The notes beneath the pieces were generated by a model. It was not told the DNA's origin. It did not search any database and saw nothing but the letters and a program-made list of their open reading frames with translations. The translations under genes and the position numbers were made by a program. 41,005 nt of DNA from a virus, in the IMG/VR virus record IMGVR_UViG_3300027844_000196, positions 1 through 41,005 of that record; one strand, given 5' to 3'. Below, in pieces: positions 1-41,005 of the stretch (the stretch's first letter is position 1; every line of letters starts with the position of its first letter).

Positions 1-31
1 CTGTTTACTTAAACATTTATCCCAGGGTATA

Positions 32-1087
32 TTATGAGTTATTATCATATGTTTCAAATACTGTATTCAATGGTTGGTGACATCTAACAAAACTAGCACA
101 TTTAGGAATATCTTTTAATCGTCTTGCACCAATATAAGTACAACTTGACCTAACACCACCTAATATATCTTCTATTGTTTCTTTAACTGGTCCTCTATCT
201 GGTAATGTTACTGCTCGTCCTTCATTACCTCTATAACCATCTTTTCTTTTTCCGTGTATTTCTCTTGCTCTATCAGAAGACATTCCATAAAATTCTCTTT
301 TACCATTTTTACTTTCTACTTCACTTTCATTATGTCCTGCTAACATACCACCCAACATAACAAAATGAGCACCAGCACCAAATGCTTTCGCAATATCTCC
401 TGGCATATTACAACCACCATCTGCAACTATATGACCACCAACACCATTAGCAGCGTCAGCACACTCCATTACTGCACTAAATTGAGGTACCCCTACACCT
501 GCCATTGTTCTTGTTGTACATACACTACCTGGTCCAATACCTACTTTAACTACGTCTGCACCTTGTATAATTAATTCTTCTGTCATTTCTGCTGTCACCA
601 CATTACCTGCAATAATAGTTTTATCTGGATAATCATCCCTAACGCAACTTACAAAATCTGAAAAATTTGTGTGATATCCATTTGCTACATCTACAGTAAT
701 AAACTTAATGTCTGGATAACTCTTCAACACTTCTTTCATTGTAGCATAATCTTCAGCGTTATCTTGCCATAGCTTACCTGTACCTGTACATACTGATATA
801 TACTTTAATTTAATACCATCACCTACTGCTTTTCTCCATTGTTCTATTGTTGCTGTCTTTGTAATAGTAGTCATCATTTTATACTCTTGTATAACTTTCG
901 CCATACTAAATGTTCCTACTCCATCCATATTGGATGCTATTATTGGACAACACTCATACGTATGACCAGAATTTCTAAATGTAAACTTACGTGTCATTTC
1001 TACATCACGTCTTGATGATAATGTTGACCTTTTAGGTTTTAATAATACGTCTTTGTAATCTAATTTTACTTCGTTATCTAATCTCAT
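32..1087 (-). CDS. guaC: GMP reductase
   Basis: Reduces GMP to IMP with NADPH, so guanine nucleotides can be redirected into adenine nucleotides in the cytoplasm. The whole length aligns with E. coli GuaC from memory. It has an N-terminal KDVLLKPKRSTL block, the GNVVT segment, the catalytic-loop GIGPGSVCTTR (Cys about residue 190) and a DGGC segment. The CTTR form and the lack of CBS domains favour GMP reductase over IMP dehydrogenase. I chose the ATG at 1087 because it gives an ATGA overlap with the upstream gene and matches the E. coli start; an in-frame ATG at 1102 is the alternative. At 351 residues it is the usual family length and looks intact. It is the last complete gene of the minus-strand run. 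Confidence 0.93.
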   Translation of the reverse strand: MRLDNEVKLDYKDVLLKPKRSTLSSRRDVEMTRKFTFRNSGHTYECCPIIASNMDGVGTFSMAKVIQEYKMMTTITKTATIEQWRKAVGDGIKLKYISVCTGTGKLWQDNAEDYATMKEVLKSYPDIKFITVDVANGYHTNFSDFVSCVRDDYPDKTIIAGNVVTAEMTEELIIQGADVVKVGIGPGSVCTTRTMAGVGVPQFSAVMECADAANGVGGHIVADGGCNMPGDIAKAFGAGAHFVMLGGMLAGHNESEVESKNGKREFYGMSSDRAREIHGKRKDGYRGNEGRAVTLPDRGPVKETIEDILGGVRSSCTYIGARRLKDIPKCASFVRCHQPLNTVFETYDNNS

Positions 1088-1845
1088 TGTACTTTTCTCC
1101 AAGCAGTTCCATTTTTTATTTCTGTCATAGTAAATTGATTTGCTAGTAAACTATATATCCAGTTTAATCTAGCAGGTCTTATGGGTTGTTCTATTTTACT
1201 AAAATCGGTTAACCCTATTGGTACACCCATATTCATTTTATCACAAAATACAGGTATTCCATTCATAACAGCGTCAACTACAACTGCTGAATTATGAGAT
1301 ACTATAGCATATGCACCTTGTACTTCTTCTCTTAATGGTTTCATACTTTTTTTATCTCTTATTTTAATAGGTCTATCTGTATGTTGTTTTAAAGTCTTTA
1401 TAGTATCATCAACCCAACTACCTATATTATGATAGTCTATTTGAAAATTAGAAGGTGCTATAATTAATATATAACCGCCTTCTTTAGCCTCTTTCCAAGG
1501 TTTTAATTTTATATACTTTATATACTTTTTAATTCTTTCATTATCTTCATCTGTTAGTTCTTGTATAGTTTGAATATGATAATGATTTTTTGTTAATCTA
1601 TATATTCTCTCACCAGTTACCTTTGATGGTTTATGTCTATTACCATATAAGTAAGCGTGGTCAAAATAATAAAACTCTTTACTTTGTTTCAAAAGTTCGC
1701 CTGTGCCTCTTAATATTCCAAAACAAGTAATAGGTTTATTCAAATCAACATCTTTAACATTATGTAATGTACCTTCTGCACTTTTAACAAAATGTCTTAC
1801 AATATCATCTGTCGCTGGTCTTGTCAGTAGTCCTTGTATCATCAT
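1084..1845 (-). CDS. Putative GT-B type glycosyltransferase / capsule-type surface polysaccharide protein
   Basis: About 253 residues with no family I can name firmly. The C-terminal half has a segment AIVSHNSAVVVDAVMNGIPVF, which resembles the donor-binding end of GT-B fold and Kps-type capsule enzymes (a small-residue loop, then an acidic helix, then GIPV). A strand-like YILIIAPS block precedes it at about residue 140. The gene sits among glycosyltransferases and sugar-nucleotide enzymes, which supports a glycan role. It begins immediately after the stop of the ATP-grasp gene (two consecutive ATGs) and its stop overlaps the guaC start. Role in glycan assembly is inferred; donor and acceptor are unknown. 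Confidence 0.55.
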   Translation of the reverse strand: MMIQGLLTRPATDDIVRHFVKSAEGTLHNVKDVDLNKPITCFGILRGTGELLKQSKEFYYFDHAYLYGNRHKPSKVTGERIYRLTKNHYHIQTIQELTDEDNERIKKYIKYIKLKPWKEAKEGGYILIIAPSNFQIDYHNIGSWVDDTIKTLKQHTDRPIKIRDKKSMKPLREEVQGAYAIVSHNSAVVVDAVMNGIPVFCDKMNMGVPIGLTDFSKIEQPIRPARLNWIYSLLANQFTMTEIKNGTAWRKVQ

Positions 1846-2931
1846 CTATTTCTTCTGTTGCGACTCTCCTCTTGGAAATCGGAAATTGACGTCCATCGCC
1901 CAGGAAGTCCTGCCACGTTTGAGTATACCTATTGGTTCCAACTCCTTTAATTTTTTAATAACTTTAGAAGCTAATCCGTTTTTAGCTATAAACAAAATCA
2001 TATCATCATAGTTCATCTTTAAATTGAATAAACAACCTCTATACATATATCCTTTTCGGAGTCCAGGCATAAGGTTAGCTTCAATAAAATGCGGAACACC
2101 ACGATTGTTCATTTTAATATCTATTCTTCCTAAAGACTTACCACCCAATGCTTTAAAAGAACCTTTTGCTAATTTAGAAAGTTTGTTAAAAATTTTAATA
2201 TCGGTTACTGGAATTACTTCTTCTTCATCATTTTTTTTAATGTCAAAATCAAGAATATGATGTCCATTTACATTCTCCTTTACAATAATTTCTACTGGCA
2301 TAGCTCTTACACTTCCATTAGTGTTATTTTTAAAAATACCTACGCTGTATTCTTTTCCAGGCAAATATGTTTCTACTAGAGAAGATAAATTATGTTTTAG
2401 TTTAATATCTAAAACTTTTGCTTTAAAACTTTCAAAATCATACACGATGGAATTCTTATCAATGCCTCTACTATCACCACCTATTACTGGTTTTATAAAA
2501 AGAGGAAACTTAATAGGAATTGATAATTCAGTTTTATGTTTCCCTGGTATAGTTATGAAAAAATCTGCTGTTTTAATTTTAGCTCTTTGCATAATTTTTT
2601 TAGCTCTACTTTTATTACTCTCGTTGTCTAGTGCCTCTCTACTAGAAGCAATATAAGGAATGTCATACATTTCCAGATAATCATTAAGCCATATATTTCT
2701 GTTATCAAAATTAAAATATTTAACACCAGAGAATACTAAATCAGGTTTTCTTATTGCTAGTTGCTCTAAATCTTCTTTAGAAGTAATTGTTGTAATTGAA
2801 ACATTTTTATAACGTTTAGATAAGATTTTTAAAATTTTTTCTTCTTCTAATATAATTCCTACATTGTCTTGGTGAGCATTTACATCACCAAAGTTTGGAA
2901 CAATAACTATCTCAATTGATTTATCTATCAT
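1846..2931 (-). CDS. ATP-grasp family ligase (D-Ala-D-Ala ligase-like)
   Basis: About 361 residues with an ATP-grasp layout. A Rossmann-like N-terminal part has the segment PDLVFSG. Then come KSRAKKIMQRAKI, the ATP-binding strand FPLFIKPVIGGDSRGI (about 150), a VETYLPGKEYSVGI segment (about 195), GRIDIKMNNRG (about 275) and a metal-binding HFIEANLMPGL (about 292) with the E-x-N signature. The nearest familiar layout is D-Ala-D-Ala ligase or carboxylate-amine ligases, which join a carboxylate to an amine through an acyl phosphate. Its place among glycosyltransferases suggests it ligates an amino acid or similar group onto a surface sugar or peptide, but the substrate cannot be read from sequence. 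The start overlaps the end of a 46-residue ORF by 11 bases. Confidence 0.8.
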   Translation of the reverse strand: MIDKSIEIVIVPNFGDVNAHQDNVGIILEEEKILKILSKRYKNVSITTITSKEDLEQLAIRKPDLVFSGVKYFNFDNRNIWLNDYLEMYDIPYIASSREALDNESNKSRAKKIMQRAKIKTADFFITIPGKHKTELSIPIKFPLFIKPVIGGDSRGIDKNSIVYDFESFKAKVLDIKLKHNLSSLVETYLPGKEYSVGIFKNNTNGSVRAMPVEIIVKENVNGHHILDFDIKKNDEEEVIPVTDIKIFNKLSKLAKGSFKALGGKSLGRIDIKMNNRGVPHFIEANLMPGLRKGYMYRGCLFNLKMNYDDMILFIAKNGLASKVIKKLKELEPIGILKRGRTSWAMDVNFRFPRGESQQKK

Positions 2932-3061
2932 CTATTTCTTCTGTTGCAAGTTTAGTTTCCCATTTAAGAATAATGTTTTGTAAAGATTGAAAATGTGGAT
3001 TATTAGTATGTACTAAATCGTCCCTTACTTTTTTAATCTCTTCTAGTATTTCTCTAATCAT
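2921..3061 (-). CDS. Small hypothetical protein, 46 residues
   Basis: A short ORF from ATG at 3061 to TAA at 2921, beginning MIREILEEIKKVRDD. It is predicted to be a charged amphipathic helix with no signal or membrane segment. Two things support it. Its ATG forms an ATGA overlap with the stop of the preceding 55-residue gene, and it fills what would otherwise be an empty gap in a tightly packed operon. Its end overlaps the ATP-grasp start by 11 bases, the typical coupling here. Function unknown. Confidence 0.6.
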   Translation of the reverse strand: MIREILEEIKKVRDDLVHTNNPHFQSLQNIILKWETKLATEEIDDR

Positions 3062-3225
3062 TTTACACTCTTCTTGTTGTTCCATATATTATTATTAAAT
3101 ACTTGTATCAAACGTGTTAGTTCAACCTCGTATTGTTTTCCTTGTTTGTTGGTAAATAAAACTTTGCAATCCTTTACCGGTAAATCTAAATCACCATATT
3201 TAAGTATATCTATTTTATCTGTCAT
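3058..3225 (-). CDS. Small hypothetical protein, 55 residues
   Basis: The longest reading opens at 3270, but the ATG at 3225 makes an exact ATGA overlap with the stop of the upstream glycosyltransferase, so I use that start (MTDKIDILKYGDLDLP). The product is soluble and mixed-charge, with a short strand-like motif CKVLFTNKQGKQYEVEL. No known family recognised. It is probably translated by coupling with its neighbours. Confidence 0.6.
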   Translation of the reverse strand: MTDKIDILKYGDLDLPVKDCKVLFTNKQGKQYEVELTRLIQVFNNNIWNNKKSVK

Positions 3226-3899
3226 TTTATCATATTTGTTTCTGTTGTTTCTTCTTTTAATTTTTGCCATTCATCTGCATAATCACAATGTAAATAATCT
3301 ACAAACCAAGGTCCACCTTCTGTAAAATGTACATTTTTAACATCATCTTTCTTTTCATATTCTCCACTTAACCAATTCCACTCTAAAGGTAGTTCACCAA
3401 TCATCTTATCATTTTCTAACCATTTAAATTGATGTAATTGTAATCCTGTTGCACTATTAACATAATCAGGTGTTAGTGCTGTACACTTATCACAATTCAT
3501 TAACATAAAACTTGACCAATTTTTCTTTTCATATTTTGTTTGTGTTTGACCTAAAAACTTCTTTTGATTTCTTGGTACATAATCGTGCTTACATACTTGT
3601 ACGGCATACTTCTCATCACGCAATCTCCATAGTTCAGCAACATCTGTAAGCATTAACTGGTCACAATCCATAAACAATGCCCAACCCTTATAATTCATAA
3701 GGTGTGGTACTATAAATCTACTAAAACTAAATTCAGTTGATTCTATATTACTACGTTCTCTAGTAAAGTTGTCTTTTATATTAGGCAAATATATTGGTGT
3801 AATAGATACAGGTCTTGTACTATGTTTTAATATACTATATGATAGCACATTAAATGCTATCTTCTCTTTACTATCGTATCCTATAAACACTCGGATCAT
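3222..3899 (-). CDS. Glycosyltransferase, GT-A fold (GT8-like)
   Basis: About 225 residues opening with VFIGYDSKEKIAFNVLSYSI, a nucleotide-sugar-binding start typical of GT8-like enzymes. A clear D-x-D motif (FMDCDQ, about residue 77-80) should bind the metal and sugar nucleotide. The segment TEFSFSRFIVPHLM just before it matches the usual pattern leading to the D-x-D strand. A later LPLEWNWL segment is also seen in this group. It likely transfers a sugar to a surface or phage glycan. It overlaps the downstream small gene by an ATGA and abuts the upstream 69-residue gene. The donor is unknown. Confidence 0.78.
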   Translation of the reverse strand: MIRVFIGYDSKEKIAFNVLSYSILKHSTRPVSITPIYLPNIKDNFTRERSNIESTEFSFSRFIVPHLMNYKGWALFMDCDQLMLTDVAELWRLRDEKYAVQVCKHDYVPRNQKKFLGQTQTKYEKKNWSSFMLMNCDKCTALTPDYVNSATGLQLHQFKWLENDKMIGELPLEWNWLSGEYEKKDDVKNVHFTEGGPWFVDYLHCDYADEWQKLKEETTETNMIK

Positions 3900-4108
3900 T
3901 ATAATGGCATTCTTATATTTTTACGCAATGCTCTTATTAATTCTCCAATTTTATCTATAATCGCAATCATATCAGGATCCGTAATATGGTGTTTTTGTTC
4001 CTTTAACTTATCATATTCTTCTAAAGGTATTGTAACCGTTCTTTGTATTGAAGATTCATTTTCATAACTAGCGGCTTCTGCTCTTGCTTGGTCATCATTT
4101 TGGTTCAT
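3899..4108 (-). CDS. Hypothetical protein, 69 residues
   Basis: A short charged protein beginning MNQNDDQARAEAASYENES, followed by a segment with TIPLEEYDKLKEQKH and a C-terminal helix MIAIIDKIGELIRALRKN. No membrane segment or metal motif. It overlaps the start-side neighbour by 14 bases and the downstream glycosyltransferase by one base, consistent with a coupled operon gene. Function unknown. Confidence 0.6.
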   Translation of the reverse strand: MNQNDDQARAEAASYENESSIQRTVTIPLEEYDKLKEQKHHITDPDMIAIIDKIGELIRALRKNIRMPL

Positions 4109-4862
4109 TTGTGTGTTTTCTCCATTCTGGACTATTTGCTTGTTGTTTTCTTTTACCTTTTCTATGGTCTATATATGGATTAAGAAACGTATCTCTTGCC
4201 ATTATATGTCCATTTCTACCATCCCCTAGTGGTTTTTCACTATACCTGGGATCATCTTTAAACATTTGCCTAGTAGCGTCCAATGTATGGCAATCTGTCC
4301 AAAAATTCTTTCCTAATTTCTGTATTGAATATACTTTATCTGTTATATACCAGTTTTTATATTCTTCAAAAAATTCAGTAGTTATTAAACTGTTTGAATT
4401 AAATGCAACAAAACCTGTTTCTGTATATTGTTGTGGTCTATTATAAAATGACATAAATGTCATATTTGGTAAACAGTTCTGATACCAAGTAGAAGGTATT
4501 GTGCCCATAAACTTACAATCACTATCTACATAATATATTTTAGTTGCCCAATTTCTTGCTGCTGATTGAGCAAATACTTTATAACTAAATCTTATCGCTT
4601 CTTCATAAAAATTATTTGCTGTTCTATGTTTATTTCTTTGAACAAAATCTTTTAAATCTGGTTCATAATCAAATAAATTCTTATAATATACATTACGTCT
4701 TGGAGGATATAGTTTTGGATTATCTTCAACAAAAACATACAAAGGTACTACTTGTTTTGTTGCCACGTATGTGTCAATTAATTGATGAGCATACTCATCA
4801 TATAATCTTTTATTAAATGTTGCACAAAACATAGTTCCGGTAGATGGTACTTGAGGTTCCAT
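4095..4862 (-). CDS. Putative GT-A type glycosyltransferase-like protein
   Basis: About 255 residues. It starts with a strand (TMFCATFNKRLYDEYA) and has an aspartate-rich motif YYVDSDCKF at about residue 115 that looks like a GT-A metal-binding D-x-D. Downstream segments NMTFMSFYNRP and ETGFVAFN resemble acceptor-side strands of such enzymes. I used the ATG at 4862, which overlaps the gmd stop as TAATG. An ATG nine bases upstream at 4871 is equally possible, since GGAG sits close to both. Its place in the sugar operon supports a glycan role. Family assignment is by fold motif only. Confidence 0.6.
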   Translation of the reverse strand: MEPQVPSTGTMFCATFNKRLYDEYAHQLIDTYVATKQVVPLYVFVEDNPKLYPPRRNVYYKNLFDYEPDLKDFVQRNKHRTANNFYEEAIRFSYKVFAQSAARNWATKIYYVDSDCKFMGTIPSTWYQNCLPNMTFMSFYNRPQQYTETGFVAFNSNSLITTEFFEEYKNWYITDKVYSIQKLGKNFWTDCHTLDATRQMFKDDPRYSEKPLGDGRNGHIMARDTFLNPYIDHRKGKRKQQANSPEWRKHTNEPK

Positions 4863-5917
4863 TATATACATTTCTCCGGTGAATCAAATATACTCATTTC
4901 AGATACAACTGTTGAACTATCTAATCCTTCTCGTTCTAAATCTGCGTCTACCATTTCTTTCATTAAACTTTGTACATTATGTTTATGTTCCCAACCAAGT
5001 ACTTCTCTTGCTTTCGTAGCATCCCCTTGTAATACATCTACCTCAGCGGGTCTTAAATGTTTCTTATCAGTAGTAATGATTAATAAATTACCATCTGTAA
5101 AACACTCATTATCTTTCCAATAATGTTTTATTTCTTTATAATCTAATGCCATATCACAAAATTGTTTTACATTATGAATTTCACCAGTTGCTAATACATA
5201 GTCATCTGGTTTATCGTGTTGTAGCATTTGCCACATACCTCTAACAAAATCCTCAGCGTGTCCCCAATCTCTTTTTGCTGTTAAATTTCCTAATACAATA
5301 GGAGTACTATCTTTCATCCATTTTGCTAAACCTTTTGATATCTTTCTAGTTACAAAGTCCTCACCTCTATGGGCACTTTCGTGATTGAATAATAAACCAC
5401 AACAAGCAAACATACCATATGCTTCTCTATAGTTAATTGTTATGTGATGAGCAAATAGTTTCGCAACACCGTATGGACTTCTAGGCCAAAATTTTGTTGT
5501 TTCTTTTTGTGGAGTTTCAAATACTTTACCAAACATTTCACTTGTACTTGCTTGATAGAATTTTATTTTAGGATTAACCTGTCTTATACTTTCTAGTATT
5601 CTTAAACAACCCATAGCGTCTACTAACGTAGCAAGTTCTGGTTGTTTAAATGATAGCCATACAAATGATTGAGCAGCTAAATTATACACTTCGTCAGGTT
5701 TAGTTTCTTCTATTGCTCTACGTATATTCGCTTGGTCTATTACATCAAGTTCAACAAACTCAATCTTATCTGTAATACCCATTTCATCTAATCGCCAATG
5801 TTTTGGTGATGTACTTCGTCTTTGTCCACCAAATACTTTATAACCTTTTTCTAATAATAATTTAGCAAGATAGGCGCCGTCTTGTCCAGTTATACCTGTT
5901 ATTAATGCTCTTTTCAT
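4862..5917 (-). CDS. gmd: GDP-mannose 4,6-dehydratase
   Basis: Converts GDP-D-mannose to GDP-4-keto-6-deoxy-D-mannose with bound NADP(H). The 351 residues show the short-chain dehydrogenase GITGQDGAYLAK nucleotide loop at residues 8-19, the STSEMFG catalytic segment at about 124, the SPYGVAK Y-x-x-x-K pair at about 149, and an NHES..RGEDFVTRKI block typical of Gmd. Length is normal. It starts with an ATGA overlap with the methyltransferase gene. A ColD-like dehydratase lies one gene away and could use its product directly, so the two probably form one deoxysugar pathway. Confidence 0.93.
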   Translation of the reverse strand: MKRALITGITGQDGAYLAKLLLEKGYKVFGGQRRSTSPKHWRLDEMGITDKIEFVELDVIDQANIRRAIEETKPDEVYNLAAQSFVWLSFKQPELATLVDAMGCLRILESIRQVNPKIKFYQASTSEMFGKVFETPQKETTKFWPRSPYGVAKLFAHHITINYREAYGMFACCGLLFNHESAHRGEDFVTRKISKGLAKWMKDSTPIVLGNLTAKRDWGHAEDFVRGMWQMLQHDKPDDYVLATGEIHNVKQFCDMALDYKEIKHYWKDNECFTDGNLLIITTDKKHLRPAEVDVLQGDATKAREVLGWEHKHNVQSLMKEMVDADLEREGLDSSTVVSEMSIFDSPEKCI

Positions 5918-6558
5918 TTACTTTTCCTTTCCAAATAATAATAATTACATCCTTGACCGTGAGAACCATAAAGAGAATCATATATTTTATGTTTAACATT
6001 AAAATAATTTTTAATGTGATTACTAAATTCAAACTCACTATATCCAAATACAGGCATAGTTAAGTCTTTATTTACAGTAAAAATAGGATTAGGTGTATCG
6101 TCCTCCTTATTGAAAACTCTAATAAACATTTTTCCTGAAGGTTTTAATATTCTATGATACTCTTTTATAATTGATATAGTATCTTGTGGATAATTTACGT
6201 GTAAAGCACCAGCGTCAATAAGAAAATCAAAACTATTTTCTTCAATCTTATCTAATTTTCTTACATCTCCAGTAAGAAATTTTCCTTTGGGTAACCGCTT
6301 TTGAGTTCTTTCTATCACCGTTTGTGAAAAATCTACACCTGTTACCTCAAACCCCTCATTTATAAGATATTCAGAATTTCTACCATCTGCACATCCACAA
6401 TCTAAAACCTTTAGATTTTTTTCAAAATTATAATACTTTATAAAATCAACAACGTGGTCATCTTGTAACTTTTTAAAACCCATTTCATAATCCCAAGGTC
6501 CACCAGTTGGGTGTTGTTTAAAAAATTTATCCCACTCTTCAGTTATCTCTTCAAACAT
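5914..6558 (-). CDS. Class I SAM-dependent methyltransferase
   Basis: About 214 residues with the SAM-binding motif I LKVLDCGCADGRNSEYL (about 50), an acidic motif II segment VTGVDFSQ (about 73), motif FLTGDVRKLD (about 93) and a hydrophobic post-motif FDFLIDAGALHV. The substrate is not readable. Because it lies between gmd and the ColD-like gene, methylation of a sugar or sugar nucleotide is a reasonable inference. It starts just after the ColD-like stop and overlaps gmd by four bases. Confidence 0.82.
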   Translation of the reverse strand: MFEEITEEWDKFFKQHPTGGPWDYEMGFKKLQDDHVVDFIKYYNFEKNLKVLDCGCADGRNSEYLINEGFEVTGVDFSQTVIERTQKRLPKGKFLTGDVRKLDKIEENSFDFLIDAGALHVNYPQDTISIIKEYHRILKPSGKMFIRVFNKEDDTPNPIFTVNKDLTMPVFGYSEFEFSNHIKNYFNVKHKIYDSLYGSHGQGCNYYYLERKSK

Positions 6559-6559
6559 T

Positions 6560-7714
6560 TCACTTTATCTCCTTTATTATATTGTATACCATATCAATGT
6601 TTTCTTTTAAATCTCTTATATCATTTCCTATAAACAAACCATTGTTATGGATATAATCTGCATTGGGACAACTATTATTATAATAGTCAAGATAATCTAT
6701 TACAGGATTGTTCATAAAATTACCTGCAACAATAGGTCTACACTCTACTCCATTTTCTGTAAGTTTCTTAACAACTTCATCACGTTTACCTTTTAAATTG
6801 TTTTGTAATACTAGTGAGAATCCAAACCAACTAGACGTTCCTATTTCTTTCTGTAATAAAATATCTTTATTATCTTTAAATTTATGTTGAAAATATTTAG
6901 CATTACGAATTCTTTGAGTTCTCATTTCCATTTCTTTTTTAAGTTGCACACTACCTATTGCACCACTCATTTCTAATGGTCTTACACTATAACCTGGAGT
7001 TACAAACGTAAAACTATCTTTAAACTTATCTCCAGTCTTCTTATAAATTTTATTATCGTCTGGTAAATCTCTACACCAACCGTGTGCTCTTAATGACCTT
7101 AAATAATCTGCGTCATCTTTATTTCTACAGGCAATCATACCACCTTCCATTGTTTGTAAGTGATGTGAAAAGAAAAAAGAAAAACTACCTAAATCAGCAA
7201 ACGTTCCACAATATTCAAAGTTATATGTCTGAGCACCTAAACTCTCACAATTGTCCTCTATTACCATAAGTTTGTGTTCTCTAGCAATATGCATTAATGA
7301 ATAATGGTCACAGGAGTTACCTAAAAGATTAACTGCAAATATAGCGCAAGTATCGTCATTAATTGCTTCTCTAACTTTATTAGGGTCTATATTTAAAGTT
7401 TCTCTATCTACATCTACAAAATTTAATTTGAAACCGTATTGTTGTAATGGAAAGAAAGTTGTTGACCAAGAAACAGCAGGTACAATTATATTACCACCTT
7501 TTTCATATTTTAATTTTAACAATGCTATCATTAATAGATTGGCAGTTGAACCACTATTAACCATAACTGCTTCATTACATCTAAAATATTTGGCAAACTC
7601 TTGCTCAAATTTCTTGACGTATGGACCCATTGTATATCGTCCACTTTTTATGACTTCTTGTATTGCGTGTAACTCTTTATGATCCCAAGTATCACTAGCT
7701 AATGGATATTTCAT
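6560..7714 (-). CDS. DegT/DnrJ-fold PLP enzyme, ColD-like GDP-4-keto-6-deoxymannose 3-dehydratase
   Basis: About 384 residues of the DegT/DnrJ/EryC1 fold: NSGSTANLLM (about 53-62), IEDNCESLGA (about 152) and the cofactor segment SFFFSHHLQTMEGGM (about 179-193). In sugar aminotransferases a lysine forms the internal aldimine here. This protein has SHH instead, the form known in the 3-dehydratases ColD and RfbH (E1), which remove the C3 hydroxyl. ColD fits best on length and because gmd, which makes its substrate, is in the same operon. The ATG at 7714 has AGGAG five bases upstream, so I prefer it to the GTG at 7720. Confidence 0.83.
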   Translation of the reverse strand: MKYPLASDTWDHKELHAIQEVIKSGRYTMGPYVKKFEQEFAKYFRCNEAVMVNSGSTANLLMIALLKLKYEKGGNIIVPAVSWSTTFFPLQQYGFKLNFVDVDRETLNIDPNKVREAINDDTCAIFAVNLLGNSCDHYSLMHIAREHKLMVIEDNCESLGAQTYNFEYCGTFADLGSFSFFFSHHLQTMEGGMIACRNKDDADYLRSLRAHGWCRDLPDDNKIYKKTGDKFKDSFTFVTPGYSVRPLEMSGAIGSVQLKKEMEMRTQRIRNAKYFQHKFKDNKDILLQKEIGTSSWFGFSLVLQNNLKGKRDEVVKKLTENGVECRPIVAGNFMNNPVIDYLDYYNNSCPNADYIHNNGLFIGNDIRDLKENIDMVYNIIKEIK

Positions 7715-7729
7715 AATCACTCCTTATCT

Positions 7730-8698
7730 CTATTTATGTAGTCTGTCATATACTAGTTTCCACTTATTTGCTATCGCTTTTGGTGTATAATGTTTATCTA
7801 TATGCATTTGAGCATTTTTAATTTTGTATAACACTTGTTCAGGATTTTCAAGCATTAGGCTATATGTTGTATGAAAATCACCTATGTATAAGTAATTTTT
7901 TAAATCTTCATAACTTTTTATACCTGGATTTGTTAATACTATTCTACCTTGTTGTAATGCGTCAATAGGTCTATTATTTCCTTTACATCTTGATTCTCTA
8001 TCAGAAGTAACTGGTAATAAAACAAAATCTGATTCATTAACTAACTGCTCTTGTTTATCAAAGTTCCAATCTATTAAACTATGATATTCTTTAAGACCTT
8101 CTTCTTCTAATTCTTTTTTTTCTTCTGGTTTTAACCAAAATTGTCCATATTTATTTAAATATTTGTATGCTTTAGGTGGGTCTTTTGGTTTATTTGTCAT
8201 AATATCAACTTTAGTTTTTTTTAAAGAATTTAAAGTTGATTTAACTTTAAGCCAATCTATTTTTCTATAATTACCTTCTGCACCATAATAAAATGCTTTC
8301 ATACTTTCTTTTACTGCAAACTTTGGCACACCTCTTTTTCTTTCAGTAGGGTCAGGTATAATAACAGAATCTTTACCAACTTCATCTAATATAATTGTTC
8401 TTAAATTATCGCAAGTTGTAGTAACTACTGTTGCTTTTGGTATTGTATAATACCAATGTTTAAGCATCATAAACTTATCATCTGCAACATCAACAATATA
8501 TTTAATATCGTGTTTTATACAATGTTCAGCATCCTCTCTAGTATGTCTTTTACCTAATACTGCAACATCACTTTTTTGTAAAGTTTTAATATCATCTGTG
8601 ACTTTACTATCCAACATATTCTCCGCTACTATATTTGCTCTTGTTCTATAAGAATAAGGCACTCTGGCAGTTCTTTTAGGTGTTACAAAAACTAACAT
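7730..8698 (-). CDS. Putative GT-B glycosyltransferase
   Basis: About 322 residues with the layout of a GT-B enzyme. The N-terminal half has strand/helix segments such as IKYIVDVADD and VVTTTCDNLRTIIL, like the usual region describing a bound donor. The C-terminal half has ESDFVLLPVTSD, then RPIDALQQGRIVLTNPGIKSYEDL, which resembles the conserved acidic/GIP region of GT4-like enzymes. A final IANKWKLVYDRL helix is also typical. It overlaps the deoD stop by seven bases. Donor and acceptor unknown; the operon suggests a surface glycan. Confidence 0.7.
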   Translation of the reverse strand: MLVFVTPKRTARVPYSYRTRANIVAENMLDSKVTDDIKTLQKSDVAVLGKRHTREDAEHCIKHDIKYIVDVADDKFMMLKHWYYTIPKATVVTTTCDNLRTIILDEVGKDSVIIPDPTERKRGVPKFAVKESMKAFYYGAEGNYRKIDWLKVKSTLNSLKKTKVDIMTNKPKDPPKAYKYLNKYGQFWLKPEEKKELEEEGLKEYHSLIDWNFDKQEQLVNESDFVLLPVTSDRESRCKGNNRPIDALQQGRIVLTNPGIKSYEDLKNYLYIGDFHTTYSLMLENPEQVLYKIKNAQMHIDKHYTPKAIANKWKLVYDRLHK

Positions 8699-9357
8699 AT
8701 TTGTAATATACTTTCTATCATTGCTTTAAAACTAGTTTCTCTTTCTTTAGAAGTCATATCTTCAGGTTTTTCAAAATGGTCTGCAACTGTACATACTGAT
8801 AATGCTTTCTTATTAAATTTATTTGCTAAAGTATATAATATATGTGTTTCCATTTCAACTGCTAATGCAATTTTTTCATCTTTCCACCAATCTTTATTTG
8901 GATTATAAAACCAATCACTAGACTTAATATATCCTTGCATAGTATTTTTAGGTGCCACTTTCATATAAGCATTTAACAAGTCAGTTGATCCTTCACCGAC
9001 AGATACATTCATCATTGCGTTGTCTGTAATTGCTCTTGTAGCTACAACTACATCACCTACATTTAAATTTTTATGAATACCACCACAACTACCCACTCTT
9101 ATAATAGTTTTTACATTATACGTATTATAAAGTTCGTGTATGTAAATTGCGTTTGAAGGCATACCCATACCACCACCTTGTACTGATATAGCTTTACCTT
9201 TATATGTTCCTGTAAAACCTAACATATTTCTCACACTATTAACTTGTCTTACATCATCTAAATATGTTTCTGCAATCCATTTTGCTCTTAACGGATCACC
9301 AGGTAATAATACTATATCAGCATAATCACCAATTTTAGCTTCTAAATGTGGTGTCAT
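8692..9357 (-). CDS. deoD: Purine nucleoside phosphorylase (DeoD type)
   Basis: Cleaves purine (deoxy)nucleosides with phosphate to free base and (deoxy)ribose-1-phosphate. It aligns with E. coli DeoD from memory: MTPHLEAKIGDYADIVLLPGDPLRAKWIAET at the start (phosphate and base site), MLGFTGTYKG, RVGSCGG (about 87), the VEMETH ribose-binding segment (about 168) and CTVADHFEK with the catalytic Asp (about 191-193). About 221 residues, slightly short of the usual 239, with the middle reduced. It overlaps the neighbouring HAD gene by 23 bases, but the alignment supports this start. Likely helps recycle host purines. Confidence 0.92.
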   Translation of the reverse strand: MTPHLEAKIGDYADIVLLPGDPLRAKWIAETYLDDVRQVNSVRNMLGFTGTYKGKAISVQGGGMGMPSNAIYIHELYNTYNVKTIIRVGSCGGIHKNLNVGDVVVATRAITDNAMMNVSVGEGSTDLLNAYMKVAPKNTMQGYIKSSDWFYNPNKDWWKDEKIALAVEMETHILYTLANKFNKKALSVCTVADHFEKPEDMTSKERETSFKAMIESILQIC

Positions 9358-9907
9358 ATAATTCTTTCCAATTCTTCACTCGTTGTCCTTTATATTCTCT
9401 ATTATAAGGATGATCCATCATAAATGTATTTAAACCGACTTCATCACCTTGCATTGCATAATCAACTCTATCCTCAATCCAAACATAATTTGTTCCTTTA
9501 TATCGTTCTTCTAAAATTTCTTTTTTAGGTTGTTTAAAATCTCCTGCACAATATATTTCATCAAATACATCACCAAATAGATATCGTAAATTAGTTTTTC
9601 TTAACTTATGAGCATACTTGTCAGGTCCAATCATAGTAATAACATCAAATCTATAACCTTCTCTTGCTAATCTAGTTACATACTCAACACTATCTTTATA
9701 TGCTGGTACAAATCCTAAAACTCCTGTTTGATTAAATAAATTGACTTGTTCTAATGCTTCTTTTTCAGGTATGTTATATCGTTTTGATTGACTAAAGTAA
9801 TGATCCGTTTCAGGCATTCTAGTATATCCTTGTTCACTCATCCAAATGTCAAAAGCAAAACACCAATCTAAAAGGACGCCATCACAGTCAGTTATTATCT
9901 TTTTCAT
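9335..9907 (-). CDS. HAD-superfamily phosphatase-like protein
   Basis: About 190 residues. HAD motif I is TDCDGVLLDW (D7 nucleophile, D9 acid/base). A motif II-like VITMIG segment lies at about 95, and a late acidic motif EDRVDYAMQGDEVG with a following FMMDHPYN at about 150-168 fits motif IV. The family removes phosphate from small metabolites; the substrate is unknown. It sits between a sugar nucleotidyltransferase and purine phosphorylase, so a sugar-phosphate or nucleotide is plausible. The stop overlaps deoD by 23 bases. Confidence 0.75.
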   Translation of the reverse strand: MKKIITDCDGVLLDWCFAFDIWMSEQGYTRMPETDHYFSQSKRYNIPEKEALEQVNLFNQTGVLGFVPAYKDSVEYVTRLAREGYRFDVITMIGPDKYAHKLRKTNLRYLFGDVFDEIYCAGDFKQPKKEILEERYKGTNYVWIEDRVDYAMQGDEVGLNTFMMDHPYNREYKGQRVKNWKELYDTTFRS

Positions 9908-10637
9908 AATTTATCAATAATCTCCTTATTTCACTCCAAGTTCCTAAATCAACATAGTCTTTTACTTTAATTGCTTTACTACCATAGATAGGTGTTGTTT
10001 TTATATCTTTAACATTTACTTTTTGTTTTAATGTAGATTTTTCCATAAAATTCATACAACTATCAAATACTCGTCTTCTAAATCCAAACGCACACCAAAA
10101 CGCATTGTATAAACCTAATTTATTATCTTTAGGTTTATCGCAATAATCTAAAACTAAACCTTCAGCATTTATATTTAATGCACCTTTAGTTTTTAATATT
10201 AAATCATCCTCATCAATTTCTTCTTTATATAAAAATGTGAATCCTGTTTCTTGTAATGCTGACATAATTAAAGTATATAAATCTTGATTTGGTTGCAATG
10301 TCATTAATGTATCAGGCAATAAAACTATATTATGTTCTCCAAATAAAGGTCTAGCACTTTTAATTGCACCTGTATATTCTTTCTCATTTGGATCCTGATA
10401 GATAAATGATATGTTAAATTTATTTTTATATTTTGCTAAATAAGTTAATAGTTCTGGTTTGTTTTCATTAATAATAACTATAAATTCAATATCTTTTCTT
10501 CCATAATCTCTAAAAAAATTAAAACAATTATCAATTAAAGCATTATCATTATCTAATCGTAATATTTCTTTTGGATATGGTAGATTTAATCTAGTACCCT
10601 TTCCTGCCGCTGGTAATATAACAGTTAATTTGCTCAT
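9888..10637 (-). CDS. Sugar-phosphate nucleotidyltransferase
   Basis: About 249 residues with the nucleotidyltransferase signature AAGKGTRLNLPYPKEILRL (residues 10-28), the G-x-G-x-R nucleotide loop with downstream Lys. A VLLPDTLMT segment at about 104 gives the metal-binding Asp. This family joins a sugar-1-phosphate to NTP to make a nucleotide sugar. It overlaps the SET-domain gene by four bases and the HAD gene by 20. The likely role is supplying activated sugar for the nearby glycosyltransferases. The exact sugar and nucleotide are not known. Confidence 0.82.
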   Translation of the reverse strand: MSKLTVILPAAGKGTRLNLPYPKEILRLDNDNALIDNCFNFFRDYGRKDIEFIVIINENKPELLTYLAKYKNKFNISFIYQDPNEKEYTGAIKSARPLFGEHNIVLLPDTLMTLQPNQDLYTLIMSALQETGFTFLYKEEIDEDDLILKTKGALNINAEGLVLDYCDKPKDNKLGLYNAFWCAFGFRRRVFDSCMNFMEKSTLKQKVNVKDIKTTPIYGSKAIKVKDYVDLGTWSEIRRLLINYEKDNN

Positions 10638-10945
10638 TTTTTCACCTTATAAAAAGTATATTTAAGTGTTATTTCTTCCCACGCTTTTATAGGTCGTGTT
10701 GTAAATAAAAAATACTTATTCTTGTCTAATGCTTCTAAACCTAATACACCTCTCACCTTTATACAATTTGCCTCATCATTATGATTAATATGACCACCTA
10801 ATGGAGTTCTTATAATTTCATCATTAACAACAATATGACTTAATCCTAAGTTTACATTCTTATCAATAAACTTTGTTGTAAATAATCCTTGACCTTGTAT
10901 AGAAGATTTTTTAATTATTAATCCTTCTGGTAATGGTTGATACAT
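10634..10945 (-). CDS. Small SET-domain protein
   Basis: About 103 residues, a minimal SET-like fold. It has IQGQGLFTTKFIDKNVN near the start (G-x-G-L-F, the SAM-binding start). The NHN segment GGHINHNDEANC at about 50-61 matches the N-H-x-x-x-x-N signature. EEITLKYTF near the end carries the catalytic Tyr. SET proteins transfer methyl groups from SAM, often to lysine. Target unknown. It overlaps the hydroxylase stop by one base (TAATG) and the nucleotidyltransferase start by four. Confidence 0.7.
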   Translation of the reverse strand: MYQPLPEGLIIKKSSIQGQGLFTTKFIDKNVNLGLSHIVVNDEIIRTPLGGHINHNDEANCIKVRGVLGLEALDKNKYFLFTTRPIKAWEEITLKYTFYKVKK

Positions 10946-11604
10946 TATTTTTTCCCATTCCCTTTTTCAGTCGTATCTCTACAATGCAAATAAGACATCA
11001 TAATATATTTTGGTTCTTTAACTGGTTTTAATTCAGCGTGTGGGTGAGTCCAAAAAGGAGGAAACATTAACATTCTTCCTGCTCTTGGTGAAATCATTAT
11101 TTCCTGTTTTGGTAGATGTGTTTCACCACCTTCTTCAACATCATTAAGATATAAAATAAAAGCTACAAATCTTTTTTCTGAATCAACTTTAAAAATTTCA
11201 TCTTTGTCATTAGGTAAATATTTTTTTATTTTTATGTTTTCTCTATCAATTACTAGTGGAAAATCGGATGTTTCTATATTCAAATTTTGCTTAAATCTAT
11301 CCACATACTCTTCCATCATTCCCATAAATTTTTCTCTAGGTTCTTTCCAAAAATCACCATATTTGTCTATATTAATTTCAATTAATTTTTTATTTTCAGT
11401 ATCAACTACATCCATCAAGGATATATCGTGGCGGAGTACCTGTTCAAACTTCTGAATAATCATTTTACAATCTTCAACTGGCATTGCCCAATTATACACC
11501 ATCATACTATTCTTAGCAAAAGTATCTAGTGTAGCTTGTGGCAAGCTTTCTAGTCGTGTATCACGATTGATATTAGACATATCAGCTGTTGGTCTATTTT
11601 CCAT
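10945..11604 (-). CDS. 2OG-Fe(II) oxygenase / prolyl-4-hydroxylase-like protein with altered metal motif
   Basis: About 219 residues. The double-stranded beta-helix core is clear: RFVAFILYLNDVEEGGETHLP (about 145-165), SPRAGRMLMFPPFWTHPHAE (about 172-190, distal His) and KEPKYIMMSYLH (about 197-206, with the 2-oxoglutarate-binding Lys). The canonical first metal ligand H-x-D appears as K-V-D (139-141) in FKVDSEKR, so the usual first iron-binding histidine is missing. It may be inactive, have a different ligand set, or my alignment may be off by a few residues. The family normally hydroxylates proline or other substrates with 2-oxoglutarate and iron. It overlaps the SET and ParB-like genes by short stretches. 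Confidence 0.75.
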   Translation of the reverse strand: MENRPTADMSNINRDTRLESLPQATLDTFAKNSMMVYNWAMPVEDCKMIIQKFEQVLRHDISLMDVVDTENKKLIEINIDKYGDFWKEPREKFMGMMEEYVDRFKQNLNIETSDFPLVIDRENIKIKKYLPNDKDEIFKVDSEKRFVAFILYLNDVEEGGETHLPKQEIMISPRAGRMLMFPPFWTHPHAELKPVKEPKYIMMSYLHCRDTTEKGNGKK

Positions 11605-12019
11605 AATTACCTCTTTCAGGTGCCATAAATGTTCGTCTAATTATTGCTGCTTGTTCATCTTTACTTTCAACATAATATCCTTCAATATGTGTATATCCAT
11701 TTTCTTTTGCCCAATACACTCTTTTGTTGCCTGTATGTACTGCAATACCAGGTATAGGAATTCCTGAATATGCATCCTTCGGCCATCTTTTTTCTACTAA
11801 CCAATAATACTTCATATTAGTATATATGATTGGATACATCATACCTAAACTCTCTATACTTTTCTTAAAATTAGGATATCTTTTCATCATCCAATCATTA
11901 TCAGTAGTTAACATTAAATTTTCTAATGGTACTTTTAATACTTTTGGAGTTACACCTACTAAAGGTTCATCTGTACAAGTAACTCTTTTCTTTGCTTTTA
12001 ATAATTTAAAGTCGTCCAT
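11594..12019 (-). CDS. ParB/Srx-like nuclease-fold protein
   Basis: About 141 residues. It shows VPLENLMLTTDNDW (about 31), a helical YPNFKKSIESLGMMYPIIYTN (about 48-68) and the segment HTGNKRVYWAKENGYTHIEGYYVE (about 95-118). The layout resembles ParB-like nuclease domains, with strand-helix-strand followed by a G-N-x-R loop. The role in this operon is unclear. It overlaps the RuvC-like gene by 14 bases and the oxygenase gene by 11. Confidence 0.6.
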   Translation of the reverse strand: MDDFKLLKAKKRVTCTDEPLVGVTPKVLKVPLENLMLTTDNDWMMKRYPNFKKSIESLGMMYPIIYTNMKYYWLVEKRWPKDAYSGIPIPGIAVHTGNKRVYWAKENGYTHIEGYYVESKDEQAAIIRRTFMAPERGNYGK

Positions 12020-12551
12020 AATTTGCCTTTGCTATATACCAACTATCAACTATATCTGATACAGGATTGCCTGCTTTTGCTGTGTCTAATAATTTCTTTA
12101 AATCTGTTTTTGTATCTTTACAAAATTGTTCATACATCATTTCTTTATCTGCATTACCCTTACCTGTAGCAAATTTCTTAACAACACTTGGTACAACAAC
12201 ACTATAATTCCATTTTTGTTCTAATAATCTATATTTAAGTATACCACAATTTTCTGCTATTTGAAATACTGCTCTACCTTTAGAACCATATGAATAGTTT
12301 TCAATTGATATTGTAATCCCACCAGGTTGATATAAACGTAGAACTTTTAAAACCCAATCAGAAATTTGAGCAAATCTTTGGATAGGGTCTGTCCACGGTT
12401 GATGTTCCGAACCAGTTATATTGCCAAATATACCTAAATGTTTCTTCTTATTAGTTAGAAAATAAAAACGACTACGTTCAAATATAAATTTGTCGTCTGT
12501 TATACATATGGCAGGACTTGTTAAACTATAATCAATCCCAACTTGTTTCAT
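12006..12551 (-). CDS. RuvC-like Holliday-junction nuclease
   Basis: About 181 residues with an RNase H-like fold. The N-terminal VGIDYSLTSPAICI has the first acidic residue, ISIENYSYGSKG (about 90) the second, the segment PSVVKKFATGKGNADKE (about 127) resembles RuvC resolvases, and the final DIVDSWYIAKANY carries late acidic residues. It likely cuts branched DNA during replication or packaging. I used the ATG at 12551 because AGGGA lies six bases upstream; ATGs at 12557, 12566 and 12572 are alternatives. It overlaps the zinc-ribbon gene by 20 bases. Confidence 0.72.
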   Translation of the reverse strand: MKQVGIDYSLTSPAICITDDKFIFERSRFYFLTNKKKHLGIFGNITGSEHQPWTDPIQRFAQISDWVLKVLRLYQPGGITISIENYSYGSKGRAVFQIAENCGILKYRLLEQKWNYSVVVPSVVKKFATGKGNADKEMMYEQFCKDTKTDLKKLLDTAKAGNPVSDIVDSWYIAKANYGRL

Positions 12552-12738
12552 CTTCATTCCCTTCATTGTCATTTAATTCAACCGTTTCATCTGCGTCTTC
12601 ATCATCAAATTCAAAACTGCAAAATGGACAAGACATTGGTTTCATATCTGTATTATCTTCATCATATTTAATTGTGAATTTAGTTTTACAATTCTCACAA
12701 CTAATTTTAAATCGTTTAGTTAATTCATTTGGATTCAT
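12532..12738 (-). CDS. Zinc-ribbon protein, 68 residues
   Basis: Two C-x-x-C knuckles, CENCK (about 14-18) and CPFC (about 37-40), frame a small zinc ribbon. The remainder is strongly acidic (DDEDADETVELND). Such small proteins often bind nucleic acid or bridge protein partners. It lies between the RuvC-like nuclease and the halogenase, and its end overlaps the nuclease start. No function assigned. Confidence 0.72.
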   Translation of the reverse strand: MNPNELTKRFKISCENCKTKFTIKYDEDNTDMKPMSCPFCSFEFDDEDADETVELNDNEGNEDETSWD

Positions 12739-12742
12739 AATA

Positions 12743-14296
12743 TTACTTATAATAATTTTCTAGTATAAAGTCGTGGTAACTTTGATACTTTTCAACTTCT
12801 TTATTCCACATTTCTTTACGTACATCTAATTTCTTAAAATACGGTTCCATTATTTCTTTTATTTCTTCCTTATTCTTATGTGTATGATATATTAGATTAG
12901 GTAAATCATCTGGTGCCCAATTGAAACCAGCCGCTATAAAATGTAATCCGCTATTACCAGCACTTTCAGGAGAATCAATAGGAAACTCCCAATATTTGTT
13001 TCTTTGTAAAGCAGCTTGTAAATATCCAAGGAATGCTTTAGGTTTCAGATTATATAAACTTTCTTCCCAATCTCTACTGTTATTTGCTTTCCAATATGGT
13101 GTATCATTTCTTGTTGATAAAGCATAATGCAAACCAACAAATTCAACAAACCCATAATAGATAGATTTACAGGCAAACGTAAAGTTGTCTTTGTCCCATT
13201 GTGTAATTTCACCTCTTCTTAAATTTCTTACAAGTTCTATTAAAAATTCGTGTACTGAAAACAAACCATTACTTTCTAATGGTTCAACAAATCCATTAGC
13301 TAAACCTATAGCAACAACATTTTTTACAAATAATCTTTCGTGTATACCACACCTCATTTTAAGATTTCTAAATTCTAATTTTTCTACATTAGCACCATTT
13401 TTCTTTAAATGACTTTTAAATTCTTTTAATGCGTCCTTGTCAGAAACAAATTTATCTGAATAAACATAGCCAGTTCCAACTCTACTCCATAATGGTATAT
13501 TCCATACCCAACCATTCTCTATTGCTGTACAATTAGTATAAGATTTCATCTCTTTAATTTTATCTATATAAGGAATCTTGGTTACCCACGCTTTATTATT
13601 TGGTAGTTTAGGGATAGGTTCAAAAGGTACTTTTAATGCACCTCCTAAAAGCATTGATTTAAAACCTGTACAATCAACATATAAATCTGCTTTATGTTTG
13701 CCGTTCAAAGAAACTATACCTTCTTCATCTTGTTCTACGGTACTTATATCTTCTTGAATATGTTTGACACCTCTAGGGATACAATAATGATCCCTCAACC
13801 ATATACCAAATTTAATTGCGTCAAACTGATAAGCAGAATCTTTATCATTATCAAAACCACGGAAGTTTTTAGCACCCTTACTTTGATTAATTAATGCCAT
13901 AACAGGAGAAAAACAATCAGCATAATCTGAAACCGGTAGTTCTGGATTATATGCCTTTTTTATCCACCAATCATTATACCTTAATTTAGTTCCTTCTGTT
14001 ACAACTGCACCAAAAGGATAATGAAATGCCGCCTCGTCTTTTCCATTAAAGTCTGTAAACTTAATACTAAATTTAATAGTACCGTCGGTATGTTTTAAAA
14101 ATTCTTTATCCTCTATTCCGAGAAATTTTGTCCATTGTTTAACTTTTGAGATTGTACTTTCACCAACTGATATTGTTGGAATTTTAGGTGATTCTAATAC
14201 AGTTATATCTTTATCAGGAAAAGCTCTAATTAAAGTTGAAGCAGTCATCCACCCAGCGGAGCCTCCTCCAACTATTAAAATCTTATCACACTTCAT
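12743..14296 (-). CDS. Flavin-dependent halogenase (tryptophan-halogenase family)
   Basis: About 517 residues. The FAD-binding ILIVGGGSAGWMTAS is at residues 7-20, followed by a GESTI segment (45-49; GEAT or GEST is typical) and an active-site lysine candidate at about 75 (KFSIKF). A WVWNIPLW segment carries the W-x-W-x-I-P signature at about 268. VEPLESNGLFSVHEF (about 350) carries the active-site Glu equivalent. These enzymes use FADH2, oxygen and halide to chlorinate or brominate aromatic compounds, usually free tryptophan. Substrate unknown. It starts with an ATGA overlap with a 30-residue membrane peptide. Confidence 0.9.
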   Translation of the reverse strand: MKCDKILIVGGGSAGWMTASTLIRAFPDKDITVLESPKIPTISVGESTISKVKQWTKFLGIEDKEFLKHTDGTIKFSIKFTDFNGKDEAAFHYPFGAVVTEGTKLRYNDWWIKKAYNPELPVSDYADCFSPVMALINQSKGAKNFRGFDNDKDSAYQFDAIKFGIWLRDHYCIPRGVKHIQEDISTVEQDEEGIVSLNGKHKADLYVDCTGFKSMLLGGALKVPFEPIPKLPNNKAWVTKIPYIDKIKEMKSYTNCTAIENGWVWNIPLWSRVGTGYVYSDKFVSDKDALKEFKSHLKKNGANVEKLEFRNLKMRCGIHERLFVKNVVAIGLANGFVEPLESNGLFSVHEFLIELVRNLRRGEITQWDKDNFTFACKSIYYGFVEFVGLHYALSTRNDTPYWKANNSRDWEESLYNLKPKAFLGYLQAALQRNKYWEFPIDSPESAGNSGLHFIAAGFNWAPDDLPNLIYHTHKNKEEIKEIMEPYFKKLDVRKEMWNKEVEKYQSYHDFILENYYK

Positions 14297-14385
14297 TTAA
14301 TTTTATCCTTTAAATACATTATAATGTTCTTATGTTCTGCTAATAAATATCCTGCAATTACAATAAAAATTAATAACCAAATCAT
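14293..14385 (-). CDS. Single-pass membrane peptide, 30 residues
   Basis: ATG at 14385 with a strong GGAG Shine-Dalgarno just upstream, ending as an ATGA overlap with the halogenase start. The product, beginning MIWLLIFIVIAGYLL, is one hydrophobic helix followed by a basic tail. Too short to assign. It is one of several such peptides in the window. Confidence 0.65.
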   Translation of the reverse strand: MIWLLIFIVIAGYLLAEHKNIIMYLKDKIK

Positions 14386-14397
14386 TTTTTCTCCTTT

Positions 14398-15501
14398 TTA
14401 TAATTTAAATTTTTTAAACTGATCCTTCTGTACATCTTGTTTAATTCCACCTATAACATAACTTTCAATTTCTGTTTCTTGTGGTGCATTTTGTAATGAC
14501 CTACTATTTAACCAATGGTCTACCCAAGGTAATGGATTTACTTTTTGGTCATATCTTGGTTCTAATCCTATTGCTCTCATACGTCTATTTGCCATATACT
14601 CTACAAATTGATGTAATAGTTTTTCTGACAATCCTATCATAGAACCTTTTGAAAATAAATAAGTTGCCCAACGTTTCTCTTGTCCAACTGCATTTTCATA
14701 CATTGTATAAACTTCTTTTTCTGTATCTTTCATAACTTTATTCATAATTTTATCATTTTCATTATCACGATAGTTATTAAGTATTCTTTGTGTTATTGAT
14801 AAATGCAAAGTTTCATCCCTTGCAATTAAAGAAAGTATTTTAGCAGAACCTTCTAACAACTTTAATTCTCCAAATGCAAACGAACAAGCAAAAGAAACAT
14901 AAAATCTTAATCCTTCTAATATATTAACAGTCATTAATGTTAAAAATAATTTTCTTTTCAATTCATACATATCAACACTATCGTGTTTCAATTGCCATTT
15001 ATAACCTAAATTAATCATATCATCATACGTTTGTGTAATACTAAATGCTCTTTTTTCAATCTTTTCATCTGTAACTATTGTATCAAAAACCTCACTAGGA
15101 TTAGAATACAAATTTTTTATAATATATGTATAAGAGTGTGAGTGTATGTTTTCAAAAAAGTCCCAGGCAATAACACAACTTTCTAATTCAGGTATTGAAA
15201 CAAAAGGTAAAAATGCTAATGCTGGTCCTCTACCTTGCACACTATCCATCATTGTTTGATATTTTATATTAGATGTAAATATAAACTTTAAAGGATCAGG
15301 TAGTTCTTTATAATCTGCAATGTCTTTTTGTAAAGATACTTCTTCTGGTCTCCAGAAGTATCCTAATTGTTGTTGAAATAGTTTATTAAAAATAGGATAC
15401 TTCATAGTATCATATCTTTGTAACTGTAAATCTTTACCAAAAAACATAGGTTGTTTAGTATAATCTAATTTTTTATCTATATTAAAAACGCTTTTAGTCA
15501 T
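14398..15501 (-). CDS. nrdB: Ribonucleotide reductase class Ia, small subunit
   Basis: Holds the di-iron centre and tyrosyl radical that starts NDP reduction with NrdA. About 367 residues. The iron/radical segment ELESCVIAWDFFENIHSHSY (about 105-124) shows Glu, His and the candidate radical Tyr at 124, matching the ENIHSRSY region of E. coli. Later iron ligands lie in the ARDETLH helix (about 225). Length and order match T4 NrdB. It overlaps the upstream hypothetical gene by eight bases. Part of the nucleotide-supply operon. Confidence 0.95.
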   Translation of the reverse strand: MTKSVFNIDKKLDYTKQPMFFGKDLQLQRYDTMKYPIFNKLFQQQLGYFWRPEEVSLQKDIADYKELPDPLKFIFTSNIKYQTMMDSVQGRGPALAFLPFVSIPELESCVIAWDFFENIHSHSYTYIIKNLYSNPSEVFDTIVTDEKIEKRAFSITQTYDDMINLGYKWQLKHDSVDMYELKRKLFLTLMTVNILEGLRFYVSFACSFAFGELKLLEGSAKILSLIARDETLHLSITQRILNNYRDNENDKIMNKVMKDTEKEVYTMYENAVGQEKRWATYLFSKGSMIGLSEKLLHQFVEYMANRRMRAIGLEPRYDQKVNPLPWVDHWLNSRSLQNAPQETEIESYVIGGIKQDVQKDQFKKFKL

Positions 15502-16330
15502 TTTTTTTAAATCTGTTTGCTGCCTCAGCTAATGCTTGTTCTTTTTTTAATTCTTCAAGTGTATAATTTGGCCATCTTACCATCATTTCACCTAACTCTA
15601 TCATTTTAGTTTCGTGTTCTTCTTCTTCTTTTCTTCTCTCTTCTTGTTCTTTAACAAATCCTTCAGCAAGAAGTTCAGAAACAGAAGGTTCTTTATCTGG
15701 TTCTATTAACTCGTAATGGTGTTTATCACTATCACCTGCTGTCCATTTACTTATATTGTCCACACTAAACTCTCTAGTAGATACTTTATAATCAGGCATT
15801 TTTGGTTTGCTAGGTGTTAAAGACTTATCATAAAATAAAACTCTATTATTTGGTTGAGCAGCAAAATGTCCATTATCTAATTTTATTATATTAAAAGATT
15901 TATGCTGACTTGGAGTTTCACTATAACCTATATTAATCTCTTTGTTAGTTGAATTACAACTGTCTATACTAAACATATAATTTCCTTCATATAATTTCTT
16001 ATTTGGTGTTAGATACTTACATCTATTGCCACTTATCACTTGTTTTTCAATAACTGATATATCATAACTAAAACAATCCCATAATTGTAAATCACCTAAC
16101 TTTAAATCTTCTTTTGTTTCTTTCCACACAAATGCTGATATAGGAAGTTTATCATATAAAGCACCTGTTTCATATAGATATGTTTCAAAATATAATGCTC
16201 GTCCTTGAATACTTTTAACACTACACCAAATACCTGGTTCAAACTCACCGTGTCCCTTTTCTAAATCATAAAGATACTGTTTCTTAACTAGTACTTCCGT
16301 GTGTGGTATATTTGCACATAAAAATGCCAT
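15494..16330 (-). CDS. Hypothetical protein between nrdA and nrdB
   Basis: About 278 residues, no family recognised. It begins MAFLCANIPHTEVLVKK. The middle is strand-rich with polar residues (YLTPNKKLYEGNYMFSIDSC). The C-terminal third is a charged helix rich in Glu and Lys (EEQEERRKEEEEHE). No signal peptide or membrane segment. Its position between the two RNR subunits and its coupling to nrdB suggest a link to nucleotide metabolism or replication, which is inference only. Confidence 0.7.
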   Translation of the reverse strand: MAFLCANIPHTEVLVKKQYLYDLEKGHGEFEPGIWCSVKSIQGRALYFETYLYETGALYDKLPISAFVWKETKEDLKLGDLQLWDCFSYDISVIEKQVISGNRCKYLTPNKKLYEGNYMFSIDSCNSTNKEINIGYSETPSQHKSFNIIKLDNGHFAAQPNNRVLFYDKSLTPSKPKMPDYKVSTREFSVDNISKWTAGDSDKHHYELIEPDKEPSVSELLAEGFVKEQEERRKEEEEHETKMIELGEMMVRWPNYTLEELKKEQALAEAANRFKKND

Positions 16331-16339
16331 AAAGTTCCT

Positions 16340-18655
16340 TTAAATTACGCAGGTCTCACATTCTTCTTCGTCTTTTTTCTCCATTATAGTCTTTGTTTCT
16401 GGTACATCATCTTTCCAACCGATAGGATGTACAGGTTCCTCTACATCTTTCTTACTATCATATGTGTTTTGATAATAAGATGTCTTCCAACCTAATTTAT
16501 AAGTTGTTAATAAATCTTCTGCCATTATTGATAATGGTATTTCTCCATCATCATAATTTTCAGGATTATATGACCAATTACCACTAATTGATTGGTCAAA
16601 ATATTTTTGCATTACTGCTACTATGTTTATATATCCTTCATTAGATTTCATATCCCATAATAATGTATAATTATTTTTTAATCTTTTGTAATCAGGTACA
16701 ACTTGTTTTAAAGTGCCTTTCTTACTTTTCTTAACTGAAATATAATCTCTAGGTGGTTCTATACCATTTGTAGCATTACATACCACACTAGAGCTTTCAG
16801 AAGGCATTTGAGCTGTGAGTGTGCTATGTCTTAACCCAAATTCCTTAATATCTTTTCTCAATTCTTCCCATTTATAAGTTAGTTTCCTAGATACAATCTC
16901 ATCAACTTCTTTCTTATAGGTGTCTATTGGTAAGATACCGTCTGAATATTTTGTCCTATTAAAACTTTTACATTGACCTTTTTCTTTTGCTAATTCATTA
17001 CTTGCTTTTAATAGATTATATTGGAATGCTTCTGATAACTTATCTACTTCTTTCCAAGCAGTTTTAGTTTCATAACCAAGTCCTAATGTTGCTAAGTAAT
17101 GAGCAAGACCAATATATCCAATTCCTAAACTTCTTCTATTTTTTGTAGAAATTTCTGCTGCTTTAACTGGATATTTTTGATGGTCTATAACTTCGTCTAG
17201 TGACCTTACTGCTAAATCACATAAGGATTCTAATTCGTCTAAATCTTTTAAAAGACCTACATTAATTGCTGATAGAATACATAATGCAATTTCTCCTTTA
17301 CCATCTATATGACTTATAGGGTCTGTTGGTAAAGTTATTTCTTGACATAAGTTAGACATATAAATTCTATCTTTAAAAGAGGAGTGAGTATTACAATGGT
17401 CTATATTCATAATGTAAATACGACCTGTTTCTGCTCTTTCTTTTAAAATTGACATAAACAAATCCTGTGCTTTGACTTTAGTTTTCCATACACTTGTTTT
17501 TCTTTCTGCCGTTTTATATACTTCATCAAATTCTTTTGTTCCCCACACTTCATATAATTCTGGTACTTCGTGTGGTGAAAATAAAGTTATCTCTTCATCA
17601 TTAATAAATCTTTCGTAAAATAATTTTGATAATTGTATAGAGTAGTCTAATTTTCTTACTCTATTATCTTCACTACCTTTATTATTTTTTAAAACAATAA
17701 TATCTTCTATTTCTTTATGCCAAATTGGAAAATGAACCGTTGCTGAACCACCACGTACACCATTTTGAGTACAACATTTAACAGTTGCTTCAAACTTTTT
17801 AAGAAAAGGAATAACACCTGTGTGTTGTACTTCCCCACCTCTTATTTTAGAATTGATTCCTCTTATACGTCCTGCATTAATTCCTATACCTGCCCTTTGA
17901 GCAACATATTTACCAATTGCCATATCACTAGAGAAAATTGAAGATAAGGTATCTGCAACATCAACTAATACACAACTAGCATATTGTTTAATAGGTGTTC
18001 GTACACCTGCCATAACTGGTGTTGGAATATTAATTTTAAATCTTGAAATTGCGTCATAATATTTTTTCACATAACTCATTCTTTTATTTTTTGGATAATG
18101 TGCAAAGATAGTAGCAGCAATCATCATATACATAAATTGTGGAGTTTCGTAAATATCACCTGTGCTTCTATCTTGTACAAGATACTTGTCAATGACTTGT
18201 CTTAAACCTGCATATGTAAAAGTATAATCTCTTTCGTGAGTTAACCAATTTTCCATTCTATCAAAATCATTTTTGTCATACCATTTTAAAATATCAGGAT
18301 CATATACACCTTTTTTTACACTATCATTAACGTGAGTGTAAATATGTGGGTGATCCCATAATTTGTGAAATAATTGTTTTCTTAAACTATAGAGTAATAG
18401 TCTAGCGGCAACATATTGATAATTTGGATTGTCTAACGTAATTAAATCGTTTGCTGATTTTATTAAAATTTGTTGAATTTCGTTTGTTGATATTCCATCA
18501 TAAAATTGTAGACCACTATTCATTTCTACAGAAGAAGCAGAAACTTGCGTTATGTCTTCACACGCATATTCTACCATTTCGTGAATCTTCTCAATGTTAA
18601 GGAATTCCTTACCTCTACCATTTCGCTTCACTACGCTTATATTTTCATTCACCAT
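16340..18655 (-). CDS. nrdA: Ribonucleotide reductase class Ia, large subunit
   Basis: Reduces ribonucleoside diphosphates to deoxyribonucleotides. About 771 residues. An N-terminal ATP-cone (NISVVKRNGRGKEFLNIEKI, about 4-23) binds the allosteric ATP/dATP. Catalytic features: a first cysteine in QYASCVLVDVAD (about 228), the thiyl-radical segment SNLCQEITLP (about 435), the second redox cysteine LCILSAINVG (about 462) and a C-terminal CETCVI redox tail. The presence of the cone and C-terminal cysteines indicates a functional, regulated class Ia enzyme. Followed by nrdB after one hypothetical gene. Confidence 0.96.
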   Translation of the reverse strand: MVNENISVVKRNGRGKEFLNIEKIHEMVEYACEDITQVSASSVEMNSGLQFYDGISTNEIQQILIKSANDLITLDNPNYQYVAARLLLYSLRKQLFHKLWDHPHIYTHVNDSVKKGVYDPDILKWYDKNDFDRMENWLTHERDYTFTYAGLRQVIDKYLVQDRSTGDIYETPQFMYMMIAATIFAHYPKNKRMSYVKKYYDAISRFKINIPTPVMAGVRTPIKQYASCVLVDVADTLSSIFSSDMAIGKYVAQRAGIGINAGRIRGINSKIRGGEVQHTGVIPFLKKFEATVKCCTQNGVRGGSATVHFPIWHKEIEDIIVLKNNKGSEDNRVRKLDYSIQLSKLFYERFINDEEITLFSPHEVPELYEVWGTKEFDEVYKTAERKTSVWKTKVKAQDLFMSILKERAETGRIYIMNIDHCNTHSSFKDRIYMSNLCQEITLPTDPISHIDGKGEIALCILSAINVGLLKDLDELESLCDLAVRSLDEVIDHQKYPVKAAEISTKNRRSLGIGYIGLAHYLATLGLGYETKTAWKEVDKLSEAFQYNLLKASNELAKEKGQCKSFNRTKYSDGILPIDTYKKEVDEIVSRKLTYKWEELRKDIKEFGLRHSTLTAQMPSESSSVVCNATNGIEPPRDYISVKKSKKGTLKQVVPDYKRLKNNYTLLWDMKSNEGYINIVAVMQKYFDQSISGNWSYNPENYDDGEIPLSIMAEDLLTTYKLGWKTSYYQNTYDSKKDVEEPVHPIGWKDDVPETKTIMEKKDEEECETCVI

Positions 18656-18670
18656 TTTATTTAAATACTC

Positions 18671-19666
18671 CTAACATTTCTTATAATGATTTAATTTTGT
18701 TAATGCCTCTAATTTGCTAAATGTATTGTTACTTATGATATCTCTTACCTTACTTATTTTCATACCATTCATAATCATTTCATTTACATCTTTTAGTTGT
18801 ATGTCATTTGGCCAAATAACTACGTTATAATCTTTTTCAACCACAGCGTACATACGTTTTATAATTTCTTTATTACGTGGTTCGTTATCAAATATATATG
18901 TAACTTGGTCACTTGATACTCTTAATGTTAAATCAGCACCACCTGCTGCCAAACAATTATCTAAAAATAAACTATCAATTGGACCTTCAACTATATAAAT
19001 GTGTTTTTGAAAATTTACACGTTCAAGTCCAAAAACTTTTTGTTTTGTTTCATCAAGTTTAATAGTAATATATTTTGGTTGTTCTTTACCAAATGCTCTA
19101 CCTTGAAACGCAAACAACTTACCAGTTACATCAAAAAAAGGAATAATCAACCTAGGGTGTTCGTAACTTTCTTTAAATGTGCCTGGTTTTACTTTATTAG
19201 CAAAATTGTGAAATTTATCAACAAAATAAATTATATCATAATATTGTGGAGGAATCAATCTTTTTTGTACGTACTCCTTCACAGGATGTCCGTCTTTTAA
19301 TGTACTTACTTTAATACAGGAATCTAATAAATTTGTTTCTTTAAATTTTGTTGGTTTAAAGTCAAATTTTGGCTGGGGCGTGGAAGGTGCCGATCCCTTG
19401 TATCTCTCTAATAAGTATTCTCCATATTTTTTAGGATCCAAGAATTTAATGAAATTTGATAAATTCTGACCCATACCACAATTGTGGCATTTGAAAAACA
19501 TATCATTTTTTACTCTATAAAGATATGCTCTTGCTTTCGTTTTACTTTTCTGCGAGTCTCCACAATGTGGACACCTAAAATTGAAAAGATAATCCGTTTT
19601 CTTTTTAAACTGTTGCAATGCTGAAGAGATAGCATTGATATACTTTAAATCTATATAACTTGACAT
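18671..19666 (-). CDS. DNA primase with zinc finger and TOPRIM (T4 gp61-like)
   Basis: Makes RNA primers for the lagging strand. About 331 residues. A C-terminal-independent zinc site uses CPHC (32-35) and CHNC (60-63). The TOPRIM core has IYIVEGPIDSLFL (about 223-235), with Glu227 then a D-x-D-like TYIFDNEP (about 256). This is the arrangement of T4 gp61 and other small phage primases. It is the first gene after the sigma70-type promoter at 19680-19708. The helicase partner is not in the window. Confidence 0.88.
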   Translation of the reverse strand: MSSYIDLKYINAISSALQQFKKKTDYLFNFRCPHCGDSQKSKTKARAYLYRVKNDMFFKCHNCGMGQNLSNFIKFLDPKKYGEYLLERYKGSAPSTPQPKFDFKPTKFKETNLLDSCIKVSTLKDGHPVKEYVQKRLIPPQYYDIIYFVDKFHNFANKVKPGTFKESYEHPRLIIPFFDVTGKLFAFQGRAFGKEQPKYITIKLDETKQKVFGLERVNFQKHIYIVEGPIDSLFLDNCLAAGGADLTLRVSSDQVTYIFDNEPRNKEIIKRMYAVVEKDYNVVIWPNDIQLKDVNEMIMNGMKISKVRDIISNNTFSKLEALTKLNHYKKC

Positions 19667-19679
19667 AACACTATCTCAT

Positions 19680-19708
19680 AATATACACCATTTGAACAAA
19701 AAAGTCAA
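19680..19708 (-). promoter_or_regulatory. Sigma70-like promoter before primase
   Basis: On the minus strand a -35 TTGACT (19703-19708) and a -10 TATATT (19680-19685) are separated by exactly 17 bases, close to the bacterial consensus. The start site would be about 19672, just ahead of the primase ATG at 19666, so the leader would be very short. It probably drives primase, nrdA, nrdB and genes further on with host RNA polymerase early in infection. Confidence 0.75.
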
Positions 19709-19732
19709 GTCTGTGTGGCAAACCTGGTGAAC

Positions 19733-19760
19733 AAAAAAAAGTCCTGGGTGTTTTCCTAGG
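19733..19760 (-). terminator. Rho-independent terminator after the membrane coiled-coil gene
   Basis: On the minus strand CCTAGG (19755-19760) pairs with CCCAGG (19743-19748) through one G-T pair and a six-base loop, followed within two bases by eight T (19733-19740). It lies just past the stop of the 145-residue gene and before the primase promoter, so it separates the curli-like operon from the replication operon. The stem is short. Confidence 0.65.
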
Positions 19761-19778
19761 GTAAAACCTACGAGTTTC

Positions 19779-20216
19779 CTATTGGCTCACTAACCCAACA
19801 ATTTCGGAGAAGTTTCTTGATACTATCCAACCTACTACTATAGCAGCACCTAATATAATCCATCTATATTTTTCTAACACACTAACTCTAGCACCAAAGT
19901 CATTTTTGAGTGATTTAATTTCTACTAATAAACGTCTTTCAACAACTGATAATTCTCTTGTTATATCTAAATTTACTTTTTCTATTTCTTCTTTTCTTTC
20001 AGTTATTTTTTGAAAAATAACCTCATCAAGTTGTTCTTGTCTAGCAATTTTTTCGGAGTGTACTGCCAACATAGACTTAATAGATGTTGATACATCTGTT
20101 AATTTATCTATTGCTCTATCTAATCGTATGTGTATTGAATCTATCTGCTCAACGTCTTTTTTGAGTTTAGCTATATCTACTTTTGTTTTGACTCCGTTTC
20201 CGTTACTTTGTTCCAT
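19779..20216 (-). CDS. Coiled-coil protein with C-terminal membrane anchor
   Basis: About 145 residues. The first 110 are hydrophilic and heptad-like (KLKKDVEQIDSIHIRLDRAI, later REL..VERRLLVEIKSL), predicting a long coiled coil. A single hydrophobic stretch near the end (WIILGAAIVVGWIVS, about 119-133) should anchor it. This layout is seen in holin-like, spanin-like or membrane-attached scaffold proteins, but I assign no function. Its ATG overlaps the stop of the 27-residue peptide as TAATG. It is the last gene before the terminator. Confidence 0.7.
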   Translation of the reverse strand: MEQSNGNGVKTKVDIAKLKKDVEQIDSIHIRLDRAIDKLTDVSTSIKSMLAVHSEKIARQEQLDEVIFQKITERKEEIEKVNLDITRELSVVERRLLVEIKSLKNDFGARVSVLEKYRWIILGAAIVVGWIVSRNFSEIVGLVSQ

Positions 20217-20299
20217 TAAAATTCCCTATCTATCCATTTGTAAATAGAATAACAGAACCAACCTAAAAGGAATGCTGTTAAAAGTAAAGTTAAATACAT
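20216..20299 (-). CDS. Single-pass membrane peptide, 27 residues
   Basis: ATG at 20299, stop TAA at 20216-20218 overlapping the start of the next gene as TAATG. It starts MYLTLLLTAFLLGWFCYS, followed by a short charged tail. Very short, so support rests on its packing between the FecR-domain gene and the coiled-coil gene and on the repeated pattern of such peptides in the window. Confidence 0.5.
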   Translation of the reverse strand: MYLTLLLTAFLLGWFCYSIYKWIDREF

Positions 20300-20305
20300 T
20301 GTTAT

Positions 20306-22450
20306 TTAATCCGTTTGAATTATTGTTATATTGGACTGTGCTGAAGATTCACCTATGTCAAGGTGTTGGGCTTCCATATCTTGTAATATTTGCACGTCTG
20401 CTTCGCTAGCAGTTTCAGTTTTAATATATGCTCTATGACTGTCGTTATATCTATTTATAATTGAGTAGTTACTAACGGAAGTATCAATAGAGGCGTCAAA
20501 GTCATTGTTTAATGTTGATACTCTTCCTGTTGAAGTAGCACTTGAAGTCGCACCTGTTACACCATCTGTTGTAGTTAAAGTTTGGGTTACATCTCCAGTA
20601 GAATAGTTTAATGTTTCACCACTAGCAGTTACCGAAGTTTCATTACCTTCGTTATCAACCCAAGTTGTACCACAAGATTGATTAGCAATGTCCCAATAGT
20701 ATCCATAATTTAAACATTCTTCTTCATCATAACTTGCTAATAATATTTCTAATTCTGCGTCTTGGTCAAAGTCATCTTCAAAATCATACTCATCTTCCCA
20801 ACTAGACTCATCATCTTCATTATTGTAATCGTAACCTGTGTACCACCAATCGTATAATGCGTCCCAATATTTGTCCCAATCTGCCCACTCCCAATCAGTT
20901 ATGTAAGTTTTCTTTAAGTCTTTCATCTTCCAAGGTTTAGGTTGATTATCACACATCTTATAGTTTGGCCACGATCCACACCAACCATATAGTTTACCAA
21001 ATATCTTTTTAGATTCTTTAGTCCAACTATCATTGGTTACTTTTAAAGTCCAATCATCTTCATACCAGTCATTTAAGTAATCAACATAGTCTTGGTTGCA
21101 CCAGTAGTCTTCATAACCATTGTACTCACAATAGTTTTGTACAGTTAATGTTGGAGGTCCACCTTGTGCTTTGTATTCAGGATTGTCATAGTAGTTATCA
21201 TCTAAAGCAAAATCTTCCCAAGTATATCCTTCAACTGCTTGTACTTCTGTTTCTTCTTTTGTATCTTCAACTACATCTTGTTCTTCTACTTCTACATTCC
21301 AAGAAGTTAATCCATAGTCTTCTAATAGGTCATTATACTTGTCTGAATATTCGTCCCAATCTACAGCGTCCCAATCAATAGTATCCCAATCAATAGAATC
21401 CCAGGTACAATCTGAACAACCAATGGCGTCAAAGTATGCTTGGTCCATTTCTGCATACATTTTTTTAGCGTCATCCCAATCCATAGTTTTTTCACCTTCG
21501 GCATCCCATACTGATATTTGATTGTCGTCATCAATGTAACCCCAATCTTTTAAATCATCTTCCCATTCATCATAATAAGATGTATCAACTTCTTCTACTT
21601 CAACTAATGCTGTTTCTTCTGCTGACTTTGTTTCAATCATTGAGTCTGATTCACTAACAGATAAATCTGTAGCAACAATTGTATTACTATCTTCTACTAT
21701 ACTTGCTTCTTCATTAATGATTGCCTCTTCCATTTCCTGTGCTTCAGATTCTTCTTTAGACATTTCAGATTTTGAATCTACATCACCAAAATGTTTTTGA
21801 CTTTCATCTTTAATTTCATCTTCAAATTTATCTAACTCAATAATATCTTGTTTATTAGTTTCTATTTTTGGAGGTGTTGGTGCTAAATCATTTGTATAAA
21901 CGGTTACTGAATTGTAAGCGTTAGTTATTGTTTGAGAACCTGCGTCTGTTGATACGGTTACTTGACCTACTGCACCATTACTATCAGGCAACAAAGTAAT
22001 TGTTGCTTTACCTGAAGTATCTACTGATCCTGAAAAGGCAGTACCTTGTACTGTAATTGTAGCATTACCAGCATTAATATTAACTTCTCCACCAAGTTTT
22101 TTTACATTACCTGATTCATATGTAAATGTACCAACATTAATTGATATGTTCATTGCAACCTCTATTGGAACTTTACTTGTATCAAAAGCAAATTCATCAA
22201 TAGTTAATTCTGTATTTGGTCCCATTGTAAATTTAGTATCATCAACATATGATAAAATCATTCCACCATCTTCACCTGTTTGAAGAAAGTCGTTCATCTT
22301 CAAGACATAACCCATTAAAGTATTTTCAGTTGAACCCTCACGTTCATTCCAAGTAGTACCCATTTGTCCTATGACTGTACCTACCTTCGTGGCAAATGCA
22401 CTAGTACAAAAAAGTATTAGAAACGATACTAAAAATAATAACTTCTTCAT
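20306..22450 (-). CDS. Secreted FecR-domain protein with Trp/Asp-rich region
   Basis: About 714 residues, with a signal peptide ending CTSAFA at residue 20. A FecR-like domain (about 21-190) has VGTVIGQMGTTW, the G-G-M-I-L-S-Y segment, SINVGTFTYESG, and VTVSTDAGS. It then becomes acidic and aromatic: roughly 26 Trp fall between about 290 and 620, with repeated I-D-W-D units near 360. A Ser/Thr-rich tail closes it. FecR domains are often extracellular or periplasmic sensors or binding proteins. It starts directly after the curlin-like stop, so it is likely expressed with the curli-like genes. What the Trp/Asp region binds is unknown. Confidence 0.8.
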   Translation of the reverse strand: MKKLLFLVSFLILFCTSAFATKVGTVIGQMGTTWNEREGSTENTLMGYVLKMNDFLQTGEDGGMILSYVDDTKFTMGPNTELTIDEFAFDTSKVPIEVAMNISINVGTFTYESGNVKKLGGEVNINAGNATITVQGTAFSGSVDTSGKATITLLPDSNGAVGQVTVSTDAGSQTITNAYNSVTVYTNDLAPTPPKIETNKQDIIELDKFEDEIKDESQKHFGDVDSKSEMSKEESEAQEMEEAIINEEASIVEDSNTIVATDLSVSESDSMIETKSAEETALVEVEEVDTSYYDEWEDDLKDWGYIDDDNQISVWDAEGEKTMDWDDAKKMYAEMDQAYFDAIGCSDCTWDSIDWDTIDWDAVDWDEYSDKYNDLLEDYGLTSWNVEVEEQDVVEDTKEETEVQAVEGYTWEDFALDDNYYDNPEYKAQGGPPTLTVQNYCEYNGYEDYWCNQDYVDYLNDWYEDDWTLKVTNDSWTKESKKIFGKLYGWCGSWPNYKMCDNQPKPWKMKDLKKTYITDWEWADWDKYWDALYDWWYTGYDYNNEDDESSWEDEYDFEDDFDQDAELEILLASYDEEECLNYGYYWDIANQSCGTTWVDNEGNETSVTASGETLNYSTGDVTQTLTTTDGVTGATSSATSTGRVSTLNNDFDASIDTSVSNYSIINRYNDSHRAYIKTETASEADVQILQDMEAQHLDIGESSAQSNITIIQTD
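20452..20459 (-). promoter_or_regulatory. Possible internal T4-type late promoter
   Basis: An exact TATAAATA on the minus strand inside the 3' part of the FecR-domain gene, about 150 bases before the 27- and 145-residue genes. It may give them extra late transcription. Being within a coding sequence in an AT-rich genome, it could be chance. Confidence 0.25.
21353..21409 (-). repeat. Tandem 15-base repeat encoding I-D-W-D-x units
   Basis: Three full 15-base units (starting 21353, 21368, 21383) and a partial fourth share the core TCCCAAT on the plus strand. On the coding strand each gives five residues of the I-D-W-D-x type. This is the centre of the Trp/Asp-rich region and suggests recent internal expansion by slippage or unequal exchange. 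Confidence 0.75.
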
Positions 22451-23548
22451 TTAACACCCATTAGATACTGTAGCGGTTACATCTGCTGATTGATTGTTTC
22501 TATTGTATGAGTATGTACAACTGTCTGAACCATTTTGTGCAAAGTTTAGTGTGTAATCGTAAATTGAATCACCTGTTATAGTTACATAACCATAATTACC
22601 TCCACCTGTTTGGTCAAAATTTATTACCGAACTATCTGTGTATAGATAGATTTTAGCAGTATTATTTCCACCTGCCATATGTAATCTTATTGTATTACTA
22701 TTGCCAGATATGTATGTTCTTAAATAATTACTGTCGCCTAATATCAGCATTGTATCTCCATATGGGTCAGTATCAGCACTAGCATAACTGGAATGTATAT
22801 CTAAAATGTTTGAACTACCTATAATATCGTGGAGTTGATAGTTGCCTGTACCATATGTTGAAGTATGTAATCTATTTGAATCACCAATAATATAAATGTC
22901 TGCACTTGCACCTTCACTACCTGAACTGTCTGCAAATTGTCCGTGTGATGTTGAGTTAGGACCAATTGCTTTATTAGAGTTTGTATTAAATCCTTCTGAA
23001 GCTGCTGGAGTATAAATTTGTACATCATTGCTGTCGCCTGACATAAGAACATACCAGAAGTGTTTATCACCTCTACTACGGATCCAAAATGTATTTGAAT
23101 CACCAGTAATATCTAAATCAACATTGGTTTTTTGTACATCATCTGCCCAAGTATCAACGTCTACTATGTTTGAATCACCTGTAATATCAATGTCGTACCA
23201 ATGACCATCAGCACCTGTATCATCTATACCTAATCTTAATTTATTACCATCACCAGTTGCTGTATAATCAAAAGTCATATCATCACCATAAAATTGTTGG
23301 TGACTAGAATAATCTGATTTATTATTATCACCTATTTGTTTTATTATGATTGTGATGTTCTCTCCATTGATTTTAAATGGATAAGATGTAGAATAACCTA
23401 CTGTATTACCAGTACCATCTTGCTTTATAAAGATTGATCCGTCGCTGTCTTGGTTATCTTGTTGAATCCAAATTGAATTACCTGCTAGGCAATTACTTGT
23501 TAATGCTATTAGGGTCAACAGAATCATCCACAACTTTATCTTTTTCAT
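22451..23548 (-). CDS. Curlin-like secreted repeat protein (CsgA/CsgB-like)
   Basis: About 365 residues, with a signal peptide ending NCLAG near 22. After that come about eleven irregular repeats of I-x-I-x-G-D-S-N-x type. The first two are closest to true curlin repeats (IFIKQDGTGNTVG, IIIKQIGDNNKSD), with the I-x-I-x-Q-x-G-x-x-N pattern; later ones read ITGDSN, MSGDSN, IIGDSN, ILGDSN. Such repeats stack as a beta-solenoid and form amyloid fibres in bacterial curli. The gene follows csgG, overlapping its 3' end by 56 bases, so it is probably the cargo of the CsgG/CsgF pore. It is longer than E. coli CsgA, with longer, less regular spacing. Confidence 0.78.
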   Translation of the reverse strand: MKKIKLWMILLTLIALTSNCLAGNSIWIQQDNQDSDGSIFIKQDGTGNTVGYSTSYPFKINGENITIIIKQIGDNNKSDYSSHQQFYGDDMTFDYTATGDGNKLRLGIDDTGADGHWYDIDITGDSNIVDVDTWADDVQKTNVDLDITGDSNTFWIRSRGDKHFWYVLMSGDSNDVQIYTPAASEGFNTNSNKAIGPNSTSHGQFADSSGSEGASADIYIIGDSNRLHTSTYGTGNYQLHDIIGSSNILDIHSSYASADTDPYGDTMLILGDSNYLRTYISGNSNTIRLHMAGGNNTAKIYLYTDSSVINFDQTGGGNYGYVTITGDSIYDYTLNFAQNGSDSCTYSYNRNNQSADVTATVSNGC

Positions 23549-24545
23549 CTATTTCCTCCCAGGCTTTCTCTTCTTCTTTTTCTTTGTTTAATTCTTCTTG
23601 TAATTTCTTTTTACGTTCTTCTTTTAATAATTCTTTTTGTAAGAGATAATCTTCATAAGTTTTCTCTATTTTTTCATCACCAATATGAACTGTTATTGGT
23701 ACGTCTTCTGCCTCTACTTTTATATCATCTGTTACTACTTTTAAATCTTTCATAGGTACTATTACTATTTCAGGTAGTTCATCAAATTCCCATAGTCCTT
23801 TGTCTGCACCTGCATTTATTAAATCTACTACACCTTTTTCTATTGCTTTTCTTACTGCAAAGGTAACTGGTTCGTTTTTAGCATATCCAGCTTCTACTTC
23901 TAATAACATTGTATCAGCGTCAAAGTATTTAAATATATCTCCACCAATTGATGTTGAAAATATAGTCTTCTCAACTGTAGTTACTATAACTACTTCACCT
24001 GTTTGTACATTTACTAATCTTAATATAATAGTTACTATATCTTGTCTAAACTGTTTGTTGTTTTGTATTCCTAAAATTCTAGCACCAACACCACCTGATT
24101 TAGTATCACTATCATACCCTACTATACCACCTGTTACATATGCACCTGCAAATAATAATGGTGGTAAAGGTTCTGCACCTTCTCCATTAACTTGTTGTCT
24201 TGTAGACCTAATCAATTTTCTTTCTTGTAATAAACTTGGTAGACTTGCTCTTTCAACAACTCTAAACCATTTGCCGTTACCTGCGTCTTGTAATGCTTTA
24301 ATTAAAAGTTGATACGATCCTTGAGTTACTGCTGTACTCATAGAAGCATAGTTGCCACCTGGTTTCTTTTGACCAGTCATATCTAAAAAGTCATAGACAG
24401 CAATTATAATAGGTCCATCTTTCGGTGCTTCTATAGTTGATAGGTCTTTAAAAGCAACCGTTTGAGTTCTTACATCAAACTTTGGTTTGCCTGCACAACT
24501 AACTAACAAAAATGCTAGTAGTAATATAGCAATATTTCTTAACAT
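23493..24545 (-). CDS. csgG: CsgG-like curli secretion pore lipoprotein
   Basis: Outer-membrane lipoprotein that forms the ring-shaped export channel for curli subunits. A lipobox LLVSC at residues 13-17 predicts lipidation at Cys17. The core aligns with E. coli CsgG from memory: AVYDFLDMTGQKKPG, STAVTQG, LLQERKLIR (about 105), GGIVGYDSDTKSGGVGARILGI (about 139-160), LRLVNVQTGEV, NEPVTFAVRKAIEKGVVDLIN and DKGLWEF (about 248-254). E. coli stops soon after, but here about 95 charged residues follow (257-350), perhaps a coiled coil. The constriction region reads PGGNYASMSTAV where E. coli has the Tyr/Asn/Phe set, so pore lining differs. It starts in a one-base overlap with csgF. Confidence 0.92.
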   Translation of the reverse strand: MLRNIAILLLAFLLVSCAGKPKFDVRTQTVAFKDLSTIEAPKDGPIIIAVYDFLDMTGQKKPGGNYASMSTAVTQGSYQLLIKALQDAGNGKWFRVVERASLPSLLQERKLIRSTRQQVNGEGAEPLPPLLFAGAYVTGGIVGYDSDTKSGGVGARILGIQNNKQFRQDIVTIILRLVNVQTGEVVIVTTVEKTIFSTSIGGDIFKYFDADTMLLEVEAGYAKNEPVTFAVRKAIEKGVVDLINAGADKGLWEFDELPEIVIVPMKDLKVVTDDIKVEAEDVPITVHIGDEKIEKTYEDYLLQKELLKEERKKKLQEELNKEKEEEKAWEEIDEKDKVVDDSVDPNSINK

Positions 24546-25003
24546 TACGAATTGTCTTCCTTCGGCATAGTAAATGTTGTTACAGTTCCATCGGACTCCG
24601 TGACAGTTACAACTACATTACCTGTATCTGACGGAGTTGTCCAAGTTACTACTTCACCACCAACTGGTGATGTAAATGTACCTGAGTCTTGTTGTAGACC
24701 ATCTGTACCAAAAACATTGTCTGTAACTTGTTTAGCAAGTGCTGTATAAAATCTTGCTTCAACATTTGATTTGAATTTTGCTATTGCTGTATTTTTAGCG
24801 TCTGCTATTAATTTATCAGCCGCTGATTTTTCAGCTGCTTTTATAGCATCCGTTCTAGTTTTCTCTATGTTTTCTATAGTTAGATAGTGTGATGATTTTC
24901 CTACTCCACTAAATGATGGACTGTGAAACTTAAAACCTAATTCACTTGCATAGACACCAGAACAAAACAATAATACTGTTAAAATGATGGTTATTAATCT
25001 CAT
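24545..25003 (-). CDS. csgF: CsgF-like curli assembly protein
   Basis: In E. coli CsgF docks in the CsgG pore and helps nucleate fibres at the cell surface. The 152-residue product has a signal peptide ending GVYA (about 19), then ELGFKFHSPSFSG, which matches the F-x-F-x-x-P-x-F-x-G pattern at the mature E. coli N-terminus that inserts in the CsgG channel. A charged helix with KSAADKLIADAK and a strand-rich tail follow (VVVTVTESDGTVTTF), as in CsgF. First gene after the late promoter at 25027-25034, with GGAG upstream of its ATG. Confidence 0.85.
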   Translation of the reverse strand: MRLITIILTVLLFCSGVYASELGFKFHSPSFSGVGKSSHYLTIENIEKTRTDAIKAAEKSAADKLIADAKNTAIAKFKSNVEARFYTALAKQVTDNVFGTDGLQQDSGTFTSPVGGEVVTWTTPSDTGNVVVTVTESDGTVTTFTMPKEDNS

Positions 25004-25026
25004 ATTTTCTCTCCGATTGATGTATA

Positions 25027-25034
25027 TATTTATA
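25027..25034 (-). promoter_or_regulatory. T4-type late promoter before csgF
   Basis: Exact minus-strand TATAAATA, 24 bases before the csgF ATG, in the 55-base gap between divergent genes. In T4 this octamer is recognised by gp55/gp33-modified host polymerase late in infection. It implies late expression of the csgF-csgG-curlin-FecR operon. Confidence 0.8.
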
Positions 25035-25042
25035 AGATAACT

Positions 25043-25056
25043 GTACTAAATAGTAC
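25043..25056. promoter_or_regulatory. Inverted repeat just before the cyclase start
   Basis: GTACT and AGTAC, five-base arms with a four-base AAAT loop, end two bases before the cyclase ATG at 25059. It sits where a Shine-Dalgarno would be, and no clear one is seen. It could be an operator or an RNA hairpin limiting translation. A short palindrome in AT-rich DNA could be chance. Confidence 0.4.
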
Positions 25057-25058
25057 GT

Positions 25059-26714
25059 ATGATTAAAATATTGATGAAAACGTGGGCAGTATATTTGACT
25101 TTGATTATATTACTTGGAATATATATATCAAATCCTATTTTGCTACAGTCAGCAAAACTAAACACCTTTGATTTCTACCAAACCTTTGGTAAGAATTATG
25201 AATCCAAGAGTTTAGTACTAGTAGACATATCAGACAAAGCATTAAAAAAGAATGGTCAATGGCCGTGGAAGAGAGATATACTTGGTCGTACTATAATCAA
25301 TGCGTATAAAAATGGTGCCGCTCTTGTAGTTCTGCAAGTAGTCTTCCCACATAAAGATAGATTAGGTGGTGATGAAATGTTTTTGAAAATGATTTCAAAA
25401 TATCCAGTCATACTTACTGAAACCGATACTGTAAAAAATCTTATTAGTATCTCACGTAAAGCAATAGCAATAGGCAACGTAAGTGTGCCAGTTGATATAG
25501 ATGGTACTATAAGAAAATTACCTCTTGACAAATCTATACCTGAAGTTATCTTAAAAATTATCAATGCAAAAACTTCAGCAGAAGATACTATTTGGATTGA
25601 TTTCAGACATCATATTCCTAGAATAGATTTTACTGATAACGATTGGTCATCTGTAAAAGGTAAAATAGTTTTCATAGGTACAACGTTCAAAGGTTCAACG
25701 TTTGTAACTACTCCCAATGGTTTAAAAAATACACACGAAATTATGGCAATCAGTACAGAAACTTTATTGTCAGGTAATTATATTAGTAGACCTTATTGGT
25801 TACCATATGGTGAATTGGCATTTATAATATTAGGTGCTCTATTCTTTCTCATAGTTATACCTAGATGTGGTGTAATGTGGTCTGCAATTTGGTACGTAGG
25901 TTACTTGTTTGATTTAACACTTGCAAGTTCTTATCTATGGACACAACACTTATTTTTAGTTGATTGGTTTAGTCCACTTGTTATAGGTTCTATTATATGG
26001 GGTCAGTTAACATACAATAACTATTCAAAAGAAAATAAATTAAGACTACAAATTAAGAAACAATTTGAACACTATCTATCTCCAGATATGGTTAAAAAAC
26101 TACAAAAGGATCCATCACTATTAAAACTAGGTGGTGAAAGAAAAGAATTAACGTTTATGTTTTCAGACATTAGAGGTTTCACTCCTATATCAGAATCTAT
26201 GAAAGATGATCCAGAAAAACTAACTCGTTATGTTAATAAGTTTCTAACTGCAATGACTACTATTATATTAAAGAACGGTGGAACTATTGATAAGTATATG
26301 GGTGATTGTATAATGGCATTTTGGAATGCACCTTTAGATTGTAAAAATCATAGAGTGTTGGCAGTTAAAACAGCACTAGAAATGGAAACAAAATTAAACC
26401 AAATGAATAAAAATGGTGAGTTTGTTCCACCTTTAAAGATTGGCATTGGTCTTAATACTGGTGATTGTCTTGTAGGTAATATGGGTAGTGAACAACGATT
26501 TGATTATTCAGTTATTGGTGATGCTGTAAATCTTGCAAGTAGATTGGAAGGTTTAAGTAAGAACTATGATACAACTATTATAGTAAATAAAGATACTGCT
26601 GATGGTATAGACTATATTCCAATGGCAAGACCAAAGGGATTTAAGTTTGAAAAATTAGATGATGTTCTTGTTAAAGGTAAAAAGGAAAAGATATCTATTT
26701 TTTCCGTTCATTAA
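25059..26714 (+). CDS. CHASE2-domain adenylate/guanylate cyclase
   Basis: About 551 residues. An N-terminal membrane helix (about 8-30), an external CHASE2 sensor (LVDISDKALKKNGQWPWKRD, about 53-72, to about 230), three membrane helices (about 245-325), a linker, then a class III cyclase domain (about 365-550). The cyclase has FSDIRGFT (metal Asp), GTIDKYMGDCIMAFW (Lys and second metal Asp) and FDYSVIGDAVNLASRLE (base-selecting Asp, Asn and transition-state Arg). The Lys/Asp pair favours ATP over GTP. It should make a cyclic nucleotide in response to an external signal. It is the only plus-strand gene and diverges from the curli-like operon. Start chosen as first ATG; no clear Shine-Dalgarno. 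Confidence 0.9.
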   Translation: MIKILMKTWAVYLTLIILLGIYISNPILLQSAKLNTFDFYQTFGKNYESKSLVLVDISDKALKKNGQWPWKRDILGRTIINAYKNGAALVVLQVVFPHKDRLGGDEMFLKMISKYPVILTETDTVKNLISISRKAIAIGNVSVPVDIDGTIRKLPLDKSIPEVILKIINAKTSAEDTIWIDFRHHIPRIDFTDNDWSSVKGKIVFIGTTFKGSTFVTTPNGLKNTHEIMAISTETLLSGNYISRPYWLPYGELAFIILGALFFLIVIPRCGVMWSAIWYVGYLFDLTLASSYLWTQHLFLVDWFSPLVIGSIIWGQLTYNNYSKENKLRLQIKKQFEHYLSPDMVKKLQKDPSLLKLGGERKELTFMFSDIRGFTPISESMKDDPEKLTRYVNKFLTAMTTIILKNGGTIDKYMGDCIMAFWNAPLDCKNHRVLAVKTALEMETKLNQMNKNGEFVPPLKIGIGLNTGDCLVGNMGSEQRFDYSVIGDAVNLASRLEGLSKNYDTTIIVNKDTADGIDYIPMARPKGFKFEKLDDVLVKGKKEKISIFSVH

Positions 26715-26862
26715 TCTTATTAATCATTTCAAAAAGTACTTTAACTTTCTCTTCCAACACTTTAATTCTATAGTGTGATTGTGCTAAAGTAACTATCAAT
26801 AACACAAATGCCACAAAGATAGGCCATAATCTACTAAAAATTAATAAAGTTTCGCTGTCCAT
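26695..26862 (-). CDS. Membrane-anchored coiled-coil peptide, 55 residues
   Basis: ATG at 26862 overlaps the stop of the 60-residue gene as TAATG. A hydrophobic helix at about 12-27 (LWPIFVAFVLLIVTLA) is followed by a basic helical tail with KVLEEKVKVLFEMINK. The end runs 20 bases into the convergent cyclase 3' end. It fills the whole 26715-26861 gap. Function unknown; the place next to spanin-like genes suggests an envelope role. Confidence 0.65.
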   Translation of the reverse strand: MDSETLLIFSRLWPIFVAFVLLIVTLAQSHYRIKVLEEKVKVLFEMINKINERKK

Positions 26863-27044
26863 TATTTTAATCTATTTTTTGAGTTAGTAATTATATCAAC
26901 AGTATTTTTACTAATCTCTTTAGGATTTGTTATTAAACTCCCACGAAGTTCTATTATTTTTCCTCTAGGTATTTGTTTTTTTCTAACCATTTTTTCTTTT
27001 ATTGGGTCGTACTTGTTGTCAAAAAATTCTATATTTTCGTCCAT
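26862..27044 (-). CDS. Hypothetical protein, 60 residues
   Basis: Short, basic and soluble, starting MDENIEFFDNKYDPIKEKM, with an RKKQIPRGKIIELRGSLI middle. No membrane segment, signal or metal site. It overlaps the o-spanin-like gene by one base and the 55-residue gene by one. Real by packing; function unknown. Confidence 0.6.
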   Translation of the reverse strand: MDENIEFFDNKYDPIKEKMVRKKQIPRGKIIELRGSLITNPKEISKNTVDIITNSKNRLK

Positions 27045-27403
27045 TATTTTTTCTCCTTATCATTTGGTTCATAGTATTCTTTATATTGGTCAAGTAAATC
27101 ATTTGTATGTTTCAAGTGTGCTCTTATTTGAGCAAAGTTTTTTGCAATTAATTGAAAGTCTTTATCACTCAATCCAAATAGTACTGGATCAAGTCCTTGT
27201 TCTTCCATCTTTTGGAATACTTCTTCTGCATTGTCAGAAGTAATAATAATCCACCTCAACTTTTCAAGTTCAGGCATAGTTGGTTTAACTAAATCTAATT
27301 TCTGTCTAGGTTCTTCTAACTTAAATATTTTAAGTTGTTTCTCACCGATTGAACAACCAGTAAGTATTAAAACAGCTATGATACTAATTATTATACGGTA
27401 CAT
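27044..27403 (-). CDS. Putative o-spanin (Rz1-like lipoprotein)
   Basis: About 119 residues. N-terminal signal with a lipobox LILTGC (about 12-17) predicts an outer-membrane lipoprotein. The rest is hydrophilic, with a charged helix near the end (NFAQIRAHLKHTNDLLDQY). Together with the upstream membrane coiled-coil gene, whose 3' end it overlaps by 20 bases, it fits an i-spanin/o-spanin pair that joins the inner and outer membranes at lysis. Rz1 proteins are usually proline-rich and shorter; this one is not, so the call rests on layout. Confidence 0.55.
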   Translation of the reverse strand: MYRIIISIIAVLILTGCSIGEKQLKIFKLEEPRQKLDLVKPTMPELEKLRWIIITSDNAEEVFQKMEEQGLDPVLFGLSDKDFQLIAKNFAQIRAHLKHTNDLLDQYKEYYEPNDKEKK

Positions 27404-27860
27404 ATGATGGATTTGCTATGGATGGGCACTCCCTATTAATTTCTGATTTTTTGGTTGCGTTCTTCTCTTGTTCGGTAAGTGGTGAACCACCTGCTATCTC
27501 TACACAACGTAATGCTTTATCACTTGCACCATTAATAATTCTTTGAATAGTTTTTGTTTTTTCTATGGCAAGTTTACCAAAGTCACGACCTTTTTTATTA
27601 AATCTCTTATCTAAATCATCTAAATCTTTTTTAAGAGCTGAAACAAGTTCGTTCATCTTGTTGTTTGCTTTTAAAATCTCTTTAAAGTCTTCTTGTTGTT
27701 TAGCAATGAGTTCCTTTTGAGAACTCACCGCTTCTTCCAGTTTGATTTGGTTTGCTTTTAAAATAGCATTATCGGAACGTAACTTCATTACATACATACC
27801 TGCACCTGCAAGTCCTGTAATCATAACTACGACCATTGCCATTTTTAAATAACCAAACAT
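27384..27860 (-). CDS. Putative i-spanin (Rz-like membrane coiled-coil protein)
   Basis: About 158 residues. One N-terminal membrane helix (AMVVVMITGLAGAGMYVM, about 8-25), then a long charged coiled coil (about 30-115; SQKELIAKQQEDFKEILK, KKDLDDLDKRF). A C-terminal segment has two cysteines (RCVEIAGGSPLTEQEKN and INRECPS). This is the usual i-spanin layout. It precedes a lipoprotein gene with an overlapping reading frame, the common spanin arrangement. No endolysin or classic holin was identified nearby. Confidence 0.6.
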   Translation of the reverse strand: MFGYLKMAMVVVMITGLAGAGMYVMKLRSDNAILKANQIKLEEAVSSQKELIAKQQEDFKEILKANNKMNELVSALKKDLDDLDKRFNKKGRDFGKLAIEKTKTIQRIINGASDKALRCVEIAGGSPLTEQEKNATKKSEINRECPSIANPSYVPYNN

Positions 27861-27863
27861 AAT

Positions 27864-27974
27864 TTACTTCTTCCAGAATTTTAATTTACTAACCAGACCT
27901 GCTAAATCTTCAAATTTTTCATTAACATACCAACCTAGTACAAATCCTATAACTAATCCTATTGTTAAAAACAT
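27864..27974 (-). CDS. Single-pass membrane peptide, 36 residues
   Basis: ATG at 27974 with AGGAG nine bases or fewer upstream, stop TAA at 27864. It begins MFLTIGLVIGFVLGWYV, then a charged tail ending KLKFWKK. It fills the gap between the spanin-like and DUF1353-like genes. A small holin or membrane modulator is possible; that is only inference. Confidence 0.6.
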   Translation of the reverse strand: MFLTIGLVIGFVLGWYVNEKFEDLAGLVSKLKFWKK

Positions 27975-27988
27975 ATTGTTCTCCTTTT

Positions 27989-28570
27989 TTATTTAATCTT
28001 AGCACCAACTTTACGGTGTTTGTTCCAAGCCATAAAGCCACCTAGTCTTAATGACCAGTATGCTAAGTAGTTCATTAGATAAAATCCATTAACTCCGATA
28101 TTAATATCTCTAAAGATTTCATCTGCTCTTTTTTGAGATATAATACCTAATGTATCTGACTTATTTATTTCTAATAGAGTTGCGTACTTGTAAGCGTAAT
28201 CGTGTACAAGACCTCCCATTAAAAGTACACCTACTGGTGATAAAAACGGATGCAAGAATTTTGGTATACTTGCGCCGTCAAATTTAAACCCAGCTGGTAT
28301 CGTATATTTTTTATCGTTTAATGTGTATTCAAAATCTTCTGCAATTTCCCAATGTCTAGTTCCGAGTAACCATAATAATATTCCTTTAAAGAAACCTTTT
28401 TCTTTTGTTCTTATAGGTATAGGTCTCATTACTGGCATTTTTTTATTACTGAATGTATAACATTTAGGTTTCTTTTTATCAAACGTATTGATAACTAGTC
28501 CTGCTATTATTACTACAACTACAATTGACCACATCCAAAATTTTGTTGCCAAACTTATTAATAATTCCAT
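27989..28570 (-). CDS. Membrane-anchored DUF1353-like protein
   Basis: About 193 residues, with an N-terminal membrane helix (WSIVVVVIIAGLVI, about 14-27). The C-terminal domain has YTIPAGFKFDGASIPKFLHPFLSP (about 88-111) and GGLVHDYAYKYA (about 118-129), the P-A-G-F-x-x-D-G-A-S-I-P and H-D segments of DUF1353. The function of that family is not settled. It sits next to the spanin-like genes, so an envelope or lysis role is plausible. Confidence 0.75.
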   Translation of the reverse strand: MELLISLATKFWMWSIVVVVIIAGLVINTFDKKKPKCYTFSNKKMPVMRPIPIRTKEKGFFKGILLWLLGTRHWEIAEDFEYTLNDKKYTIPAGFKFDGASIPKFLHPFLSPVGVLLMGGLVHDYAYKYATLLEINKSDTLGIISQKRADEIFRDINIGVNGFYLMNYLAYWSLRLGGFMAWNKHRKVGAKIK

Positions 28571-28571
28571 A

Positions 28572-28865
28572 TTACTTCCTTCTTATTGGTGTTTTTAAAC
28601 TAGCTCTTCCTTGAGCGCCTCTTACGTGAACCATACCACCCATAGTATTTTCTTTCTTTTTATTCTTTGGTTCTACTTTTGGATCAGCAGATAGAAATGG
28701 TCTTTGATTATCCGATGTTGTATAACCTGCCTGTAATCCAGCACCCTTAACAGGTATTCCTTTTTTTTTAGGTGCGTTATCACCCATACTAGCCATAGGT
28801 TTTGAAATTCCTACTCCACCTACTCTAACACCTGTTGTACCTATAAATTCTTTAAAGGTTTTCAT
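28572..28865 (-). CDS. Hypothetical protein with capsid-targeting-like N-terminus
   Basis: About 97 residues, starting MKTFKEFIGTTGVRVGG. The rest is Gly/Lys-rich and probably disordered (APKKKGIPVKGAG, PKNKKKENTMGGM). The MKTFKEFI start resembles the T4 capsid-targeting sequence MKTYQEFIAEA that sends proteins into the prohead. It ends next to the DUF1353-like start and overlaps the upstream gene by four bases. Function unknown; internal head protein is a hypothesis. Confidence 0.65.
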   Translation of the reverse strand: MKTFKEFIGTTGVRVGGVGISKPMASMGDNAPKKKGIPVKGAGLQAGYTTSDNQRPFLSADPKVEPKNKKKENTMGGMVHVRGAQGRASLKTPIRRK

Positions 28866-29203
28866 ACTCTTGCTTTTTCTTTAATAGTTTTTTTTCTTTT
28901 AGGTGTTTCAATTTTAATTTCTTCTTTCACAACTCCACTTATTTCATCAATCTTATTTTCAAGTTTACTTAACTGACTAAAAACACCTTTCAATACAACA
29001 TTATTGTTGTCTTCACTCTCTTGTACTTTTCTTTTTAAAGTACCGAGTATAGGATTTTTCTTTTTCTTTTTATCTACACCTGGTTCTCCGTCAGGTCCTA
29101 CACCTATACCTGCAACGGAAGCATTACCAGCAGCATTTGTTGGAGCATCCTCATCTATTTTATTGATGAGTTCGTCCATCATATCTTTATAATGTTTTGG
29201 CAT
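28862..29203 (-). CDS. Hypothetical protein, Gly-rich with basic and helical parts
   Basis: The ATG at 29203 (MPKHYKDMMDELINKIDED) has GGAG seven bases upstream and is preferred to the longer reading from 29239. About 113 residues: a short helix, a Gly/Ala-rich stretch (APTNAAGNASVAGIGVGPDGEPG), a Lys run (KKKKKN) and a C-terminal helix. No known domain. Compact operon packing (17-base overlap upstream, four downstream) supports it. Possibly a virion or scaffold protein. Confidence 0.65.
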   Translation of the reverse strand: MPKHYKDMMDELINKIDEDAPTNAAGNASVAGIGVGPDGEPGVDKKKKKNPILGTLKRKVQESEDNNNVVLKGVFSQLSKLENKIDEISGVVKEEIKIETPKRKKTIKEKARV

Positions 29204-29666
29204 ATTCGTACTCCGATAATAGTTTGTTGTCTTTCTCATATATACCTACACCTAGACAAGTCATTACTGGTTCATCTTCTATGTCTGGTATATCTCTTAC
29301 TTCATTTAACATATTGTCATACTGATTTGTTTCTTTCAAATATGAAACTACACCTGCTTCAATAGCATCTTTGTGTATCATTAAATTTTTATCTTCTCTT
29401 AAAATCATTGCCATAGCACCGAAAAAAGAACCAAACTTACTACCCAATCCAACTTTACCAAATAATCTTTTCATATTAAAAACAAATCTATGTAGATATG
29501 TATATGCTTTTTTATCTTTAGTAGTTTTCAATGTCTTATTAGCTCTTAATACATTACCTTTTTTATCAATGATACCTTGTTTAAAAGCTTCTTGCTTCAC
29601 CCAAGGCGTTACCAATAGCTTAACTACTCGGTAAGTTATTAACATATCTATTGCTCTACTAGCCAT
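29187..29666 (-). CDS. Hypothetical protein, 159 residues
   Basis: Mostly helical, with basic N-terminal half (SRAIDMLITYRVVKLLVTPWVKQ), a segment YTYLHRFVFNMKRLFGKVGLGSKFGSFFGAMAMIL (about 57-91) and an acidic end (DIPDIEDEP). No signal peptide. No family recognised. Position among putative head genes suggests a structural or assembly role. Begins in a one-base overlap with the upstream gene. Confidence 0.68.
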   Translation of the reverse strand: MASRAIDMLITYRVVKLLVTPWVKQEAFKQGIIDKKGNVLRANKTLKTTKDKKAYTYLHRFVFNMKRLFGKVGLGSKFGSFFGAMAMILREDKNLMIHKDAIEAGVVSYLKETNQYDNMLNEVRDIPDIEDEPVMTCLGVGIYEKDNKLLSEYEYAKTL

Positions 29667-30028
29667 TAAAGTTCCCTTAACATTTCTTTTATCTTTTCGT
29701 CTTCATCAACATCACCAAGTTCGTGTTGATAAAGTAATTTAAGATAGTTCAATACCGTTTTTAATGCTGTCCAATATTCTCTATCCATTTTAAATAATAA
29801 TAAAGTTATCGCTACATCTGCACCAAAAACATTTTGTAATACTACAATGTGATTAATAATTAATCTTATTTTAACTTCACCTGTAGTTTTATACTTACGA
29901 AATAACCTTTTAAGATATTTAAATCTTTTAATATCTTCTAAAAATTCTACATTATCTTCCAATGTAGGATTGCTATAATTTTGCTGAGCAAATAGCAACC
30001 AATTATCTTTAGTTATCTCTTCAAACAT
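29666..30028 (-). CDS. Hypothetical helical protein, 120 residues
   Basis: Starts MFEEITKDNWLLFAQQNYSN and continues as amphipathic helices: KRFKYLKRLFRKY, IRLIINHIVVLQNVFG, ITLLLFKMDREYWTALKTVLNYL. No metal motif or membrane segment clear enough to call. It is the kind of small conserved protein often seen in T4-like phages of marine bacteria, but I do not know its function. Confidence 0.68.
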   Translation of the reverse strand: MFEEITKDNWLLFAQQNYSNPTLEDNVEFLEDIKRFKYLKRLFRKYKTTGEVKIRLIINHIVVLQNVFGADVAITLLLFKMDREYWTALKTVLNYLKLLYQHELGDVDEDEKIKEMLREL

Positions 30029-30033
30029 TTGAC

Positions 30034-30459
30034 CTACACTAACTTAGCGTAGACCTTGGATGTACCGTTTTTTAAAGTTTCATAACTAACTTCTAAATTC
30101 AGTCCGCCAGCCTTTTTATGAGATATACCATCATCATTTATATCAGAACCGTCAGTATCTTTTCCAAATCTTCCACCAAATTGACTAACTTTCGCACTAA
30201 CTTTTCCAGATGTTCCTTCCATAGTAACTGGTGATATTGATAAACCAATTCTGTTTAGTTTTTCTCTTAAACTATCTACAGCTTGTTGTGGTTTAATATA
30301 TTCCATATCTGCTACAGAACCTACAAAAGCATTTACTCTATTTAATACTTCTGGATCTGAAATGTTATGAGCGCCTAAATTACCATCTTCAACTGCGTTA
30401 GATGTGGCCGTGCCAACCATCTTGCCGTCTTCTGTGATATGTTGTTTAAACGTTTTCAT
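30034..30459 (-). CDS. Hypothetical protein with capsid-targeting-like N-terminus
   Basis: About 141 residues starting MKTFKQHITEDGKMVG. The I-T-E/D junction would suit a T4-type prohead protease cut after Glu. A helix (PQQAVDSLREKLNRIGLS) and strand-rich end (LNLEVSYETLKNGTSKVYAKLV) follow. No family recognised. Its start overlaps the upstream 42-residue gene by 14 bases. Possibly internal to the head. Confidence 0.65.
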   Translation of the reverse strand: MKTFKQHITEDGKMVGTATSNAVEDGNLGAHNISDPEVLNRVNAFVGSVADMEYIKPQQAVDSLREKLNRIGLSISPVTMEGTSGKVSAKVSQFGGRFGKDTDGSDINDDGISHKKAGGLNLEVSYETLKNGTSKVYAKLV

Positions 30460-30574
30460 TTTTTGTTTCTTCCTTTTCTTTTGCTGTGTCCTCTTCAGGA
30501 CAATCAGCCATTACTTCTTCCTCAAAATCGTCCAGGTCTTTATCTTCGTTAAATTCCTTAAACTTTTTTAACAT
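30446..30574 (-). CDS. Small acidic protein, 42 residues
   Basis: ATG at 30574, TAA at 30446. Starts MLKKFKEFNEDKDLDDFEEE, with a strongly acidic body. The KKFKEF start resembles other capsid-targeting-like N-termini here. It overlaps the upstream gene stop by 17 bases and the downstream start by 14, filling the gap between them. Confidence 0.6.
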   Translation of the reverse strand: MLKKFKEFNEDKDLDDFEEEVMADCPEEDTAKEKEETKNENV

Positions 30575-30770
30575 CTTTTGTTTTAACTGGATCCTCTCCA
30601 GCCATTCCTATTAATTTACTAACTTGTTGAACAGCACCATTGATTGCATTTAAATTTGCTTTCATCTGGTTTAAATCCACTTCAACTTGTTTTATATTTT
30701 TTGCTAACTTATCAAAGTCAACTTGTAGACCTCGTTGTTCTTCTTTAAGTTGTTCTACTTCTATAGCCAT
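30558..30770 (-). CDS. Coiled-coil protein, 70 residues
   Basis: Heptad-like throughout: VEQLKEEQRGLQVDFDKLAK, then VEVDLNQMKANLNAINGAV. Ends in a basic tail. Likely a small helical oligomer. No further assignment. It is followed in a 17-base overlap by the 42-residue acidic gene and lies downstream of the late-promoter gene at 30793. Confidence 0.65.
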   Translation of the reverse strand: MAIEVEQLKEEQRGLQVDFDKLAKNIKQVEVDLNQMKANLNAINGAVQQVSKLIGMAGEDPVKTKDVKKV

Positions 30771-30792
30771 TATTATATCCTTATATTATATA

Positions 30793-31254
30793 TTATGCAA
30801 CTGCGAATCCGTGACCTGCAATTACGTTCCAATTTGAATTCTTAAATAACAAAGTAACTGTTTCACCACCAGCATTTAAAGTGATGCTTGTATGACCTCT
30901 TAAATTTGTTGGTGTTATAGTTAATGCAAACGTGCCAGATGTCGCTGTATTAATAACAGTCTTAACTTGTCCATTTGAACCGTCTGCTAATGATACTGCA
31001 CCTGTGCCTGTCGTTGCGTTTATTTCTGTAACAGCACTTTCTACATCTGCAACTAAAGCGTCAACGCCATTTGCTGTTAATGTTTGTGATACTTGACCAA
31101 GACCTAAAAACGTTGGTACGTTATTAAATACATTTGCCGCTGATACTTTTTTGTTTATTGGTGTGCCTGATGGATCATCTATTACGTGAAACAGGTCCAC
31201 ACTTGCTATTGCGTTACCTAAATCGGTAAGCTGGGTGACTTTTTTATCTGCCAT
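30793..31254 (-). CDS. Putative virion structural protein
   Basis: About 153 residues. [20 protein letters not shown] at the start is like that of phage fibre or decoration proteins. The remainder is Ala/Thr/Gly-rich and strand-forming ([42 protein letters not shown]), fitting a beta-rich virion protein. It has its own late promoter at 31316-31323 and a hairpin in its leader, so high late expression is likely. Exact location in the particle unknown. Confidence 0.65.
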
Positions 31255-31290
31255 TTGTTTTCTCCTATTAACCCTTTCGGGAATGCTACT

Positions 31291-31305
31291 GTAGGTAATT
31301 CCTAC
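31291..31305 (-). promoter_or_regulatory. Leader hairpin upstream of virion gene
   Basis: GTAGG and CCTAC form a five-base stem with a TAATT loop inside the roughly 55-base leader between the late promoter and the ATG at 31254. It may stabilise the mRNA. Short, so modest confidence. Confidence 0.4.
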
Positions 31306-31315
31306 ATCATAATAT

Positions 31316-31323
31316 TATTTATA
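31316..31323 (-). promoter_or_regulatory. T4-type late promoter before the 153-residue virion gene
   Basis: Exact minus-strand TATAAATA about 60 bases before the ATG at 31254. It lies immediately past the terminator hairpin of the upstream gene, so the end of one unit and start of the next share a few bases. Confidence 0.78.
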
Positions 31324-31350
31324 AGGGCAACCCTATAGAGGATTGCCCCT
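31324..31350 (-). terminator. Terminator-like hairpin after the 96-residue gene
   Basis: On the minus strand GGGCAA pairs with TTGCCC, extended inward by a T-G wobble and CCT/AGG, to about ten pairs with a CTAT loop. The following sequence is TTATAAAT rather than a pure T run. It is 14 bases past the stop at 31364, so termination is the best reading. Confidence 0.65.
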
Positions 31351-31363
31351 ACGTTATTGATTA

Positions 31364-31654
31364 TTAAGCGTCAGCTGAATTAGTCAATACGACTAATGTT
31401 TCGTGTGATACACGACCTGCTCTGCCACCAGAACCTGTTGTTTTTAGGTTCCAACCTGCGTGAGCTACTTTACCATCTGAAACTTCACTATCTTTGTAAT
31501 TAAACAAACCCATAGTAATGCCTGTGATAAAATTATCAGCAGTTGCGTCATTAAAAAGGTCAGTACGGTTAGCACTAGACCATTCTTTTCTGATTGCTGC
31601 TGTTGCCCATAATGGTGCTCCAGCTGCCTCGTCTTTATTTGTATGACTTGACAT
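31364..31654 (-). CDS. Putative virion protein, 96 residues
   Basis: Starts MSSHTNKDEAAGAPLWATAA, then RKEWSSANRTDLFNDATADNF, GITMGLFNYKDSE and a Gly-rich end GSGGRAGRVSHETLVVL. Soluble, with no known domain. Its own late promoter (31712-31719), a strong GGAG Shine-Dalgarno and a terminator suggest it is highly expressed late, as for a decoration or small structural protein. Confidence 0.65.
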   Translation of the reverse strand: MSSHTNKDEAAGAPLWATAAIRKEWSSANRTDLFNDATADNFITGITMGLFNYKDSEVSDGKVAHAGWNLKTTGSGGRAGRVSHETLVVLTNSADA

Positions 31655-31711
31655 ATTATTCTCTCCTCTAATTTTTAATTGTTAAAGTACTCAATTCTTA
31701 ATATATGTGTA

Positions 31712-31719
31712 TATTTATA
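31712..31719 (-). promoter_or_regulatory. T4-type late promoter before the 96-residue gene
   Basis: Exact minus-strand TATAAATA about 58 bases before the ATG at 31654. It overlaps the stop codon of a 29-residue membrane peptide. Confidence 0.78.
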
Positions 31720-31804
31720 ATAAAAATGAAATTAAATACACTAAAACTGCGATAGCGGTAGCACAAGCCACCCCACCAGCGATTGTGTATATAGCATTGA
31801 CCAT
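31715..31804 (-). CDS. Single-pass membrane peptide, 29 residues
   Basis: ATG at 31804 overlaps the stop of the nucleotidase-like gene as TAATG. It starts MVNAIYTIAGGVACATAI and is almost entirely hydrophobic to the stop at 31715. Short, but packing and its similarity in kind to the other small membrane peptides support it. Confidence 0.55.
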   Translation of the reverse strand: MVNAIYTIAGGVACATAIAVLVYLISFLL

Positions 31805-32301
31805 TAGAATCCTAACTGTTTTAACTGTCTTATAGAGCTAGACGCTGAAGTATGATATATTCCTATACCACCACGTCTTGTAAATGCTTCTATATTTGGT
31901 TTATAATCATCAACTAATACTGCAGGACTTCTATGTCCTGTTTGAGCATAGTTTTGTTTCTGGCTTCTTAACACTAAATTGACTCTAGTACCACCAATAC
32001 CTAAATTTCTTCGGCACCATTTACTTTTACCTGGTATACAGTTAGGGTCTATATCACGCTTAACATATGCTGATAAAATATCTGGCTTATGTTTTTTGAT
32101 ATAGTTCCATAATGTTTTACCATCTGGCATCCAAGGTAGTGATTCCCAAAAACTTTTATCATTTCTGATTGGGTTCCACTTTTCTTTTTTAGTTAGAGAA
32201 GACATCCATTTACTGATAGGGACTCCTGTTGCTTTCTCGGCACCCTTTTTAAAGTCTGCCAATACGCCGTCCATATCACAATAGAGTTTAGGAAGAGGCA
32301 T
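31804..32301 (-). CDS. 5'(3')-deoxyribonucleotidase-like HAD protein
   Basis: About 165 residues. HAD motif I LYCDMDGVLADFKKG (D9, D11) with a following G-V-L-A-D-F is typical of NT5C-type deoxyribonucleotidases. Other points are the SLPWMPDGKTLWNYI segment (about 53-67), Ser/Lys motif LRSQKQNYA (about 110) and VLVDDYKPNIEAF (about 127-139) for the late acidic motif. It would dephosphorylate nucleotides or a similar substrate; the exact one is unknown. Confidence 0.75.
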   Translation of the reverse strand: MPLPKLYCDMDGVLADFKKGAEKATGVPISKWMSSLTKKEKWNPIRNDKSFWESLPWMPDGKTLWNYIKKHKPDILSAYVKRDIDPNCIPGKSKWCRRNLGIGGTRVNLVLRSQKQNYAQTGHRSPAVLVDDYKPNIEAFTRRGGIGIYHTSASSSIRQLKQLGF

Positions 32302-32315
32302 AATATATATACCTC

Positions 32316-33878
32316 CTATGTATTATAATTTATCTGAGGATCAGTTTCAATTTTTGAAGCAGGTTCGCCAGTCATTGTTCTACCCCTTGCAGGTTCACCT
32401 TTTTTCTTAGCGTCTTTTTCTTTTTCTGCTTTTTCTTTAATCTTTGCTCTTAAAGTTTCATATTTTAATTTGAAAGGACTAACTGCTTCATTTTTTGGAA
32501 TAGTAAGTTCTTTTTTTTCTGCTTTATCTCTTAAAAGTTTTTGAGCAATACCAACTGTTAAAGGAACTTCTCCTGTTTCTTTATTTGCAACAGGTTTAAT
32601 TACTTTATTTTTTTCATTTTCTAATTTTGTTTTTAAAATATTAATTTGACCTTGCAAAGTTAAAATTTGTTTATCTTGAGCAGCTGGATCTTTAGCAGAT
32701 GTTCCCTCTTTACCATCTTTTTTATTATCTTTAGCACTAGGTGGAAAAGTACCTTCACTTCTTGTAGGGTACAGTTTAGAGTCTGGTCTTTCTGTTGTTT
32801 CATTTGCTGCTTTATTCCAAATATTTCTAATAGTATTTTCTATAGTTTCTAAATTTACTTCTGGTTCAGATTTATCTTTACCAATTACATCTTTCTTTGG
32901 TGCGTCTTTTGTTTCTTTTATTTTTCCATAAGATGGATCATAAGATAAGTGTTGTCCAAATTCTATAAATCCAACTTTATCACTTCCTTTAGCTGGTTCT
33001 ATTCCAATATCTTCTGGATCTTCAATACTACCGCCACCACCTGGTCCTATTCTTCTTTTTGCTCTATGTTTATCTAATTCTTTTTCCCATTTTCTTTCAG
33101 CATCCTGTTTACTAGACGCACTAATAATCATTCTAAATTGGTCTACACCAGATATGTTTTTATATCCTGTTTGACCAGAAATTTCCCATTTGCCTTCTTG
33201 TATTTGTAATTCTTCGTTAGTTCTTTTTAAAACATTTGCTACTGCTGGGTCACTTGATAATCCTTTAGCAAGTTTTTCTATAGCAGCAACTGCACCTGAA
33301 TAATTACCACCTTTATATCTAGGATCGTTTGCTATTCCATATGCTTGTTTGATTTGTTGGTCTGTAAATTTTGATACCGTTTCTTCTATATCGTTGCCTT
33401 TAGGTTCGTGTTCTGCTTTTTTCATATAATTTTTTTTCATTCTTGCTTTCATAGCAGCTTTCCAAACACTACCTTTTTTAGATGATGTATTAGCACCATC
33501 TTTTTCAGTAATAGTTTCTTCCGTCATAGATTTTTGCCTGTCTAAATTCTTTTTGTTTGCTAAATGAGGTTTGATTCTATTGCCATTGTATGCTCTCTTA
33601 TTTTCAGGTACTTTTTCTACTTTACCACCGTTGTCCATAAAATCTTTCATTAACTGTTCATCAGCGTGTTTTCCAGTAGATGGTTGCCATTCTTCTTTAA
33701 CTGTATCTAGTTTATTAAAAAATACTTGCTTTTCTTTAGGTGTCATTGAACCAATACCACCCATATTTTCTTTTACAGCTTCATCAAATTTCTTTTGATA
33801 AGCAGGTTCTTGATACTGCGTTTGTTTATTAGCAATTACTTCTTCAAGACTGCCAGGTTTTTGTTTTAAATATGTCAT
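32316..33878 (-). CDS. Large charged hypothetical protein, possible internal head protein
   Basis: About 520 residues, Lys/Glu-rich with long disordered stretches. One more ordered segment (about 165-220) reads FTDQQIKQAYGIANDPRYKGGNYSGAVAAIEKLAKGLSSDPAV; I split it here for length: the first half FTDQQIKQAYGIANDP, the second YKGGNYSGAVAAIEKL. A short coiled coil (ILTLQGQINILKTKLENEKN) is near 400. No enzyme motif. Next gene also has an F-x-D-x-Q-I segment. Composition fits internal head or scaffold proteins, by inference. Confidence 0.6.
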   Translation of the reverse strand: MTYLKQKPGSLEEVIANKQTQYQEPAYQKKFDEAVKENMGGIGSMTPKEKQVFFNKLDTVKEEWQPSTGKHADEQLMKDFMDNGGKVEKVPENKRAYNGNRIKPHLANKKNLDRQKSMTEETITEKDGANTSSKKGSVWKAAMKARMKKNYMKKAEHEPKGNDIEETVSKFTDQQIKQAYGIANDPRYKGGNYSGAVAAIEKLAKGLSSDPAVANVLKRTNEELQIQEGKWEISGQTGYKNISGVDQFRMIISASSKQDAERKWEKELDKHRAKRRIGPGGGGSIEDPEDIGIEPAKGSDKVGFIEFGQHLSYDPSYGKIKETKDAPKKDVIGKDKSEPEVNLETIENTIRNIWNKAANETTERPDSKLYPTRSEGTFPPSAKDNKKDGKEGTSAKDPAAQDKQILTLQGQINILKTKLENEKNKVIKPVANKETGEVPLTVGIAQKLLRDKAEKKELTIPKNEAVSPFKLKYETLRAKIKEKAEKEKDAKKKGEPARGRTMTGEPASKIETDPQINYNT

Positions 33879-33890
33879 AATACTATTTAG

Positions 33891-35045
33891 TTATCTCCGT
33901 TTATGTTCAGACCACAATCTTGCAAATGTTTTTTTAGCACCTTCGTGTACTTCTTTCTTCTCTACCAATTTTGATAGATGAGGTATGTCTGCGTGTTTGA
34001 TTGCTAGTTGTGTAGGTATGTCCATTTTTTTAATCATATCTTTAACACCTTGGTCTACGTCTGAAGCTTTTTTATTCTTCCAAGTGTTCTTAATGTTAGA
34101 GATTTGTTTGTCATTTAGTTTACTTTTTAAGTAATCACTATCTTCTTTAAAATTCAGATTGTGTTTAGTGATTGTAATATCTTTACAGCCATCTCTTTTT
34201 AGTTGAGCAGCTTTATCGTCTGCTTCTTTTTTTGTTTTAAGAGGTACTACAAATCTTTTCTTGTTTAATGGGTCTAGGTATCGTACAGCAAAACCGTCTT
34301 GGAATTTCTCTTCTAATTGTTCTACTTGTTCTCTTCTCATTTGTGCCAATTGGGCAGCATTAGCTCCGTGTTTTGAAATGAGCCTTGCTTGCGCTAGCAT
34401 TGACACAAATGGAATCTTAGCTTTTAATAACTTTATTAAAAGCGGTTTACTCTTATCAAACTTATCAAAAATTTTCATAAGTTTGTTAGCGTTAATTCCA
34501 CTTATACTTTTACCTTGCAATCCTGCGTAATCTCTTTTCAAACTATCTATTTGGGTGTCTGAAAATTCAGATAATACTTCTTCACCTAAAATAGATTTTA
34601 CGGTTGATACTTTTAATCCTAATCTTTTAGCAATCTCTTCTTTAGATTTGCCATCTTGATCCATCGTGTAGATATCTTTCATTCTACCTTCATCAAATGA
34701 TTCCAGTTCTTCTTTCACTTCAGGTTTCAACCACTCTTGGTGTCTTTTACCTGGGTGTACTTTTTTACAATCGTGTTCTTCACCTAAAATTGTTTTAGGC
34801 ATTATTGCTACGTCACCACCAGATTTTTTTACTTCTTCTTCTAGTAATGATTTAACTTCATCTAGTTTATCTTTTGGTATATATAATTTACCATATGAAA
34901 ATCTAGTTTTTTTAATTCCGTTTTTGTTTAGAAAAGATTGTACAGCGCTTTCAAAACCTTCGCTCATTTTATAGCGAGTCAAACTCATAGGTTCTTTATA
35001 CCTACTAGCTTTCCAAATTTCTAATTCTTCTTTTAATGTGCCCAT
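33891..35045 (-). CDS. Hypothetical protein with helix-turn-helix-like segment
   Basis: The ATG at 35045 (MGTLKEELEIWKASRYKEPM) lies one base after the upstream stop, so I prefer it to the longer reading from 35129 that overlaps its neighbour. About 384 residues. A helix-turn-helix-like YTMDQDGKSKEEIAKRLGLK lies at about 125-145. FSDTQIDSLKRDYAGLQGKS (about 163) recalls the F-x-D-x-Q-I in the 520-residue protein. An ALA-rich helix LAQARLISKHGANAAQLAQM follows. Perhaps a DNA-binding virion or packaging protein; not established. Confidence 0.6.
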   Translation of the reverse strand: MGTLKEELEIWKASRYKEPMSLTRYKMSEGFESAVQSFLNKNGIKKTRFSYGKLYIPKDKLDEVKSLLEEEVKKSGGDVAIMPKTILGEEHDCKKVHPGKRHQEWLKPEVKEELESFDEGRMKDIYTMDQDGKSKEEIAKRLGLKVSTVKSILGEEVLSEFSDTQIDSLKRDYAGLQGKSISGINANKLMKIFDKFDKSKPLLIKLLKAKIPFVSMLAQARLISKHGANAAQLAQMRREQVEQLEEKFQDGFAVRYLDPLNKKRFVVPLKTKKEADDKAAQLKRDGCKDITITKHNLNFKEDSDYLKSKLNDKQISNIKNTWKNKKASDVDQGVKDMIKKMDIPTQLAIKHADIPHLSKLVEKKEVHEGAKKTFARLWSEHKRR

Positions 35046-35046
35046 T

Positions 35047-35469
35047 TTATTTAAATCTATTATCTCTTTTGAAATTATATGATAAACTATGTCTGCTATA
35101 TAAATGTCCGCCGTGAGTATCAAACACACGATTTAATGAGTCCATATATTTTCTATCTAATACATTTCCTCTAGCACCTTTTGCTGGAGCATTAACACCA
35201 GCCGCTTTATAAACATCTCCTGATACCTTATCAACAAATGCGTGGATGCCTCTCTTCTGTCCTCGTTCCATATCCCAAATTTTTATGTACTTTCCACCTA
35301 CACTAGTACTAACATCCGTTCTTTGGTCTCTATAGATATTAGCAAATTGTGGGTGTCTTTTAATTTTTTCCCTAGCAATTTTCATATAATCATCAACACC
35401 TTTTAACACCATAGCTGAACTTTCTGCTATGTATAATAGATTTACATACTCTTTAAATTTAGTGGCCAT
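35047..35469 (-). CDS. Hypothetical protein with capsid-targeting-like N-terminus
   Basis: About 140 residues. Starts MATKFKEYVNLLYIAESSAM: FKEY then I-A-E/S, which looks like a prohead-protease site. The body is basic (KIAREKIKRHPQF) with a conserved-looking KYIKIWDMERGQKRGIHAFV (about 60-79) and GDVYKAAG. No known function. Lies between the 910-residue enzyme and the 384-residue protein with minimal gaps. Confidence 0.65.
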   Translation of the reverse strand: MATKFKEYVNLLYIAESSAMVLKGVDDYMKIAREKIKRHPQFANIYRDQRTDVSTSVGGKYIKIWDMERGQKRGIHAFVDKVSGDVYKAAGVNAPAKGARGNVLDRKYMDSLNRVFDTHGGHLYSRHSLSYNFKRDNRFK

Positions 35470-35477
35470 ATCTCTCT

Positions 35478-38210
35478 CTAAAGTTTCTCAATCATCTTAG
35501 CGACTACTTCGTTTAGTTTCGCTTTCCATTCTTCTTTATAACGTTCCTTATATTTATCTATTACTGTATCTTGATTTGACCATTCTTTTACTTCCTTTTC
35601 AGTAAGTTTATCCTCACCAATTTTAGCGTCTGTAGCTTTACCTGGTCTTGAAATATATTTATCCGTAGGTTTTCCACGGTCTTTTGAGTCAACAGGAGGT
35701 TCTTCTTCTCTTTCACCAGGTGTCATTTGCTTACAATGGTTAGCATAATCAGCACCTATTTCATAACTATCTTTAAATTGTGAGTATGGTTTTGGTACTG
35801 GTATACTTTCAACTGCTTCAAATCCATAATCAATGTCTAGGTTGTATTCTCTTAACATTGGTTCTTTATCAGCAGCAACTGGTATACAATCCCATATCCA
35901 GCATTTGTGTAAATTATTATTTGTATCTTCTAGTACAACATAGTTTGTACCTCTTCGTACTACCTTACCTTGTTTATCTTCTTTAAGATACTTAACCTGG
36001 TCTCCAATATTGAATATCATTTCTCTAACGTATAGGTCTCTCACTTGTTTCTGCTCAAACTGTCCTAACCCCATCAAAGGTTTTGAATTATCTGGTTTAT
36101 AGTCTTCTCTTATACCCATACCTTTTCTTACTGCTTTAAACAGACCATTAACATCTCTAAATTGAGATGGTACACCTCTCTTAAATGACGCTACATCACC
36201 TTTAGAAGCAGCATCCCTCATCTTACTCGCACTCATACCTGAAGCGCCTTCAGCGTCTGGATCTCGCTCTCCAGCAGATATAACATCTATGTTTTTAAAA
36301 TTATAATATCCGTGTCTATTTTTCTGGTCGTTATATTTTTTAAGTATTGTATCAAACTCTCTTACTCTATCACTACCTACTACAAATTTAAGAATATTAT
36401 ATCCTTTATTATATAGCATACTAGCAATATCTAAAATCATATTTGTTGTATTGATTTCAATGTTTCTAGCATATTGTGGAAACATTTTTTTCATCCAAGA
36501 TAATTTCTCTCTAGCAGATAATGGATTCTTTTTACTATCTTCTGACCTACTGATATAGATTTTATAATTTCTATCTGCTCTTGCAACTTTATTAATAAGT
36601 TTTTCGTGACCTATTGTAGGTGGATTAAATCTTCCAAATGTAATTGCAATAGACTTACTAGCAACTGCTTCTGATTTTAAACTATCTATTTCTGCGTCTG
36701 TTACCTTGCCATCATCTAATATCTCTTTACATTTCTTATAGAATTTTAAATAGTGATACTTCTCTAACATCTTATAGACTACATTTTTAGGTAATCTATT
36801 TTTAATACTGAACGTTTTGATTTGTTCTGGTGACATATCATTATCAAACGCCAATCGTCTACCAGTAAATACATCATCTCCAATATCAACAACATCTTTT
36901 ATATCTCTTTCAATCTCTTCTAACTTATCATTAATCTTATCTTGCAAATTTAAAATATCATTTGGTTGTAAATCCTTTAGTTCATCATAGTCAATGATAT
37001 CTCTTTTCAATTCTCCTTTAACTACATCTATCCCTTGTACCTTTCTTTGATATGCTGATAGATATAAGTTCATATCAAATGTATAATCTTGTGGTCTTTT
37101 AACAAACATATTACCTCTATAATCAAATACTGAGTCTGCTTTATCCTCTTGGTCTTGGTGCATTATAGCATTAGTAATGATATAATAATTAATAGGGTGT
37201 TGTGTACCAGGTATTAATTTACCATTAATCTTTTCTGGACTTTTAGCAGATAGATACTTATGAGATAGTCTTAATCTTTCTTCTTCTTGTTTATCAACAG
37301 GTACATCAAACAATACATTGAAATCTAAATCTGCGTTAGCTCTATATCTCTTTGTAAGAATTGAACCTACTAAAGCAACTTTTATAATTGGGTATTCTTT
37401 ACCAAATTCTTTAAGTTGATTGTCAACTATTTCTCTCACACTAGGTTTAAGTTTTGGAGATTTAGTTTCATAGTCATCAAATACTCCAGGTGCATATGTA
37501 GTTCTAGGAGTATCAATGACACTCTCATTTAATTTCTTTCTATACATTTGTTCTTTACTAATCCAACTTTTTGCAATATGACTTTTAATTGGCTCTCTCA
37601 TAGTTCGTCTAACTAATCTATCACATTGTGCTAATGTTTGTGTTACCAATTCTTTATCTGACCTATTGTTATCTACTACTAGAAAATTTGGTAGACCAAA
37701 TAATCTTTGAAACTTACCTATATTAGTTTGTACTTTCTCCCAAGATGATTTAACAACATACTCTGGTATCTGTCTACTTCTTATTAAATTTCTTTCTAAC
37801 GCAACAGATAATGTTGTGTTAACAAATATCATATGACAATCATAACCTAATGCCTTTAGCATATTGTACTCACTATTAATTCTTCCATAATCTCTTCCAG
37901 TTGCGTCAATAACTAACCCTAATCTACCTGACACATACATATCTAATCGTTTGTTAGTCAAACGCTTTGCACCACCTCTTATAATATCTCTAAAATATTT
38001 TTCTTGGTCAGGCATTTTGTCTGAAAGACCTGCTTGTTTTAATCCTCTTTCAAATGCACTATCTGAATTCACAAATTTTAATCCAGTTCCAGTAAATGTG
38101 TTTGAAGCGATAAAGGTTTTTCCTGAACCAGGTCCTCCCGCCATAAAGAAGGCTTTAAATATACCTGGATCGTATAGTCCTTCTTGTAATAAAAATTCTT
38201 TAAATTTCAT
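35478..38210 (-). CDS. Multidomain P-loop kinase / nucleotidyltransferase / cytidylyltransferase fusion
   Basis: About 910 residues. An N-terminal leader MKFKEFLLQEG (possible capsid targeting). A P-loop kinase domain follows (GGPGSGKT at 25-32, D in VNSDSAFERG, IDATGRD, and RNLIRSRQIPEY near 160) of the zeta-toxin/polynucleotide-kinase-like kind. A pol-beta-type nucleotidyltransferase has GSILTKRYRANADLDF at about 280-295, with the D-x-D. A cytidylyltransferase/NMNAT-like domain has FGRFNPPTIGHEKL (about 518-531) and the late SGMSASKMR (about 660). A small beta domain (about 730-770) and charged tail end it. Each domain moves a phosphate or nucleotide, so RNA/DNA-end repair, NAD or nucleotide chemistry are possibilities. 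Confidence 0.8.
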   Translation of the reverse strand: MKFKEFLLQEGLYDPGIFKAFFMAGGPGSGKTFIASNTFTGTGLKFVNSDSAFERGLKQAGLSDKMPDQEKYFRDIIRGGAKRLTNKRLDMYVSGRLGLVIDATGRDYGRINSEYNMLKALGYDCHMIFVNTTLSVALERNLIRSRQIPEYVVKSSWEKVQTNIGKFQRLFGLPNFLVVDNNRSDKELVTQTLAQCDRLVRRTMREPIKSHIAKSWISKEQMYRKKLNESVIDTPRTTYAPGVFDDYETKSPKLKPSVREIVDNQLKEFGKEYPIIKVALVGSILTKRYRANADLDFNVLFDVPVDKQEEERLRLSHKYLSAKSPEKINGKLIPGTQHPINYYIITNAIMHQDQEDKADSVFDYRGNMFVKRPQDYTFDMNLYLSAYQRKVQGIDVVKGELKRDIIDYDELKDLQPNDILNLQDKINDKLEEIERDIKDVVDIGDDVFTGRRLAFDNDMSPEQIKTFSIKNRLPKNVVYKMLEKYHYLKFYKKCKEILDDGKVTDAEIDSLKSEAVASKSIAITFGRFNPPTIGHEKLINKVARADRNYKIYISRSEDSKKNPLSAREKLSWMKKMFPQYARNIEINTTNMILDIASMLYNKGYNILKFVVGSDRVREFDTILKKYNDQKNRHGYYNFKNIDVISAGERDPDAEGASGMSASKMRDAASKGDVASFKRGVPSQFRDVNGLFKAVRKGMGIREDYKPDNSKPLMGLGQFEQKQVRDLYVREMIFNIGDQVKYLKEDKQGKVVRRGTNYVVLEDTNNNLHKCWIWDCIPVAADKEPMLREYNLDIDYGFEAVESIPVPKPYSQFKDSYEIGADYANHCKQMTPGEREEEPPVDSKDRGKPTDKYISRPGKATDAKIGEDKLTEKEVKEWSNQDTVIDKYKERYKEEWKAKLNEVVAKMIEKL

Positions 38211-39425
38211 TTATTTCCATCCTTTTGGCAACGTAAAGTTTGCCCTACTAAATTCTAATCTATCTACTATTTTTACTGCACCCGCTACTCTATCTACTGC
38301 AACATATCCTTCAGGTGCTGTTACTCTATAACCTGTTCCAGTTTTAATGTAGTGTCCTATCTGTTGAATTTGATTCATCTTTTGTATCAAAGTATTCTTT
38401 GCTGTACCTAAAGTTACGTGACTTGCTATTGCAAAATACATAGAAGATTTATTCTGATTGATAAATTTTAATCCATTTGCTAATATATCTTTATATTTTT
38501 GTTTTGCTTTATCAGTTTTTCTTTGGTCTATTTCTGTCTTCAAAATGTTCTCATAATAATCTCTAAACATATCTTGCAAGACTCTAACCTTTGCCATACT
38601 ACCTTTATTATTTCTAATGTAATAATTGAAAAAGGATTTTAATCTGAACCCTACAGATAAAGGATCAGTAGCACGTTTAGTCATTTCATCTAATATCTTT
38701 TCTGCTCTACCTAAAGAACCTTCTGCCATTCTTAATTGAGCATTAAATGTATTCAATTCTGATTTAGTAAATGTAATAGAACCAGAGTCGTCTTTATAAG
38801 AAGCACTTGCTACCCATACTCTTGAATTACCTGACCCTTTAACATTACCAAAACTTGCGTTCAAACTTTTCATATCTTTACCAGTATACATTGTATGAAA
38901 TACTATACCCATTTTAGCACGAGCAATCTTCTTACCAATATTGCTACTTGCCTGTACTGCATATGTGATTGTATTTGGTGTAAAGGTTATCATTTTTTCA
39001 CCATCAATTGAAGCTGATTTTGTATCGTTAGTGAATAATAAATCACCTTGTAAAATTTGTTTAATGTTTAAAGTGGATAGATGAGCAAGACATACTGATA
39101 GTTTTTGAGCGACAGCACCAGAATGGTTTTGTCTTATGTCTGCTGTTGTGTAATTGATTTTAGGAGTTTTATTGAATATTGATTTAGTACCAACAAAGAA
39201 TTTACCATTTTCAGGATTGACACCACATATAATAGCAGGTGCACCATCCCATTTAACAGTAGCATTGATTTTTGCTCCCGAGTGACCTGCGAGCATATCT
39301 CTTACTGATTTTAGAAAGTTAATTGCGTTAACTCCACCAGCCGAACCTCTATTGATTATATCATCCTCTAGGTGTTCTAGGTGTGTATTCTTATCGTTTG
39401 TAGTAAAACCTTTAAAACTAAACAT
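38211..39425 (-). CDS. Ligase-like nucleotidyltransferase candidate with KxDG motif
   Basis: About 404 residues. INATVKWDGAPAIICG (about 53-68) gives K58-W-D60-G61, the covalent-nucleotidyltransferase K-x-D-G motif of RNA/DNA ligases and capping enzymes, followed by a strand and then FVGTKSIF. Further on come LQGDLLFTND (about 115) and MGIVFHTMYTGKD (about 165), possible motif III and IV equivalents, though motif V (K-x-K) is not clear. The rest is helical. It directly precedes the kinase fusion (stop and start adjacent) and has its own late promoter. An RNA/DNA ligase-like enzyme is the best guess; it might have lost activity. Confidence 0.6.
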   Translation of the reverse strand: MFSFKGFTTNDKNTHLEHLEDDIINRGSAGGVNAINFLKSVRDMLAGHSGAKINATVKWDGAPAIICGVNPENGKFFVGTKSIFNKTPKINYTTADIRQNHSGAVAQKLSVCLAHLSTLNIKQILQGDLLFTNDTKSASIDGEKMITFTPNTITYAVQASSNIGKKIARAKMGIVFHTMYTGKDMKSLNASFGNVKGSGNSRVWVASASYKDDSGSITFTKSELNTFNAQLRMAEGSLGRAEKILDEMTKRATDPLSVGFRLKSFFNYYIRNNKGSMAKVRVLQDMFRDYYENILKTEIDQRKTDKAKQKYKDILANGLKFINQNKSSMYFAIASHVTLGTAKNTLIQKMNQIQQIGHYIKTGTGYRVTAPEGYVAVDRVAGAVKIVDRLEFSRANFTLPKGWK

Positions 39426-39490
39426 TGTTCCTCATTTATTCCATTAGTATAATCTATCTATTCAAATATCCATTAACAAATCATATAAAC

Positions 39491-39498
39491 TATTTATA
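39491..39498 (-). promoter_or_regulatory. T4-type late promoter before the ligase-like gene
   Basis: Exact minus-strand TATAAATA 66 bases before the ATG at 39425, in the 79-base gap. A GAGGAA Shine-Dalgarno precedes the ATG. Confidence 0.78.
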
Positions 39499-39504
39499 CT
39501 TTAT

Positions 39505-40890
39505 TTAACTACACTCTTTCTCTAATAATTTTTTAAAGTCTGAATGTAGAGTACCAGTAAATTGTGGTTGTGATCCGAAGGCACCTTTATATCTTAACTC
39601 TAAATCTAATATTTTTATAGTACCTCTCTTTAACCACATTTTAATTTTTGCGGCCTCTTCCATAGAATCACCCTTTTGACTTTCATCTCTCATAACAATT
39701 TCCCATTTTTTACCCTTCATCTGTTTCTCAATTCTATGATAGCCACAAAGTAAAGTATTAACTGACCAATTAATTGAATTAGATACAGTTACATCACCTT
39801 TCTTGGTAACATTACCAACACCTGTTGTTAATTGAAAATCAAACTCCGCTTCATCTATATCTTTTTTCTTTAATTTATTAAATAAATTAAGTTTTAAAAT
39901 AACATCAATAAGTGCTTCTGCAAATTTTTCAGCATATTGATTCATAAGTTTTAATACACCTTGCCAATATTTACTTTTAGAACCACCATATAAAGATTCG
40001 TTCATAAACTTTCTTAATTTCCATTGTGTATTTGGTATATCTCCTGAACCATCTTTCTTTTTTGCAAATAATTTTTCAATAAACAATTTATCTGCTGGCT
40101 TTTTAATATCAAAGTTTGTTTTTATTACACCTTCACCTTTCAAATCAATTAGTCTTATGTTACCACCTTTAAAGGGATGCTTAATTTTCATATTAAATAT
40201 TTCTTTAGGATTATTTGGTAATGAAAACCCTTTTAGTTTTATTATTTTACTAGCAATTGCTTGTTTTAATCTATCAGAAAAAAACTTATACTTAAACTCA
40301 TCAACTTTTGCCATTAACTTATTAAATTCTACATCACCTTCTATAAGTTCATCAAAGGCTTTGTTAATAAGTGGTGGTGGTAAAGATTTAGCTGTTGGTT
40401 TTTTCTTTAATGAAATACCATAATATTTTTTTACTTTAGCTTTGGGAGAATTATTTTCAACCAATATATCAGCAGAATTATATTGATATCCTCCTGATTC
40501 CGGTAAAGAAAACTTTGAAACTTCTGCTGGCCATTTAGAGCCAGTCATAAAAACTTTTTTAGTTGCTTGTATATCACCTTTTTTTCTAACATAACTACGA
40601 ATACCTAACGCTGCTGATATACCCATAGCAAAGTTTAATAAAGATTTAGGATTTCCTGAATCAAGTAGTGTCATAAACCCACTTTGTGCTGAACCATCTG
40701 TAAAAACAACCTGCCCAACTTTAGCTTTAGGTTTACCAATTTTCATTAATGATTTTGCTTCTTCTAGCTTTTCTGCTAAATCATTAACATCAAGTGTGCC
40801 TGAATTAAATCCTGTTTGTAATTTTTTTAGTTCATCTGTATCAAACATTAATGCTGCTGCTGTACAGATTTCTGAAACTTCGTATGCCAT
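39505..40890 (-). CDS. Hypothetical protein, weak PD-(D/E)xK nuclease resemblance
   Basis: About 461 residues. YNSADILVENN at about 137-147 followed by YYGISLKKKP at about 156-165 gives a D141 ... S-L-K162 pattern that resembles some PD-(D/E)xK nuclease cores, but the match is weak and the second acid is not clear. The C-terminal half has GVIKTNFDIKKPADKLFIEKLF and a strand-rich end. Own late promoter at 40907-40914. Possibly a nuclease or nucleic-acid binding protein working with the neighbouring ligase-like and kinase proteins; uncertain. Confidence 0.6.
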   Translation of the reverse strand: MAYEVSEICTAAALMFDTDELKKLQTGFNSGTLDVNDLAEKLEEAKSLMKIGKPKAKVGQVVFTDGSAQSGFMTLLDSGNPKSLLNFAMGISAALGIRSYVRKKGDIQATKKVFMTGSKWPAEVSKFSLPESGGYQYNSADILVENNSPKAKVKKYYGISLKKKPTAKSLPPPLINKAFDELIEGDVEFNKLMAKVDEFKYKFFSDRLKQAIASKIIKLKGFSLPNNPKEIFNMKIKHPFKGGNIRLIDLKGEGVIKTNFDIKKPADKLFIEKLFAKKKDGSGDIPNTQWKLRKFMNESLYGGSKSKYWQGVLKLMNQYAEKFAEALIDVILKLNLFNKLKKKDIDEAEFDFQLTTGVGNVTKKGDVTVSNSINWSVNTLLCGYHRIEKQMKGKKWEIVMRDESQKGDSMEEAAKIKMWLKRGTIKILDLELRYKGAFGSQPQFTGTLHSDFKKLLEKECS

Positions 40891-40906
40891 AGTTCTCTCC
40901 TACGAC

Positions 40907-40914
40907 TATTTATA
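40907..40914 (-). promoter_or_regulatory. T4-type late promoter before the 461-residue gene
   Basis: Exact minus-strand TATAAATA 16 bases before the ATG at 40890, with AGGAGAG as Shine-Dalgarno. It overlaps the stop codon of the upstream gene. Confidence 0.75.
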
Positions 40915-41005
40915 TTGTCTTACGCTTACCTTTAAAACATAAGTGTGGAACTATACCACCATTAACTTGCCATACTTTATTCTTATTTTGGAATTTCGCT
41001 AACTT
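40910..41005 (-). CDS. Partial gene, C-terminal 31 residues
   Basis: An open frame enters from the right edge and ends with TAA at 40910. The visible residues include KVWQVNGGIVPHLCFKGKRK. No family recognised. The rest of the gene is outside the window. Confidence 0.6.
   Translation of the reverse strand, partial: KLAKFQNKNKVWQVNGGIVPHLCFKGKRKTI

Follow-up and report, generated by a model that had tools for sequence, protein, structure and literature searches.

Phage versions of the curli secretion system, with CsgF, CsgG, curlin, FecR and cyclase genes, have already been published (Zaragoza-Solas 2020; Buchholz 2022; Wittmers 2022), and pelagiphages belonging to two morphotypes were described as having the order CsgF-CsgG-CsgA/B-FecR-(CsgA/B)-AC (Wittmers et al, 2022; PMC9599517). 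Two isolates, HTVC008M and Melnitz, also carry the curli set with FecR and cyclase. These modules have in common with canonical curli (type VIII secretion; E. coli, Alphaproteobacteria) the CsgG and CsgF families, the curlin repeats and the signal peptides, but they are without CsgE and have FecR and cyclase added. Genes for an exported FecR-domain protein and a CHASE2 sensor also lie next to each other where curli genes are missing, in the Burkholderia BiofilmReg operon (PMC5192318), which unlike the phage module has a LysM-FecR protein and works with a histidine kinase, and in the CHASE2 cyclase cluster of Campylobacterota (PMC9239204). The curli set itself is not new, and its combination with FecR and cyclase, which the first-pass annotation had taken as the unusual part, is ruled out as a novelty by the pelagiphage report (PMC9599517) and the two isolates. 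What goes beyond those papers is a late promoter travelling with the module, the reading of FecR as an exported, curlin-tailed protein, the chromosomal five-gene order in one Hyphomonas MAG, and the lack of any CsgG match outside phage contigs in the SAR11-family genomes searched.

We analysed the whole of a 41,005-nt viral stretch (the window; IMG/VR record IMGVR_UViG_3300027844_000196). Its csgF, csgG, curlin and FecR genes form a single minus-strand operon (25003-20306), head to head with a CHASE2/adenylate cyclase gene on a pelagimyophage-like contig, and the open reading frames lie exactly where the first-pass annotation had put them. As it had proposed from the overlaps, the genes are tightly packed: csgF and csgG overlap by 1 nt, csgG and curlin by 56 nt, and curlin and FecR abut; among the 60 loci measured in relatives, 42 have a csgG/curlin overlap of 50 or 56 nt. 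All five genes, cyclase included, are present in 18/18 distinct relative loci, the count being restricted to those with sufficient flanking sequence. The gene order with CHASE2/cyclase is that of the pelagiphage modules (HTVC008M, Melnitz, PMC9599517), whose FecR has the same curlin-type C-terminus. The window differs from them in that the cyclase is divergent, whereas there it is last in the operon, in having one curlin instead of two, in a FecR of 714 aa instead of ~370 aa with an acidic Trp/Tyr-rich insertion, and in a K/E-rich CsgG tail. Judged by its genes, the contig is that of a phage and not of a bacterium, as had been assumed, because its NrdA, of pelagimyophage type, is 83% identical to that of Pelagibacter phage Mosig, the window encodes a gp61-like primase and spanins, and T4 gp23 is encoded in syntenic relatives 171 and 177 kb long. 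The neighbours of the module are the cyclase, a coiled-coil protein, the primase and the spanins. The overlapping o-spanin/i-spanin-like pair (27044..27860, minus strand; phrog_812 and phrog_739) is the syntenic neighbour across the cyclase from the operon. The coiled-coil protein DUF7201 (19779..20216, minus strand; PF23831, E 1.7e-15) is encoded next downstream of FecR, and in relatives its gene comes after FecR or after the cyclase; it is syntenic and probably lies outside the module. No RNA families or tRNAs were found in the window.

The claim of a phage-borne curli-like secretion operon with pore, adaptor and curlin-like cargo was borne out by profile searches. The csgF product (24545..25003, minus strand; 152 aa), the putative secreted adaptor of the CsgG pore, matches PF10614 over residues 7-147 (E 8.7e-10; 39.3 bits, cut-off 25.8) and phrog_35372 (E 9e-32), its signal peptide being the sole hydrophobic segment. 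The csgG product (23493..24545, minus strand; 350 aa), the predicted outer-membrane secretion pore, matches PF03783 (E 8.8e-51) and, over residues 8-256, the E. coli CsgG structure (PDB 3x2r; E 8.6e-49). It has a lipobox-like motif, LLVSC, is 46% identical to CsgG of HTVC008M, and continues past the E. coli match in a K/E-rich tail (residues ~257-350) of lineage-specific length. Its fit to the CsgG model (177.8 bits) is far better than to that of the related holdfast protein HfaB (NCBIfam, 46.9 bits against a cut-off of 300). CsgE (PF10627), already noted as missing, had no match in the window, in the two relative records searched (L055/L019), in HTVC008M, in Melnitz or in the TMED17 genome discussed below, while the E. 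coli control was positive; CsgE is also missing outside some bacterial classes (PMC9599517).

The third gene (22451..23548, minus strand; 365 aa) encodes a curlin-like cargo with a signal peptide, in line with the initial reading. Its PF07012 match is marginal (21.0 bits, cut-off 20.7), and a profile built from 36 relatives matches the solved major curlin subunit 8enq (E 2.5e-6). Repeats of QxGxxN type occur at both ends, with GDSN repeats spaced by ~22-26 aa in between; Gln is absent from these middle repeats. The AlphaFold2 model is all-beta (pLDDT 77, pTM 0.79), and Foldseek against the PDB returned no significant fold match for it. The curlin of this lineage does not itself end in a curlin-type C-terminal tail (0/47).

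The FecR-domain protein (20306..22450, minus strand; 714 aa) consists of a signal peptide, a FecR beta domain (~21-195), a variable linker (~196-284), the acidic Trp/Tyr-rich module (~285-560) and a C-terminal beta-strand part (~601-714) ending in ITIIQTD. The FecR assignment made at first sight holds for the family: PF04773 scores 22.6 bits here, slightly under the cut-off of 24, but the phage relatives clearly pass it (HTVC008M 35.8 bits, Melnitz 40.5 bits). The FecR domain is the sole Pfam match in the window protein and its homologues. The features of an anti-sigma or iron regulator, an N-terminal DUF4880 domain and a central transmembrane helix, are absent, the only hydrophobic segment of the window protein being residues 5-23 (the signal peptide). 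Instead, the C-terminal phi-x-phi-x-Q strand expected of a CsgB-like minor subunit is present in 52/52 viral FecR proteins, which are related and not independent sequences, compared with 16/991 other viral ORFs; on module contigs in MAGs 6/7 FecR proteins end in it, as do 85/166 canonical bacterial curlins, against 0/25 control FecR proteins of Alphaproteobacteria, the controls being chosen by a simple frame rule. The single-curlin-unit profile gave low scores, with its best match at the FecR C-terminus in 31/60 cases versus 0/42 in shuffles. In hhalign, FecR tails against curlins gave E 0.012-0.29 at a probability under 4%, one alignment placing C-terminus on C-terminus; this match is too weak as stand-alone evidence. 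Because anti-sigma domain and second helix are absent and signal peptide and curlin-type tail present, the protein is best read, from its sequence, as an exported, curli-linked surface protein and not as an iron regulator, nor as just an added regulatory gene.

The AlphaFold2 model of this protein has eight strands in residues 606-712, the C-terminal strands at pLDDT mostly 76-90, and low confidence in the FecR-domain part; the pTM of the 714-aa model is 0.28. With this low-confidence model, Foldseek found nothing significant in the PDB (its top match, at E 0.34, was the cell-surface signalling domain of PupR) and just two FecR proteins in a viral library. The acidic Trp/Tyr-rich domain, ~300 aa, is conserved in this lineage and has no assigned fold, and the insertion has no relative among the isolates of the phage collection. 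HTVC008M FecR weakly matches Leptospira FecR-domain surface proteins (adhesin Lsa33, E 1.5e-8, below cut-off). A PA14 domain is found on the second curlin of HTVC008M; display domains on curlin-tailed proteins therefore recur.

The octamer TATAAATA (25027..25034, minus strand) starts 31 nt before the csgF ATG and is followed by a Shine-Dalgarno-like GGAGAG (25009..25014, minus strand), identified by direct sequence reading. We observed TATAAATA ahead of csgF in 44/56 relatives, all distinct, where a Markov model gives an expectation of 1.5 and a maximum of 5; the figures for other genes are 26/632 for other ORFs (4%), 0/48 for FecR, 0/52 for csgG and 1/53 for the cyclase. Its usual position, -28 to -32 from csgF, is the same whether the cyclase is divergent or collinear. 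Because it recurs ~30 nt before csgF at this frequency, we regard the octamer, on this comparative ground, as a genuine late promoter moving together with the module, which agrees with the T4-type late promoter proposed at the outset. Note that the count within the window (6 seen, 11.7 expected) displays no enrichment and was dropped as evidence in favour of the cross-relative comparison. A GTACTAAATAGTAC palindrome ahead of the cyclase start was also rejected, its surroundings differing among relatives.

The divergent gene (25059..26714, plus strand) encodes a CHASE2 sensor (PF05226, E 7.7e-27) joined to a class III adenylate cyclase (PF00211, E 1.1e-23) that also matches PDB adenylate cyclases and has the catalytic motifs SDIRGFT, DKYMGD and GDAVNLASRLE. 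It adjoins the operon in all 18 relatives with enough flank (12 divergent, 6 collinear), so that the pairing of an exported-type FecR-domain protein with a CHASE2 sensor is found in 18/18.

From these data we infer the following scheme, to which we give a probability of about 0.58. Late in infection, the T4-type promoter would turn on the single operon, and CsgG would insert in the outer membrane as a lipoprotein pore fitted with CsgF. Signal peptides would take the curlin-like beta-repeat protein, together with the FecR-domain protein, to the periplasm, from which the pore would export both. Because its C-terminus is a curlin-type strand, FecR would most likely dock onto, nucleate or cap the curlin fibre, as a CsgB-like anchor or adhesin rather than an iron-dependent regulator, displaying the FecR domain and the acidic module on the cell surface. 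The cyclase, with CHASE2 facing the periplasm, probably senses the FecR/curli structure or its assembly and would signal through cAMP. Most likely, the phage would benefit from the dying cell having a sticky surface, which would either collect sibling cells or virions or act as a shield against other phages. Against this scheme count the weak FecR-tail/curlin profile comparison, the low-confidence FecR model, the lack of CsgE, the marginal Pfam score of the curlin, its Gln-free middle repeats and missing tail, and the absence of clumping among Melnitz-infected cells (Buchholz et al; PMC9004378). Possible, though less likely than not, is its surface-glue form, in which the working part would be, instead of the fibre, the curlin-tailed FecR with its acidic domain. 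This would be a new type of adhesin displayed on fibres and monitored by a dedicated CHASE2 cyclase, making a self-contained viral matrix system coupled to a sensor in cells that never make curli.

Each of the uses first suggested for the operon, as a fibre or glue, for superinfection exclusion or as a pore at lysis, has its counterpart among the published guesses. A curli-like coat serving chiefly for superinfection exclusion or receptor shielding, and not for gathering cells, shares the export evidence with the preferred scheme, fits the unclumped Melnitz infections and agrees with the variable region in which the module sits in pelagimyophages (PMC7029224); late expression, however, would come after most superinfection is decided, and we regard it as unlikely. 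Somewhat more doubtful is the proposal of Buchholz et al that CsgG/CsgF serves at lysis as a gated pore of the outer membrane, or as a device of pinholin type, and so helps to depolarise or open the cell. The late promoter, the syntenic spanins and a podophage contig (L302) with the module directly before Rz-like and lysozyme-like genes speak for it, but the window phage has an ordinary spanin pair, the modules of HTVC008M and Melnitz adjoin replication and tail genes, and curlin and FecR are retained in every complete locus. For a plain pore, the three secreted proteins kept in 18/18 loci would be superfluous.

We consider improbable the regulated system named by Wittmers et al, with FecR as an iron-dependent regulator of anti-sigma type, cyclase and cAMP controlling the curli genes, and curlin as sole export. 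It is the published interpretation and accounts for a module containing a FecR domain and a cyclase, but it is at odds with FecR proteins that lack DUF4880 and a second helix and carry a curlin motif absent from control FecR proteins, and with a phage late promoter already driving the operon. Moreover, the subset of window proteins that was scanned gave no recognisable sigma factor. Short genes also precede csgF in HTVC008M and in two MAGs with the module (L149/L190), at the place where histidine kinases are described in podophages (PMC9599517), but they have no Pfam kinase domain. Least credible is an uptake channel in which CsgG raises cofactor or siderophore import into the infected cell: earlier authors proposed it (PMC7029224, PMC9599517), and without CsgE, the known gate, the pore might be open, but CsgF, curlin, the FecR tail and the late timing are left unexplained. 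The preferred reading of FecR as an exported curli partner unites an odd assortment of 'auxiliary' genes in a single machine that can be tested, made up of pore, adaptor, fibre, fibre-linked display protein and sensor. It predicts that expression is late, that the location is at the surface and that the C-terminus is a docking strand.

SAR11 are among the most abundant bacteria of the sea. Among 197 SAR11-family genomes, no CsgG was found outside phage contigs; in the three that contained it, it lies on short contigs of the module (3, 15 and 23 kb), accompanied by phage-type genes or by module genes only. SAR11 phages repeatedly carry a secretion system apparently missing from SAR11 genomes. 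If the proposed scheme is true, viruses would be building an extracellular matrix on free-living marine cells, which would matter for host finding by phages in dilute water. The canonical CsgG of Alphaproteobacteria falls in a clade apart from that of the phage modules (support 100/99), and neither FecR nor cyclase was found near 20 Hyphomonadaceae curli loci. Just one genome among the 385 Alphaproteobacteria sampled, the Hyphomonas sp. TMED17 MAG (L148, 705-kb contig), has a chromosomal csgF-csgG-curlin-FecR-CHASE2/cyclase module in the same order; its CsgG groups with the phage-module clade on a very long branch, and its FecR, unlike the phage proteins, is without the curlin-type tail. The module matches in other MAGs (L141-L147, L149, L158, L188, L190), on short or phage-like contigs, are probable mis-binned phage DNA.

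The four minus-strand genes that the first-pass annotation had assigned to a curli-like operon, csgF (24545-25003), csgG (23493-24545), a curlin-like gene (22451-23548) and a FecR-like gene (20306-22450), lie where it placed them, as does the divergent plus-strand gene (25059-26714). In profile searches, CsgF scores above the Pfam cut-off and CsgG far above it (E 8.8e-51; E. coli CsgG structures, E 8.6e-49). The curlin-like protein is marginal in Pfam alone (21.0 vs 20.7 bits), and a profile of 36 relatives matches a solved curlin (E 2.5e-6); its AlphaFold2 model is all-beta (pLDDT 77, pTM 0.79), with no significant relative found in the PDB using Foldseek. The FecR domain falls slightly under the Pfam cut-off in the window protein and is recognized in the versions from the phage isolates HTVC008M and Melnitz, which exceed it. 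The divergent gene encodes a CHASE2 sensor and a class III cyclase domain with intact catalytic motifs. The original sequence observation is confirmed. Between the FecR and coiled-coil genes, a tiny ORF (20219-20305, minus strand) encodes ~28 aa with one membrane-type stretch.

The window is an IMG/VR virus record of 41 kb. The flanking contig, which could have proved bacterial, is that of a phage: NrdA shares 83% identity with Pelagibacter phage Mosig and 77.5% with HTVC008M, and long syntenic relatives (L055, 171 kb; L019, 177 kb) carry T4 gp23. Together with a GC content of ~31%, these similarities make SAR11 the likely host. A tryptophan halogenase family gene (12743-14296, minus strand; PF04820, E 1.7e-97; phrog_2928) lies beside nrdA/nrdB, and a run of minus-strand sugar and precursor genes (32-10637; IMP dehydrogenase-like, D-Ala ligase-like, GDP-mannose dehydratase, DegT aminotransferase and nucleotidyl transferase) looks like a surface-sugar island. 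PHROGs assigns cytidyltransferase-like and ATPase-like parts to a 910-aa protein (35478-38210, minus strand).

The proposed T4-type late promoter is borne out by its recurrence: TATAAATA is present in the 60 nt upstream of csgF in 44 of 56 distinct relatives, against 1.5 expected and a maximum of 5 upon resampling, mostly 28-32 nt 5' of the start codon and irrespective of the neighbour, be it a terminator, the divergent cyclase or some further gene. The corresponding regions of the other genes seldom contain it: csgG 0/52, curlin 0/48, FecR 0/48, cyclase 1/53, and the remaining ORFs 26/632. A lone strong late promoter thus precedes the first gene of the operon, and the overlapping genes downstream look translationally coupled; the divergent cyclase, devoid of this promoter, may be expressed with a different timing. 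All five genes are present in each of the 18 distinct loci with enough flank; 12 of these have a divergent cyclase on the upstream side and 6 a collinear one on the downstream side, and retention of the cyclase although its position shifts argues for a working link with the module. Locus L053 carries, besides the divergent cyclase, a second cyclase-like gene 3' of FecR.

The FecR protein has been named an iron-dependent regulator (Wittmers et al, 2022; PMC9599517), a role that conflicts with its architecture: it has a signal peptide and no further strongly hydrophobic segment, and DUF4880, the cytoplasmic domain of anti-sigma-type FecR regulators, was not found by Pfam in the versions from the window, HTVC008M, Melnitz and other relatives. 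Instead, a curlin-type phi-x-phi-x-Q strand pattern ends within 4 residues of the C-terminus in 52/52 viral FecR versions (AITINQTN in HTVC008M, NITIIQTD in the window), compared to 85/166 canonical bacterial curlin-like proteins, 16/991 other viral ORFs and none of 25 control alphaproteobacterial FecR proteins. Residues T709, I711 and Q712 are invariant in the alignment, and AlphaFold2 models residues 606-712 as eight strands (block pLDDT mostly 76-90); the profile-profile comparison with curlins is too weak to prove homology alone. The window-lineage curlin lacks this tail (0/47), leaving FecR as the sole module protein with such an end. Weak matches of HTVC008M FecR to Leptospira FecR-domain surface proteins are compatible with a surface role. 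On one contig (L011/L128), FecR is split into 509-aa and 222-aa ORFs, by sequencing error or frameshift.

Window-lineage FecR also contains an added ~300-aa module (18% Asp, 11% Glu, 10% Tyr, 8% Trp, no Arg) with 72% mean identity over residues 285-560; in the phage collection, a relative was found for the N-terminal third of window FecR only (HTVC008M). In HTVC008M (10638-11963) and locus L078, by contrast, an N-terminal PA14 domain, likely a sugar- or surface-binding part, is carried on the curlin repeats of a second curlin. Both lineages therefore add a domain to a curlin-tailed exported protein.

The best-supported reading is that, late in infection, the curlin-like protein would be exported through CsgG/CsgF together with a FecR surface protein docked on it, the CHASE2 cyclase being the likely sensor of the system; FecR/CHASE2 gene pairs without curli genes are found elsewhere. 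The exported structure may serve to gather cells or virions, or to exclude other phages. No clumping was seen with Melnitz, and a role in lysis was proposed for its curli genes (Buchholz et al, 2022; PMC9004378). A pure lysis pore would fit the synteny of the window lineage, where a spanin pair, a DUF1353 gene and small genes (27044-30459, minus strand) directly precede the module in the same order in most relatives, regardless of cyclase position; however, it does not explain the three conserved secreted partners, and the window phage already has spanins. Histidine kinases were described before csgF in podophages (Wittmers et al, 2022; PMC9599517); no kinase domain was found by Pfam in the ~95-aa membrane-type genes at that place in HTVC008M (6900-7462), L149 (7794-8374) and L190 (7734-8317).

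The gene set is not new, since earlier studies reported its genes in phages: CsgF/CsgG in pelagimyophages, with 'sibling capture' proposed (Zaragoza-Solas et al, 2020; PMC7029224), curli genes in Melnitz (Buchholz et al, 2022; PMC9004378), and, in phages of two families, CsgF and CsgG together with CsgA/B, FecR and cyclase, with expression in metatranscriptomes (Wittmers et al, 2022; PMC9599517). The first-pass view of the FecR and cyclase combination as unusual is superseded by the latter study. The window module is a variant of a known phage module, to which the FecR reinterpretation and the demonstrated late promoter are useful additions.

FecR, histidine kinase and cyclase were also stated to be absent from bacterial curli operons (Wittmers et al, 2022; PMC9599517). 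CsgG relatives numbered 269 in a scan of 84,980 species represented by a single genome each, and the best 80 of these include one clearly chromosomal five-gene copy in the same order, on a 705-kb contig of Hyphomonas sp. TMED17, which softens that claim for FecR and cyclase. Twenty other Hyphomonadaceae curli loci, in contrast, have neither gene, and among 385 sampled Alphaproteobacteria module-type CsgF was found in no genome other than TMED17. In a CsgG tree, all module sequences, including the very long TMED17 branch, stand apart from canonical alphaproteobacterial CsgG (support 100/99). CsgG is present in 3/197 SAR11-family genomes, each time on a short contig with the curli module. In a SAR11-family bin, a 23-kb contig (L302) has the five genes directly before Rz-like, lysozyme-like and terminase-like genes and is likely from a podophage. 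L149 and L190 (142 and 121 kb), from one metagenome bin called Sphingobacteriales, each carry the module and T4 gp23 and are phage genomes binned as bacteria. The 1,499-base record OR851715.1, named Salmonella phage S.Kent 1-2-1, contains an unannotated CsgG with 43% identity to the query and is possibly a mislabelled host fragment.
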